64,000 nucleotides of DNA from Entophlyctis helioformis (taxonomy: Eukaryota; Chytridiomycota; Chytridiomycetes; Chytridiales; Chytriomycetaceae): contig JAHLKH010000090.1 of the NCBI GenBank assembly GCA_025526915.1, positions 1 to 64,000 of the forward strand, in the 5' to 3' direction. A program made the translations under genes and the position numbers. The notes under the pieces are model-generated. The model did no database searches. It saw only the letters and a list, made by a program, of their open reading frames with translations, and had not been told where the DNA came from. Below are positions 1 to 64,000 of this stretch, one piece after another (positions within the stretch are counted from its first letter, which is position 1; each line of letters begins with the position of its first letter).

Positions 1-114
1 TCGGCAGCATAAGAATCGCGCCGCGCCAGGTCGCGCTTGCCGCCGCCAAGATCACCTCGAGATCGCCTCCAAGATCCCCTAAGCTCGCCTCCAGCTCGCC
101 TCCAGCCGCCCGCC

Positions 115-729
115 ATGTTCCGTCGTGCCGCCTCTGTGTTTGCCGCCGCCCCGGCCCGCTCCGCCTCTGCCGCCACCGCGCGCCGCGGCCTTGCCCAGCA
201 GACGGCCCGCCCCTCGGCCTCGGCCGCTGGCTCTGGCTCCGGCCTGAGCAAGCGCCTGCTCGCCGTGTCGGTCGTTGGCGCCGTGCTGGCGTCGTCGGCC
301 GTGATGGCCAGCACGGCGTCGGTGGCCCACGCCGAGCCCGCCAAGGCCGCGCCCAAGCCCGCTGCCGCCAAGAGCCCGGCCGGCGTCAAGGGCGGCATCG
401 AGCGCACCTTTATCGGTGCGTCGGGTCGCCGCGTCCTGCTTCTCCCTGCCACTGAGCCGTGCTGACCCGTGCGTCCATGCTCCACGTCCACCAACTCCGC
501 CTGCCTGCCTGCCTGCCTGGTCTGTGTCTGTGTCTGTGTCCGTGACTGCGACTGCGACTGCGACTGCGACTGTCGGCGCGTGCAGCCCTCAAGCCAGACG
601 GCACGCAGCGCGCTCTGCTCGGCGAGGTCATCCAGCGCTTCGAGAAGCGAGGCTACAAGCTCGTGGCCATCAAGGTGTGTCCCCAGCCATCGCCGCCGAG
701 CTGATCTGATCGTCATGTGATATTGCCCC

Positions 730-779
<50 letters not shown>

Positions 780-1532
780 CATCCCTGTAAAGGCCATCGT
801 GCCGTCGCGCGCTCTTGCCGAGAAGCACTACGAGGACCTCAAGACCCGTCCCTTCTTTGGCGGCCTCGTGTCGTACATGACGTCCGGTGCCGCCCCCGTC
901 ATCGCCATGGTCTGGGAGGGAAAGGTGCGCGCACGCTCTGCAGCCAGCTGCCACGCACGCTGTCCAAGGACGCATTGCTAACCGTGCAAGCCCTCGCTCA
1001 ATGCCTCCAGGACGTGATCCGTCAGGGTCGCCGCATCATTGGTGCGACTAACCCTCTTGAGGCCCAGCCTGGCTCGATCAGGTTGGTTGCACAGAACCGA
1101 CCCGCGCGCGTGGCTTGTCTTGGCACGCTGCTAACCCATGCTGCGTCGATCGCAGAGGCGACCTGTGCATCAGCGTTGGTCGCAACATCATGTGAGTTTC
1201 CCTCTGCCGCCTGTCCATCCGTGGGCACATATCCTGCTTGATCTCTGACACGCACGACTCTTGCTGCTCCTGCTGCTGCTGCCCACAGCCACGGCTCGGA
1301 CTCGTTTGACTCTGGTAGGGACTCGTGCCTTGTGGGATGCAGAGCGCCATTCCCGCTGACGATAGCCGACGTTGAACAGCCGAGAAGGAGATTGGCCTCT
1401 GGTTCGGCAAGAGCGAGGTGTTTGACTGGCAGTGTACGTGGTCCATGCCGGCCGTTGATGTGCCCAGTGCGCCTGTGACTGACACGCTGTGCGGCAGTCG
1501 GCAATGCCGAGTGGATCGACGCCGACAACTGA
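115..1532 (+). CDS. NDK1: Nucleoside diphosphate kinase, mitochondrial form
   Basis: Transfers the gamma-phosphate between nucleoside triphosphates and diphosphates through a phospho-histidine. Exons 115..415, 586..674, 793..924, 1011..1081, 1156..1191, 1289..1314, 1380..1433 and 1498..1532 join in phase to 247 residues. Seen: [14 protein letters not shown] near the start of the fold, [14 protein letters not shown], the [16 protein letters not shown] segment, the active-site block NIIHGSDS containing the catalytic His, and the ending EWIDADN. The usual NDK core is about 150 residues. The extra N-terminus of about 95 residues is rich in Arg, Ala and Ser and has one hydrophobic stretch (about 48-64), which fits an inner-membrane or intermembrane-space presequence like that of NME4-type or plant mitochondrial NDKs; that location is inference. 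The ATG chosen is the first one in frame. Intron 2 contains a long AC microsatellite. Confidence 0.93.
732..775. repeat. (AC)22 microsatellite
   Basis: Uninterrupted AC dinucleotide tract of 44 bases inside intron 2 of the NDK gene, ending 17 bases before the splice acceptor. Intron 1 of the same gene also has a short GACTGC tandem near 543-570. Confidence 0.97.
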
Positions 1533-2058
1533 GCGCGTCTCTGCCTCTGCCTCGTGCCTTTTTTGGAATGAACCTTCCTGCTCGACTCTTTGGTGGCTTA
1601 CAGGCCTGCTGGCTCGCAGTCTTGCTAGCTTACAGGCCTGCAGTCTCGCACGGCCTGCCTGCCCAATGCGCAGCACATGTCTGCCTTCTAAGCCTGCCTG
1701 CCCCGATCCCGCGTCGCATCCACCGCGCATCCAGATCAGTGCCACCTCGCATCCAGATCGCATCCAGATCGCGTCCGCGTGCATTGAAGCCGAAAACAAG
1801 CTTCCTGCACATCGCCCCGAACGCAACACAACAAACGCAACGCTGTCGCCGTCGCCGACATCGCCCCCGCCTGCTGCTGCGCTCGCTGCCGCCACTCTTG
1901 CCACCGCCCTTGTCGCTGCTGCTGCCGCTGCCGCCATCTTCTGGCTGACGAACACGCTGGCTCCTCGTAAGCGCCGTCGCACCACCAACGGCCGAAGCAG
2001 AAGCAGAAGCAGAAGCGCCGACCGCACATTCAACCGCCAGGACGCCGCCGAGCCCGAC

Positions 2059-3178
2059 ATGCTCTCCGACGACAGTCCGGCTGCTGCCCGCAGCGTCGTG
2101 GCCAACAGCACGTCCTTCTGGTCGACGTCGATGGTCGCCGCGGGTGCCGGCTCAAGCACCACGTCCCGCAAGTCGCCGTCCCGCCGCTCCGGCGTCAATG
2201 CCACCACGGCCATGCAGGTGAGTCCGGCCCCAGGCGCCGATGCCGACACGCTCCCGGAGCCCTTCTACGCCTACGCGCCGGGCACGCCGGCCCGCCCGCC
2301 GCCCGCCGACGACCTGTCGCGGCTTCCGCTCGAGCTGCTGCTCCGCGCGCTCGGCCATCTCTCGCCGGCGGACCTGCTCACCATGTCGGGCGTGTCGGCG
2401 CTCTTCCACGAGCTCTCGCAGGACGAGTCGCTGTGGAAAGCGCACTGCGCCGCCGACTGGGCCGACAAGAAACACCGGCGTCTGCGTCTGTTCCCGTACT
2501 ACGCGTACACGAGCTCGGTCATCCTGTCGCGCATGTCGCGTGCCGACTGCGAGGCCGTCCTTGGCGAGCGTGGCGTGGACATGGCCGCGATGCCGGAAGC
2601 CCAGAGCCTGGAGGATGCCGCCGATGACGAGGCCAAGGCCGCCGTGCTGCGGCCTGTGGTTGTGCGCACGACGCCGTTTTTTGCCGTGCGCGCAACGTCG
2701 CTGAGCAAGTGGAAGGCATCGTACTATGCCGCGCGTATCGATTCGACGCGCACGGTCATGTCCGAGCACGAGCTCACGTCGTTTGAGTGGTGCGTCTATT
2801 TCGTCTGTCCGTCTGTCTGTGTGTCTGCCTGTGTGTTCTTCTGTCCGTCTGCCTGTGGCTGGCTCTGATCCCGCCATCGCCCTGTCTACGCCCAGGTACT
2901 ACTGCGACTCGTGGGGCCACTACGGCTACGGCCAGGAAGATGACGACGACGAGCCAAAGGAGCTCACGGCCGACGAGCTCAAAAAGTTCCCCGTGGTCAA
3001 GTTCTTCAAGAACGGTCTCCGCGGTCCGCTCGAGGGACACCGCCCGCGCACGTGCTCGTGGACGCTCAGCGACACGGGACACGTGCAGGTGTCGCAGTAC
3101 CCGCCGCACCGTGTGCGCCGCACGCCGACGTGGGGCTGGGAGATTGCCAACGGCTGGGTGACGTACAGATCCAAGTGA
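2059..3178 (+). CDS. F-box protein (uncharacterised)
   Basis: Probably a substrate receptor of an SCF ubiquitin ligase. Two exons, 2059..2789 and 2896..3178, give 337 residues; the junction restores a Trp codon (TG/G). The F-box lies at about residues 85-130: LSRLPLELLLRALGHLSPAD, then LFHELSQDESLWKAHC. The rest has no repeats I recognise and ends in TWGWEIANGWVTYRSK. The start is uncertain. The frame stays open upstream to 1666, and that extension would add an Ala-rich hydrophobic segment (about 1861-1950) and an Arg/Ser tract, making a membrane-anchored form. I chose 2059 because it leaves a normal gap after the NDK stop at 1532. The C-terminal half does not resemble WD40, LRR or Kelch receptors. 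Confidence 0.75.
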
Positions 3179-3384
3179 TCTCTCGCGTCTGTCTGGCGTG
3201 TCTGTGTGTCTGTGCGTGTCTGCCTGCCTGTCAGAGCCTTGATCATCATTTTAGTTTGTTGTGCACGAGCATCGTCAATACAACACCAAAAGCACCGCAC
3301 TCTGTCTTCAGCACTCTTGAGCCATGAATGCACCAGAAGCCTGCCCACTGGCTTGAAGCCGCAGCGGACTGAGTACCACGCTGC

Positions 3385-3399
3385 TCACGTGACCGTGTG
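3385..3399. promoter_or_regulatory. Conserved E-box element, copy 1
   Basis: TCACGTGACCGTGTG, 47 bases before the membrin ATG. The identical 15-mer occurs at 6141-6155 in the promoter between DOHH and the 6297 gene. CACGTG is the palindrome bound by bHLH factors such as Cbf1 or TFEB-like proteins. Which factor binds here is unknown. Confidence 0.55.
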
Positions 3400-3445
3400 T
3401 GATCTCGCCCGTTGCGACGCTGACCGCGACTTGCCCGCAGCAGCA

Positions 3446-4572
3446 ATGTCGGCGACGGTGCTCTTCTCGAATGCGCTCAAGCTCAAGACGGAGCTGCAGC
3501 AGGACGTGGCGCGGCTCGAGTCAGGCCAAGACACCTCGTCGTCTCTGCAGTGTGCGTGCTCGCCTGCTCGTCTGCCCCTTTCCCTGCCTGCCTGCCCGCC
3601 CGCTGTCTGGCCGTCTGAACGCCACCAGCCTTGTGCAGCGACACAGCAGCAGTAACAGCAGGTGCAACAGGCAGCAGCTGACACTTGCGCATGTGCACAC
3701 ACAGCCAAGATACGCACAGGGCTCGCCAGCCTGCAGCGGGCCGTCACCGACCTCGACGACCTGGGCCGGCGAGAAGTCACTGCCGTCAAGCGGGAAACGA
3801 CGCTCGGGTGAGCACCGTCTCTGAGCATCGCATTCAGCCTCGGTGCCAGTATGGGTTCTGTTGTGTTGCTGTTGTAGCTGACGACGGCTGCGTTGCCATG
3901 GCCCAGCCGTGCAGCCAAGATGCGAGACGAGTATATGCAGATCCAGGCCTCGTATGATCGCTTCCGGGCGATGGAGCAAGCACAGGCGAGTGCATGCACA
4001 CACCTGCCACGTCTCGCCACGCCATGCCATGCCACGTCTCGCCACGCCATACCACGCATGCACGCTGAACAACGCCATGCCAAACAGATTGCCGCGGAAC
4101 AACGGCAAGCGCTTCTTGGAACCGAGCACGTGCTGGTAACCACCTTCTTCTTCTGCTCCTCGGCTCTGCGTACCCAGCGACCCGCTAACACCCGCTGCCG
4201 ACCCCCGCAGAACCAACGATCGCACACGGGCTATGCCGGCAGCGCCGCACAACGGCATCCAGGCGACCTCGAGTCCACCATTCTGTCCATCGATGACCAC
4301 ATGCTACGCGAGCGCGACGTGCTGGACGCATCGGCCTCGTCCATCGACGACTACCTCACCATTGGCCGCAACGCGTTGCACGAGCTGTATGAGCAGCGGT
4401 CGATGCTCAAGTCGACGCAGAAGCGGCTGCTGGACGTTGCCAACGCGCTCGGGCTGTCGAGCACGTCATCCGGTTCATTGAGCAGCGCAGCGCGGCTGAC
4501 CGGTGGATCCTGTGGGGCGGCTTGATCGGGTCGGTTCTCATCATGTGGGCTATCGTGCACTACCTCGGATAA
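3446..4572 (+). CDS. BOS1: Golgi/ER v-SNARE membrin (Bos1/GOSR2), with apparent frameshift
   Basis: Qb-SNARE for ER-Golgi vesicle fusion. Exons 3446..3551, 3705..3807, 3907..3985, 4088..4135 and 4211..4572. The C-terminal SNARE helix is clear: SSIDDYLTIGRNALHELYEQ, then LKSTQKRLLDVANALGLS. Straight after LGLSS the frame must slip by one base: the continuation IRFIEQRSAADRW followed by the tail anchor LWGGLIGSVLIMWAIVHYLG is in another frame, starting near 4462. In membrin the SNARE helix runs directly into the membrane anchor, so both parts belong to one protein. One base appears to be missing around 4461-4464. Read literally, the frame loses its anchor and stops at 4523-4525. The intron after exon 3 uses a GC donor (CAG/GCGAGT). 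The introns after exons 3 and 4 are multiples of three without in-frame stops, so those two splices are the least certain. Confidence 0.85.
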
Positions 4573-4658
4573 ATACAGGTGCAATGGGCAGTGCAGTGTA
4601 CGTGCGGGAGGGGGGAAACGGCCCGCCATCAATGTATGTACTTCGTCCAACTTGATGG

Positions 4659-4664
4659 TTTATT
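4659..4664 (-). terminator. Poly(A) signal for DOHH
   Basis: AATAAA on the minus strand, about 75 bases past the DOHH stop codon. Confidence 0.5.
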
Positions 4665-4736
4665 TGGTGCGATGTGGATGGAACAGAGGCCAGAGACGGC
4701 GGGAGGGAATGGCGGGGAAAAAGAAACAGCAGGCGA

Positions 4737-6068
4737 TCAGGAGCTGATAACCTCGGCGTATTGGAAGTCGCCCGAGACTTCGTGGTCGGCCATGTCGAGA
4801 CCGACGATGCAGCTCTCGCGGACGACGCGGTGCTCGTCAGTGGCAAACTGGCGGAGCACGGGGAAGCACTCGGGGGTGGCGATGGAGCCCAGTGCCTCGG
4901 CCGCCTCGTGGCGCACCATGGCCTCTTCGGCCGTGTTCGACAGCGTCTTGATGAGCGACGGCACACTGGCGGGGTGCTGTAGCTGTCCAAACACGTAGGC
5001 TTGATGGCAGTGTCAGCAGATCTGGCAGTGGGACGCGAAAGAGAGAGAGGAGAGGAGAGAGGAGAGAGGCGGTGTGAAGCAGACCTACCGATCTCGTGGC
5101 GGAAGAGAGCGCTCGAGTCGTTGAAGCCCTCGGCGAGCGCGAGCACTGCGTCCTCGGTGCCGCGGTTGCGCAGAGCGAACATGGCGCGGTACCGCTCAAA
5201 CAGCGGCAACTCTGCGTTCATGAGCGACGCCTTGAGCTGCTCGGTCGACAGATGCGCGTGCTTGACAGCCGGAGCCGGGTCGACCGACGCATAGGGGCTG
5301 CACGCATGCCACTGTGGGATCAGTGGACAGACAGACAGGCAGAGTGGAAGAGTGGCAGAGTGGCAGAGTGGCAGGCAGACAACTCACTTGGCGTCTTCGT
5401 TGGCAGCAATGTCCGTGTTGCTTGCCTTTGACTTTTCGTACTCGATGAGATGGATGGCGAGCGTCACGGTCTCGCGCACCACGACCTCCTTGTCTTGCAG
5501 GAACGGTCTGAGGATATCGAGCGCAGCGGGATCGCCAATGGCACCGAGCGCCTCTGCCGCCTACTCGCACCGTCGCACATTGCATCGTCGCCGCTGTCAG
5601 TCCAGTCCGCAGCCACAGCGTGCACAGCAGCATCGGAAGCGACAGCGTTCCGTGTTTCAAAAACAAGGCCGGACGGCACGCACCTCGTGGCGGACCATGG
5701 GCTCCTGGTTCAGGTCGCTGAGGACGGCCGTCAAGTGCGGCACGGCGTAGGGGTTCTTCATCTGGCCCAGCACATAGGCCAGCTCATGCTTGAGCAGCGC
5801 CGACTCGTCGCTGAATGCTGTTCCGTCCAGTCAGTCGGTCAGTCGGTCAGTCAGCCAGTCAGTTTGGGCATCACACAGTCATTGACGAACCTTGGGCAAT
5901 AATGTCGACGGCTCTCGGTGTCTTGAGCGCCTTGAGCGTAAAGAGCGCACGGAAGCGCTTGGAGAGGGGGTTGGTGGCGGTGCACAGCGACTCCTGCAGC
6001 GATGCGTAGGTGGCGTCTGTGACGGTGACGCCTGCGAGGGCGGGGTCGTCTGTGTGTGCAATCGTCAT
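4737..6068 (-). CDS. LIA1: Deoxyhypusine hydroxylase (HEAT-repeat diiron enzyme)
   Basis: Hydroxylates deoxyhypusine on eIF5A, the last step of hypusine synthesis. Minus-strand exons in order 6068..5891, 5817..5684, 5560..5388, 5297..5089 and 4999..4737 join in phase to 318 residues, the normal family length. The HE dipeptides that bind the two irons are all present: [38 protein letters not shown] and [14 protein letters not shown]. They form two symmetrical four-repeat HEAT halves linked by the conserved [12 protein letters not shown]. No frameshift. The gene diverges from the gene at 6297 across 228 bp that contain the E-box element, and converges on membrin with stops 164 bp apart. Confidence 0.96.
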
Positions 6069-6296
6069 GGGAATGTGTGTCGGTCGGTATGGTTTCGAGT
6101 GCGAGTGTTTTTGTGTGAAAATGCTCGAGTGTCTGGTGCATCACGTGACCGTGTGGGATTACTGAGGACACGCACGCAGATCGCCCGCTGCGGCAAAATT
6201 GCTTCAACGGGTCATGTGCACCAGATCGCGTGTCAGCCAAGCACTGCCTAGAAGATGCTTGGCTGGCGAACGCCCCTTTCCCCAATCCACTGCAAC
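6069..6296. promoter_or_regulatory. Divergent promoter DOHH / membrane protein
   Basis: The 228 bp between two divergent start codons. It contains the 15-mer E-box element at 6141-6155, with CGCCCG(C)TGCG about 28 bases downstream. A similar CGCCCGTTGCG follows the copy at 3385 at a shorter spacing. Confidence 0.5.
6141..6155. promoter_or_regulatory. Conserved E-box element, copy 2
   Basis: TCACGTGACCGTGTG, identical to 3385-3399, placed between the start codons of DOHH (minus) and the 6297 gene (plus). Confidence 0.55.
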
Positions 6297-7680
6297 ATGG
6301 CTCTCAAGACTGTGCTGGCAATCGCTCTCGCTGCCGCTGCTCCCGCCGCACTGGCACAGACGCAGTACGCTCAGGCTACGTCTGGCAGCCGCCTCTCCTG
6401 CCTGCCCAAGCTCTCGTCTGCCCTCGACCAGGCTGCGCAGGACACTCTCGATGCCATCGTTGCGACAAAGGACATTGCGTCCAGCGTCTCTGCAGAACGC
6501 CGGCTTTCCTGCCCGGTCGGCTCAAGCCAGGTCCTCGTGCAAGGGCAGAGCACGCCGCTGAGGTGTGGGACAGGTGCACAGGGCCAGACACCGGATCGGG
6601 TGTTTCCGCCAACACCACCACATCCGACTGTGCCATCAACTGCCGCTCCCGTGTTGTGCTCAACATCGCTGGCGGCATCCGCAAGCCTGACGATGGATGC
6701 TTCGCCGGTGCGTTCATGGCCGTCGGCTCGTTTGCACAGATCGCTGCCCAGTCGAGCAACGTCAACCCGTGGTTCCAGCCGTTCTACTACCCCGAGGCGC
6801 CTGCCACGCAGTTTGTGCAAGTCAACGAGTACTCGACCGCGGCTGTCTGCGAGTCGGCGTCTCTGTTCGGCACGGTGCTCTCCAACGCCTCCAATGTCAT
6901 CCGTGTCGAGACGTATCCGCTCTGGTCGCAGTGCACGCAGCTGAACAACAGCCCGCTGTATCTGGCATCGTCTCTCTCCAACTCGGTCATTGAGCACCGG
7001 CTGTGCACCGACTCGGCTTGCTCGGCCAACTGTATCCGCAAGACCGTGCCTGCCGCCCTGACGCCTTCCAAGTGCGGTGCATCGCCCGCCGCCGTGCCTG
7101 CCGGTGCTGTTCGGCTCGTTGTCGGCACGTTTGCATCGACCGTGCCCTCATGGGTCCCCTCAGAGCCGTCGTTTTTACAGCGGAACCGTCCTCTCATCAC
7201 GATCATTGCGATCGTCGTCTCCGTCATCATTGGCGCTGGTGTTTGGTACTTATTCGCCAGGATCCTCCCTCGCCGCCTGAGAGCCAAGCGCGAGGCCATG
7301 TCCGCGGCCGAGCGCACCAAGCCGACCTCGAGGAACAGCGCCGTGCCGACCTGGTGCAGCAGGACATTGAGACTCCCGCTTCCCAGCAGGTCCAGGCATC
7401 CGGCCGTGCCTCCGCACCGATGCAGGCGTACCAGCGCGTCGATCTCATGGTGTACGGCGATGGCATCGTTGACGACTCGACGCAGATGGATGCCTACTTC
7501 CCCATGGCTGACATCCGTCGCAAGGCTCAGGCACGCGAGCGTCGTCGTATCGAGAAGGAGCGTGCCGAAGCGTTGGCTGCGATCGAGGCCGCTAACGCTG
7601 CTGACGCTGTTGCGGCTGTTGCGGCTGCTGAGGCTGCTGGCAGCGTCGCTGCTCCTTCGCCCGCAGTCACCAAGCCTTGA
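6297..7680 (+). CDS. Secreted-type single-pass membrane protein, unknown family, frame breaks
   Basis: I do not recognise the family. The N-terminus is a clean signal peptide (MALKTVLAIALAAAAPAALA, then QTQ). A Cys-containing lumenal region of roughly 280 residues follows (SDCAINCR, STAAVCESASLFGT, CTDSACSANCIRK). Next comes one membrane helix, ITIIAIVVSVIIGAGVWYLF, near 7196-7255, and a charged Ala/Arg/Glu cytosolic tail ending SPAVTKP. The frame changes twice. Between 6516 and 6600 it moves by one base; this could be a 47-nt intron (6516..6562, GT-AG) or one missing base. Near 7320 (RTK then ADLEEQRRADLVQQD) no intron fits and one base seems missing. The three segments are compositionally continuous, so I treat them as one gene. 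The topology is type I. Confidence 0.6.
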
Positions 7681-7812
7681 ATGCAGCTTGTGCTGCCCAA
7701 CATGCCGTCTGCGCATCCAACCATCATCCCATCATAAATAGTCGTTGTATCTCCTCATTTTATCGATATTTATCGTACTGGTTTCCCGCATTTCCCCTAT
7801 TCAAACATCGAC

Positions 7813-8315
7813 ATGGCCAATCGAGTCAATGTGACGGCAGAGGTGCTCAAGTTTGGGCTGTACATCATGTTCCCGTGGGCGTGCTGTTCCTGCACAACCG
7901 GCCAGACGTCTCGGACTTTTTCCAAACCACGCAGGTGAGAGCTCGTCTGGTCCTTGCCTGCCTTCTGCATGTGTCCGCTTGGGGGACTGCTGACACTGCT
8001 GACACTGCTGACACTGCTGGTCATGGCAACAACAGGACGACTTGCACTTGGACAGAGCGGAAAGCAACAAGAAGCTGTATGTGAGTGCAGCCAGGCTGGT
8101 TTGATGACAATGGATGGATGGATGGACCGACTGCCCACTGACCACGCACTGACCACCCATCGACTGGCAACCTGCAGAAGGTGCCCACGTCCACGGAAGA
8201 GATTCACGAGCAGGTGGCCATCATGCGTGCCAATGCTCAGCGATGGAAGCAGGAGAAGGAGCAGCAGCAGGAACAACAACAGACGCAGACGCAGACACAG
8301 ACGCATTCCAGTTAG
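7813..8315 (+). CDS. PET100: PET100-like cytochrome c oxidase assembly factor, apparent frameshift
   Basis: Small inner-mitochondrial-membrane chaperone for complex IV assembly. Exons 7813..7934, 8036..8080 and 8178..8315; about 101 residues once one missing base is allowed. Seen: VTAEVLKFGLYIMFP, then in the next frame VGVLFLHNRPDVSDFF, then KKLYKVPTSTEE and a Gln-rich tail. The pattern of an N-terminal membrane helix with (I/M)FP, a short FF motif and a K-x-Y/W-P turn matches PET100. The break is at 7871-7875, where a run reads CCC and CCC plus one more C would restore the frame. Intron 1 contains a 9-base tandem (CTGACACTG) near 7988-8019. Confidence 0.75.
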
Positions 8316-8394
8316 CCAGGACCCGCCTGTGCATTGGAATGAGCTGCAGGGAACAGGGAACGAGACGGAGTGCAATGAAGGCAAGACGTTCATT

Positions 8395-9159
8395 TCACAC
8401 TCGCTGGGCAATCCAGATGGCCGTCTTGCAGCCGACGGTGATGGCGCCCGTGAGAGCGGCGTAGGCAGGCGCCTTCTTGGCATCGTGGTCGACGGCCGTG
8501 TCCAGATGCTCCAGCTCGTCGTCGCGGAACTGGCGGAGCACCTCGGCAAGCTTGGTGACTTGCGGGTCCTTGTCCAGCGCGACTAGCTCGCGGATCTGGC
8601 TGTGAGGGTGTCAGTCGACAGGGCCGATCGCAATGCGCAGCAGCAAGAGGAGCTACGGGTTTAGAGGGTGCACAGCGATCGGCTCACTCGTTGTAGTGCT
8701 CGCCAATGACGGCCTCGACGGCCTCGGTGCAGGCCATGGCGGCCTCCTTGCCCAGCAGCGCCGTGCCCGCGCCGAGCGCAAAGCCGGCAGCCTCCCACAG
8801 CGGACGCAGGGCCGACGGCCGCACGCGGTTGTGGGCCAGGATGTCGTCGAGCACGCGCAGATGGGTCTTTTCCTGCTCCCACATGTGCTCGATCAGCGCA
8901 CCCGTGGCTGGGTCTCGGCGCTTGAGCACGGCGGCCTGGCCCATGTAGATGTAGTTGGCGCCAATCTCGCCGGCGTGGTCGACCCGCAGCATGGCGTCGA
9001 TGCGCTGCTTGAGTGCGGCGTGAGCACCGCTTCGTCTGCGCTGCCATGGCTGTTCGTGGTGCTGCCTGTGCTCGTGCTGCTGTGGCTGCGCGGTGCGGAT
9101 GTGGACAGCAGTCTGGCTGCTCTGACGCTACAGCCTGCGCTGCGGCGGGCATAAGTCAT
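8395..9159 (-). CDS. COQ7: COQ7, demethoxyubiquinone hydroxylase, apparent frameshift
   Basis: Diiron hydroxylase that makes 5-hydroxy-ubiquinone in the mitochondrial CoQ pathway. Exons (minus) 9159..8688 and 8599..8395, about 225 residues. Iron ligands are visible in order: [45 protein letters not shown] and [19 protein letters not shown]. The N-terminus [20 protein letters not shown] is a plausible mitochondrial presequence but sits in a different frame from the catalytic domain. The switch is near 9012-9014, where an extra C (CACTC to CACCTC) would join TPH to [16 protein letters not shown]. The start is divergent from the gene at 9239 with only 79 bp between. Confidence 0.9.
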
Positions 9160-9238
9160 GGTAATGGCCGTCGTAACCTTGAGCATTTGTGCAGTTGGCT
9201 TTGTGGTTGGCTTTGTGGTTCGATTCCAACATCGACTG
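9160..9238. promoter_or_regulatory. 79-bp divergent promoter COQ7 / small mitochondrial protein
   Basis: Both flanking start codons encode mitochondrial-type presequences. The interval contains a direct repeat, (T)GGCTTTGTGGTT, at 9197-9220 and no recognised TATA box. Confidence 0.45.
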
Positions 9239-9694
9239 ATGATCTTCACACGGTCAAGGCTCACTTGGGCAGCGTTGCCTCGGGTGCGCTCTGCGTCCAG
9301 CAGCTCGGCCGCAAGCGCAGCACCAGCAGCACCAGCAGCACCAGCAAAGTTCCGGGTCAACAAGGCGCTCAATGCCGTGGCCATTATGGCGGGCATGACG
9401 GCCGGTGCGTCCATGGCCATGCCCTGTCTGCGGACTGCTTCCTTCCTGTGGACTGGTTCCTTGATGCGGACTGCTTCCTGTGGACTGTGGCCAACACTGA
9501 CGCTGCCGTCAAACAGGCATCTACATGGTCGATGCCGTGATGCCGCCCGATCTGGTGAGAAGCCTGACGCTGCTCTGTGTGCTCTGCCTACTCTGTCTGC
9601 TCAGACTCACACCGGCCCACTCGGCCTGCTGCTTGCACAGACCATCCCCGAGCTGCCTGCCGACAGCACAGCAACAGCGCCAAAGTCGCCATAA
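9239..9694 (+). CDS. Small mitochondrial membrane protein, unknown
   Basis: Exons 9239..9404, 9517..9554 and 9605..9694 give 97 residues with correct phase. The N-terminus MIFTRSRLTWAALPRVRSAS is Arg-rich and lacks acidic residues, so import into mitochondria is likely. An Ala/Pro linker precedes one hydrophobic helix, LNAVAIMAGMTAGIYMVDAV, then MPPDL and a Pro/Ala tail. The length and layout resemble small respiratory-complex subunits or assembly factors, but I do not recognise a family. The frame is open upstream to 9158; I prefer 9239 because it begins the presequence and does not overlap COQ7. Confidence 0.6.
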   Translation: MIFTRSRLTWAALPRVRSASSSSAASAAPAAPAAPAKFRVNKALNAVAIMAGMTAGASMAMPCLRTASFLWTGSLMRTASCGLWPTLTLPSNRHLHGRCRDAARSGEKPDAALCALPTLSAQTHTGPLGLLLAQTIPELPADSTATAPKSP

Positions 9695-9697
9695 AGC

Positions 9698-9703
9698 AAT
9701 AAA
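9698..9703 (+). terminator. Poly(A) signal, 4 bases after stop
   Basis: AATAAA at the very end of the small mitochondrial gene. The SPT6 start codon follows at 9745, so the 3' end of one transcript and the 5' end of the next share about 50 bp. Confidence 0.5.
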
Positions 9704-9744
9704 TGCATTTATTCTAAACGTTCCCTAACAACGGCTGTAACAGG

Positions 9745-12700
9745 ATGTCGTCTGACGAGTGTGAGTGCGGGCGGGACACACACAGACAGTCAGTCAGACA
9801 CACAGCGCACGCCCCTGCTGACACCTGGCCGCCGTGCTCTGCCTTTCCGTGCCGTGCCTTGCGCTACCGTGGCAACCAACCGCAGCCGACCTGGACACCC
9901 GGGACGCCCGGCAGCCGTCGCGCAATCTCAACGATTACAGCGACGACGACGACGACGCCGACGACAGCGACAACGACCAGGTCGGCCGCCGCAAGCCGTC
10001 CGCCTCGGCCACAGCAGCTGCAGGCGCGGCGTCGCGGGCGTCGCTCAAGAAGAAGAGCAAGCAGGTGCGTGCCGCCCGTGCTGCCCACTGACCACTGGCA
10101 CTGGCACTGGTACTGGCTGGCACTGGCTGGCACTGACCGCACTGACGCTGGCAACCACAAACAGTTCATTGACGACTCGGACAACGACGAGGGCGAAGAG
10201 ACTGCGCGCCCGTCAAAGACCCGGCTGGGTGTAAGCACGCTGCGCGGGATCTGTCTGCGCGGGATCTGTCTGTCTTTCCGTGGCGGGACGCTGACTGCGC
10301 TGCCCGCCAGATGTACAGCGACGACGATGACGACGACGAGGACGACGAGGAGGGCGAGATGACCGAGGCCGACAAGCACTTTGTTGTCGACGACGACGAG
10401 GACGACGACGGCGCTGCTGACGAGGACGACGCCGGCAGCGACGCTGGCCGCACCAGAGACGCGGCCGGATCGGGCTCGGACTCGGACGCCGCTGCGCGCA
10501 AGAAGCGCAAGAAGAAGAAGCGCAAGAGGAAGGAGCGTGCCGGTGAGTGGCCGTTTCCTTTGCTCGGCGTGCCCTGGGCCAGTGCATATCGCGTGCACAC
10601 GGGGGCTGCTGAGCGGTTGGCTCACGGACGGACTGACCGACTGACTGACTGACTGTCTGGACCATCAACAACGACAGAGCGCGAGGAAGGCGAAGAGGCG
10701 CTTTCGGACGACGAGCTGGATCTGATCAAGGAGAACATGGGGGCGTCAAAGGGCTTCAAGCGTCTGCGCAAAAAGGCAGACGAGAAGCGCGACGATGTGG
10801 CCCACATGTTTGACGAGGACGCGGAGCTGTCCGACGGCGCCGAGGAGGGTGAAGTCTCGGCCAGGCGTCGCACAGATACCGGATTCCGCGAGCGCGAGCT
10901 GTACGAAGACGAAGACGACATTGACGACTTTGTTGTTCGTGACGACGATGCTCTGGACGACGAGAATGACGATCTGCGCAAGGAGCGCCAGCGGCAGAGA
11001 CGCCAGCGGCAAGAGTTTGCGCGCAATCTCGGCACAGGATACGGCATTTCTGACGAGTAAGAGCATTGCGTCCTGCCTTGCGGGCTTGTCTCGCGCTTGA
11101 TCTAACCCTTTGCGCGAATCTGGCGTTCTCCTGGTGACCACTTGGTAGTGCCTGGCATGATATCCAGGAGCTCTTTGGCGACGGCAGCGACTACATGTTC
11201 AACGACATGCCAGACGACGCCGATGCCATCGATGACACTGTTGACGATTTTGACGACCTGCAGCTCACCAAGCCGAAAAAGGAAGTCCGCCTGACAGATG
11301 TAAGAAGGCTGCCGCTTGTACTGCGCTGTGCATGCGGCGCAATTGACACATGCTGCGACAGGTCTACGAGCCCAGCGAGATCAAGGAGAAGATGCTCACT
11401 GAGGAGGACGAGCGCATCCGCATCCGCGATGTGCCCGAGCGCTTCCAGCTGGCCGGCCACGTGTCGTTCCCCGACGACGCCGAGCTGTCCCGCGTGTCCA
11501 CGTTCATATCAAACAAGTTGTGCAAGGAGCGTGGCTTGACCGAAGCCCAAAAGCCCGCCATGGCTGCCATTGTCGGCCATGTGCTCCGCTTCCTCCGCAA
11601 AGACCTGCTCGAGGTTCCGTTCATCTACGCCCACCGCAAGGACTACCTCGACAACAAGCTCAATCTTGCCGATCTGTGGCACATTGTCGACTTGAACGAG
11701 CTCTATCTTGGCATCGAGGCCAAGCGTCGCACGGCCATGGGCATCATCCACGACATTGCCAAGGTGTCGGACCGCATCAACTCGGACGTGTATGCTCGCA
11801 GCCTCGTCGAGCGTGCCCAGACGATGGACGACATCCAGGATGCCATCCACTACATCAACATGTCGTACTCGATCGAGGTTGAAAAGGTGCAGAGCAGCCT
11901 GACGAACCGGCCAAAGTACAAGCGGCCGACTTGGTATCGCGAGTACGAGGACGCCAAGAAGAGCCAGATTGCCGCATTTGCCAAGGTATGTATCTGCCTC
12001 TTCTGCTCCTTCTGCCCAGTCTCTGCTGTGGTCTGCGCACGCCAGGCGACTGACATCATCTCTCGAAAGCTGTTCAACATTGATGTGCTCAAGTTTGCAG
12101 GCTCGATCACGTCGCAGCAGTCGCTCCATCTTCCCGAGGACCACAGCAAGCTTCCAACGGACGCAGCCCTCGAGTTCCTTTCCCAGCGCTACGATACGGT
12201 CGACAAGGTCATTGCGGCTGCCCGCACACTCATTGGGCAGGACATTGGCGCGTTTCCGCTCCTTCGCGCATTCGTCCGCCGTGTCTACGAGACCGATGCA
12301 GTCGTCAGCGTCAAGCTGACCGACAAGGGCCGCAAGGATATCGAGCCCAGCCACCCGTACTACCCATTCAAGTACTTGCACGAAAAGCCCGTGTACAAGT
12401 TCACCGACGACCAGTTCATGAACATGCTCGCGGCAGAGACGGACGGCCTGATCACCATCGTCGTGCACGTGGAGGAGGAGAAGCGTCTGGTCGACGACAT
12501 GAAAAAGTTCATTTGCAACTTTGACGTCAACGAGCTCGCCGAAGAGTGGAACGAGCAGCGTCGCATGATTGTCGAGTACGCCGCCAAGGAAGTTCTCTTC
12601 CCCGCGTCTGCCAAGGCGATCAAGACGCTTCTTGCCGCGCAGGCTGGAGACTGGATTGCGGCAAAGTGCCAGGCTGCGCTCGAAAAAAAGATTGACATGG

Positions 12701-15411
12701 CACCTGTCCACTCCAAGCACCTCGACCCGACCTCGGACGCCTATGACCACGACGAAGGTGCCCCTGTTGTGCTGTCCGTGTCGTGGGGCGACGGCGATCG
12801 CAACACGCCCACGTTTGCCGTTGTCCTCAACGAAAAGGGCGACGTGGCAGAGAAGATCCAGCTGGACAAGATGTCGGACCGCGAGCGCGGCGACGATCCG
12901 TCCAAGCTGATTGACCTGATTGCTCGCCACCGGCCCGTCATGATCGCAGTCGGCGGGTTCTCGATTTCGACCAAGCAGTCGCTCATGGGGGTGCTGGAGG
13001 AGACGGTCTCGACCGGCCTCAACACCAAGCGTCTCAAGTCGAACGTGCCCGTCCGCCTGGTCGAAGACGAGGTTGCCCGCATTTTCATGAACTCGAAGCG
13101 TGGCGAGCGTGCCTTTCCCGAGTATCCGCCTCTTGTCCGCTACTGCATCTCGCTCGGCCGCAAGGTGCAAGACCCGACGCAAGAGTACGCCGGACTGTGC
13201 AACACGGACGACGACATCCGACACGTCCGTATGCACCCGCTCCAGCGGCGGCTGCCCGAAGACAAGCTCAAAAAGCTCATCGAGCGTGCCTTTATGAACG
13301 TGGTCAACTTTTGCGGCGTCGACGTCAATGCCGCGGCTGGATCGCCGCACCTGGCTAACACGCTGCAGTTTGTCAGCGGCCTGGGTCCTCGCAAGGCACA
13401 GGCCATCATCTCCAAGATCATCCGCTCGGGCGGCAAGCTCGAGTCGCGCGCCGACCTGGTGCGCAACAACCTGTGCGGTGCCAAGATCTTTGTCAACTGC
13501 GCCTCGTTCATCCGCATCCGTGCCTGGCACTTTAACAACCTGTACAAGGAGTCGCACATTGATGTTCTGGACGACACGCGCATCCACCCCGAAGACTACG
13601 ATCTGGCCCGCAAGATGGCTGCGGATGCTCTTGATCTGGATGATGCCGTGCTTGAGGACGAGGAGTCGCCGTCGCAGTATGTGCGTGATCTCATGGAGGG
13701 CGATGTCGACCGCCTCAACCAGCTCATGCTGGACGACTACGCCATTGAGCTCGAGCGTCGGTCGCACGAGCCCAAGCGGATCTGTCTCAACGAGATCAAG
13801 GACGAGCTCATGCAGCCGTACCACGACCGCCGCCGCCACTTTGAGCCGGCGAGCCCCGACGAAGTGTTTACGATGCTCACGGGCGAGTCGGACGAGACGC
13901 TCTACTCTGGCCTCATCACCACGGGCGAGATCCGGCGGGTCAAGGACCGGTTCCTGTTCTGCCGGCTGCCGTGCGGCATCGAGGGCATGATTCACGCCAA
14001 GAATCTCGAGTCCACGTACGACCAGGCGCCGCTCACGGACATGTACCAGGAAGGAGCCACGATCCCCGTGCGCGTGCTCTCGGTCGACAAGGAGCGGCTG
14101 TCTGTGGAATTGTCTGGCCGCGAGGCAGACGTTGACCCGGACAAGGCACCCGAGCCCATCCGCGACCTCTACTTTGACAAGGCGCAAGAGCACGACGACA
14201 TCTCGACCGCCAAGACCCTCAAGCGGCTTGTGCGCAAGCCCAAGCAGGCGCGCGTCATCTCGCACCCGTACTTTAAGAATCTGGACTACAAGGCGGCCGA
14301 GGCGTTTCTTGCGAATCGGCCGCGTGGCGAGTGTGTCGTGCGGCCATCGAACCGCGGCAACGACCATTTTGCCATCACGACCAAGCTCGACAACGGGCTG
14401 TTCCAGCACATTGACGTGGTCGAGTCGGACAAGGAGAACGAGTGGAGTCTGGGCAAGACGCTCACGGTGGAGGGCACGGTGTACATGGAGATTGACCAGA
14501 TCATTGCCGAGTATGTCGAGCCGGTCGTGCGGCGGCTCAAGGACATTATGGCGCACCCCAAGTTCCAGCGCAAGACGACGGCAGAGATGTACGCGTTTGT
14601 GCGCGACCAGGCCGTTGCGATCCGCCGGTCCGCGTACGGATTCATTCTGTCGCCCGGCCGCCCCGGCACGGCGCTCATGGTGTACTGCCATCCGACGAAC
14701 CAGTCGCGGCAAGAGGTGCTCACGGTGCGGCCGGCCGGGTTCCTGTTCCGCGGCCGCACTTTGGCGACATTGAGTCGCTTGTCGCGTACTTTAAGACGTC
14801 CGAGCGGAGCGGTCGGCTCGTCGCGGTCGGTGATGCGGCCAAACACTGGGTCGCGCTCAATGCATATGGGGATGGGCGGCGGCAGCAGCGGAGGTGGCGG
14901 TGGCAGCAGTGGTGCAAATGGCATGCATCCGGCACGCATGTCCATGATTGGCCAGTCGCAGCAGGGCATGCCCCGACAGCCCATGGTGCATCACGGCGGC
15001 GGTGCTGGCGGTGGTGGCGGTGGTGGTGGTGGGTACCCGCAGCAACCAATCAGCGTGCACGCGTCCCACATGCAGCCGCCGTCGCGGTACAGTGGCATGC
15101 CGTCTGGCCCGATGCCGCCCCAGCCGCCCATGGGTATGCCGATGGGCATGGGAATGGACATGGGCCGATCGTCGAGAGGACCGCCGATGCCGCCGATGCC
15201 GCCCATGCCACCGATGCCGCCACAGGGCCAGCCCCCCATGTATGGCGATCTCCGAGGCATGCCGTCGGGAATGTCGCAGGGAATGCCGCCGGGTATGCCG
15301 CCGGGTATGGGAATGCATCGTGGGTACCCGCCGCAGCAGCCGCCTCCGCAGGGCATGTATCCGCCCATGCCGCCGCAGCAGCCGCGTAGCCAGTACGGGC
15401 CGCGTGGATGA
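9745..15411 (+). CDS. SPT6: Transcription elongation factor SPT6
   Basis: Histone chaperone that travels with RNA polymerase II. Eight exons: 9745..9760, 9886..10064, 10165..10230, 10311..10542, 10678..11056, 11149..11299, 11362..11985 and 12046..15411; about 1,670 residues. Layout: a very acidic N-terminus with Asp/Glu runs and a Lys/Arg-rich KKRKKKKRKRK patch; the helix-turn-helix/Tex-like core (DLLEVPFIYAHRKDYL); a YqgF-like domain; helix-hairpin-helix (FVSGLGPRKAQAI); an S1 domain (GMIHAKNLES); then tandem SH2 (PRGECVVRPSNRGNDHFAIT). A Met/Gly/Pro-rich tail with GMPPGMPP repeats ends the protein. The second SH2 (HFGDIESLVAYFKTSERSG) lies one frame off between about 14757 and 14870 and the frame then returns, so at least two indels flank it. 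The last intron (60 nt) is in frame and stop-free. Confidence 0.95.
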
Positions 15412-15506
15412 GAATGGACACCTGGCGCTGTGCGATGGGTGAGGCCAGTGGCAGCCGAGGTGCGGGACGAATAGCTTGAATGAACACTATGCGGTGTACG
15501 GGAGTG

Positions 15507-15512
15507 TTTATT
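15507..15512 (-). terminator. Poly(A) signal for PEX2
   Basis: AATAAA on the minus strand about 43 bases downstream of the PEX2 stop codon. Confidence 0.5.
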
Positions 15513-15554
15513 CAGTGTGTCTGTGTGTCTGTGAGTCTGTGCAAGGGATTGGTG

Positions 15555-16871
15555 TCAGTCGGACGAGTCGGACGGTTTGGACGGTTTGGACGCTCCAACG
15601 CGTACGAGATCCGAGACGACGGCGCCGCACCGCAGACACTCGTAGCCACTGTCAGCGCCATCTCCGTGCGCAGACAGTAGTAGCAGTACGTGTGGCCGCA
15701 CGGCACGGCCTCGACAGCCAGCTGCACGGTTGCCTGCGGCTTGCTTTTGCTGAAACATACTGCGCAGAGATGCGCTGGGAGCGACGCGAGCTCTGACGAC
15801 GACGACGACGACGAGGCTGATCCCAAGGACGATGCCGATCGTGTGTACGACGACACGACGCGTTTAAGGCGGCGCTTGAGTGCGGGGAGGTTGACAAACG
15901 GCATGATAAAGAGCAGGAATTCCTGTGTGTATGTGCACGTTGCCCGCGAGCCATGTCAGTCATCGCAGTGGACACGGTCAGCAAGCAAGCAGGCAACCAA
16001 GGACGTACAGTGAATGCCGTCCACACAATCTGCCGGTTCATAAACTCGAAGCTGACGGCGCGACGGACTGCCGGCTGGTCGTACACGGCGCGCATGCCCA
16101 GGCAACGGTCCAGCAGACTCATGTACCGGCCGTTGACCAGAAACAGCAGAAAGTTGGCCGCCCAGGCGAGTTTGTAGACCGTCTCGAGACGCGACGCGAG
16201 CCGCCAGAGACGGTGTTGAGTGGAGGCGATGTCCGAGTGCGACCAGTTGAGGGCCGTCATGAGGCGGCGCAGACGTGCCCATGCGTACGCGACGCCGATA
16301 CGAAGCGCCGCGTGTGCAAGCCGTATGGGTCTGCTGGCTGGCGCAGTTGAGATGGAGAGCTCGTCTGTCGATGTTCGTGCGTGTGAGTGCGTGGGCTGTA
16401 AGCAGATCATCTGGCGAGCGGCGGTCAGAGAGACGCACGGTTGGATGCCGAGTGCAGGGACTGGTCGCGGAACACGAGGTTGTGCAGCCGCATGCCGTAC
16501 GTCGATCCGCCGGCGACGATGTGCGACTCGGTGGCGAGCCAGTCGAGCAGCGCCGCCAGCTCGGGCTCGAAGCGCGACTTGAACCCAGGCTGTGTGTGAG
16601 CGTGAGCGTGGTGCACAGCGGCGGCAGTTCCACAGCAGCAGCAGCAGCAGCAGCCCAAGCAACGTACGTGGAACAGCGTGTCGACGATGGGCTCGAGCCG
16701 CTGGCTCAGCAGCGACCGCAGCTCGGTGTCCAGCAGCTCCGCGTCGAGCTGGCTGGAGCGCAGCACCGTGAGCGACCGCAGCACGGGCACGGCGGTTCTC
16801 GCCGTTGGCGTCGTTGGCGTCGCTGGTGTCGCACTTGTGGTTGTCAAAGTCGCCGTGGTCGTAGTTGCCAT
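15555..16871 (-). CDS. PEX2: Peroxin PEX2, RING ubiquitin ligase, apparent frameshift
   Basis: Membrane RING ligase of the PEX2-PEX10-PEX12 complex that ubiquitinates PEX5. Exons (minus) 16871..16668, 16589..16439, 16364..16009 and 15922..15555, about 359 residues. Typical PEX2 stretches: LEPIVDTLFHPGFKSRFEPE, YGMRLHNLVFRDQS, ETVYKLAWAANFLLFLVNGR, RAVSFEFMNRQIVWTAFTEF. The RING reads HLCAVCFSKSK, then PCGHTYCYYCLRTEM, and, one frame over, SGYECLRCGAVV. The first six zinc ligands and the final CxxC pair are thus split by a one-base slip near 15653-15656; no intron fits there. The N-terminus is Thr/Ala-rich. It diverges from importin-11 with 49 bp between the ATGs. Confidence 0.92.
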
Positions 16872-16920
16872 TGCGATCTTGAGGCGATCTTGAAGCCAGA
16901 CGGCAACCGCACGGACCAGC
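16872..16920. promoter_or_regulatory. 49-bp divergent promoter PEX2 / IPO11
   Basis: Only 49 bases separate the two start codons, so 5' UTRs must be very short, overlap, or start inside the neighbouring gene. It contains CGATCTTGAGG/CGATCTTGAAG as a direct repeat. Confidence 0.45.
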
Positions 16921-19900
16921 ATGAGCGACGGAACAGCGCAGTTGCGGGCCGTGCTCGAGCAGGCGGCGTCGCCCGTGCCCGAGGTGCGCAGGCCAGCAGA
17001 GGGCGTGCTCTCGCAGTGGGAAAAGAGCCCCGGCTTCCACTCGACGCTGCAGGTGCGTGCGTGCGTGCGTGTATGCTCGGGCTGCCTGCCCATCCCCGCC
17101 TTCGCCTGCCTTCGCCTGCTCACCGCGGCGTCGCCCTGCAGGACGTCTTCCACGACCGCAGCCTCGACACAAAGGTGCGCTCGCTGGCCATCATCTACCT
17201 CAAGAACGGCATCGACAAGTACTGGCGCAAGACCGCCCCAAAGTATGTCGGGCCCTGCCGCCGTCGTGCCGCTGCATGCCGTCGACAGCCACCGGTGCTC
17301 TGCTCTGGCTGGCGTACTGACCGACCGCCCGATCTGCACTGGCACCAACAGCTGCGTCCAGCCCGACGAAAAGCAGCGGATCCGTGCCCGCCAGCTGACC
17401 ATGCTGGACGAGCCTCAGAAGCAGGCACGCCGCTTGCCTGTGCGACTGCCCGACTGGCTGTCTGCTTGCTGGCTGCTTGTTTGCTGCTCGATCGCCGCGC
17501 GCTGACACCCGTTGAATGGCTGCAGCTCGCTGTGCACCAAGCTGTCGCGACCGCCAAGATGGCCCGCGTCGACTTTCCAACCGACTGGTGAGTGCATCAA
17601 CGCCGACGCTCTCCTTCAAGCCCCCTCGGACCACGCCCGATCGCTGCACACTGACACACTCGATGGACACACAGGCCGGACCTGCTGCACACTCTCATTC
17701 CGCTCGTGCAGACGGCCTTTGCTGCCGCGCCGCCACTCACCGACGCGATCCTCGCTACGCAGCACAACTCACTCTACACGCTGCATCTGGTGGTCAAGGC
17801 ACTCTGCACCAAGACGCTGCCGGCCAGTCGCCGCATTCTCTTGCAGCTCGCGCCAGACATCTTCCGCTTCGTCGCGTCGGTGTTCTATGACCGCGCCAAC
17901 CTGTTTGTGAGCAGTGCGCAGCAGGTGGACGCCGCGGACCCCCACCACGGACTTGACTCGACGCTTTCTCTCGCCCGTGTGGCTCTCAAGTGCCTGCGCC
18001 GGCTCATCATCCACGGATTCACCGACTTTACTGCTCATCCTGAAGCCGTCGTAAGTGGGGGCTCTTGTGCTCGCGACTCATCTGTGTGCACATCTTGCCT
18101 TTCTCACGCGTCTTGCATGCCGGACGTTGCACTGTAGGATCTGTTCCGCAACCTCGTTGGATACCTCCGCTCGTTTGTTCAGATCCGCCAGAGCCTGCCC
18201 AAGGCGTCCAACGGCGTATACGCCACGCTCTCATCCATATCCATCCTGATTGGCAAAGTGTACCTTGGCCTTGCCCAGGACCGTATCGCGAGCTTTGTGC
18301 TTGCCCCTGACGGCCTTGCTGTCGTGCGCTTCTACTGGTCGCTCCTTGAAACTGTTCCTCGCTCGGCGGGTATGGCATTGACTGCTGTTGCATGGTGTGG
18401 CGAGGTGTGGCCAGTGACGAGCTAACGACGCGCTTGGTTGGCAGACGACGAGACGATGGAGACTATCTTCATCCAGTCATTGCGTATCCTGAAACTGGTC
18501 ATCAAGAACCCTGCGTTCAACGTCGTTTCTGAGAGTGAGTGTGTCAAGATGGCATCCTTTATTCAATTCTCACGTGTGCTGTCCGGCTGACGTTGCTGCT
18601 CACATGCAGGCCACAAGGACGAGCGTATGCCTCAGGTGATCAGTTTGCTCGAGACGCAGCTGTTCCTGCCAGACAATGTCGTCAGTCTGGCGCGTCTGCT
18701 TGTCACCAAGTACATCAAGCTGTCGGACGAGGATCTGGCGTCGTGGGAGAACGATCCCGAGTCGTACATCCAAGAGGAAGAGGCCGACCACTGGGAGTAC
18801 AACCTCAGAGTGCGTGGGATGCACAGGTCGGAGTTGCTGCGTGGCGAGTGCTGATATGATGCAATGGTTGGCAGTCGTGCTCTGAGAAGGTGTTCATGGA
18901 GCTCGTGTCCAAGCACCGCCCGCTGTTGTGCCCGATGATCGTCAGCATGCTTCGCGAAGTCTCGGTGGAGACGACCCAGCAGAACATGCTGCTCAAGGAC
19001 GCCGTCTTTGCAGCCGTCGGCCTGACCGCCCACGACCTCTTTGACTGGATTGACTTTGCCGACTGGGCTCGCACCTCTCTTCTCCACGAAGCCCACAACA
19101 AGTCCCCCGATGTCCGCGTCATCCGCCGTCGCGTGTCGTGGGTCATTGGAAAGTGGGTCAGCGTCAAATCGCCCGTCGATCTCCGTCCCGCCCTCTTCGA
19201 GACCGTGCTCTCCCTCATGGCACGCGACGACGATCTAGCTGTCCGCCTCACTGCCGTCTCGGATCTCCAGGCCTGCGTCGACGACTTTGATTTTGTTGGT
19301 GCGCAGTTCCAGCCGTACCTGCAGACGAGCGTGACGCTGTTCATGCACCTCCTTGAGGACGTGGACGAGTTTGAGTCGCAGATGAAGATCCTCAACTGCC
19401 TCATTGTCATTATCGAGCGCATGGAGGGCCAGGTGTGTGTGGATCCTCTCATCCATCCGTCCGTCCATTCGCGTTGTTACCATGCTGCTCCTTGTACAAG
19501 CAGAGTGGCTGACGCACGCGTGGTTGATGCGTGCGCAATCGACAGATCCTGCCGTTCATGGCGCCGATTCTGCATGTGCTGCCGGAGCTGTGGAAGCGGT
19601 CCGAGGGCCAGAACATATTCCGCGCGCTCATTGTCACGATCATGGCCAAGCTGATGAAGGCCCTGCGCGCCGACTCGGTCCAGTTGCAGAGCATGGTCGT
19701 TCCCATTCTACAGCAGAGCATCGATCCCAAGCAGGTATGTGCCTTGCTGAACCATCTTTCCCCACTCGCTCACCTGCCAATCCCCTTGTCCAGTCTCGCA
19801 GCTGACACACGCACACGTGGTGACAGCCGGGGTACATCTATCTCTTGGAAGAGGGTCTTGAGCTCTGGCTTGTGACGCTGCAAAACGCAACGTCAAGTAC

Positions 19901-20917
19901 GGCGGACCTCATCGCCCTCGTGCCGTTTGCAATCGCGCACCTCGACTATGGCACCGAGAGCCTCAAACGCGTGCTGCACATTCTCGAGTCGTACGTGCTC
20001 CTCGATGCCCGGTCCGTGCTCTCGGCGCACGCCGTCACGATCATGGGCACGATCGCGCACATGATGGGCGACCTCAAGCCCGACGCCTCGAGCGCGCTGC
20101 TGCGGACGGTCGATATCACCATGCAGGCGTGCCAGGCGGACGACTGCTTTTCTGCCATCTCGCAGGTGATGGCGAGCGGTCCGCTGCTTGGCCGCATCCT
20201 CCAGATCGTCATGGATGGGAAAGAAATGAGCTATATCGTTGCCGGGTACCTTGCGGTGCTTGCGCGCTTTGCCGTGTACGATCCGCAGCTGTTTGTGGAC
20301 ACGATTACGTATGCCGGCACTTCTTGGACGCCGCCTGTTGGTGACCTGGTCGGCCATTTGCTCGACAAGTGGTTTGACAAGGTATGTCTGTTCGCTGTCT
20401 CGCTTTGGTGCGAAGGATTGGCTGACTCTGACGCTGGATGCCATAGATGGACGCAATGGGGCATGGCAAGCAGCGCAAACTGACTGCGCTGGCCATGGCG
20501 TCTCTGATCGGCACGGGCCATCCGTCTGTGCTTGCGCGCATCAACGGCGTGTTTGGTGTCCTCACCAGCGTTGCCAGCGAGATCTCCAAGCTCGACCGCG
20601 ACGAGTGAGTGTCCTGCCCATCTCTCTCACAGTCTTCCATTGACTGCATTGCTAACACCACGGGCTCGGCCAGATCGCTGGCATACACCTACGAGCCACG
20701 CGATGAGGACGACGACGAAGATTCTGTCGAGCGCCAGCGCACGAACCAGCTCATGGACCGCGACCCTGTGCTTGCTGACGGCTCCCTCGCTCTCTACATG
20801 CGCAACAATCTGGCAGCTCTCGAGCACAAGCTTGGCGGCCCGCAGCAGCTGCACCACCTCCTCTCTACGACCGCCGATCCCGACCTTCTCTATCAAATGC
20901 AGCATTTCACCAAATAA
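16921..20917 (+). CDS. IPO11: Importin-11 / Kap120-type karyopherin
   Basis: Importin-beta family receptor that carries cargo into the nucleus with Ran. Thirteen exons: 16921..17052, 17142..17242, 17352..17424, 17526..17587, 17675..18050, 18138..18369, 18445..18534, 18610..18809, 18875..19432, 19546..19734, 19827..20381, 20447..20604 and 20674..20917. All junctions keep phase and give 989 residues, close to the usual length. HEAT-repeat helices run throughout. The importin-beta N-terminal domain is visible as FHDRSLDTKVRSLAIIYLKN. Family-typical are LAVVRFYWSLLE, DPESYIQEEEADHWEYNLR and SCSEKVFMELVSKHRP. The intron after exon 3 uses a GC donor (CAG/GCACGC), which is needed to give EPQKQLAVHQAVATAKMARV. 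No frameshift is seen in nearly 3 kb of coding sequence. Confidence 0.95.
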
Positions 20918-20918
20918 A
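20913..20918 (+). terminator. Poly(A) signal overlapping the IPO11 stop codon
   Basis: AATAAA in which the TAA at 20915-20917 is the importin-11 stop codon. Confidence 0.5.
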
Positions 20919-21093
20919 CCGGGCAGCAGACACGTGCCCTCTTGTCTCAACACACGACGCGAGCCGCCGCCACGCAAAGTTGCGGGTAGAGTATCCAGTC
21001 TGTTGTTGATGTTGGTGGTGTGGATGTGGATGGTATGGGAGAGAGTCCAGGCGATCAGCGGGCTGGATCCAAGACAGGCTGACGGGCGGCAGT

Positions 21094-22089
21094 CTACTTG
21101 GTGCGAGCGATGCGCAGCTTGGTCGGCGAGTACTGTTCACGCCAGATCCCCGTGTCAGTGGCAAGTGCATGCAGACATGTACGATCGCAGACATGCACGA
21201 TCACAGGTATGACAGACTGGCCACACGCACCTTGAAGTTCTCCGAGTAGTTCTTGACGCGGAACTTGCCCTCCTTGGGCTCGTCGACCCAAAAGTCGTAG
21301 CCCTGGCGCTCGGCAAAGTTGATGGCGGCCTGCTTGGAGTCGAACCTGATGCGCAGAGCCTGCACGGTGTCGGCACTGTCCAACGCGGCAAGGCCGTCAT
21401 GATGGTCAGATCCCAGCCAGCCAGCCAGCCAGCCACAAACGAGCACGACAAGGGATCGGCGGTGGATGCATGCAACTGCACGCACCTGCTGGCCCAGCCC
21501 ATGAGCGGGTTCTCCCAGCGGTCCTTGACGTCAAAGTCGAGACGCCAGTAGTTGGTCTCGGCCCTGCCCGACTGCGTGGCGGTCTTGGCCGGCTGGTAGA
21601 TTCTGACACTGCGGCTGCTGACCTCGTACGGCACACCTGCCCTCAGCCAAGGCGTGCATGTGTGTGTATGTGTGCGCATGTGTGTGAGTGTGTGTGTGTG
21701 CGTGTGTGTCAGTCGGGCAGTCTGCCTGCTTGTGGTCGCACAGGCCGCCAGCCAGCCAGCCAGCCCGCCAGCCCGCCAGCGTCATGGCGAGCATCGGCAA
21801 TCGGCTCCAGCAGCGAGCATCTGCTGCCAGCGAGGCAACAGCCAGACGGCCAGACGGCGCAGGGCGAGAGCACAAACGCACCGCTGAGGATGTCGGCCTC
21901 GAGCACGGCCTTGTCGGACGGGGCCTTGGCGACCGCCGAGCCCGGCTGGGCAGCAGCGCCGTCCTTGTCCGTGGAGAGCATGCGGCGGCCTGCAGCAAGC
22001 GTTGCAGACGCAGACGAGCGTGCCGGCAGCGACGGCATGGCGGCACTTGAAGCACGCAGCGAGCGCAGCGATGTGTGGAAGAGAGACAT
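21094..22089 (-). CDS. NDUFS4: NADH dehydrogenase complex I 18-kDa subunit (NDUFS4)
   Basis: Accessory subunit of the complex I peripheral arm. Exons (minus) 22089..21882, 21636..21486, 21375..21231 and 21132..21094 give 180 residues in phase. Diagnostic sequence: [40 protein letters not shown], then [20 protein letters not shown] and the basic end [12 protein letters not shown]. The N-terminus [20 protein letters not shown] is a mitochondrial presequence. Its presence shows that the organism keeps a classical complex I. An in-frame upstream ATG at 22128 would only lengthen the presequence. It converges on importin-11 (176 bp between stops) and diverges from DRC2. Confidence 0.95.
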
Positions 22090-22235
22090 GGTGCGTCTGC
22101 CTGTCTGCGCACGCAGTGCAGTCGCCATGCAGCGTCAGTCGTGCTGTCGTGCTGTCGTGTCTGCCATCCATCCAACCTGCCTACCGTGGGGTGGGCAAAC
22201 GTTATCTCAAAACGCGAAACGACGACCTGACAGCA

Positions 22236-24154
22236 ATGGCGAAGAAGGGTGGCAAGAAGGGCAAGAAGGGCGGCGACAAGGGCGTCAAGAATGAGTTCCA
22301 GAACCTCAAAGACGAAGAGGCTCGCAAACGCATGATGGAAGAGGCAAAGCAAAAGGCCAAGGTGCGCCGTCTGCTCGCTCGCCCACTCACTTTCTCCTTC
22401 CATCTCTTGAAGATACTGACCGTGCTGCCCGCGTCCTGGTGTCTTGCCGTGTTGTCGTGTTGCGTTTGCGTCTCTCCAACACGACCTTCACGACATGCAT
22501 GACTCTCTCTGCCTTGCACCCTATCGTGCCGCCTCCTGCTGCATCCTGCTGCTGGACACGAGCAGGACAGGCAGATGATGGAAGAGCGCAACCACCATCT
22601 CAGCAATCTCAAGATCCAGAACAGATGGCGCGAGCTCATGAAGACGGGTATGGCCGACTGCCGTCGAGCCCCTGCATCTCCCTCTCTCGCATCATCTGAC
22701 ACAATGCATCGCAAACAGCAAAGTCCGAGGAGCTGCGCAAGCAGGTCGAGATCCTCAAGCAGATCCACAACAGACACCTGGACCGCAAGAACGCGTCCAT
22801 CGAGTCGCTTGACCACGACCTGGGCGAGGCAGAAGAGCAGTTTTCTACCGCACTGCAGGCGCATCTGATCAACATCGACACGCTCATTGATCTGCAGAAT
22901 GCACGGCTTGCCAATCTCAAGTCGCAGTTTGAGGCCGATCTCAACATGCTCGATGGCGAGTTCAACACAGAGAGGTGTGTTGCCGTGGGGTTTCACTGGT
23001 CGATGGCTTGTTTGCTGATCAGCCGTGTGCGGTGCATGCCACAGACTCAAGCTGCAGAGCCAGCATGCCAAGGAAAAGTCGGACATTCTCGGCGTCATGG
23101 CGAGAGCGGAGCACGAGTTCCAGGAGTCAGAGGCAGATGCGCGCCACGAGTATTCGAGCATGAAGGACGATGTCAAGAACAAGGTGTGCCCGTGCTGGAT
23201 GTGCCGTGACTATAGACAGACGCAGAGGGATCAGTGGCTGACTGCCCGCAACAGAACCTCGAAGAGAAACACGCTCTGCGTATCCAGCTGGAAGGCACGG
23301 TCGAAGACCTCTGGCGCCAGTTCCAAGCGGCCCTCAACCAGTACAACTCGTCCACCGAAGAGCGCAAGCGCCAGTTCGAAGAGCTCAAGCAAAAGGACCA
23401 GAAGAATGCAAAGGAGATTGAGCAGCAGATGAAGAAGCTGGTCAAGCTGCAAGAAAACATTGCGCATCTCAAGACGCGGCTGAGCAACAACTCGAAAGAG
23501 TACGAGGAGCGGAACAAGACGCTGCGTGAGGAGAAGGAGACGATCCAGGCACAGTTCCAGGCTCTCAAGAAGCGCATGAATGCGTTCCGCGAGCAGGAGC
23601 GGCAGCGACTCACTGAGCTGACTATTCTGAGCAACAATGTGCTCAAGGTGCTGCGCCAAAAGGTTGTCAAGGCGGAGCAGATTATCAAGCTGGCCGAGAT
23701 GAATCGCAAGCTGGAGACAGAGGAAGAAAAGGTCATCCCCTTCTACGGCGAGACAGACAATGGCGACGTGGACAAGGTGGGGGTGTGCCGCGATGGCTAC
23801 AAGCCAGCAGGATGCCTGGGCACTGACACACTGTGCGCTTGGCAGATTGTCGATCCAGACATTATTGAGCAGCTGCCCCGCGAGTTTGATGCCATGCAGC
23901 AATTCAACAAGCGGTTCAACAAGGTGCTGCTTGACAAGCTCGCACTCGAGAAGCAGCGCGTGCAGCTGCAAGAGGAGAATGACCACCTGCGCAGCATTCT
24001 CAAGCAGTACCTCGACGGCATCTCGCTGTCCGAGACGGTGCTCAACCAGCTCAACCCGCTCATTGTCGTTAACGGACGAACCAACGCGCCGATCCGCCAT
24101 GGCGGCCCGCTCAACGTCACGTTTGTCGAGGCTGCCCACGCCAAGGTGTCCTAG
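22236..24154 (+). CDS. DRC2: Dynein regulatory complex subunit 2 (CCDC65/FAP250)
   Basis: Coiled-coil base-plate subunit of the nexin-dynein regulatory complex that links neighbouring outer-doublet microtubules in motile cilia. Exons 22236..22361, 22566..22647, 22719..22974, 23045..23183, 23255..23776 and 23846..24154 give 477 residues, about the family length. A basic Lys/Gly N-terminus (MAKKGGKKGKKGG) is followed by nearly continuous heptad coiled coil, for example LEGTVEDLWRQFQAALNQYN and LRQKVVKAEQIIKLAEMNRK. The C-terminal signature is LKQYLDGISLSETVLNQLNP. The exon 2 acceptor could instead be 9 bases further on. No frameshift. Together with the dynein heavy chain this is the clearest marker of a 9+2 flagellum. 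Confidence 0.93.
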
Positions 24155-24279
24155 ACTGCGAGTGCGAATGAATGCGGGGATGTTTGCTGTCTGTGTCCGA
24201 GTCATTCCAAAGCCACCCCACGGCCCGCCCTCTTATCATTGCGTTTCCAATTGTGCTGAGCCACCTCCCAATCTGCACG

Positions 24280-25656
24280 ATGGCCATTGGATACTTGCTG
24301 TCGAGAGTGACCATGTGCGTTGAGAATGGCTCGCTGGCACTCTGCTGGCCTGTCTGGCCTGTCTGGCCACTGACGCTCCGCCAACGCAGCAACGCATGCG
24401 GGTTCCTGCTGCCGGCATACTCCACATACAAGGCCGTCCGCGCAGACGACGACGAGCAAACGCTTGCATGGGCCAAGTACTGGATAGTCATGGGCATCTA
24501 CGCCGCCGCCGAGAGCGTTGCGGACGTGCTGCTGTTCTGGTGAGCACCACGCCGCATGCCCGGCACATGCGCTGCTTGGCACGACGACGCTGGTGGCGTG
24601 CAGCTGACTGGTCTGTCCCGCCCGCCCCGCCCGCCACGCCCGCCACGCCCGCCATACCAGGACGCCACTGTACTACGAGGTCAAGCTGGCGTTTGTATTG
24701 TGGCTCAGTCTGCCGTACACGCAGGTGGGATCTGCCCCGCATGGGAGCCGCATCGCACCGAAAAGCATGATCCTGACTTGGCCGTGACTCATGCACCACG
24801 CACTGCGCTGCACTGCACTGCGTTGTAGGGAGCGAGCGTCATCTACAGCACATATGTCGAGCCGCTGCTGATCAAGAAGGAACGAGACATCGACATGGGG
24901 CTGGCCAGATCGCGCAGTGTCATGAAGCGGGCCTCTGTCGAGTGGAGCCGCAAGGGTGTGTTCATGCTGCAACAAGCCGTGCTCAAGTCGTTAATGGTAC
25001 GCAATGAAGTCGGCGGCGATCGTTGACAAACACACACACGCCACCGTCTAACATGCGCCATCCAATCTGCTGCTGGACAGACGGCAGAAGTGGAGCCAGA
25101 GTACCTCGCACCCAAGCGCTCGGCAAATGACATCAAGCGCATCGAACGGAAGCTCACCAAACTGGCAGACGAGGGAGCGCCTGAGCCTGGTGCAGACACG
25201 TCGGTGTGGATCAAGAAGGAGCGCACCCGATTGCAGTCGCTGCTGAAGGAGCTGGACAAGCTGGCCGACGACATGGGCGACAACCCGCCGCCCAAAGACC
25301 GCAGCAGGAGCGGCAGCAGGACGCGGAAGCCAGATGCCCCATCAGAAGATGCCGTCAGAGGGCACGCCAAGGAGAGTTCAGGCAGCGATGCGGCCAATGG
25401 ACGCAGGTCCCGCAACGCGAGCAACAGCAATCCAAAGGGCGGCGGCAACCTGTTCCGTCGTGGACACGGCCGCGAAGGAAGCAATGGCGGTGGCAGCCAG
25501 GCGGGCAGCGGACGGCCGTCGGCCACGGACGATGCGCTACAGTCGCTTGCTGATGAAATGGACCTGGAGGACTATGCTGTCGAGCCCAAGATGCTTGAGC
25601 CCAGTCGCGGCAATCTGGGCTCGCACGCGCTTCCCAAGTCTCGCCGCCCCAAATGA
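24280..25656 (+). CDS. REEP / HVA22 (TB2/DP1) family ER-shaping protein
   Basis: Reticulon-like hairpin protein that curves ER tubules. Exons 24280..24314, 24390..24539, 24661..24724, 24829..24996 and 25081..25656 give 330 residues. Conserved segment: NACGFLLPAYSTYKAVRADD, then WAKYWIVMGIYAAAESVADV, PLYYEVKLAFVLWLSLPYTQ and GASVIYSTYVEPLL, which are the paired hydrophobic hairpins and amphipathic helix of the family. The C-terminal exon is long (192 codons), charged and Gly/Ser/Asn-rich. That tail is absent from the short Yop1/REEP5 branch and more like the longer REEP1-4 branch, although it looks disordered. The frame is open upstream; the ATG at 24280 begins just before the first hydrophobic segment. 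Confidence 0.88.
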
Positions 25657-25736
25657 CCAGCGGCCGACTCGGCACACAGCCACTGAGCGTGAACGAATGA
25701 AGCACTTGGCAGCACGATCAGGTCACACAGTGCACC

Positions 25737-25742
25737 TTTATT
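25737..25742 (-). terminator. Poly(A) signal for the dynein heavy chain
   Basis: AATAAA on the minus strand 50 bases past the dynein stop codon. Confidence 0.55.
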
Positions 25743-25791
25743 TGGGGGAGTCTGTCCATAGTTGATGAGAAACCGAGACGGGATGCGAGTT

Positions 25792-28700
25792 TTAGCTGGT
25801 CGCGCAGAGGAGGGCAATGCCACGCAGGATCCAGTAGTCGGGACTCTGCTGCGTCTTGAGCTCGACATCGAAAATGTAGTTGAGATCCGTGCGGCGCGGA
25901 CGGCGGTAGACGGGGCATCGGTACATGCGCGGATCGCCTTCGTCGACCGAGTTTGTTGCACTCACGTGGATGACGGGCATGTTTTGGAAGATGACCTTGG
26001 GCTGGGACTCGGTGAGTCGGATGTTCTTGCGGTCCCAGCCAGCGCCTTCGATAAAGAGACCGTGGATGTATAGTCCTTCGGCCGGCGGGGCTGTAATGTC
26101 TTCCTTCATCTGCTTCATAACTTCTGGTGCCAGCTGTGATGGTTATTGGCAGAGCATGCAAACGGAGGATGTTAGCCGGCTGTGCAAACTCAAAAGGATT
26201 CCCGTGAGAGCGATGCAACGAGTGCGTACCTTGACATTGTCAAGAGCCCATCCGGCATGCACACGCGTAATCTCCTGTCGGATGGCCGTGAGGAAACCCT
26301 GCGGGTTGAAGAATCCAGACAGCCAGAACACAAGCGGTCTGCCGTCATACAGCCACGTGTGGAACTGCGCCGCGCGGCCAAGGAACTCCGAGTACCACAG
26401 ACCAAGCGTGCCGCACTGCCACGAGATCTTGACCCAGTTGTCGGGCACGCGGGCATCGTACAGCGCATCGAGCGCGTTCTGCAGAGCTGGCGCCATGATG
26501 ATGGTACCGTCAATGGCGAGCTTGAGATCCGAGAGCGTCGACTTGACCGCCGAAATGACAACCTGCATGCGGTCAATCTCCTGGCCAAGGAAAATGTTGA
26601 GGGGCTTCATGCCGCCTTGCTTTTGGATCTGGATCTTGGTGCGGTTCTTGTCAAACGATTCGGGGAGCTTGCCGAGCAGCTCGTTGGCCATGCGCTTGAC
26701 GGCATCTTCACGCGTCTCGCCCGTTCCGGTGTTGGAGTCCTTGGGCTGGATGGACATGATCGTTTCTGCACAGGTTCACAACGAGTCAGCGCCATGCGAG
26801 TCGGCAACACCAAGCAAGCAGGCAACCTACCAAGCATGCGCTGCGACTCCTTGGTCTGGCACGAGATGTCGGCGTTGGGATGCAGACCAAACACGTCGGG
26901 CGTGTCCGTGAGAGGCAGTGCCTCAATCGACGCGCGATACTCTTCGATCGTCTTGAGGTGCGGAATCACATAGCCCTTGTAAAAGTTGAACGTGTCCAAG
27001 AACATGTGGTCGCCGAACCACACCTTGCCGTACGTCTGCAGCAGACGACGGTCAAAGTCGTCCGTGACTCTGCCGCCGTAGTGCACCTCGCAGAACATGA
27101 ACCGCGCCGTCGTCCATGAGATGTTGGCCTTGGGTGCCAGTTCGTCGACGTGGTTCTGCACAAACTGCACACTCGCGGCCAGATCGCTCTGGTTGAACTC
27201 GTACGGGATGTTCCAGCCGAGCGGGCCAAACTTGCGGCGCTCCTGCACGACCGAGTGCAAGAACGCGAGTCCGTAGAGGAGCGGCTTGTACTGCGAACGC
27301 GCATTCATGTCGAGCATGTCCTGGGTGAGCCATGCGTACGTGCGCTTGAGACCGGCCTTGATACCCTGCGGCGGCTCGTTGGTGAACTTGATCGACATTT
27401 GCAGGAACGAGATGGGGAACTTGGGGCTGACATCGACCGTGATCCACAGCCGGAACTTGTCGTGGATGGTCTCCGAGTCCATGATCAGCCCGAGCAGCTC
27501 GTCCATGAACGGCAGACCCAGGTGACAGTTTTGCAAGAGTGCCCAGCCACCGTTGGTCATGAACGCCGACAGCAGCTTGCGCGCGTGCACTTCCTGACCC
27601 TGGCCCATGGAAATAGCCTTGATGTCAATCTTGTACTTTTTGCTCAGGTTCTCAATGTCCGACGACGGATCAGAGCCCTGCGACAGCAGACAGATCATGG
27701 GTGTGCGGTTGTTGGACTCGCCCAAGAGCGAATCGAGATCAAGAATCTGGGACTCGGCAAACCGCTGGCCCATGGACGAGGCAATGTACTGCTTGGCCAT
27801 CATGACCGTGCGGTCCAGACACCACGATCGCACAAGCAGCAGCCGACGGAACGCGTCCAGCGAGTTCTGGTATCCGCTCGGCAGAATCTCGTTTTCGGGG
27901 GCGTCCTTCTCGTACCACGACCGCCAGGCTTTTTCGTTCTTGCCGACCTGGTTGAGCACGTCGGTGAAACCGGGCATCTTGCTCAGCGCCACGAGGTTGA
28001 GCCAAGTCATGTCAGGAATCCAGTTGAACGGCTTCTTGACCACGGCGTTGATGTCCAGCGCAGCACCGCCCTTGATGAGACACCGGAACTCTTCGTGCGT
28101 GAGCTTGTTCATGGAAATGTCAATCTTGAGCGCAAGCAGCAGCACAAAGATGATCTTGTGGATCTCGTACAGACCGCGCGTGATGTACGAGAACGCGCGG
28201 AACGTGCAATACTCGATGATGTTTTGGATGCGCTTGCTGGGAATGGGCGACGGTGCACTCTTCTCCATACTCTCGTCGAACAGCTGGAGGAACTGCTTGA
28301 GGGATGTCTGGTACATGACATTGACCATGCTCATCTCGGCAATCAAGAAGTAGATGATGGAGCCGCGCGATGCAACGGGACGGTACTCCTCACGGGCCGT
28401 GCCAATCTTCTTTTGCGTGTCGGCGGCAACCACGAGCTTCTCATTGACCTCTTCGGCTGTCGTCTTGGTCACGGCAAGCACCTCAATCAGAGACTCGTCG
28501 TCCACGAGCGATCCCTTGGTGGATGTCAGACGCTCGAGCAGGTTGTCTTCGAGCTGCTTCATCTTGCGCTTGTTGGTATTGACCTCCTCGAGCAGCTTGG
28601 CACGCTCCGTCTCAAGCTCCTGCTTCTCGCGCATAATGACACGACCCAGCAACTGCTCCTCGAGACCCTTGCTCGTGACAGTAAAGTCAATGATCGAGCA

Positions 28701-31700
28701 CTTGGCGTAGATTTCGGGGTTGTAGTTGGGGTTGGGCAGCTTGGTCGTAATGAACAGATAAAAGTTGTCGCTCCAGTCGATTTCCTTGTCGCCAAACACG
28801 ACCTTGAAGCTGCGGCCAGCCTTGATCAAGTTGCGCTCGAGGATGTTGTCCATGGTCGGATCCAGCGTCTCTTCCACGTCCTCAATCAGAAGCGGACGGC
28901 CCTGGCTCACACAGTCTTCGATGTGCTGGCGGAAGTACTTGTGCGTAAGCGTCGTCACCTGCAGCTTGTTTTGCTCCTCGCGGTTCTTGATCCAGACACG
29001 TGCCTGGTTCTGCGGGTCGATAAGGAGCGGGAATCGCGTGCCCTTGGTGACAATGATACCGTTCTGGATCGACAGCTCGTCCGTGGGCAGGCCCTGGATG
29101 TTCCACTCTCCCACGGTCGTGTTGTCCACGAGCAGACCAATGATGTCGAGATCGTCCGTGTGCGGGATCTTGCGTCGGGCAAGCTCCTTGCGCCAGTCCT
29201 GCAGCATCTGCGACCGGAAGGTCTGGTTAAACGGCCCGCTGTACGACAAGAAGGCAGTCGCGAGAATAATGTCGCCGACGAGCCTGCCAATGCGCTCGGC
29301 AAACTCTTTGCTCTGGATGGTCCAGCGATCCTTTTCGCCCTTGAGACCGCTGATGAGCGCTGTGGCGGCATTCATCTTGCGCTTGCAGCTGTCGGCGTCG
29401 GCCTGCAGCGCCTGCTTGTCGGTGATGGCTTCGTTGTACTTGGCTTGGAAGATGTCGAGCTCGGCCTGCTTCTCGTCGAGCGTCTGCTGTGCCTTGTTCA
29501 GATCGTCCATGGCCAGCTGGAGCTTGTGCTCCTGCACAATCAGGTTGGCCTTGAGCGGGATGACCTTTTTGTTGACACCGTAGTAGGTCGCCTATGATGC
29601 AATGACATGGAAGAACCGTCAGTCCAATGAGACGCGGCATGGACTGCCATGGACAGAAACTGAACAAGACGCGCAGACAATCAACTCACCATGGCGCCGA
29701 CCCACGAGGCAAGACCAGCAACATCACCCGACACCTTCTTTGCACCCTCGAGGTTGAAGTCGGGCATCTCCATCATCGGCTCGAGGAACTCGACCGTCTC
29801 TTCGTTGATCTCGTCCTTGGCAAAGTTGAGCAGCGAGGTCAAAAAGTCGGACGCGGACATGAGCTTGAGAGATTCGGACCAAGACGGCTTCATGCAAGGT
29901 CGGTCCGGATCCTGCGTGACCGGATCAATGCGGCGTTTCATGAGGAGCAGCACGCCGTCCATGATACGCATGATCAGATGCGGGGGCTTGGCCAGCTTAC
30001 GCACAGTCGAGATGTGCGACGGCTGGATCGAGTTGAGCGCTTGCCGGGCCTCCTCAAGAGCAGGCTTCGCAGCCTCGAGCTGGCTTTCGGCGTACTCCTT
30101 GTCGGCCTTGATGGCGTTTGCGATGCCCTCGGATTTGGTCTTGACCTTGAGCACCGAGTCCTTGACCTTTTCGGCGGACGCGGTACTGGCCGTCACTTCT
30201 GCCAGCACAGCATCGGCAGACTTGGAAGCCACCGCCAGATCCTTCTCCTTGACCACAAGCTGCTCTTGCAGCACAGCCACCGACTTGGAGGCCTCAATCA
30301 GCTTGGACAGACCCATGTTCATGCGATCGGACGAGCCGCCGACCTCCTTGCGCTTGCTCTCGTAGTACGATTGTACGAGCCCAGGAACGACAGGTACGAC
30401 TTGGGCGTGACGTGCGTGCGGCGACGGAACTGCATAAAGTAGTTGTTGCAAGCGTCCGTCACGAGATCGTGCACAAACGCCATGTGGTACACAATCTCCT
30501 TCTTCACCTGGTCCGTGCCCGCAATCTCCATCTCGGAGACGTACTTGTCGGCGACAGCGCGCAGAGCCTCGTTGGGCCAGCGGCTGAACCAGTCCATGGT
30601 GCATCCAGACACGAGGCCAGGGAACTTGAGCGAGCGGTTGCGGAACTTGTCGCCGACGGGCGAAAAGCAGAGCACGACGTGCAGGTTGGCCTTGACACGG
30701 TCGATAAAGAACTGCCACAGGTTTTCGATCGTGTCCACGACGTTTGGACGCTGCTTCTTGAGCGGCACCCGCAGATCCGACGAGATGCTGATCACTTCGT
30801 CCTTGGGGAACAGGTTCGTGATTTCACCCGACGTCAGGATGTTGTTGATGAACCCAAGGAAGCCTTCCTCCTTGACCTCGTTGTCCGTGAAGATAAATGT
30901 CATGGACTTGCCCTGAGCACCGGCGACCTTGTACATGAGCTTCAGGTCTTCCATGAGGTTGGACACGTTGTAGCTCTTGGTGATGGCAATCTGGAACACC
31001 TGGCTCTTTGCAATGAACGCCGCCAGCTTGGTGAGCGACTGCTTGCCGGAACCACCCACACCGACAAGGAGGGCATTGCCGCGCGGCGTTCGAATGATGC
31101 GCGAGATGCGCACAATGTGGCGCATGGCATCCTCGAAGAGCACGAGATTCATCTTGGAGCCACGGATGTTTTCGTTGTACTGCTTCATGTACTCGGTCAG
31201 ACGCTCGCGGAGGACTTCAAACGACGGCACTTTTTCGTAGACCTTGATGGACTCGAGATCAATCTCGACCTCGGGGTCGTCATTCTCGGGCGGCTCACGC
31301 AGGAAATCGACAAACAGACTCTTGTTTGCAATTGCCGCCGAATAGTCGTCGCCGAGCTCCTTTTGCACGATGTTAAGCTGCGTCTTGGTGAACCAGTCTG
31401 CATCTTCCTGCGTGATGAAGCGGTCGGGAATAACGCGAGAACATTCGTGCTCCCACAGACACATCAGCGACTTGTCGTTGGGGATCGCTTCGGGCGACGA
31501 GTTGAGCATGCCTTCGATGATGCGCGACATGTCACGCAAGTTGAAGATGTAGTGGAACTTGGCAGGCGTGGGAAGCATCTTGATCTTGGTCATCTGCCAG
31601 AGGCGACGCGTGATGGGCGGCAGACGCTGGGCCAGAGCAACGACGTCGGGTGCAAACTGACGAGCAGAGCAGAAGTGGCCCTCGAGCATGGTGCCAAAGA

Positions 31701-34700
31701 TCTTGTCCACAGACGTGTCAGAGGGAATGGTGCAGTTGAACACGACAAAGGCACGCTTGAGACGCGACGGAATGTCGTTACGGCCACCGCCTGGATGCAT
31801 CATGGCGCCGAGGAAGAACAGGTCCACAATGGCTGTCCAGTCGCCGGGACGATCGAGCGAGTAGAATCCTTGGTACTCCATCAGCTGGCGCACAATCTCG
31901 CCCGTGACCTGGTCGCCCCACTCGTTGATCTCGGGCATGTTAATGTCGTCAATGAAGATGGTCATCTTCTTGCCGGCAGGCGGGCCGTATGTCGAGCCCA
32001 TGCGCTTGTCAAGGTACGACTCGATCGTGCGCTGGAAGATCATGGGTGTTGTCGCAGACGAGAAACTGAGGTTCTTGGACAGGTGGGTGTCGGCATTGAG
32101 CTTGGCCAGGTACTTTTTGATCGTGACCGTCTTGGCCGTGCCAGGCTCGCCAATAAGCAGCACAGCGCGTCCCTGCTTGGTAACCGTCTCGATCATGGAC
32201 TCGGTGCGCACATTGTCCACCATGGGAATGATAATGGACGAGAACTCTGGCGTTACGTCCGACGGGTAGATCCAGTCAACGACACGCTCTTTCCAGTGCT
32301 GCCACTGGCCATTGTCGTTGACAAAGTACTCGTAGAACGTGTCCTGGCTGCTGGGGTCGAGCGGCGGGTAGCGGAGATCGGGCACCTTTTCGAGCATGTA
32401 CTGCTGCAGCTTTTTGCGCTCGTCCAGCTCAAGCAGAGCACCAAATGCCCAGAAGACGGCAAAGATGTACAGACGCTCGAGGTGCTCGCTCGACACCTGT
32501 GCCTTGTTGGCCTCGGCCTTTGGAATGAGGCCGTTGAGCAGGATGGTCGCGTTGATGAGGTAGTTGACCTGCGAGATGATCATCTTGGGATGCAACTCGA
32601 GCGTGAAGAAGAGCGTCAGAGCGCCAAAGCTGTTCATGAACAGCGGCTCCAACACCGCAGCCTCGTTGGCCGGACGTGTCTTGAACCACGACTGCAGCAC
32701 AACATCCCACGTCAGGGCGGTGATGCCAATGTAGATCATACCACAGCGCGACACCGTGGCGGGCGATGCGTTGCGGAGCGAGTGCACTTCAAACGTGAGC
32801 TTGCAGGCTGGCGACATGGGGATACGATCGCCGTTGGCAAGCGTCAGACACTTGTTGTCGTCCAGCACAGAGTTGAGGTTCTCAATCCAGACGGCATCGA
32901 CGGGGCCGTCGAGAATGATCCACACGGTTTCGCCCTTGCGCTTGAGCGTCTTGCGCCAAAGCGACGAGAAGATGCCGTCTGTCCAGTCGTTGGTGGCGAC
33001 ATCCAGCCGACCAAACATCTGGTAATCCGTGATGGCCTTGGGGTTCATGCGCAGCTCCTTGTGCGGATCGCCGCAGACAGTCATGGCTTTGAGCAGCGCG
33101 TTGATGCACTTGGTCTTGCCGGTGCCGGTCGGGCCGAGGATCATGATACCGTGACGCACCTTGGCGGTCTCGTAGAGCTGGATGACCTTGAGCGTCCACG
33201 GCGGGTGGCTGATGAGATTGACTTCGCTGAGCTGCTGGTCGACAGCCGCCTCGACGTTGGGGTAGCTGCCCTTCTTGGCCGTCAGACCAGGGAACAGATC
33301 ATTGACAAGCGACAGGAAGAGCGCCTCGTCCTCGTCGACGAGCTTGGACAGATTCATGTCACGCAAGACACGCATGATGATCATGTTTTCAGAGTCCTCG
33401 GGGTTGGCACGCTTGACCGAACCGCAGGTACGCAGCACGGACAGGATATTGCGCAGACCGAAATCGTAGTGCACCTGCTTGGACAGCTGCTCCTCGCAGA
33501 GCCGGTAGAGCACAAAGAACTTTTTCGCAAGGATGATGTTGTTGATGAAACCACATCCGGCGAGCTTGACACGAATGATGATCTGACGATCGGGCACCAT
33601 CATGGCCACGTAGCGGAAATGAACCTTGAGGTTCTCGGGCAGCTCGACACGGCCGGCGTAACCCGGGTTCATGGTGATGAACATGCCGACCTCGGGGTTG
33701 AGCTCGACCGTGTCGCCGTCGGTGAAAATGAACGTCGTCTTGCGCTCTTTGCGGGCTGCAAACACGCATCCAATCTGCTGCGCGGCCACGGAAAGCACGG
33801 GAAGCTCGATACGGTTGAACTCGTCGAAACAGCCCCAGCAGCCACTCTGTGCCAGGCCCTTGTAGATACGGCCAAGACCTCTGTAGTCCATCTGGTCCGA
33901 GCAGTTGAAGACCACGACCCACTTGGCCAGGTTCTTGCCGAGATCCTTGACGGACTCGGTCTTGCCAGTGCCTGTAAAAGCCCGGCCGCACCGCAAGAGA
34001 CAAGGTGTGTCAGCAGTGATATCAAATGTCTGCAACCAAACGCAAAAAGGCGCCGAGAAAAACATACCGGCAGGGCCAGCGGGCGAGCCGCCAAGAGACA
34101 TGCCCAGCGCCTGAGCCAGAGTAATGTAGCAGCGATCCGTGAGGGGTGTGATCACCAGCCGGTCGCAGCATCCGAGATACTCGCACTGGTACTTGAAGTC
34201 AAAGTTGGTAATGGACACCATGCAGCAGTCCTTGGTCTCGTGCCAATAGAAGCGGGCCTGCTTGAGCCACTCAAAGTCCTCGGGACTCTTGACATGCTGC
34301 TTGTACAGCTTCTCAAACACGTCGCGGTGGTGGACCTGGAGCGTGATGAGCGTCTCGTACTTGGTGCGGTCCATCTTGGACAGATCCTTGGTCGTGACGT
34401 CAATGAGCACGTTGAGGATCTCAATGATGCGCTGGTTGGTCGCGCCCATCTTCTTCTTGTCCGTCTTGGAGAGCGTGAGACCCTCCTCGCACATCTGGGT
34501 CCACTGGATCTGCAGACAGAGGAGTCCGATCTGGGCCGGGTACTCGTCCATGAACTTTTGCGTGGGGAGGTCGTTGACGCGCGAGGCGGCTTCGCGGATA
34601 ATGTCGTTGATGGACGACTGGATCGACTTGAGCAGCGTGCCCAGCCACATCTCGACGTTTCCTGCCGCAAGCATGGGCCGGCTGAGCGGCACGCGCTCGC

Positions 34701-37700
34701 CTTCGGACGACTCGAGCCCGATGATCTTGTCGTACTCCTTCTCATGGAACTGCACCTTGTCAACGTTGTCAAAAACACTCTTGAGATGTGCCTGGATCGT
34801 GTGCGAGTCGCTGGCCTGGCCGAGAATCTCGAGAAGCGCAGGGTCAGAGACAAAGTAGAAGCGCGGGAAGATGGCACGCTTTGACTCGAGGTAGCCCGAC
34901 AGCGACTTTTGGCAAAGCTCGAGCTGCTCCGTCAGATGCGGCAGCAAGTTGGCAATGGTCTCGTCAAGCACGCAGCACTGGATGACGTTGGGGTGCTCGT
35001 TGGCCAGACCCATGATCTTGCACCACGACTTGTCAATGTTGCTGAAGCGCTTGGCTTCCTTGGGCATCTGCTTGGCGATATCACCGCCCACAAACACAGC
35101 CTCGAGGTAGATCCACAGGTTCTGCACAGCAAGCCAGTTCTCAATAACCTCGGACGCCGTGCTCAGGTTGTGCACCCACGTCTGGATAGTCGGCTTGAAT
35201 GGCGCGTTGTAGCGGTTACTCATGAGCGAAGCAAGCGTCATGAGCGAGTCCTCCATCTGCGAGATGATCTCTGACGTCGCGGACGGCTTGAGGATAAGGT
35301 TGCCGCGCGTCTTGAAGCCGGCAAGCGTAAACGACTTGTCTTCCCAGTCGGCGACCGTCGCCTTAAGCTTGACTTCGATATCCGCTTCCTTGACGGCGGC
35401 CGTGCAAATATCCTCAATGTCCTCTGTGTGATCGTTGAGCGGCGCATCGAGCAGGTTCTTGAGGTAGAACATGTCGGGATCGAGGTTGAACTGCGTCTTG
35501 GTGACGCTCATGATCGAGTCCCAGTGGCGCTGCTGCATGGACTTGTTGCACATCATGTCGAGCAGCGGCACCATGGCGGCGAGGTTGTCGACAATGTTCT
35601 TGAGCTCGGTGAAGGCGTCCCAGTCCTTGATGGCCTTGGGCAGCTTCTTGATCTTGTTCTGGAAGTCGGTCATTTCCGTGTTGATCTTTTCGAGGTCAAT
35701 GTCTGTCCACAGCGTCTCCGAGTACGTCTGGCGCTTCTCGAGCACGTCGTTGTAGAGACTGTACAGGTTTTGCAGCAGCTTGAGCTCCTTCTTGATGCGC
35801 ACGAGCGTGGGGAACGGCGTCACGGGCAGGCAGAAGAGCTCCTCGCCGGCAGAGTACGTCTCCCACTTGCGGTTAAGCTCGTCGAAGCCGCGCTGGAACA
35901 CATTCAGGCGCTCGCTGGCGGTCTTGGGCGGGATGTTGCCGGCCATGGGCCCGTTCTCGGTGTACTCGACCGTAAACTCCTTGACGTCCTGCGAGAACTT
36001 TTGCACAGCGCCAATGAGATCGGCCTTGAACACGGGCTGGATCTTGCTGAGATGCGCCTGGGTGTCAATGACAAGCATCTTGAGCTTCTTCCAGCTGTAC
36101 CGGAGCGAGTCGACCATTTCCGTTTCCTCGCGCGTGACCGAGACGCTGTGCTTGGTAAGCAGGAGATACGCCTCTTCGATCGGCGCGACCTTCATGTCAA
36201 TGTCGACTTCTGCCTCGCGGATCTCGCTCAGCGTCTGGACGGCGATGCGCAGGTCGTCAATGTCAGCAATCTTGCGACTGAGCTTGATCGTCTTGTTCTC
36301 CATGTACTCGATGAGCTCCTCCATGTCCTTCTTGACCTTGCGGTTGAGGTTGAGGCCGTACTGCTGCTTCCACTCCTTGGTCTCGGACAGGAGCGCCATC
36401 TTGAGCGGCTCGGCCGAGATGAGGAGCAGGCCAATCTGCGTCGACACGGGGATCTCAAGGATCTCGCGCTCAATGAACTCGTAGCGGTTGATCTCGTTCT
36501 CAAAGTCGGCAATCGTGGGGTTGCTGTCCAGGAACTTTTGGATCGTCTCGGCCTTGTCCTCTTTCCAGAGGAAATCGTACTTGGCAAACTGCTCACGGTG
36601 GTACTCGACGTCCTTCTTCATCGAGTTGACCGTCGAGCTGAGCATCATAATGACCTTGAGCACGTCCTTGTTGTTGGCGACCTGTGACGTGTCTTCGGGG
36701 TAGTGGCCCGTCGCGTGGTCGTCGGGGGCGTCCAGGAACACGCGCCAGTTGAGGTTGAGCTTCTTGGCGACATCAACGACCATGTTGCCCGCCTTGTTGA
36801 GCGCACCCTGGATGTCCTCGAGTTTGGGCTGAAGCACAACATTGGGGATCACCAGCACCAGCTCGGCGCGGAAGAAGGGCTTCTGGGTCGGAGCCTTGTT
36901 GTACTGGTTGCTCGTGTATGTGCCCAGCCGCGCTCTGAGGGTGTCGAGCGAGCTCTTGGTGCACTGAACAAGCGCCTCAAAGTTTTGGTAGTTTGCGTTG
37001 TAGTAGACGCTCTCGTAGGCGAGCCGCAGATCCGGCGTCACGTACTGCATCACGTTCTTGGAGAGCTCAGAGATGATGTCGCGCGTGGCGCTTTCGATGA
37101 GATTGCTGCGGTTGCTGATGGACTGGATCATGGACGAGCAGCGCTTTTCAGTCTTGTCGAGGAACACGTCGACGGTCCACTGCTCGAAATCGGCAGGCAC
37201 TTCCACAAGCGAGATTTCGGCAATGCGCCGCACGCCCATCTCGATGCGGCACTCGGAGATGTCGAGCAGCTTGTCCACAAGCTCCTCGAGTCGGGCGAGC
37301 TGCTTGTGGTTGGCTTGAAGGTATTCGTCGAGGTTGAGCGATGTCCTGATGGCAGGCAAGGGGGTTTGGTGAGGTGGTTGCAAAGCATCAGTCAGTCGCC
37401 GTCACAGTCGCCGTCACAGTCGCAGTCACAGTCGCAGTCACAGGCCAGCAGGCTGCGAGTGGCAAGACATACCATGTCAGAGCAGTCAAGCCAGGCTGCA
37501 GTGTACGGTCCAGCTCGTCAATGTGCGGAGCCATTGCGCGACGCAAGATGGTCGTCACGCGGTCAAGAACGCGCTTCTTTGTGTGCAGGATGTGGATCAG
37601 GCCATTGTACAGGTTCTTGTAATACATTTCCTTGGTGCAGACGTTTCGCACAGAGTCGGGCACCTCGAGCGTCAGCCGCAGCATGTGCTTGGTCTCTTTG

Positions 37701-40612
37701 ATCAGCTGGATGATCTGCGGATCAAAGTTGACGTAGACCTGTCCCTCGCCGTTGGAGACCAGGAGCGTGGCTTGCAGCCCCGTCTTGGCCTGCTCGACAA
37801 TGTTGAACCACGAGCGGTGCCACAGGATTTCAAACTCGATGAGAGCACGGGCGAGCTTGTTGTAGTTGCGGATGTGTTTCTTGGCTTCGGCGGATTCGAG
37901 GACCGACGTGTTGCTCTTGAAGTGCTTCATGGGAGTCTCGATGCGTCTGTACAGTTGGCGAGCCCATGCGATGGCACCAGAGACTGGCGGCGTGTTGCGC
38001 GGGATCGTTGGGGCATCCTTGTACTTTTGGTACAGCTTGCGGACACCTTCAAGGTCCTTGCGCGTGTAGTGGACAAAGACGGCGTGGTACTTGGACTCGA
38101 GGTCGAGCTGCATGTCCTTGATGTGGCTGAACTTTTGCAGGAGCTCGAGGGACTGCTCCGTGCTGATGATGTGCTCAAACGACGCGTCGATAAACTGCTG
38201 AAGCGTCGCCTCGAGATCGGCGACCTGCTTCTTGAAGTTGTTGTAGTCCGAGTCGTATTCCTATCGAAGCGAGCAGCGGGTGTTGGATGGGGACAAGAGT
38301 CTGTCGGTCAGTGGGGCTGCCCATGCATCGCACGTCATTCACAGACCAGCGTCTCACCATCTTGCGGTGATCAAGAATGTCGTACGGCTTGCGCTGCAGT
38401 TGCACCAGGATGTTGGAGAAGCGTCTGACAATCGAGTCCATGCCCTCGACACCGAGCGTCTCGAGCAGCGAAAACTTTTCAATGATGTTGAACATGTCGA
38501 TGACCTTCTGGATGCGCTTGCAGAAGGCGTCGAACTTGCCAAAAATGTACATTTCAGAAAAGTCAAACTGCTTCTCGCTCGGCGTCTCTTGCAGTTTGCG
38601 CTGCAGAGTGCGCGGCAGGCCAGGGAGGGAGGAGTGGTTGGGAAGAGTCAGTAGGTTCCCATCGCAATGCCAAGGCAAGACGCCTGCTGGATACCTTGAT
38701 CTCGTGGAAGCAGCGCTGGTAGGCTTCGTTGAGTTTGTGGCACTCCATCAGCTTGCGCACAAGCACCTGGCGATCGAGATCCCAGATCTTGGATCCGCCG
38801 TCCTTGTACACAAACTCCTTGCAGCTCGTGATCATCTGGTTGGTGATTTTGACAAACAGCGATGTCATGCGCTCAGAGGTGTTGTAGTACCGCGAGATGG
38901 AGTAGATCATCTTGATGGCGTTGATGAGGCCGGGAATGGCGGGAATCATGCCAAGAGGATCGCTACGGTAAAGAGGGTCGTAGAAGCGCTCGAGGGTGTA
39001 CAGGTACTTGACATTGTCCTTGGACTCGTTGGCGGCATCGGTGACACGGTCGTCGAGGTCCTTCCAGGTCTTGAGAAGAGCGCGGGACTTAACAGCGTTG
39101 AGGATGCCAATGACCTTTTTGCAGATGGGGCTCTTGAGTTGGTCGGTGATGCTGTTGAACTTGACCATGCGAGCCTTCCAGTGGGCCAGCTCGGCATTGG
39201 GGCCGATGTCGTCGGCTTCCTTTCGCATCTGCTCACTTTCGGCAAGCACCTGCTCGATCTGCTTGCACCACTCCGTGACAAGTGCTGAGCGACGACAGAG
39301 GGAGAGTGGAGGGTGTGAGTTTACAAGGAAAAGAGCTGGCGATATGCCGGCATTATGGCAGCGTCAGATGGGCAGACATACCTTCGAGGGCATTGATGAC
39401 TTCGGGATTGTGAGCAGCGTTTGCATAATCGGATGGCTTCTTGAATGCCTCGAGGTCAATCGTGCACGGGTGGAGCTGAACACTGTCGTGCAGATTGACC
39501 ATGGCGACATCGAGATCGTTGGTAAACTTTTCAAGAACCTCCATGAAGCCCTTGACTGACTCGTCCTTTTGGCGGTTGAGCACACCCCAGTTTTCCTTGA
39601 AAGGCACGTTTGGTCGTGAGGATGACGGACATACAGGGTTGACGCGCACAGCAGACCAACTTACTTGGGCACGCAGAGCAGGCATGACAATGTGCTTGAT
39701 CATGGTCGTGAGCGACGGCAGCAGGTTGGCATTGAGCGGGCCAAAGGAGATATCAGTGTAGATGTTCTGGAGCGTGATGGCCTTTGTGGACGGGCGGATG
39801 AAGAACGCGCCGGCGCCGGTCAGGACCTCTTGTTGCCGAGTGAGACAATGAGCGTGTTGGCTTTTTGCTGGTTGTTTGGGCCGGCGATCTTGGCTGCACT
39901 CGAGTCATCCTGCATGGCCGATAGTCGCACAAACGTCGCAGGGTTGTCGTCATACGACGTGTCCAAGTCACGCAAAGGCGCGGTGCGAGCGAATGCGAGA
40001 ATGCATTGGAAGATTCGAAAGCAGGAGCGGCAGAGAGCAGACGTCGACGGGCAGACGACAAGGCGAGTGGGGGAAGGCCGTGACACCAAGAGCAAAGGGG
40101 GGGCGGCATGTGTCAGTCAGCACACTCTCTCCAATGATACGCTTAGAGGCAATGCAAGACGGGCAAGCCACCACGGCAAGCGTGACAGCAAGAGTGACAG
40201 CAAGAGCAGGACAGGACACGAGAGACACGACACCGTGTCGTGTCATCACGACAGAGACGCGCAATCGAGAGCAGGCGTGAGCAGACGTGAGCAGGCGTAC
40301 CTTTTGCCAGAACAACAGGACACGGCGGGAGCCGCCTTCCGCAAAAAAGTCATTGAAGATGTCGAGCTTGTTGCCGAGCAGCAGCGAGTTCTCGAGCGTC
40401 GCAGGCTTCTCGTCGATGAAGGCGCCAAACTTTTCGAGCAGATACCTGTGCCGAGCATCGAGCGATGCGCGTTTCTTCTCGACGGCCGTTTGGGCAGCGG
40501 CGGCCTTCTTCTTGTTGTCGTTCTCGTGAGCGGCGGCGGCAGCGGCACCTCCAATGTTTTGGTTGGAGCGGTGCAGGTTGCTTGTGCTCCCTGTCGTCGC
40601 TGTGGTTGCCAT
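25792..40612 (-). CDS. DNAH5/DNAH8: Outer-arm axonemal dynein heavy chain, DNAH5/DNAH8 (gamma) type
   Basis: ATP-driven motor of the flagellar outer arm. Minus-strand exons: 40612..40301, 39909..39665, 39595..39382, 39284..38695, 38600..38358, 38260..37473, 37345..34068, 33971..29690, 29591..26831, 26765..26230 and 26133..25792, about 4,530 residues. The N-terminal tail has DHC_N1/N2 character. Walker A loops are visible in AAA1 (GPAGTGKTES, about residue 1890), AAA2 ([10 protein letters not shown]), AAA3 ([10 protein letters not shown]) and AAA4 ([10 protein letters not shown]). Then come the coiled-coil stalk with microtubule-binding tip, AAA5-6 and a C-terminal domain ending [39 protein letters not shown] and [20 protein letters not shown] segments favour the DNAH5/8 branch by memory of the family. 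Two one-base slips occur: near 30370 (FLGSY then [17 protein letters not shown] for AAGTCG) and near 39826 (SLGNKR then [13 protein letters not shown]). Confidence 0.95.
37393..37440. repeat. Four 12-bp tandem units in a dynein intron
   Basis: CAGTCGCCGTCA twice, then CAGTCGCAGTCA twice, in the intron 37346..37472 of the dynein gene. The two halves differ by one base per unit, which suggests stepwise duplication. Confidence 0.95.
39910..40300 (-). other. Large dynein intron (391 nt), possibly with an unplaced exon
   Basis: This interval between the first two dynein exons is three to four times longer than most introns in the window. Just upstream of the acceptor the exon frame stays open and encodes [20 protein letters not shown], which looks protein-like, but I could not find an AG acceptor that would include it. 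The rest is CT-rich with CACTCTTGCTGT-type short repeats (minus strand). Confidence 0.4.
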
Positions 40613-40743
40613 ACGCGCACTAGTGTCTGTCTGTCTGTTGTCTGGTCAGGTTTGTCTGTTGGGCTGTCGTCGGTCGGTCGGTCGGGGATAGGCAGGTGTC
40701 GCGTGCTGACACGAGATTGGAGAGATGCGAGAAAAACAAATTT

Positions 40744-42878
40744 TCATTCGTCGTCGTCTTCGTCAACCCATTCGTCGTCCTCATCGGCGTGACTGGAGCC
40801 GAGCGACGAGGACGCTCCCTCGGAAGCCGGGAGTGGAACAGGCGAGGATGCGGGAGATGCCATTGCAGACGTGACCGCCGAGGTGTCGACGCTGGAATGT
40901 GCCAGCATATTGGTCATGGCAGCAGCAAGCGCATTGGCGATTGCGCTCGTGTCTGCCGCCGAGTCTGATGTGCTGCCAGCAGCAAGGGTGAGGGAGGCCG
41001 CGGCTTGCATGGCTGCAGCATGCAGTGCCTCGACAGTCAGAGTCGGCAGCAGGCGGTTGCCGAACGCTTCGAGGTCAGCCTCGCCAGTCGCGTTGCTGAG
41101 AAAGAGGGCAAGGCTGAAGTTGGGCTCTTCGAATAAGCTTGGGGCAGGCGAGCTAGGTTTGGGTTGAGCAGGAGGCGCAGTGGGATGAGCACGGCTGCGG
41201 TGACTTGCAATGCATCCTTCTTTGCAGCACCATCCGCCGCAGTCCTTGCAGATGCCCATCAGCTTGCGGCAGGTGGACCGGCAGGAAGATGCCCGGCAGT
41301 GGAGACACTGGATGAGCGAGTCGCTAAAGTGGGCATCGCAGTATGTGCGGTTGTCGCAGTTGCTGCACCGAGACCAGTCAAGACTTTCGCTGCAGTCCTC
41401 GCAGAGCTGCTGCGTGCATCCTGCCCACGCGCACTTGGACAGTAAGAAGATGCCCTCGATTTCGTTGTCATCGATATCAGAGTCGCCGTCCTCGCTGTCT
41501 TGTTTCTTTTTGGAGCATGGCTCGCAGCACCAGGAGCTGCAGTGGGAGCACTTGCGTTCCTTGGCGCAGTCGACGCATGAGCGCGACTGACACCGGTCGC
41601 CCGAGCACTTGACAAAGACGCTGGTGTCGAGCGCGTCGTCACCGTAGCAGTCCTTGCATGCAACAGGAAGCGATTTGCTGCATGTGATGCAGTTGAGCTG
41701 CTGAGAGTATGTGATGCCCGATTCGCAGCGAGTGCACATGGTTGGGTTCAGCCGGAACGTGTCTGGCCTGTCGCAGAGAGCCTTGAATGCGTCCGAGACT
41801 TCGAGCAGCACCTCGCCCATGTCGTCAAAGTCGTCGCCGAACCAGAAGTCGTCCCAGTCGTCGTGCTGCTCTCCGCCGTGGATACCGCCACACTCGTGAA
41901 CATTGAGGTACTGCAGCCTCAGCTTGGCGGGGATCTGGCGCCAAGCGGGCGGCGTGCCCAGCGAAGCCAAGGCAGCAGAAGACAGATCGGATGCTCCGGG
42001 TGGGCTGCCCGCGGTGCTGGCGGCGTATCTCCAAGCAGGGGACGGGCACGCTGATACGCGGCTCTTGGAGCCGGACGTATGCGGCGGGCAGCGCGCCATC
42101 TGGACCAGTTGTTGAGGTGCTGGGGCAGATCGCGGAGCCAGATGCCGGGGGTATTGGAGATGTCGAGGGACGTCAGGGCAGGCAGGGAGTCGAGCAGCAG
42201 GAGCAGCGAGTGGACGTTGACGTGGACGCACTTTGCCAGGTCGACGGTCCTCAGCGACGACGACACGACGGACGGGGCGAGGATCTCGGTGACGTCGCGG
42301 ATCATCATGTAGGACGAGCAGTAGGTGCTGGCCAGGGACTCCTGCGGCAGCTTCCAGAAGCCGCGCCTGTGCGAGAACTTGAACCACGCCCGGTGCCCGC
42401 TGCCGATGAAGCGCGGCACCTTGAGCGAGACGTTGGCCCACAGCTCGGGCGACGAGACGACCACGTTGTGCAGCTTGACGCAGACCTCGGCCAGGGCCAC
42501 GAGGATGGGCATCGGCACGGCGGCAAAGTCTACGAGGGTCCACTTGAGGATGTGCACAAGGAGCTCGGTGGACAGGTCGGTGAGCAGCAGCGCAGGGACC
42601 TGCGGCGGTGTCGGTTGTTGCAGTGTCTGCAGTGTCTGTGGTGCCGGTGGTTGCAGCTCTAGTGTCTGTGGCGATGTGGTGGCTGTCGGTGTGGATGCGA
42701 TGGCCGTGGTGGTGCTGGCCGACGATGGCATCTGCTGGTCGTGCTGGTCGTGCTGGTCGTAGTCGTCGTAGTCGTCGTGCTGGTCGTGGTGGCCGTGCTG
42801 GTCTGGCGTCAGTTGCAGAGAGGGCAGAGGAGCCAGCAGAGGCACGAGCTGTGTGGGTTCGTCATTGGCAGCGGCCAT
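40744..42878 (-). CDS. F-box protein with long Cys-rich zinc-binding region, apparent frameshift
   Basis: Single exon, about 711 residues if one missing base is restored. The N-terminus has His/Asp/Gln-rich runs (HDQHDDYDDYDQHDQHDQQ). The F-box is at about residues 98-145: LLLTDLSTELLVHILKWTLV, then LAEVCVKLHNVVVSSPELWA. LRR-like segments follow (LRTVDLAKCVHVNVHSLLLL, ALTSLDISNTPGIWLRDLP). After the slip near 42108 (HLNN then LVQMARCPPHTSG) come an LRR-like LRLQYLNVHEC and an acidic stretch. Next is a region of about 170 residues with more than 30 Cys in CxxC-type pairs (CTRCESG, CITCSKS, CKDCYG, CSHCSSWCCEPC, CLHCRAS, CKDCGGWCCKEGC). The tail is Ala/Ser-rich and ends in Asp/Glu. Fungal F-box/LRR proteins with a C-terminal Cys-rich domain exist as a general type; I cannot name this one. 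Confidence 0.8.
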
Positions 42879-43211
42879 TGGGGGCAGGCGAGTGGGTTGA
42901 GTTGGACGAAGCAGGGCGGGGATGTTTTCAAGGGGCGACGCATCGGCGCACGTCGTCTGACTCGGCTGACACAGCCACACCGCGCTCGGCGATCGCGTCA
43001 CACACACACCAAGTGCACACAAGAACACACACGCGCGTCTCAGTGCACCGGCACATGTCGATCAACAGGCTTCGTTCATTCGTGTTGTGGTCATACAGAT
43101 CAGAGACAGATCTTGGTTGGTTTGGGTGTCAGTTGGTAGTCAGTTGGTAGTCATTCAGTCGGTAGCCATTCAGTCGGTCTTTGTGGGTTGGTGCAGGTGC
43201 CGGCGAGTCGT
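42879..43211. other. Intergenic, 333 bp
   Basis: Between the start of the F-box/Cys-rich gene and the stop of the repeat-protein gene (tandem on the minus strand). It contains CA-rich stretches near 43000-43035 and a degenerate tandem of GGTAG(T/C)CATTCAGTC/GGTAGTCAGTT near 43130-43175. No ORF is supported. Confidence 0.7.
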
Positions 43212-46200
43212 TTACTTCTTGCCGTTCTTGTTGGCCTGCTGCTTGGGAGCGGGTGCCTGACTTTGGCCCTTGGCTGGGGCGGCCTGCTTCGACGGCAGAG
43301 GGGCGGCCTTGGTGGGCGACGCGGCCTTCTGCTGGACGGGTGCAGCCTGCTTGGCAGGAGCACTCTGCGGGCGGGATGCCGGCTGCGAGGGTGCCTTGGT
43401 GGGAGACGCGGCCTTCTGTTGAGCCGGGGCGGCCTTGGCGGGAGCCGGGGCAGCCTGCTTAGGGGCGGGAGTAGCCTGCTTCGCGGGGGCGGGGGCAGCG
43501 GCCTTGGTCGGCGACGCGGCCTTCTGCTGGACAGGGGCTGGAGTGGCAGCCTTCTGGACAGGGGCGGTCTGAGGACGCGCCTGCTGAGCGGGAGCGGCCT
43601 GCTTCACGGGAGCGGGAGCGGCCTGCTTGGGAGCGGGAGTCGCCTGCTTGACAGGGCAGGAGCGGCCTTCTGGACGGGAGCGGCAGCCTTCTGCTGGACG
43701 GGTGCACTCTGAGGACGCGCGTTTGCCTGCTGGACAGGGGCGGGTGCCTTGGTGGGCGACGCGGCCTTCTGAGGAGCGGGAGCAGCCTTGGCAGGGGCGG
43801 GGGCAGCCTGCTTGGGAGCAGGGGTGGCAGCCTTCTGCTGGACAGGAGCCGGAGCAGCCTTGGTCGGCGACGCGGCCTTCTGCTGGACAGGGGCGGGAGT
43901 GGCAGCCTTCTGGACAGGGGCGGTCTGGGGACGCGCCTGCTGAGCGGGGGTGGCAGCCTTGGCGGGAGCGGGGGCAGCCTGCTTGGGAGCGGGAGTCGCC
44001 TGCTTGACAGGGGCAGCCTGCTTGACGGGGGCAGCGGCAGCCTTCTGGGCAGCCTGCTCGTTGTTATCGCCAAAAAGGAGACGGACCGACTGGAAGATGC
44101 TGTCGTCACTGTCCGTTGGACGCATCTGCTGCTGGGCAGCCTTCTGGACGGGAGCGGCCTGCTTCACGGGAGCGGGAGCGGCCTGCTTGGGAGCGGGAGT
44201 CGCCTGCTTGACAGGGGCGGGAGCGGCCTTCTGCACGGGAGCGGCAGCCTTCTGCTGGACGGGTGCACTCTGAGGACGCGCGTTTGCCTGCTGGACAGGG
44301 GCGGGTGCCTTGGTGGGCGACGCGGCCTTCTGAGGAGCGGGAGCAGCCTGCTTGGGAACAGGGGTAGCCTGCTTCGCGGGGGCGGGGGCAGCCTTGGTCG
44401 GCGACGCGGCCTTCTGCTGGACAGGGGCGGGAGTGGCAGCCTTCTGGACAGGGGCGGTCTGAGGACGCGCCTGCTGAGCGGGGGTGGCAGCCTTGGCGGG
44501 AGCGGGGGCAGCCTGCTTGGGAGCGGGAGTCGCCTGCTTGACAGGAGCGGGGGCGGCCTTGGTGGGCGACGCGGCCTTCTGTTGAGCCGGGGCGGCCTTG
44601 GCAGGCGCGGCGGCCGCCTGTGGCATGTACATGTATTGCACATGGTGCATCAGAGTCGAGTTCTCGTTATCGTCATGCGCCTGCTGGCGAATGTTGGCGG
44701 CGTTGTTGTTCACCTTCTGGACAGGTGCGGTCTGGGGACGAGCCTGTTGCACGGGAGCGGCCTGCTTGACGGGAGCGGGGGCAGCCTTCTGAACGGGTGC
44801 AGCCTGCTTAGCAGGGGCGGGGGCAGCCTGCTTGGGAGCAGGGGTGGCAGCCTTCTGCTGGACAGGAGCCGGAGCAGCCTTGGTCGGCGACGCGGCCTTC
44901 TGCTGGACAGGGGCGGGAGTGGCAGCCTTCTGGACAGGGGCGGTCTGAGGACGAGCCTGCTGAGCGGGGGCCTTGGCGGGAGCGGCAGCCTTGGCGGGAG
45001 CGGGGGTCTCGGCGAAAAGGAAGCCAAGAGCGCCTGCATCGTTCATCGAGTCCCAGAAGTCGGCTGGTACGCAAGAGAGCAGATTAGGTGTTAGCTGGAT
45101 GTTCCAAAACGCGTCGGGAAATAACAGAGCATAACATAGTTGGACGTACCTCTGTTGGAAGCGGGAGCAGCCTGCTTCGACGGAGCAGCCTTCTGCTGGA
45201 CGGGCTTGGGAGCGGGAGCGGCCTGCTTCACGGGAGCGGGAGCGGCCTTCTGGACGGGAGTAGCCTGCTTGACAGGGGCAGGAGCGGCCTTCTGCACGGG
45301 AGCGGCGGCCTTCTGCTGGACGGGTGCACTCTGGGGACGCGCGTTTGCCTGCTGGACAGGGGCGGGTGCCTTGGTGGGCGACGCGGCCTTCTGAGGAGCG
45401 GGAGCAGCCTTGGCAGGGGCGGGGGCAGCCTGCTTGGGAGCAGGGGTGGCAGCCTTCTGCTGGACAGGAGCCGGAGCAGCCTTGGTCGGCGACGCGGCCT
45501 TCTGCTGGACAGGGGCGGGAGTGGCAGCCTTCTGGACAGGGGCGGTCTGGGGACGCGCCTGCTGAGCGGGGGCGGCAGCCTTGGCGGGAGCGGGAGCAGC
45601 CTGCTTGGGGGCAGGAGTCGCCTGCTTGACAGGGGCGGGAGCAGCCTTGGTCGGCGACGCGGCCTTCTGCTGGACAGGGGCGGGAGTCGCCTGCTTCGCG
45701 GGAGCAGTCTGAGGACGCGCCTGCTGAGCGGGGGCCTTGGTCGGCGAAGCAGCCTTCTGCTGGGCAGGAGCAGCCTTCTGCTGGGCCTGCTGGGTCTGTA
45801 GCAAGAGCAGTCCATAAGAGTCGCCAACGCGTCAGTCAAGTCACAGACAAGCGGACAGCAGACTAGATGCATAGCATGCACGTACCTTGGCGGGCTGATC
45901 GGCGAAAATACGCTGCATGGGAGCAGAGATGTCGCCGAACGACTTCTGGACGTTCTCGTTGAACATGTGGTTCAAGGCGAGGTTGCCAAGGCTCTGCATC
46001 TCAGCAGTCTGGGCGGCGGGGGCGGGAGCAGCCTGCTTCACGGGAGCGGGAGCGGCCTTCTGGACGGGAGCAGCCTGCTTGACAGGGGCGGGAGCGGCCT
46101 TCTGCACGGGAGCGGCGGCCTTCTGCTGGACGGGTGCACTCTGAGGACGCGCGTTTGCCTGCTGGACAGGGGCGGGTGCCTTGGTGGGCGACGCGGCCTT

Positions 46201-47170
46201 CTGAGGAGCGGGAGCAGCCTTGGTAGGGGCGGGGGCAGCCTGCTTGGGAGCAGGGGTGGCAGCCTTCTGCTGGACAGGAGCCGGAGCAGCCTTGGTCGGC
46301 GACGCGGCCTTCTGCTGGACAGGGGCGGGAGTGGCAGCCTTCTGGACAGGGGCGGTCTGGGGACGCGCCTGCTGAGCGGGGGTGGCAGCCTTGGCGGGAG
46401 CGGGGGCAGCCTGCTTGGGAGCGGGAGTCGCCTGCTTGACAGGGGCGGGAGCAGCGGCCTTGGCAGGAGCGGGGGCGGGGGTGGCAGCCTTCTGCTGAAG
46501 AGCAGCGGCCTTCTGCTGGGCAGGGGCACTAGCGGGACGCGACGCGGGCTGAGCGCCGTACTGCTTGGGGGCGGGGGAAGCAGCGGCCTTCTGGGGAGCA
46601 GGGGCAGCCTTGGCAGCCTGGGCGGCCTGGGCAGGCGTAGCCGTACTCTTGGCGGTCTTGGGGGTCACATCGGCACCAGCCTTGGCCTGTCGTTGCGACG
46701 ACTGCATAACGGGGCAGGAGGACAGCTCATCCCAGTCAATAAACGTGAACTCTGAGGAATCGTACGTTTGAAGGGTCTTCACAAGCGAGCGGTGTGTGGT
46801 ACGTACGGGATGAGAGGGCGGATGGGCCACCGCGAGCACGCCATACAAACAGACGCGCGCGCAAGAACAATCGGCGTGGATTTGGCGAGACGTGAGGGAA
46901 CAGGTTGCGATCAGTCAGCCAGTGCCAGACGCAATTGTGGCGCATACGCGGTGCACGGATGCAGTGCAGGCTCGACGGAAGCAAAGACATCGGCAGCGCA
47001 CAAGGGCAGCCACCAAGACCAGCGCAGCCGACGGCTGATCGCATTCAGCCGCATGCAACAGTAGCAGCAACATCAGCAGCATGGCGTACCTTGGCCTGAT
47101 TGTTGGCGGTGGACGGAGCGGGGGCGGGGGCGGCACGGGCGGCAACGGCGACGTTCGACTTCTGGGGCAT
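43212..47170 (-). CDS. Giant Ala/Pro/Gln/Lys repeat protein, unknown function, apparent frameshift
   Basis: Exons (minus) 47170..47090, 46776..45886, 45795..45150 and 45063..43212; about 1,156 residues after one missing base near 43654. No family recognised. Nearly all of it is built from variants of short modules such as ARPQTAPVQKAATPAPVQQ, KAASPTKAAPAP and VKQATPAPKQAAPAP, arranged as a higher-order unit of about 110 residues that recurs roughly six times. I count 15 SPTK motifs (minimal CDK-type S/T-P-x-K sites), which also resemble the SPKK-like tails of linker histones. Five non-repetitive islands interrupt it: DSSEFTFIDWDELSS; NLALNHMFNENVQKSFGDIS through MQRIFADQ; ADFWDSMNDAGALGFLFAE; ENSTLMHHVQYMYM; and DSDDSIFQSVRLLFGDN. 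It is strongly basic, almost free of aromatics outside the islands, and has no signal peptide or membrane helix. Disorder is likely. Confidence 0.8.
43230..46700. repeat. Coding repeat array (imperfect, nested)
   Basis: DNA behind the repeat protein. Blocks of tens to over a hundred bases recur almost identically at about 43500-43980, 44160-44560, 44760-45000, 45180-45760 and 46030-46480. This implies recent unequal exchange or gene conversion, and makes the stretch a risk for assembly collapse. Confidence 0.9.
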
Positions 47171-47544
47171 CTTGCTTGGTATTGGATCTGGATTGACCGA
47201 GGGGTAACGGGGGGATAACTTTTAGGTCTGAAGAAAGGAAACGGACGGACTGGACGGACGGTCTTTTAGGTCGATAGGAAAGAGACGGGTTTGTGTTTTG
47301 TGAAAAGGAAACAGCGGTGGCTGGGAGAGGACGAGTGGTTGGTTGGTTGGTTGGTTTTTGGAGACGGACTGGTTGACTAGTGACTAGCTGTGGCAGGAGC
47401 TGGGAGCGGGGCGACCTCTGCTTTTTAAACGCTCTCATGCATGCGCCTTCATTGTGTCCCCACGCCCATGCCAAGTCGTCGCCTCCACGAAGTGCCATTT
47501 TCGAATCCACGCGTGGCGCGCAGACTGCGCCCTTGCTGCGCACA
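47171..47544. other. Intergenic divergent region, 374 bp
   Basis: Separates the start of the repeat protein (minus) from the start of a possible small ORF (plus). It contains GGACGGAC/TGGACGGAC and GGTTGGTTGGTTGG simple repeats (about 47240-47360). It is the likely promoter for the repeat protein. Confidence 0.6.
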
Positions 47545-47814
47545 ATGGCCGAGCGCTACTTCGAGTCATCGGAGCGGGCGATGGGTGGCGCCACCTACGG
47601 GCTGTCGGTGCTGGCCCTCCTAGCGCCTTGGATAGCCGCTGCGCTGGCCGAGGCTTCCAGTCGCACGACCCGGTGTGTGCTGCGCCAAGTGCAAGGCTCG
47701 CTTCACGGCAGACGGCCTCGTTTGCGAGGTCAGCTGCTGCGCAGAACTTTGCCGTCCGAAGCCTCAAACACCGTGGATTCCCGCCGCTTCAGTCAGCTGA
47801 CCGTCGGCGCGTGA
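47545..47814 (+). CDS. Possible small membrane or Cys-rich protein
   Basis: An ORF of 89 residues starting MAERYFESSERAMGGATYGL and followed by a hydrophobic stretch (LSVLALLAPWIAAALA). Past residue 42 this frame looks random. The frame two bases on instead encodes a Cys-rich segment, GVCCAKCKARF, then CEVSCCAELC, and stops at 47798-47800. Either a frame slip joins a membrane N-terminus to the Cys-rich part or only one half is real. There is no known family. It lies 141 bp before the DHHC start and could also be part of that gene's 5' region. Confidence 0.3.
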   Translation: MAERYFESSERAMGGATYGLSVLALLAPWIAAALAEASSRTTRCVLRQVQGSLHGRRPRLRGQLLRRTLPSEASNTVDSRRFSQLTVGA

Positions 47815-47955
47815 CTGCTCGTGGAGCATGTCATCCACGTCTCGGAAGCTGGCTGCATGCCTGCCTGGCCGGCTGGCTGGCTGGCGTGTGGCCAAAACGT
47901 ATCGCCGCTCTCGCTGCATCTCGACAACAAGAGCATTTATTCCGCGTCGCATGGC

Positions 47956-49528
47956 ATGAACGACGCCAGCAGCGACCGAGAAGCAGCAGAGCAGACCGCT
48001 CTGCTCGACCGCCTGCGCGCAAGCCGCGTGAGGCGGCACGGGTGCGAGCCGCCGTTCCATCCGCGCCAGGTGTTTACCATTATGTACAGTCTCGCAAGTC
48101 TGGCTGCCTTCTACGCCATCCAAGTCAACCTGGTCGACGCGGCTTGGCTGAGGATCCTGCTCATGACGCTCGTGGCAACATGGGCAGCAGGGCTTGCAGT
48201 GATAGGCACCGCTCTGATGCTGTCGGATCCAGCCGACCGAGCGCTGCTTCTACGACGACAGCAGCAGCAGCAACAAAGCATGCAGATGCAGCAGAAAATA
48301 GCACCAGGGTCTGCAGTGCCCGAGCCGAGTACGGGCACAGACACGGCGCCAATGGTACCAGCAACACCATCGGCGTCCAAGTTTGCGTGCTGGCCGTCAT
48401 GGAGCGCAACCAACTTGTACGCAGACGATGCCGAGAGCCTTGCCCAAAAGCAGTTCTGCTATGTCTGCATGCTGCACGTGTGGGTTCATTGATGCGTGCT
48501 GTGCCGCTTGCTCTTTAGCTGCTGTCTCGTGCCGTCCCGTCCCGTCCCGTCGCGTCGCGTCATGCCTGCTCGCGTTGGTGTGTGCCACTCACGTATGACT
48601 CATGACCGTGTAGCCATACAGACTCGCTACACTGCAAGTACTGCAACAAATGCGTTCGTCGCATCGACCATCACTGCTTCTTCATCAACAACTGCATTGG
48701 TCTCCACAACTATAGGTGCGACCACTGCACTGTATATGCCTTGTGCGCGACGCACTCTTGACGCCAACGACCCTGTCCATGTCCAGATTGTATCTCCAGG
48801 CGATGACCGCCATGTTTGTACATGCACTCGCATCATCCGCCTTGTCTCTGTACATTGCGATATCAGCCGTCTTTGACGCATCCTTTGCTGAGCGGATACG
48901 TAAGAGCAAGCCCCTCGTCTTGCTGCTCCATGACCGCGTCCGTTCACTAACACGATCAATGGACGGCGATATGCCAGCATCTGTCACTGGCCTGAGCGCG
49001 GGCTTACATCAGACACTCAACGGCGTGTGTGCAGTGCTGAGCATCGTTGTGGCAGGATACCTCGCGTACCTGCTCGTGCTGCACATGTACCTCGGCATGC
49101 ACGGGCTCACAACACTGCAGTACTCGCACAACAAGCGCGAAGAGTCGAAGGCACGCAACGCAAGGGCAAGTACACGCGGCACTCTCGGCACTCTCGGCAT
49201 CTTGCTACAGTGCTGCCAAACTGACTGGTGGTGGAATAAGCAGCAGGTTCATCCGGATCAGGAGCGTGATGGGGCTGGTGCTGCAGCACCGATCGATCCC
49301 TTCAGCTCGCCGGCTTCGGACGGGTTTCCTAGACTGGCGAACGTGACGGGCGAGGGATCAGATGGATGTGGGCCTGGGCTGATTGGTGGGAACGAACATG
49401 CTGACCAGAATGCAGGTGGGAATGATGGCGGCTGGGGCTGGGGCTGGGGAGGGGATGCAGGAGGGAACGATGGAGGTGGCTATGATGGAGGTGGTGGCGG
49501 CGATGGAGGTGGTGGTGGTGGCGATTAA
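47956..49528 (+). CDS. DHHC-type palmitoyltransferase
   Basis: Protein S-acyltransferase. Exons 47956..48479, 48614..48715 and 48787..49528 give about 455 residues. The first part has [20 protein letters not shown], two membrane helices (about residues 38-56 and 62-85) and the DPAD motif that follows helix 2 in ZDHHC1/11-like enzymes. The catalytic Cys-rich domain is split by intron 1: [22 protein letters not shown], then [19 protein letters not shown]. The Cx2Cx9HCx2C spacing is correct and the catalytic DHHC is intact. Two further helices follow, including [20 protein letters not shown]. The tail is Gly/Asp/Trp-rich (GGWGWGWGG and Gly runs). A 45-nt stretch near 49165-49209 could be an in-frame GC-AG intron, but I left it in. 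Confidence 0.88.
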
Positions 49529-49685
49529 ATCCGTTGGCGTTTGGCAGCTCGTTCGTCACGTTCGTTGTTGGCGACGACATAGAGAGGGGCTGCGGACCAA
49601 GCGGGCCCACAGACTCAGGAACAGCACTTGGCAGGCAGACGGGATACAGCTGCTTCCATGGACAAATCCGCTGCATGGAGCGTGC

Positions 49686-52303
49686 ATGCCCACACTGCGC
49701 CCGGCGACGACCAGCAGCAGCAGGAACAGCAGGCAGCAACGACAACGACGATTCACAAAGCGGCAGCCTCCAGCGCAACGCCAGCAGACGGCTGCTGCAA
49801 GCAGGCGGTTGTCGCTCTGTTGGTCGGTGCTGCTGGTTGCTGCAGCGGCGCTTGCCGTGCTGTTGCTGCCAGCACCAGCGCACGCCATGACAGCCACGCA
49901 TCGTCGCTCTCTCAGGCAAGCCGTGCCTTTGTTGCCATGCACGACTGTCTGCAGGCTGGTCGATGCGTGGCGTTCACTCACACGCTCGACAACAGAGACA
50001 AGGCCAAGGAGATGTTCTACCATGGTGTGCCCATGCCCTGCGTTTGCCCTTGTCTGGATGTCCTGGCATGCTGATCGCTCGGTGGATGCTGTGCACGGCT
50101 GGACGCCAGGCTTCTCCAACTACATGACGCACGCATACCCCGAAGACGAGCTCAACCCCATCACCTGCAAGGGCCGATCTCGCGACACCAACCCAAACAA
50201 CTGGTGCGCTTGTCTCCATGCACGCCAAGCCATCCCCGATGGACTGGATGTGGACATGCCGAGCGATGCTGACTGCAGGCTGCGGCTGGATGGCTGGATG
50301 GCACGATGGATAGGGGCATCAATGACGTCCTAGGCAACTTTTCCCTGACGCTGATCGACAGTCTGGATGCACTCGCTGTATGTGACTTTGATCGAGGATA
50401 CACCGGCGTTGCAAGCTCGCTGCGTCTGGCTAACAGTCGTGTGCAGATCATGGGCGACAAGCCTGGGTTTGAGCGTGGCGTCCGACTCGTTATCAAGCAC
50501 GTCAACTTCGATCTGGACAACCGCGTCCAAGTGTTTGAAGTCACCATCCGAGTGTTGGGCGGTCTGCTGTCTGCCCATATGCTTGCGACAGACGACAAGA
50601 TTGGGTTCAAACTGGATTGGTATCGCGGCCAGTTGCTGGACTTGGCGCGCGATCTTGGCGACAGACTCATGCCTGCGTTCGACACACCGACGGGACTCCC
50701 CTATCCACGTGTATGTCAAGTTCACCTGGCCTTTGACTACCATGAATCTGCCCAACTCACTGGTGGTGTTGCTGTTGTTGTTGTTGTTGACTCGTAGATC
50801 AATCTCAAGAGAGGCGTGTTGTCATACGAGGTCAAGGAGGCGTGTGCAGCTGGCGCGGGAACGCTCATTCTCGAGTTTGGCGTTCTGAGCCGGCTGACGG
50901 GCAACCCAAAGTACGAAAAGGCAGCTCACAGGGCATTGCTGGGTGTGTGGGCACGCCGATCCGAGATTGGGCTTGTTGGCAATACTTTGAGCATTTTTCA
51001 CGAGCGCGTAAGTTACCGCTCGTCACTGGACACTGAGGCATGCCAACCGCACACACTGACCTGTCGCCTGCAGTGGATTGACCAGCAGGCTGGAATTGGC
51101 GCTGGCATCGACTCGTTCTACGAGTATCTGCTCAAGGCATACATCCTGTTTGGCGACGAAGTCTACCTGTCCATGTTTGAAGAGGCATACGGCTCAGTCA
51201 TGAAACTGATCCGCGACGAGAACGGGTACATTTACAAGAACGTCAACATGATGGACGGCCGGCTCATCACCACATGGATCGACTCGCTAGCAGCATTTTT
51301 CCCTGGCATGCAAGTCCTCGCCGGCGATCTCCCCAACGCCATCAAACACCACTATCTCTACTTTTCCATCTGGCAACGCTACGGAGCGCTGCCCGAGAGA
51401 TTCGACTTCCAGCAGCGGGATGTCAATATCGCTGGATACCCGCTGCGGCCAGAGCTGATCGAGTCGACGTACATGCTGTACCAGGCGACCAAGGATCCGT
51501 TCTACCTGTATGCCGGTGAACAGTTCCTTGAAGACTTTGAGGCAATGGCACGTGTCAAGTGCGGGTTTGCGACATTGAGCGACGTTCGGACGGGAAAACA
51601 CGACGAGCGCATGGAGAGTTTCTTTCTGAGCGAAACGCTCAAGTATTTGTATCTGCTCTTTGATGAAGGTGAGTGGCACTGGACCGTGATTGGCTCGTTG
51701 GGCTGATGCTTACATCCGCCCGCTGCGATGGCAGATAATCCAATCAACAAGTTGGACAGCAACTTTGTGTTTACTACTGGTGCGGACTTGCCTGCAGGCT
51801 GCCCCACTGTTTGGCCACCATCGGACCACGCGACTGACACTGACTATGGGTTGACAGAGGGCCACTTTCTGCCACTGCCGCGCAAGTATCTGGTGAAAAC
51901 GCCAGAGTACATGCCCGACCGCGTGTGTCCTGCATCAACGCTGCGACACCTGCGGCCGCCGACACCCGCAACACACTACACGCCGCCGCTTAGCCCACAC
52001 GAGATTGCCACCAGCAACGCGATTGCCGGATACTCGCCGCCGGCAGCAGGCGATCCGGTCTGTCCGCCCCGCGGCCTCTACCGATCGATCCCGGCGGCAT
52101 CTGCTCCCTCGTCGTCCAACAGCCAGGCCGCTGCCCTGGCCACCGCCAATCTTCAAGTTGAAGTCATGTACGAAAAGTCCCTTGCCCGGTTTGTTGGCAG
52201 CCTCGTGATCAACCTCATTGCGTGTCTCTTGACTGTCCACTATGTCGCTACTGCCGTGAAAGCATTCCAGACGAAGCGATCTGAAATGGCGGTGCATGAG
52301 TAG
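49686..52303 (+). CDS. MNL1: EDEM/Mnl1-type ER mannosidase (GH47)
   Basis: Alpha-1,2-mannosidase of ER-associated degradation that trims misfolded glycoproteins. Proposed exons 49686..49930, 49996..50024, 50110..50203, 50314..50377, 50447..50710, 50798..51007, 51074..51668 and 51735..52303, 689 residues. The N-terminal half-exon gives a signal anchor ([20 protein letters not shown]). GH47/EDEM blocks: [118 protein letters not shown] and [13 protein letters not shown] Pro/Ser-rich region and a possible second hydrophobic helix ([18 protein letters not shown]) near the end are unusual for EDEMs. The first intron (weak donor GTTGCC) is uncertain; a one-base deletion there would also join the frames. 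Confidence 0.9.
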
Positions 52304-52632
52304 TAGCCATGTGTATTATGTGCACTGAACAAAGTCTGCTTTTTTGATCAGCGCTTCTTTGGTTTCACTACCGCTGTGCAGCCAGCCCGCAGCCGTTTAG
52401 AGATGCAAATGTGACTGACGCACATCTTTCTGTCTCTGCTGCCCCCTCTCTCGATCATGCTTGCGGATCTGCCTCGCGAACGCTGCAATCTCTCCCTACC
52501 CGGCCGATCGTGTTGCTGTGTGTTCGTTTCGCCCGCCCGCCCGCCCGCCCGCCTACCAGCATCCCTCTCCGAGCCAGCGATCCGCCTCCCGAGTATCGCT
52601 TTGCCAAGGTAAACCCTGACCAGATATGCTGC

Positions 52633-53919
52633 ATGCTCTATCCAAGAACAGATCTGACAATTTTGGCATCCACCAAAAAGGCATCTGACGGATGGCTGGC
52701 CACCACACTCCAAGGCATGCGGCTCGTGCTCGAGCCCACAGGACCCAACCACGAGTTCTTCCGCATCACCGACATTGCCAGTGGCAAGTACAAACTGACG
52801 CAAGGCCAATCGGTCCGTGTGCCAAAGTCTGGTCTGCCGTACGACGACCCCAACGCGCCAGTCGCTCTTGGCGGCCAGCTAGCCGTTGGACGCAAGCTGC
52901 CGTCCCTGACGTCGGTGATGGCGTTTGTGAATGCGATGCAGGAAACCGTCGAGCACGAGGTGCATGCCGCCGAGTTTGGGCCGCTCTTTATGCACGGCAT
53001 GGAGCTCAAGGGTGTCCTTGTGCCAGTCTTTGCGTCTGCGCGGCGTCCATGGTCGCGTTCGCGCACAAGCAGCGCCGACACGCCAAGCGTCAAGGACACG
53101 GCTGGCAAGGTCACGGTGCAGGACCTCGATACCGCGTGCACACCGCTGTCGCCCGCACAGGAACGCCATGTGCGCGGCAAGATTGCGTTTGTGCGCCGTG
53201 GCGAGTGTCTGTTTGCCGTCAAGGCCGAATGGCTCCAGCTCGCAGGCGCGGTCGGCATGGTCGTGGCGTCTGAATCCCCGAACCCGCTCATCATGTCGCC
53301 GCTGGATGTGGGCATTGCCACGGGGCCTGGCCGACGTGATGGCGTGGACACGATCCAGATCCCCGCAGTGCTGGCTGTGCAGGACGTGGCCGACGAGATG
53401 CTGCAGACGCTGTCGGCCAAGATGCAGGCGCAGCAGGGACTGCGGGATGTGGTCAAGTCGTTCTTGTCGGCTGTTGGGGAGCAGATGCGCACGACGCTGG
53501 CATCGATCGAGGCCAAGTACAGCGGCGTCATCAGCGGCTTGGGGCAGCTGGCCAATCTCGGCGCCGGCAACAGCGGTGGCAACGGGCACGACGGGCAGCC
53601 GGGCGGACAGACGGGCAGTGCAGTCGCGCCACCCAGTCTGGATATCTCAATCAGCGTGCGGGACACGGAGCTCGAGCTGGCGGAAAAGGTGTCGATTCTG
53701 CAGCTGACGGTGTCGGGCAAGCCGGTGAGCAACCTCAAGATTGTTGAGCGCAAGGTGCCCGTGCTTGTGACGAGAGCAGAGCATGAGAAGGAGATGGCGC
53801 GGCACTGGTTCCGACGCGTCGGGTACCGACGGTCTGGCATGCTTGACCACGGGTCGAGTCTGGGTTGTCTTGCACAGTGTCCAGCATCGACTCGGAATGG
53901 GTGCTGTGGCCGAATCTGA
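52633..53919 (+). CDS. PA-domain (protease-associated) protein, possibly the C-terminal half of an EDEM3-like protein
   Basis: An open frame of 428 residues from the first ATG at 52633; upstream in-frame codons (PPPEYRFAKVNPDQICC) also look coding, so the true start is further left. A candidate ATG at 52457 lies in another frame, before a CCCG repeat where a one-base slip could join them. The recognisable part is a PA domain at about residues 135-260: ELKGVLVPVF, DTACTPLSPAQ, VRGKIAFVRRGECLFAVKAE, LQLAGAVGMVVAS and IPAVLAVQDVADEML. PA domains cap proteases and also form the C-terminal part of EDEM3, and this ORF follows the EDEM gene on the same strand. A Gly-rich linker and a charged tail complete it. 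There is no signal peptide in the visible frame. Confidence 0.65.
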   Translation: MLYPRTDLTILASTKKASDGWLATTLQGMRLVLEPTGPNHEFFRITDIASGKYKLTQGQSVRVPKSGLPYDDPNAPVALGGQLAVGRKLPSLTSVMAFVNAMQETVEHEVHAAEFGPLFMHGMELKGVLVPVFASARRPWSRSRTSSADTPSVKDTAGKVTVQDLDTACTPLSPAQERHVRGKIAFVRRGECLFAVKAEWLQLAGAVGMVVASESPNPLIMSPLDVGIATGPGRRDGVDTIQIPAVLAVQDVADEMLQTLSAKMQAQQGLRDVVKSFLSAVGEQMRTTLASIEAKYSGVISGLGQLANLGAGNSGGNGHDGQPGGQTGSAVAPPSLDISISVRDTELELAEKVSILQLTVSGKPVSNLKIVERKVPVLVTRAEHEKEMARHWFRRVGYRRSGMLDHGSSLGCLAQCPASTRNGCCGRI

Positions 53920-54054
53920 CGGCTGGCATCCAGCTATAAAGACTGTGCACCAATGCACCAACCAACCAACCAACCAACCGATGACACTCGCACATGGCAA
54001 TCAGGGAATGCAGAATGCTGGATACAATGCTTTACTGTGGACGCAGCTGCAGCA

Positions 54055-54875
54055 TCAATCATCGTACTTGAAGAGCGAGAAGGTGGGGGCATCGAGGGCA
54101 GCCTTGCCGTTGAGGAACGTGAGCTCGACAAAGAAGATGTACTCGATGGTCTTGCCGCCGCAGAGCTGGACAAGCTCGCCGGCAGCCTTGGCACTGCCGC
54201 CGGTGGCAATGAGATCGTCAAAGACGACGACGTTCTGGCCAGGCTTGACAGCGACCTGCGAGATCTCGAAAAAGTCCTGTCGATGCATTGGCGTTGTGGC
54301 GAGTCAGTCAGTCGGTGCAAGGCATGAATGGCGTGCAAACGGCAAGTGTGGCTTACAGTTCCGTACTCCTTGGTGTAGCCGACCTTGTGGACGGGCGGCG
54401 GCAGCTTGCCAGTCTTGCGGATGGGCACAAAGGCAGCGCCGAGTCTGTTTGCGAGCCACGGGCCGAGGAGGAAGCCGCGGGAGTCGAGGCCTGGTGTCAT
54501 TGAGGCGTCATGCCCAGTCAGTCAGCCAGTCAGTCAGTCAGCCAGTCGAGCGGGCGTGCGAGCGAGCAGCAGCGGCAGCAATGCGTCATGATTACCAATC
54601 ACGACATCGACCTTGGGCTTGCCCTCGCCGGTGAGGTGCGAGACGAGGTAGTTGACGAGGGTCTGTGTGGCACACAGGCAGCAGGCAGCAGGCAACAGGC
54701 AGGCAGGCAGGCAGACAGGCAGCGGTCAGTTGCTTGGACAGCGCGGCCCGGCAAGGCACAGACACACGGCACGAGCACGCAGGGCTTGGACGAACCTCGG
54801 TGGCCTTTGGGTTCTCGAAGATGGGGAAGATGTCTGGGCGAGTGGCGGGCGGGCGGACAGCGAGGGTCAGCCGGG

Positions 54876-54906
<31 letters not shown>

Positions 54907-55000
54907 CGAGCAACGTGCCCTGGAACAGGATGCCGTCCTTGGGGAAGTTGGGCGTGGGGCGGATCAGCTTCTGGATCTCCTTGATCTCCTGCTCGGACAT
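54055..55000 (-). CDS. APT1: Adenine phosphoribosyltransferase
   Basis: Salvages adenine to AMP with PRPP. Exons (minus) 55000..54919, 54833..54796, 54662..54596, 54490..54357 and 54276..54055 give exactly 180 residues, the standard length. Blocks: [60 protein letters not shown] and the PRPP-binding loop [20 protein letters not shown]. Exon 2 is only 38 bases. Intron 1 begins with GC (AGG/GCACGT); a GT start does not keep the LFQDIFP frame. Introns 1 and 2 carry GGCA-type simple repeats. Confidence 0.96.
54874..54906. repeat. (GGCA)8 tandem repeat
   Basis: Tetranucleotide tract in intron 1 of APRT. The same unit, or its complement, occurs in several other introns (for example 501-518 in NDK and 54696-54720 in APRT intron 2). 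Confidence 0.9.
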
Positions 55001-55521
55001 GGCGTGCGTTGTGGTGCTGGTTGTGGTGTTGGTTGCGTTGGGGAAAGCGCGCAGATCGCCTGCTTGGGGAGATCGCCGTCGCTGCTTGCGTGTCGACCAC
55101 TTTGTCCTACTTTGCCCTACTTTGCCCTACTTTGTCTTTCCGCCTGCCTTCCTGCTCGACCCGCTCGGCCCGCTCGACTCGCCCACCGCAACCACGCACC
55201 AAGACAGACCCTCACGCGACAGACACCGCAGCAACGCTACAGATGAATCACGCTCGTGTGCAGATGCTTCTCGGGCGAGCCTGCATGCCGGCCAAGGCTC
55301 CGGCTCCGGCTCCGGCAGTGGCCGTCGGTTCCGCGCTGTGCGGGTTCCGCGGGTTGCACGCTCAACGGACCGTCGGCCGACTGCAATTGTTCCTGGCCAG
55401 TTGATCCAAGGATATTCCTGGCGCGACCCTTAAAACCCTGCGCCACTCGCCTCTACTTCTCACAAGCACCTCAGCGAGCTCGATAAGACCAACCAAGACA
55501 ACCAAGCCATCCAAGCCAGCA
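55001..55521. other. Divergent intergenic region APRT / MBL hydrolase, 521 bp
   Basis: The longest gene-free stretch in the window. It contains a 10-base tandem TTTGCCCTAC (four imperfect copies, 55101-55134) and GGCTCC repeats near 55296-55316. Open frames across it are composition artefacts. Confidence 0.65.
55101..55134. repeat. 10-bp tandem (TTTGCCCTAC)
   Basis: Units TTTGTCCTAC, TTTGCCCTAC, TTTGCCCTAC and a partial fourth, located 100 bases upstream of the APRT ATG and 388 bases upstream of the MBL ATG. Confidence 0.9.
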
Positions 55522-56676
55522 ATGACATCCACCGCTGCCAACGCACCCCAAGTCAAGTGCATCTTTGACACGCGCGGCACCAGCACCTGCCAGTTCCTCG
55601 TCTGGGACAAGAGTGCGTTCCCGTGCTGGCTTTGTTGCCGGCATCGTGGCACAGCACTAACCACGGCCATTGCCACGCAAACCCGCCACCCTCAGACACT
55701 CGCAAGGCCGCCATCATCGACCCCGTCATGGACTTTAACATCAACACAGGCAAGCTCTCCTTTGAGAACGCCCACGAGCTCCTGGCTGCCGTCAAGCACG
55801 AGGACCTGACCATCGAGTACATTCTCGAGACGGTGAGTCGCTGACCGGCACCGCTCGTGTTCAGCACGCGACCAGATCTGCTGACCACGCCTGGCCACGC
55901 GACACCTATAAACAGCACGTCCATGCCGACCATCTGACGTCGAGCCAGTTCCTCCAGCGCCACCTGCCCAACCACCCGCCCGTTTGCATCGGCCGCGGCA
56001 TCACCAAGGTGCAGGAGACGTTCAAGAAGATCTACAAGCTCAGCGACGAGGACATGGTCTGCGACGGCAGCCAGTTTGATCGTCTGCTGGACGACGAAGA
56101 GACGCTCCCGCTTGGAGATCTGTCGATTACCGTCAAGCACACGCCTGGCCACACGCCGGACCACCTTGCATACCTCGTTGGCGATGCCATCTTTGTTGGC
56201 GACACGCTCTTCATGGTGCGTGATGCGCATGGCAGCCACCTGCATGGCACGCATCCACAGGCTGTGACTGACACTGCATCCATCCCATGCAACAGCCCGA
56301 CATTGGATCGGCTCGCTGCGACTTCCCTGGCGGCAGCGCGGAATCCCTGTACCACAGTGTGAGCAACAAGTACTGGTCGCTCCCGCCCACAACACGCATG
56401 TTTGTCGGCCACGACTACGCGCCAGACTCTCGCGACTCCAAGTGGGAGACCACCGTCGGCGAGCAGCTGGAGCAGAATCTCCATGTCAAAAAGTCGGTCG
56501 AAAAGCACCAGTTTGTGCACATGCGCGAAACCCGCGACGCCACGCTCGGGTCGCCCAAGCTGCTCCACTGGTCGCTGCAGGTCAACATGCGTGCGGGCAA
56601 GTTTGACACAAACCAGCATGGCGACCATGTGATGCTCGTTGCGTACCCTCTGCGCATCCCAAAGTCTTCTTATTAA
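55522..56676 (+). CDS. MBL-fold metallohydrolase (persulfide dioxygenase / Blh-like)
   Basis: Metallo-beta-lactamase-fold enzyme. Exons 55522..55612, 55696..55832, 55916..56215 and 56296..56676 give 302 residues. Metal ligands in order: [11 protein letters not shown] (HxHxDH), [36 protein letters not shown] and [11 protein letters not shown]. The [10 protein letters not shown] block is characteristic of the ETHE1/Blh-like branch (glutathione persulfide dioxygenases and related hydrolases) rather than of glyoxalase II. The sequence looks closer to bacterial members than to animal ETHE1 by memory; that is a weak judgement. The C-terminal part ([20 protein letters not shown]) is typical of the bacterial group. 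The first residues lack a clear mitochondrial presequence. Confidence 0.85.
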
Positions 56677-56722
56677 GGCCGCCCTCGTCCAACTGTGAGC
56701 TATGCGCCACTGTTCAATACGC

Positions 56723-56728
56723 AATAAA
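56723..56728 (+). terminator. Poly(A) signal for the MBL hydrolase
   Basis: AATAAA 46 bases after the stop codon, only 43 bases before the stop of the convergent WKF gene. Confidence 0.5.
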
Positions 56729-56770
56729 CCCAGCCATCTTCCCTTGACACTGGCTGTTCGCGATCTGCTC

Positions 56771-56776
56771 TTTATT
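56771..56776 (-). terminator. Poly(A)-type hexamer overlapping the WKF stop
   Basis: AATAAA on the minus strand that includes the TAA stop codon of the WKF gene. Confidence 0.4.
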
Positions 56777-57983
56777 CTTTGCCGCCGAGCTTCTTGATGA
56801 GCTTCTTTGCACGCTTGTAGGTTGGATCGGCAGCGGCAGCAACGTCTGGATCCAAATCCAGATCGCCCTTGGAAGCAGCAGTCTTGTCCGCCTCGGCGCC
56901 ATCGTCTCCTATTGCCTTGGCCGCCGTCTTGATCTTCTTGATCTGCTCAATGATCTGCTGGGCCTCGGCAATCGTCTCGGACTTGGCCTTGTCGCTCATG
57001 TTGGCCAGGTACTTGAGCGTGTCCGTGAACTGCGCGTCGCTCATCTAGCCACCGTTCCCATCCATCGCAACGCGCCGAGTCAGTCCAGCACACGAACCAA
57101 CAAACACAAGCGCCAAGAGACTCACCAGCGACGGGTAGTACATGTTGCGCAGGATCCAGATCTGCCTGACTTTTTGAAACTTCCACATCTTGCGGTTGTT
57201 GGTGAACATGTCCAGATACTCGAGTGCGGCCTGCTTGCCCTTGGACGCCTCGGACTCGTCCGATGCCGCGCCACCAGCAGCAGGCTTGGCGGCGGTCTTG
57301 CCCTTGGCCTTTTTGGCCTTTTTCTTCGTCTTCTTCTGGGCTGCTGTGTCGGCTGCTGCATCGGCATCGTCTGCGCCACCGTCCAGCGCGGCGGTGTTGG
57401 TATCGGGAGTCTCGTCGGCATCCACGTCGCGAGTCGTGGCAGCAGCAGCAGCAGCAGCGATCGCTTCGAGCGACGTGTCGGGGCTGGCATCGGCAGCGGA
57501 CGGCTCGGGGGTAGCAGGCGCATGCTTGGCCTTGAGGATCGTGGCCTCGCTCTTGAGTCTGTCCACACGTCGCCGCTGCTTCTGCAACGCCTTGCGCTCC
57601 GCCTCGCTCAGCTTGGGCACTTGGGGCACAATCTTCTCCTTCTTGGCCGTGGCTCTGTTGGGAGCGCCGTCGCCGTCGCCGTCGCCGCCACCGGCACCGG
57701 CAGCAGCACCGGCCCGATCGTCTCGCTTGTTCCTGTACATGTCCTTCTTGGCAGCCGCCTTTGCAGCAGCAGCAGCAGCTGGTGCTTCGATGGCGGCCTC
57801 TTGCTGCACCAAGTGCCATGCGGGCACTTCACGGCCGGTACTGAACACCTTGGCCTCGGGCAGCTGCTCCTCCTCGACCTCGCCGTCGTCGCCGAAACGA
57901 ATGCGCTTGGCTCTGCCGTCGACGGGCGCTCTGGCACCCAGCGATGCAGGCACGACCACCTCAGCCGGCCGCTTCGTGGACAT
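56772..57983 (-). CDS. WKF-domain nucleolar-type protein (C7orf50-like)
   Basis: Two exons (minus), 57983..57126 and 57044..56772, 376 residues. The C-terminal WKF domain is clear: ALEYLDMFTNNRKMWKFQKV, then RQIWILRNMYYPSL, then a helical segment DTLKYLANMSDKAKSETIAE. Proteins with this domain (human C7orf50 and fungal relatives) are linked to the nucleolus and ribosome biogenesis, from general knowledge. The N-terminal 250 residues are low-complexity Ala/Asp/Lys with a KKTKKKAKKAKGK basic cluster, consistent with nuclear targeting. The ATG at 57983 is the only ATG near the start. It is divergent from the gene at 58029 with 45 bp between. Confidence 0.85.
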
Positions 57984-58028
57984 TTTGCGATGTTTTTTTT
58001 TGTTGTTGTTGGCCAACGCCGAAATTTA
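57984..58028. promoter_or_regulatory. 45-bp divergent promoter
   Basis: The shortest start-to-start distance in the window, between the WKF gene (minus) and the F-box/ZnF-UBP/DUSP gene (plus). It contains a T-rich run (about 57991-58000) and GTTGTTGTTGG. Confidence 0.45.
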
Positions 58029-59754
58029 ATGCTGACGCTGCTCGACCTGCCTCGAGAGCTACTGGCGGCCATCCTCGGGTGAGCTGCGGGTGCTGCAGGT
58101 GCAGATGCGTGCGTGCACACGCTGACATGGCGGCAATGGGCAGGCGGCTGCATGGCAGAGACGTCGTGGCCGCCGGCAAGACGTGCACGGCGCTGGCGGC
58201 GCTTGCGGCCAGCCCGCTGCTGTGGAGGCAGCTGTGCGCGGCGCACCACGGCCTGCTGTTCACCAGCCCGGCGCTGTCGTGGAAGCAGCTGTACTTTGAC
58301 AAGAGCGCCGCCAGCGTGTGCCGCCACCTCAACGCCGTCACCGACGCCGTCGCAGACGCCGCCGCCCGCAGCCTGGCGCCGGTGCTGCAGCCGGGCGTCC
58401 ATCTCGCCGTTCAAGCGATGCTCCACACGCAGATCCAGCAACACGGCCACAACAGCAGCGACGACGGCAACAGCAGCGACGACGGCAACCGGATGGACCA
58501 GGCCAGGCCGTTCCTGGCCAGCAGCGTCAAGTGCAGCGTCGCCACCTGCCACTCCCGCTATCCCGTACGTCCGTGTGCTCGCCCGTCCGTCCGTCTGCCA
58601 TGCGGCGTGTGGAGGCGCATTCAGCCACTGCATACCAGCTGATGCGGCGGCGGAACTGACACCGCCTTCTGCGTCACCTGCACCCCACGCCGTGTGCACC
58701 AAACAACACACAGGACCTGTGGCTCTGTCTGTCGCCCGGCTGCGGCCACATTGCCTGCGGCCGGTCCAAGAACAAGCATGCGCTCGCACACGCCGAGGCC
58801 GAGGGACACAACCTGTGCATTCGCCTCAACACGCTCGAGATCTGGTGCTACAAGTGCGAAAAGGTTCGTTCCTGTGTCGCTCGCTGCTCTGCAATGCCCG
58901 GCATCGTGCGTCCCAGCCCGTCCTGACGCAGTGTGTGCGACAGTGGGCAGGAATGGTGCAGTACCACGCGGCAGAGTCTGCCAAGGTCGTGCACATTGGC
59001 GACAGGATCCGCAGCATATGCGGCGCGCAATGGTTTGCGACTCCCGCCATGAATGCGAGGCGGCAGACGGAGCGGTGGCAGCACGAGCCGGACCCGGCCT
59101 CGTCGTTGTACCTCGTGTCGACACTGTGGCTGGACGAGTGGAACAAGTTCCTTGTGGGCGATGCGCCGCTGCCTGGACCCATTGACAACAGCCCCCTAGT
59201 CGCGCACGAGACAGGAACACTCAACCCGCATCTGGTGTACGTCTGCCGCATGTCTTTTAGAGCCCCTCCATATGCTCACACTATTGCATGTGCTGCACAG
59301 GTTTGGGAACGAGTTCCGGCTCATGCCCGAGGATGACTGGGGACGCCTGCACGCATCATACGGCGGCGGCCCCGTGTTTGGCGAGGAGCATCTGGATGGC
59401 CCCGCGTATGCCACACTCGCAGACACGGTCAGCTGGTTCAAGCGATGGCGTGCGTCGCGCATCCGTGCTCAGCAGGCATCAGCAGCCGCGGCTTCCTGTG
59501 CCGCCACGAATGGCACGCAAGCAGCCGGTGGCGTGGCGTCCGCGGCAAATGGCAGCGCTGCTGGATCAGCGTCCAACACCGGATATGTACAAACAGAAGC
59601 ACCCGACACGGACTATGAGGAAGATGACGGCGACGAGGACTTTGTGGATCAAGTGTATGACAGCGACAGCGACGATGCTCCTGGCATCTTTGGATTCAAT
59701 CAAAACGACTCGGATGATGACGATGATGACGATGATGGCATGGCAGCTGAATAG
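58029..59754 (+). CDS. F-box + ZnF-UBP + DUSP protein (USP-like without protease domain)
   Basis: Exons 58029..58078, 58144..58564, 58714..58863, 58944..59236 and 59301..59754 join in phase to 455 residues. An F-box begins at residue 5: LLDLPRELLAAILGRLHGRD, then LAALAASPLLWRQLCAAHH. A UBP-type zinc finger follows at about 140-205: CSVATCHSRYPDLWLCLSPG, CGHIACGRSKNKHALAHAEA, EGHNL and LEIWCYKCEK. A DUSP domain follows at about 240-320: SLYLVSTLWLDEWNKFLVGD, PLPGPIDNSPLVA and RLHASYGGGPVFG. The end is Ala/Ser-rich and then very acidic (Asp runs). ZnF-UBP plus DUSP is the accessory set of deubiquitinases such as USP20/USP33, but no Cys- or His-box of a UCH protease is present between or after them. 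The likely role is a substrate receptor that recognises ubiquitin C-termini or ubiquitinated partners; this is inference. Confidence 0.88.
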
Positions 59755-59854
59755 ATTGCAAATACCCCCCGTATCCCTCTCATCGTTTGCGGTGCATGCC
59801 AGTCATGGAACCAACGCACATGGCACTCGCTGCAGCGATACGTGCGGCGACCGA

Positions 59855-62800
59855 TCAGGCCGAGTGCTGCATGTCTGTAAACGCTTGAAGGGATCCGCCG
59901 CCTGACCGGCGTGGCGGGTTGCGGCGCGGACGAGACGGCGAGTCGCCCGACGCAGCGTCATCCGTCTTGGCCTGCGATGCGGCAGGCGCAGCACGCTTGC
60001 GTTTGGTGTCGGCCTTGCCCCAGCCGCCGCCGCCAGGCGTCTCGATACGCAGCCTGTCGCCCGGCTTGACCACCGTGGCGTTCTTGCCGCCAAAGTTGAG
60101 CACACGGTACAGGCGACCGTCCTCACTGGCCGTTGTGGTGGCTGTGGTCGTCGAAGGCGTTGCTGTGCTTGCCACACTGTCGTTTGCCACAAGCCGCATC
60201 AGGATGTTGGATCCGCTCTTGCCGTCCTCGCCGCCGTCAAGACTAGTTCAGCGTGTGTGAGCGAATACGAAAGCGGATGTGGGCCTGTAAGACGAAGCAG
60301 CAGGCTTACCCATATGGCGCAAACACGCGTCGTTCAGACAGCATGGACACGTGGAGTGTCTCGAGGAACTCGACCTGCCACAGCAACGCTCAGTCGACCC
60401 GTCTGGCTAAGTACAGGCAGGCAGATACACGGATATGCACAGGGCTCGTTACCTCGCGGACCACGCCATCGCCGCCGTTAAACTGTCCGTGGCCGCCCGA
60501 TCCGGCCCGCAGACCAAACCGTCTCAGAATGACTGGGTAGCGGCGTTCCATGATCTCCGGATCCGTGATGCGTGTATTGGTCATGTGCGTGTGCACGCCG
60601 CCTATGCATCCCGCCATCGCATGGCGTCAGTCCCGGCACTCCATCGCCAGCACCAGCAGACTCTCAAAAAGCAATACGGACTTCGACCGTGCCAGGTTGG
60701 TCCAGCACCCGAACCGCCGGCAATCGTTTCGTAGTATCCAAAGCCCTCGGCCACCGACCCGTCCTCGCGCCGGCCGCCCATGCCAAACGTAAAGTTGTTG
60801 CAGCATCCCTGGGACGCGGCGCACGCATGGAATGCCTTGAGCACCACGTCGCACAGCCGCTGCGAGGTAAGCACATTGCCGCCGACGACAGCCGCCGTCT
60901 CGGAGGGGTTCAGGAACGAGCCGACGGGGATGCGCACATCGATGGGGGCGAGAGCGCCTTGGTTGAGCGGCATGTCGAGGTTGATGAGCGCACGGAGGCA
61001 GTAGATGATGGCCGAGTAGGTGACGGCGCGCGGCGCGTTGGTGTTGGCGTAGACCTCTGGCCCCGTGCCACTGAAATCAAAGATGGCCGAGCCGGTTTGC
61101 GTGGAGATGGTGACCGCGAGGTTGATGGTGCTGCCGTCGTCCATGCGATCGGATGCGTGGAGCACCGTGCCGCGTTCCTTGGCGACGGTCTTTAGAAGGT
61201 TGCGGACGGCTAACTCGGCGTTCTGTTTGTGCCGTGCCGTTAGCCTGTGATGCTGCAGACAAATGCGTCTTGTCCAAGGCACTTGCCTCGCGGATAAAGT
61301 TCATGTATGCCTGTACCATCTCAAGGCCTATAACCGCAGGCATGTGAGGATGTAGATTGGCTGGGCACTGCCACGGCACGTCCGGTCAAGGGCTTACCAT
61401 ACTCGTCAATCAGGCTCTTGACCAGAACAATGCCCTTGTGGTTGGCAGCAACTTGGGCTACAGACAGACAATCAGTATCAGCCATCGACGCTCTTGGCAT
61501 CCATCAAAAGAGTCTCCCAACCAACCTTTGAGATCAGAGATGTTGTCGCGGAGGCATCGAGTGCCGCTGCATCCGTCAAACTTTGCCGGGTCCTCGAGCA
61601 GGATCTTGGTAATGCCCGCCTCGTCGAAATGCCCGTTTCGGACAAGGAAATGGCTCTTGATGCCGCACCTTCCTGGTACAGCTCGCGCGAGTTGGGCGGC
61701 ATGGATCCGGGTTGGATGCCGCTGTCACATGCCACAGCCGTCAGTCTCGCGATTGGATGTGGCGGGAAGAGTCAGACTCACCCAATGTCGGCGTGATGTC
61801 CACGACTGGCAACGAAGAAGACGACGTTGCCGTGATCAAACACGGGTGTAATGACCGTGATCTGCGGCAGCAGAGTGTCAGCATCGCGCACACGCAGAGC
61901 AGCGCTGATCCAACTCACATCAGGCAGGTGCGATCCGCCCGCAGCAGGATGGTTGGTGACAATCACATCGCCGTCCTTGAGCTTGCCTTGGAGGTGGCTC
62001 ATTTGCCAGCGCACAGCCTCCTGCATCGATCCCAGATGTACGGGGATGTGCGGAGCGTTGGCAACAAGACCACCATCAGGGCCAAACAGCGCGCATGAAA
62101 AGTCCAGACGCTCCTTGATGTTGGTTGAAATGGACGTCTTTTGGAGCGTGCGGCCCATTTGTTCTGTGGATAGGTGCAGAAAGCAGATGCGCCGTCAGAG
62201 AAGGCCAACATCGACAGGATCACGCTTGGGGCATACCTGCAATGCTCATGAACCGATGGCCAAAGACACTAAGCAGGATAGGATCGGCCGTCTTGGGCAC
62301 AACAACCGTCTTGGCTTTCTCAGCTGCGCCATCCTTGCTCTCGTCCATGGCAGCAACAGCATCCGACGACGGGACACGGCCAACAAACCCAACAACGTGC
62401 TCAGAGGTCACAACGGCCGTGCAATGCGGCTCGACGGCAATCGTGGCCGTCGCATCAATGATCAGCGCAGGACCGATGATCTCATCGCCAACCTTGAGAG
62501 CTGTCAACTCAAACACGGGTGTCTCAACACGGCCAACACCCTCCCAGAACGCGTGCTCGGTCGTGGAGGCTTCACCCACGCTCACGGCCCGGCGTGTCAG
62601 ACGCTTGATCTCCTCGTGCACCTTGGTATGGCTGGCATCGGATCCCATCGCCGCGCTTTTGCCGATGCCGCGTACACGGATGTCGTCAACGTGAGTGGCA
62701 CGGTCGGGCAGAGTGAACCCAAACTCTTGCTGGTACTGGGCAACAAAGGCGGATGCAAAGTCCCAGTTGTCTGCAGAGTCGCTGGGCTTGAGCGTCATCA

Positions 62801-63935
62801 TGGCATTGTCGGTGCCCTGGTAGCGCAGGTTGAGGTACACTTGGTTCTCGATCTGCGAGTGCTTGAAGCCCTGCTTTGAGAGCACCTGTGTCGCTTGGGA
62901 CGACAAGGCTGCCACACGCTCCTTGATGCGGTCCAGCTGTCCTGCCACGAGCTCAAACGCGCTGTGATGTTCGTGTGAGTTGGTGGCCAGACAAGGCACG
63001 CAGCGGCCAACCCACGTTACCTTGGCTCTTGGACTTCGTGCACGACATCTGCAAGTGCGATTCCATAGGCAGACAGGATGGACGAGTGGCGGTGGATGAG
63101 CACAGTCTTGATGCCCAACGATCGTGCAATGGCAAACGCATGCTGTCCGCCCTGTGAATCCCATGCACGGCAACTTGTTCAGCACGACGCCCTGATCGAC
63201 AACCATTCGGCAAGCATGCTCAAGAAAACTCACAGCGCCGCCAAAACTGGCAAGAATGTGGTCAGCGGCATTGTATCCCTTGCCTTCCGTCAGGGCTCTG
63301 ATCGGACGACACATGCTCTCGTTGGCAACCTTGATGAAGCCGTACGCAATCTCATCGCGTGTCATGGGCACAAACGCGGGTGCATCCGACGGCTCAGTCT
63401 TGGCCGCCTTGCCCTTTTTGGCGGCAGGTGATTTGCTGTTGCTGCTGCTGTTGCTGGCGCCGGTCTCCTTGGCATGCTTGTCCTTGAGGAACGCATTGAT
63501 GGACTTGGCGAGGGCATCAAACGCCTTTTGGGTCGCGACTGCATCCAGCGGCTCCTTCTCCGACTTTCCAAAGATCTTGGGGAAAAACGATGGGATGAGG
63601 CGGTCGAGGAGCAGGTTGGCGTCTGTGATGGTGAGTGGGCCAGACTTGCGGTAGCAGGCAGGGCCTGGATCAGCGCCAGCGCTCTCGGGACTGTCCATGC
63701 GGTTTGCAGTCTGGTCAGACAGGACAGCATCAAGTTGCGAGGCATGCGTGTCTGCAGCTGATCGTGGCAACCCACCCCACAACAAACATGCCGTTGCGGA
63801 AAAAGAGACGCGAGCCGCCGCCTGCAGCCACCGTGTTGATGTCCAGCTGTGGGGCTTGGATGGTCACGCCCGCCGTCGTGGTTTCATAGACGTGCTCGTA
63901 GCGGCCAGCATAGCGTGAAACATCTGTGCTGGTGC
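59855..63935 (-). CDS. OXP1: 5-oxoprolinase (ATP-hydrolysing), C-terminal part, apparent frameshift
   Basis: Converts 5-oxoproline to glutamate in the gamma-glutamyl cycle. Twelve visible exons (minus): 63935..63776, 63690..63234, 63151..63021, 62961..62237, 62163..61782, 61721..61526, 61457..61398, 61327..61287, 61222..60682, 60601..60453, 60374..60310 and 60242..59855. They encode about 1,100 residues of a protein usually near 1,280; the N-terminal part lies beyond 64000. Seen: [100 protein letters not shown] and [21 protein letters not shown] Ser/Asn/Lys insert (near 63400-63470) is lineage-specific. One base seems missing near 61662 (YQEGA then [16 protein letters not shown]). The intron 61223..61286 has a GC donor (GAG/GCAAGT). 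Confidence 0.93.
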
Positions 63936-64000
63936 CTGGACATCCAAGACAACACGAGCCCGCATCAGCCAAGATACAATGCATCGCATTCAGACGGATG

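Follow-up and report, generated by a model that had tools for sequence, protein, structure and literature searches.

The window analysed here, a stretch of 64,000 nucleotides from the chytrid Entophlyctis helioformis, carries a gene for a 455-residue protein in which an F-box is followed by a UBP-type zinc finger (zf-UBP) and a DUSP domain, with no protease domain of the UCH family. Ligases and deubiquitinases are opposing enzymes, studies of their reader domains have mostly kept to one of the two sides, and zf-UBP and DUSP are reader parts normally carried by the ubiquitin-removing enzymes. Here a conserved protein joins the docking domain of a ligase to the readers of deubiquitinases, and its zinc-finger pocket carries residues that, by sequence, suit free C-termini.

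We tentatively propose, with slightly less than even confidence, that the gene product serves an SCF (Skp1-Cullin1-F-box) ligase as substrate receptor and takes hold of a free Gly-Gly tail via the zf-UBP, with the DUSP domain as second contact. From the domains and the pocket residues we infer that Skp1 would be bound by the F-box at the N-terminus, and that Arg174, Trp201 and Tyr203 of the zf-UBP would clasp a client by its free C-terminal Gly-Gly. Candidate clients are ubiquitin that is free or unanchored, ubiquitin-like proteins and proteins with a Gly-Gly C-degron at their end. The second contact, made by the DUSP domain, would be sequence-specific, and ubiquitylation of the client by the ligase would follow. 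A ligase receptor built from deubiquitinase parts had been suggested in the original prediction, and the domains as well as the relatives that share the fusion lend support to this idea.

Gene model and domain composition

Five exons were predicted between positions 58029 and 59754 of the forward strand. They splice in phase into the 455-residue open frame. All four introns are bounded by GT and AG and measure 65, 149, 80 and 64 bases, respectively. The exons, the domains and the predicted pocket residues are located as follows:

58029..58078 (+): exon 1, start codon and first part of the F-box (MLTLLDLPRELLAAIL), in-phase GT-AG join
58144..58564 (+): exon 2, remainder of the F-box, linker with an Asp/Ser-rich repeat, first zinc-finger cysteines
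58714..58863 (+): exon 3, bulk of the zf-UBP zinc finger, assigned by Pfam zf-UBP (E 6e-17) and alignments to solved zf-UBP domains
58762-58764, 58843-58845 and 58849-58851 (+): predicted pocket residues Arg174, Trp201 and Tyr203 in exon 3
58944..59236 (+): exon 4, linker and first DUSP half with a PGPIDN motif
59301..59754 (+): exon 5, DUSP end and acidic low-complexity tail, stop codon included
58041..58237 (+): F-box domain, residues 5-48, split by intron 1
58532..58863 (+): zf-UBP domain, residues 147-207, split by intron 2 (PF02148, E 6e-17)
59106..59376 (+): DUSP domain, residues 262-330, split by intron 4 (PF06337, E 2.5e-14)

When the whole protein was compared with Pfam, the F-box-like family matched with E 3.1e-11 (43.3 bits, cut-off 24.3) and the F-box family with E 5.9e-5 (23.2 bits, cut-off 20.5). 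The zf-UBP match was above its cut-off as well, and DUSP reached 53.9 bits (cut-off 29.3). The sole further family listed up to E 10 was Shadoo (0.0046, below cut-off) in the low-complexity tail. The arrangement of F-box, zf-UBP and DUSP in one five-exon protein with correct splice phase, as originally predicted, is thereby confirmed. The predicted lack of a protease domain was found too: Pfam gave no UCH match up to E 10 in the 455-residue protein, and the Cys-box and His-box patterns of UCH were absent from it and from its relatives P0001 and P0003 to P0006. Both patterns were present in the deubiquitinase P0002, which served as positive control. By this membership test, i.e. the absence of the UCH catalytic domain, the protein is not a deubiquitinase.

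The weakest point of the gene model is the 50-base exon 1, an in-frame ATG at 58127 being an alternative start that could give a shorter protein with only a partial F-box. The joins were scored with an F-box profile built solely from the relatives P0004, P0005 and P0006 described below. Exon 1 joined to exon 2 scored 40.2 bits compared with 26.2 bits for the start at 58127. In total, 1,368 decoy 5' fragments taken from the window were likewise joined to exon 2 and reached 26.1 bits on average (SD 0.8, maximum 36.3). The exon 1 join ranked first among the 1,369 joins tested, which is a rank and not a p-value because exon 1 had been proposed beforehand for its F-box look. Additionally, the N-terminus of P0004 from Rhizophlyctis rosea is closely similar and its start lies one residue apart, while P0005 and P0006 start further upstream. 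Exon 1 is thus supported by the best join score and by the R. rosea N-terminus, and a false exon 1 or chance fusion was rejected given its place at the top of these joins (40.2 bits against 36.3 for the best decoy).

Relatives and related domains in the same genome

A database search with the whole protein gave none at E <= 0.001 among 7,995 scored candidates, which we take to be low-complexity look-alikes. With residues 140-335 as query, P0001 and P0002 were obtained among 299 candidates. A two-row alignment then retrieved five proteins at E <= 10 (P0001 and P0003 to P0006), a distribution that is a lower bound since scoring was confined to the 7,997 candidates with the most shared words and to a limited range of lengths. 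The high score of P0001 in this search arises by construction, P0001 being part of the query, and the query also held the F-box of the window protein. For this reason the domains of the relatives were verified by separate Pfam scans.

The five relatives, two of them truncated models, are without a protease domain and share 31-38% identity with the window protein. Four come from chytrid fungi, and these four named species belong to the Chytridiomycetes, orders Chytridiales and Rhizophlyctidales. In P0004 (R. rosea, 324 residues) F-box, zf-UBP and DUSP were all present in the same order, and all three were also found in P0005 (Chytriomyces sp. MP71, 402 residues). P0006, a metagenome protein of 414 residues, carried zf-UBP and an F-box-like match of 24.3 bits, equal to the cut-off of 24.3; its model stops shortly past the stretch aligned to the beginning of DUSP. 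DUSP and a partial zf-UBP were seen in P0001 (Dinochytrium kinnereticum) and in P0003 (Chytridium lagenaria), whose gene models start only within the zinc finger and thus leave the F-box out of view. P0002, on the other hand, is a deubiquitinase with zf-UBP, UCH and DUSP in that order, the protease domain being present.

P0004 belongs to the same family, and its database name is 'Ubiquitin carboxyl-terminal hydrolase 20'. The name implies a protease, but Pfam listed no UCH up to E 10. The database thus contains at least one entry with a protease name and no protease domain.

Taken from these sequences, the three-domain fusion is supported as a conserved family in chytrids. It probably predates the split of Chytridiales and Rhizophlyctidales, since P0004 and P0005, both complete, fall in different orders. 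A six-row family profile compared with solved chains matched the zf-UBP of USP33 (9e-17), the DUSP of USP15 (1.5e-5) and the F-box chains of FBXO31 (9.2e-5) and FBXW7 (0.0016). The domains are known singly, and their combination seems to be uncharacterised by a search of the open-licence literature: a fusion of F-box and ZnF-UBP was not described in the titles and abstract openings covered. This is in agreement with the original prediction, which knew of no characterised protein of such architecture.

The genome of E. helioformis was searched in six frames, a search that goes exon by exon, can miss split domains and scored best candidates only. It gave 33 UCH matches, none of which was located on the 98.9-kb contig of the window (C90). 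A hidden UCH exon, which the original prediction had named as the finding to look for against it, was rejected accordingly within the reach of this search. DUSP was matched once, in the gene described here. Given this single occurrence in the exon-by-exon search, we rejected the idea that the domain was recently copied from a deubiquitinase with DUSP in the same genome. Nine zf-UBP matches were found. Those on contigs C39, C130, C160, C19 and C131 adjoin UCH matches, so the organism appears to have ordinary zf-UBP deubiquitinases too. Furthermore, Skp1 family matches were present on two contigs, cullin family matches on six, and at least 69 F-box-like matches were counted.

Several domain matches occurred twice with equal scores on different contigs (C19/C131, C130/C462 and C14/C384), which suggests uncollapsed haplotypes or duplicated assembly segments. 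For exon 4 of the F-box/zf-UBP/DUSP gene a single copy was found.

The zinc-finger pocket and candidate roles

Among solved zf-UBP domains, USP33 and USP20 are the closest by sequence. ZnF-UBP domains as readers of free ubiquitin C-termini are reviewed in PMC7659471. Ligands of the ubiquitin-tail pocket of HDAC6 contact R1155, W1182 and Y1184 (PMC10424181). The pocket residues of HDAC6 and USP16 were matched to the alignment columns by spacing: Arg to Trp is 27 and Trp to Tyr two residues, alike in HDAC6 and the window protein, and R84 to Y117 of USP16 is 33, i.e. 29 plus four residues inserted in the alignment. The position of the pocket Arg is occupied by Arg in HDAC6 and USP16 and by Glu in the aligned USP20 and USP33. 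Within the family, the Arg (motif CGR) was found in five of six rows (P0003 starts downstream), Trp and Tyr in all six. In the window protein Arg174 replaces Glu55 of USP20 and Lys178 replaces Asp59, the USP20 numbers being counted from the printed chain position in the alignment. The place of Asp59 varies, with Lys in the window protein and P0004, Glu in P0005, Gln in P0001 and Tyr in P0006.

Judged by these residues, the Arg174/Trp201/Tyr203 pocket belongs to the free-tail type, set in a USP20/33-like scaffold. Compared with HDAC6 and USP16 the chytrid zinc finger has a two-residue insertion of the USP20/33 type in the loop before CGR, so that the shape of the pocket may differ. Two compounds of the HDAC6 pocket, 25 and 32, had measured binding to USP3, USP5, USP16 and HDAC6; none was measured to USP13, USP20, USP33, USP39, USP49 and USP51, and BRAP bound only compound 32, weakly (PMC10424181). 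According to the alignment USP49 has kept the Arg but carries Phe instead of Trp; as it bound neither ligand, Arg alone would be insufficient.

The zinc finger should thus grip a free C-terminal Gly-Gly, as found in unanchored ubiquitin, ubiquitin-like proteins or Gly-Gly C-degrons. The zf-UBP pockets of HDAC6, USP5 and USP16 accommodate a C-terminus that is free. Conjugated ubiquitin, with its C-terminus engaged, would not be readable by a pocket of this type. Of the ubiquitin reading suggested in the original prediction, the part on unanchored ubiquitin and free tails is therefore favoured by the pocket residues, and the part on ubiquitin conjugated to substrates is not.

An AlphaFold2 model of P0004 from five sequences had a mean pLDDT of 55 and is too weak for judging the pocket in three dimensions; ten-residue means in the DUSP region ranged from 34 to 59. 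Foldseek and VIA-align matches of this model support the F-box and zinc-finger parts only, and DUSP structures appeared at E 0.38 or more among the best 50 of 103 Foldseek matches.

A somewhat unlikely alternative is an SCF receptor that recognises internal short linear motifs with its zf-UBP and DUSP, in the manner of USP20 and USP33, i.e. a two-point degron reader in which ubiquitin tails have no role. In USP20/USP33 both domains bind motifs, the zf-UBP reading [KR]xxL[NED] and DUSP2 reading [FW]x[IL] (PMC13376213). These two proteins are also the nearest solved zinc fingers, and the close position of zf-UBP and DUSP with no protease domain between them would suit two-point binding. However, Glu55 and Asp59, which belong to the motif-binding site of the USP20 zf-UBP, are replaced by Arg174 and Lys178, and the double mutant E55K/D59R cost USP20 its peptide affinity (PMC13376213). 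The Asp59 place is not constant in the family, P0005 being acidic there. A single charge-determining residue would make the difference between a likely reader of tails and one of internal motifs.

It is improbable that the protein is an F-box scaffold that couples the SCF ligase to ubiquitin itself, by keeping free ubiquitin or chains near the ligase, by handling products or by recruiting partners, while substrate recognition takes place elsewhere, if at all. Yeast Ufo1, an F-box protein with ubiquitin-interacting motifs (UIMs) which function in turnover and handover (PMC3398040), is a precedent, and Pfam reported no substrate-binding repeats of the WD40, LRR or Kelch type in the window protein. 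Such a scaffold would, however, leave the conserved DUSP, a peptide-binding module in USP20/33 (PMC13376213), without a clear task. Very improbable is a decaying or mis-assembled USP20/33-like deubiquitinase that lost its protease exons and was joined to an F-box by chance: the zf-UBP-DUSP order does equal USP20/33 minus the catalytic domain (compare zf-UBP, UCH and DUSP in P0002), but two of the five relatives at 31-38% identity have the three-domain fusion and a third has F-box and zf-UBP, the contig is free of UCH matches and exon 1 is the top of 1,369 joins.

A receptor for free Gly-Gly tails, the reading we prefer, resembles several known systems in part. The zf-UBP to DUSP order is shared with USP20/USP33 (VDU2/VDU1), from which the window protein differs by the lack of UCH, the leading F-box, a single DUSP where those have two, and Arg for Glu at the zf-UBP site. 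With the zf-UBP of HDAC6 and USP16, readers of free ubiquitin C-termini, it shares the pocket Arg, Trp and Tyr, whereas it has no deacetylase or protease domain, carries an F-box and has two extra residues before CGR. Cullin-ligase receptors of the Kelch type bind C-termini that end in Gly, and for KLHDC3 and KLHDC10 these include that of ubiquitin itself (PMC11568203). The likeness to KLHDC2/3/10 is one of predicted function only, a cullin-ligase receptor gripping a free C-terminal Gly: these use a Kelch propeller and CUL2 (KLHDC1: CUL5), and in the window protein a zinc finger and an F-box would take these roles. Among fungal F-box proteins, yeast SCF-Das1 is a receptor for C-degrons (PMC10724198); zf-UBP and DUSP are absent from the available descriptions of Das1 and Ufo1.

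More tentatively than the receptor role itself, we consider it possible that the family is a new class of cullin-ligase receptors in which a deubiquitinase-type zinc finger catches free Gly-Gly C-termini. Free ubiquitin chains, ubiquitin-like proteins or fragments ending in Gly-Gly would then be SCF clients in chytrids and possibly beyond (P0006). If true, this would be a second structural solution for the reading of Gly-Gly C-degrons beside the Kelch receptors.

Other genes of the window

Scans of the window for tRNAs and Rfam families gave no match. A second F-box protein frame is located at 1483-2865 (+) with an F-box-like match of E 2e-9. An Spt6-type elongation factor in a single long open frame (11347-15408, +) and a Pex2/Pex12-type peroxisome protein (15655-17190, -) were also found, as was a 5-oxoprolinase-like gene with Hydantoinase_B and Hydantoinase_A domains (60602-63863, -).

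The region 30322-37401 (-) encodes an axonemal dynein heavy chain (DHC_N2, AAA_6, DYH2-5-8_CC), which is evidence for a flagellated life stage. In the genome, matches to IFT46 and to chitin synthase were present, the latter family matching also in 4 of 14 control genomes. Together with the chytrid relatives, these genes are consistent with a zoosporic fungus.

The divergent neighbour of the F-box gene is a frame at 57048-57983 (-) with a WKF domain (PF10180, E 1.3e-9). A distance of 45 bases separates its likely start codon from that of the F-box gene, and both may share a promoter.
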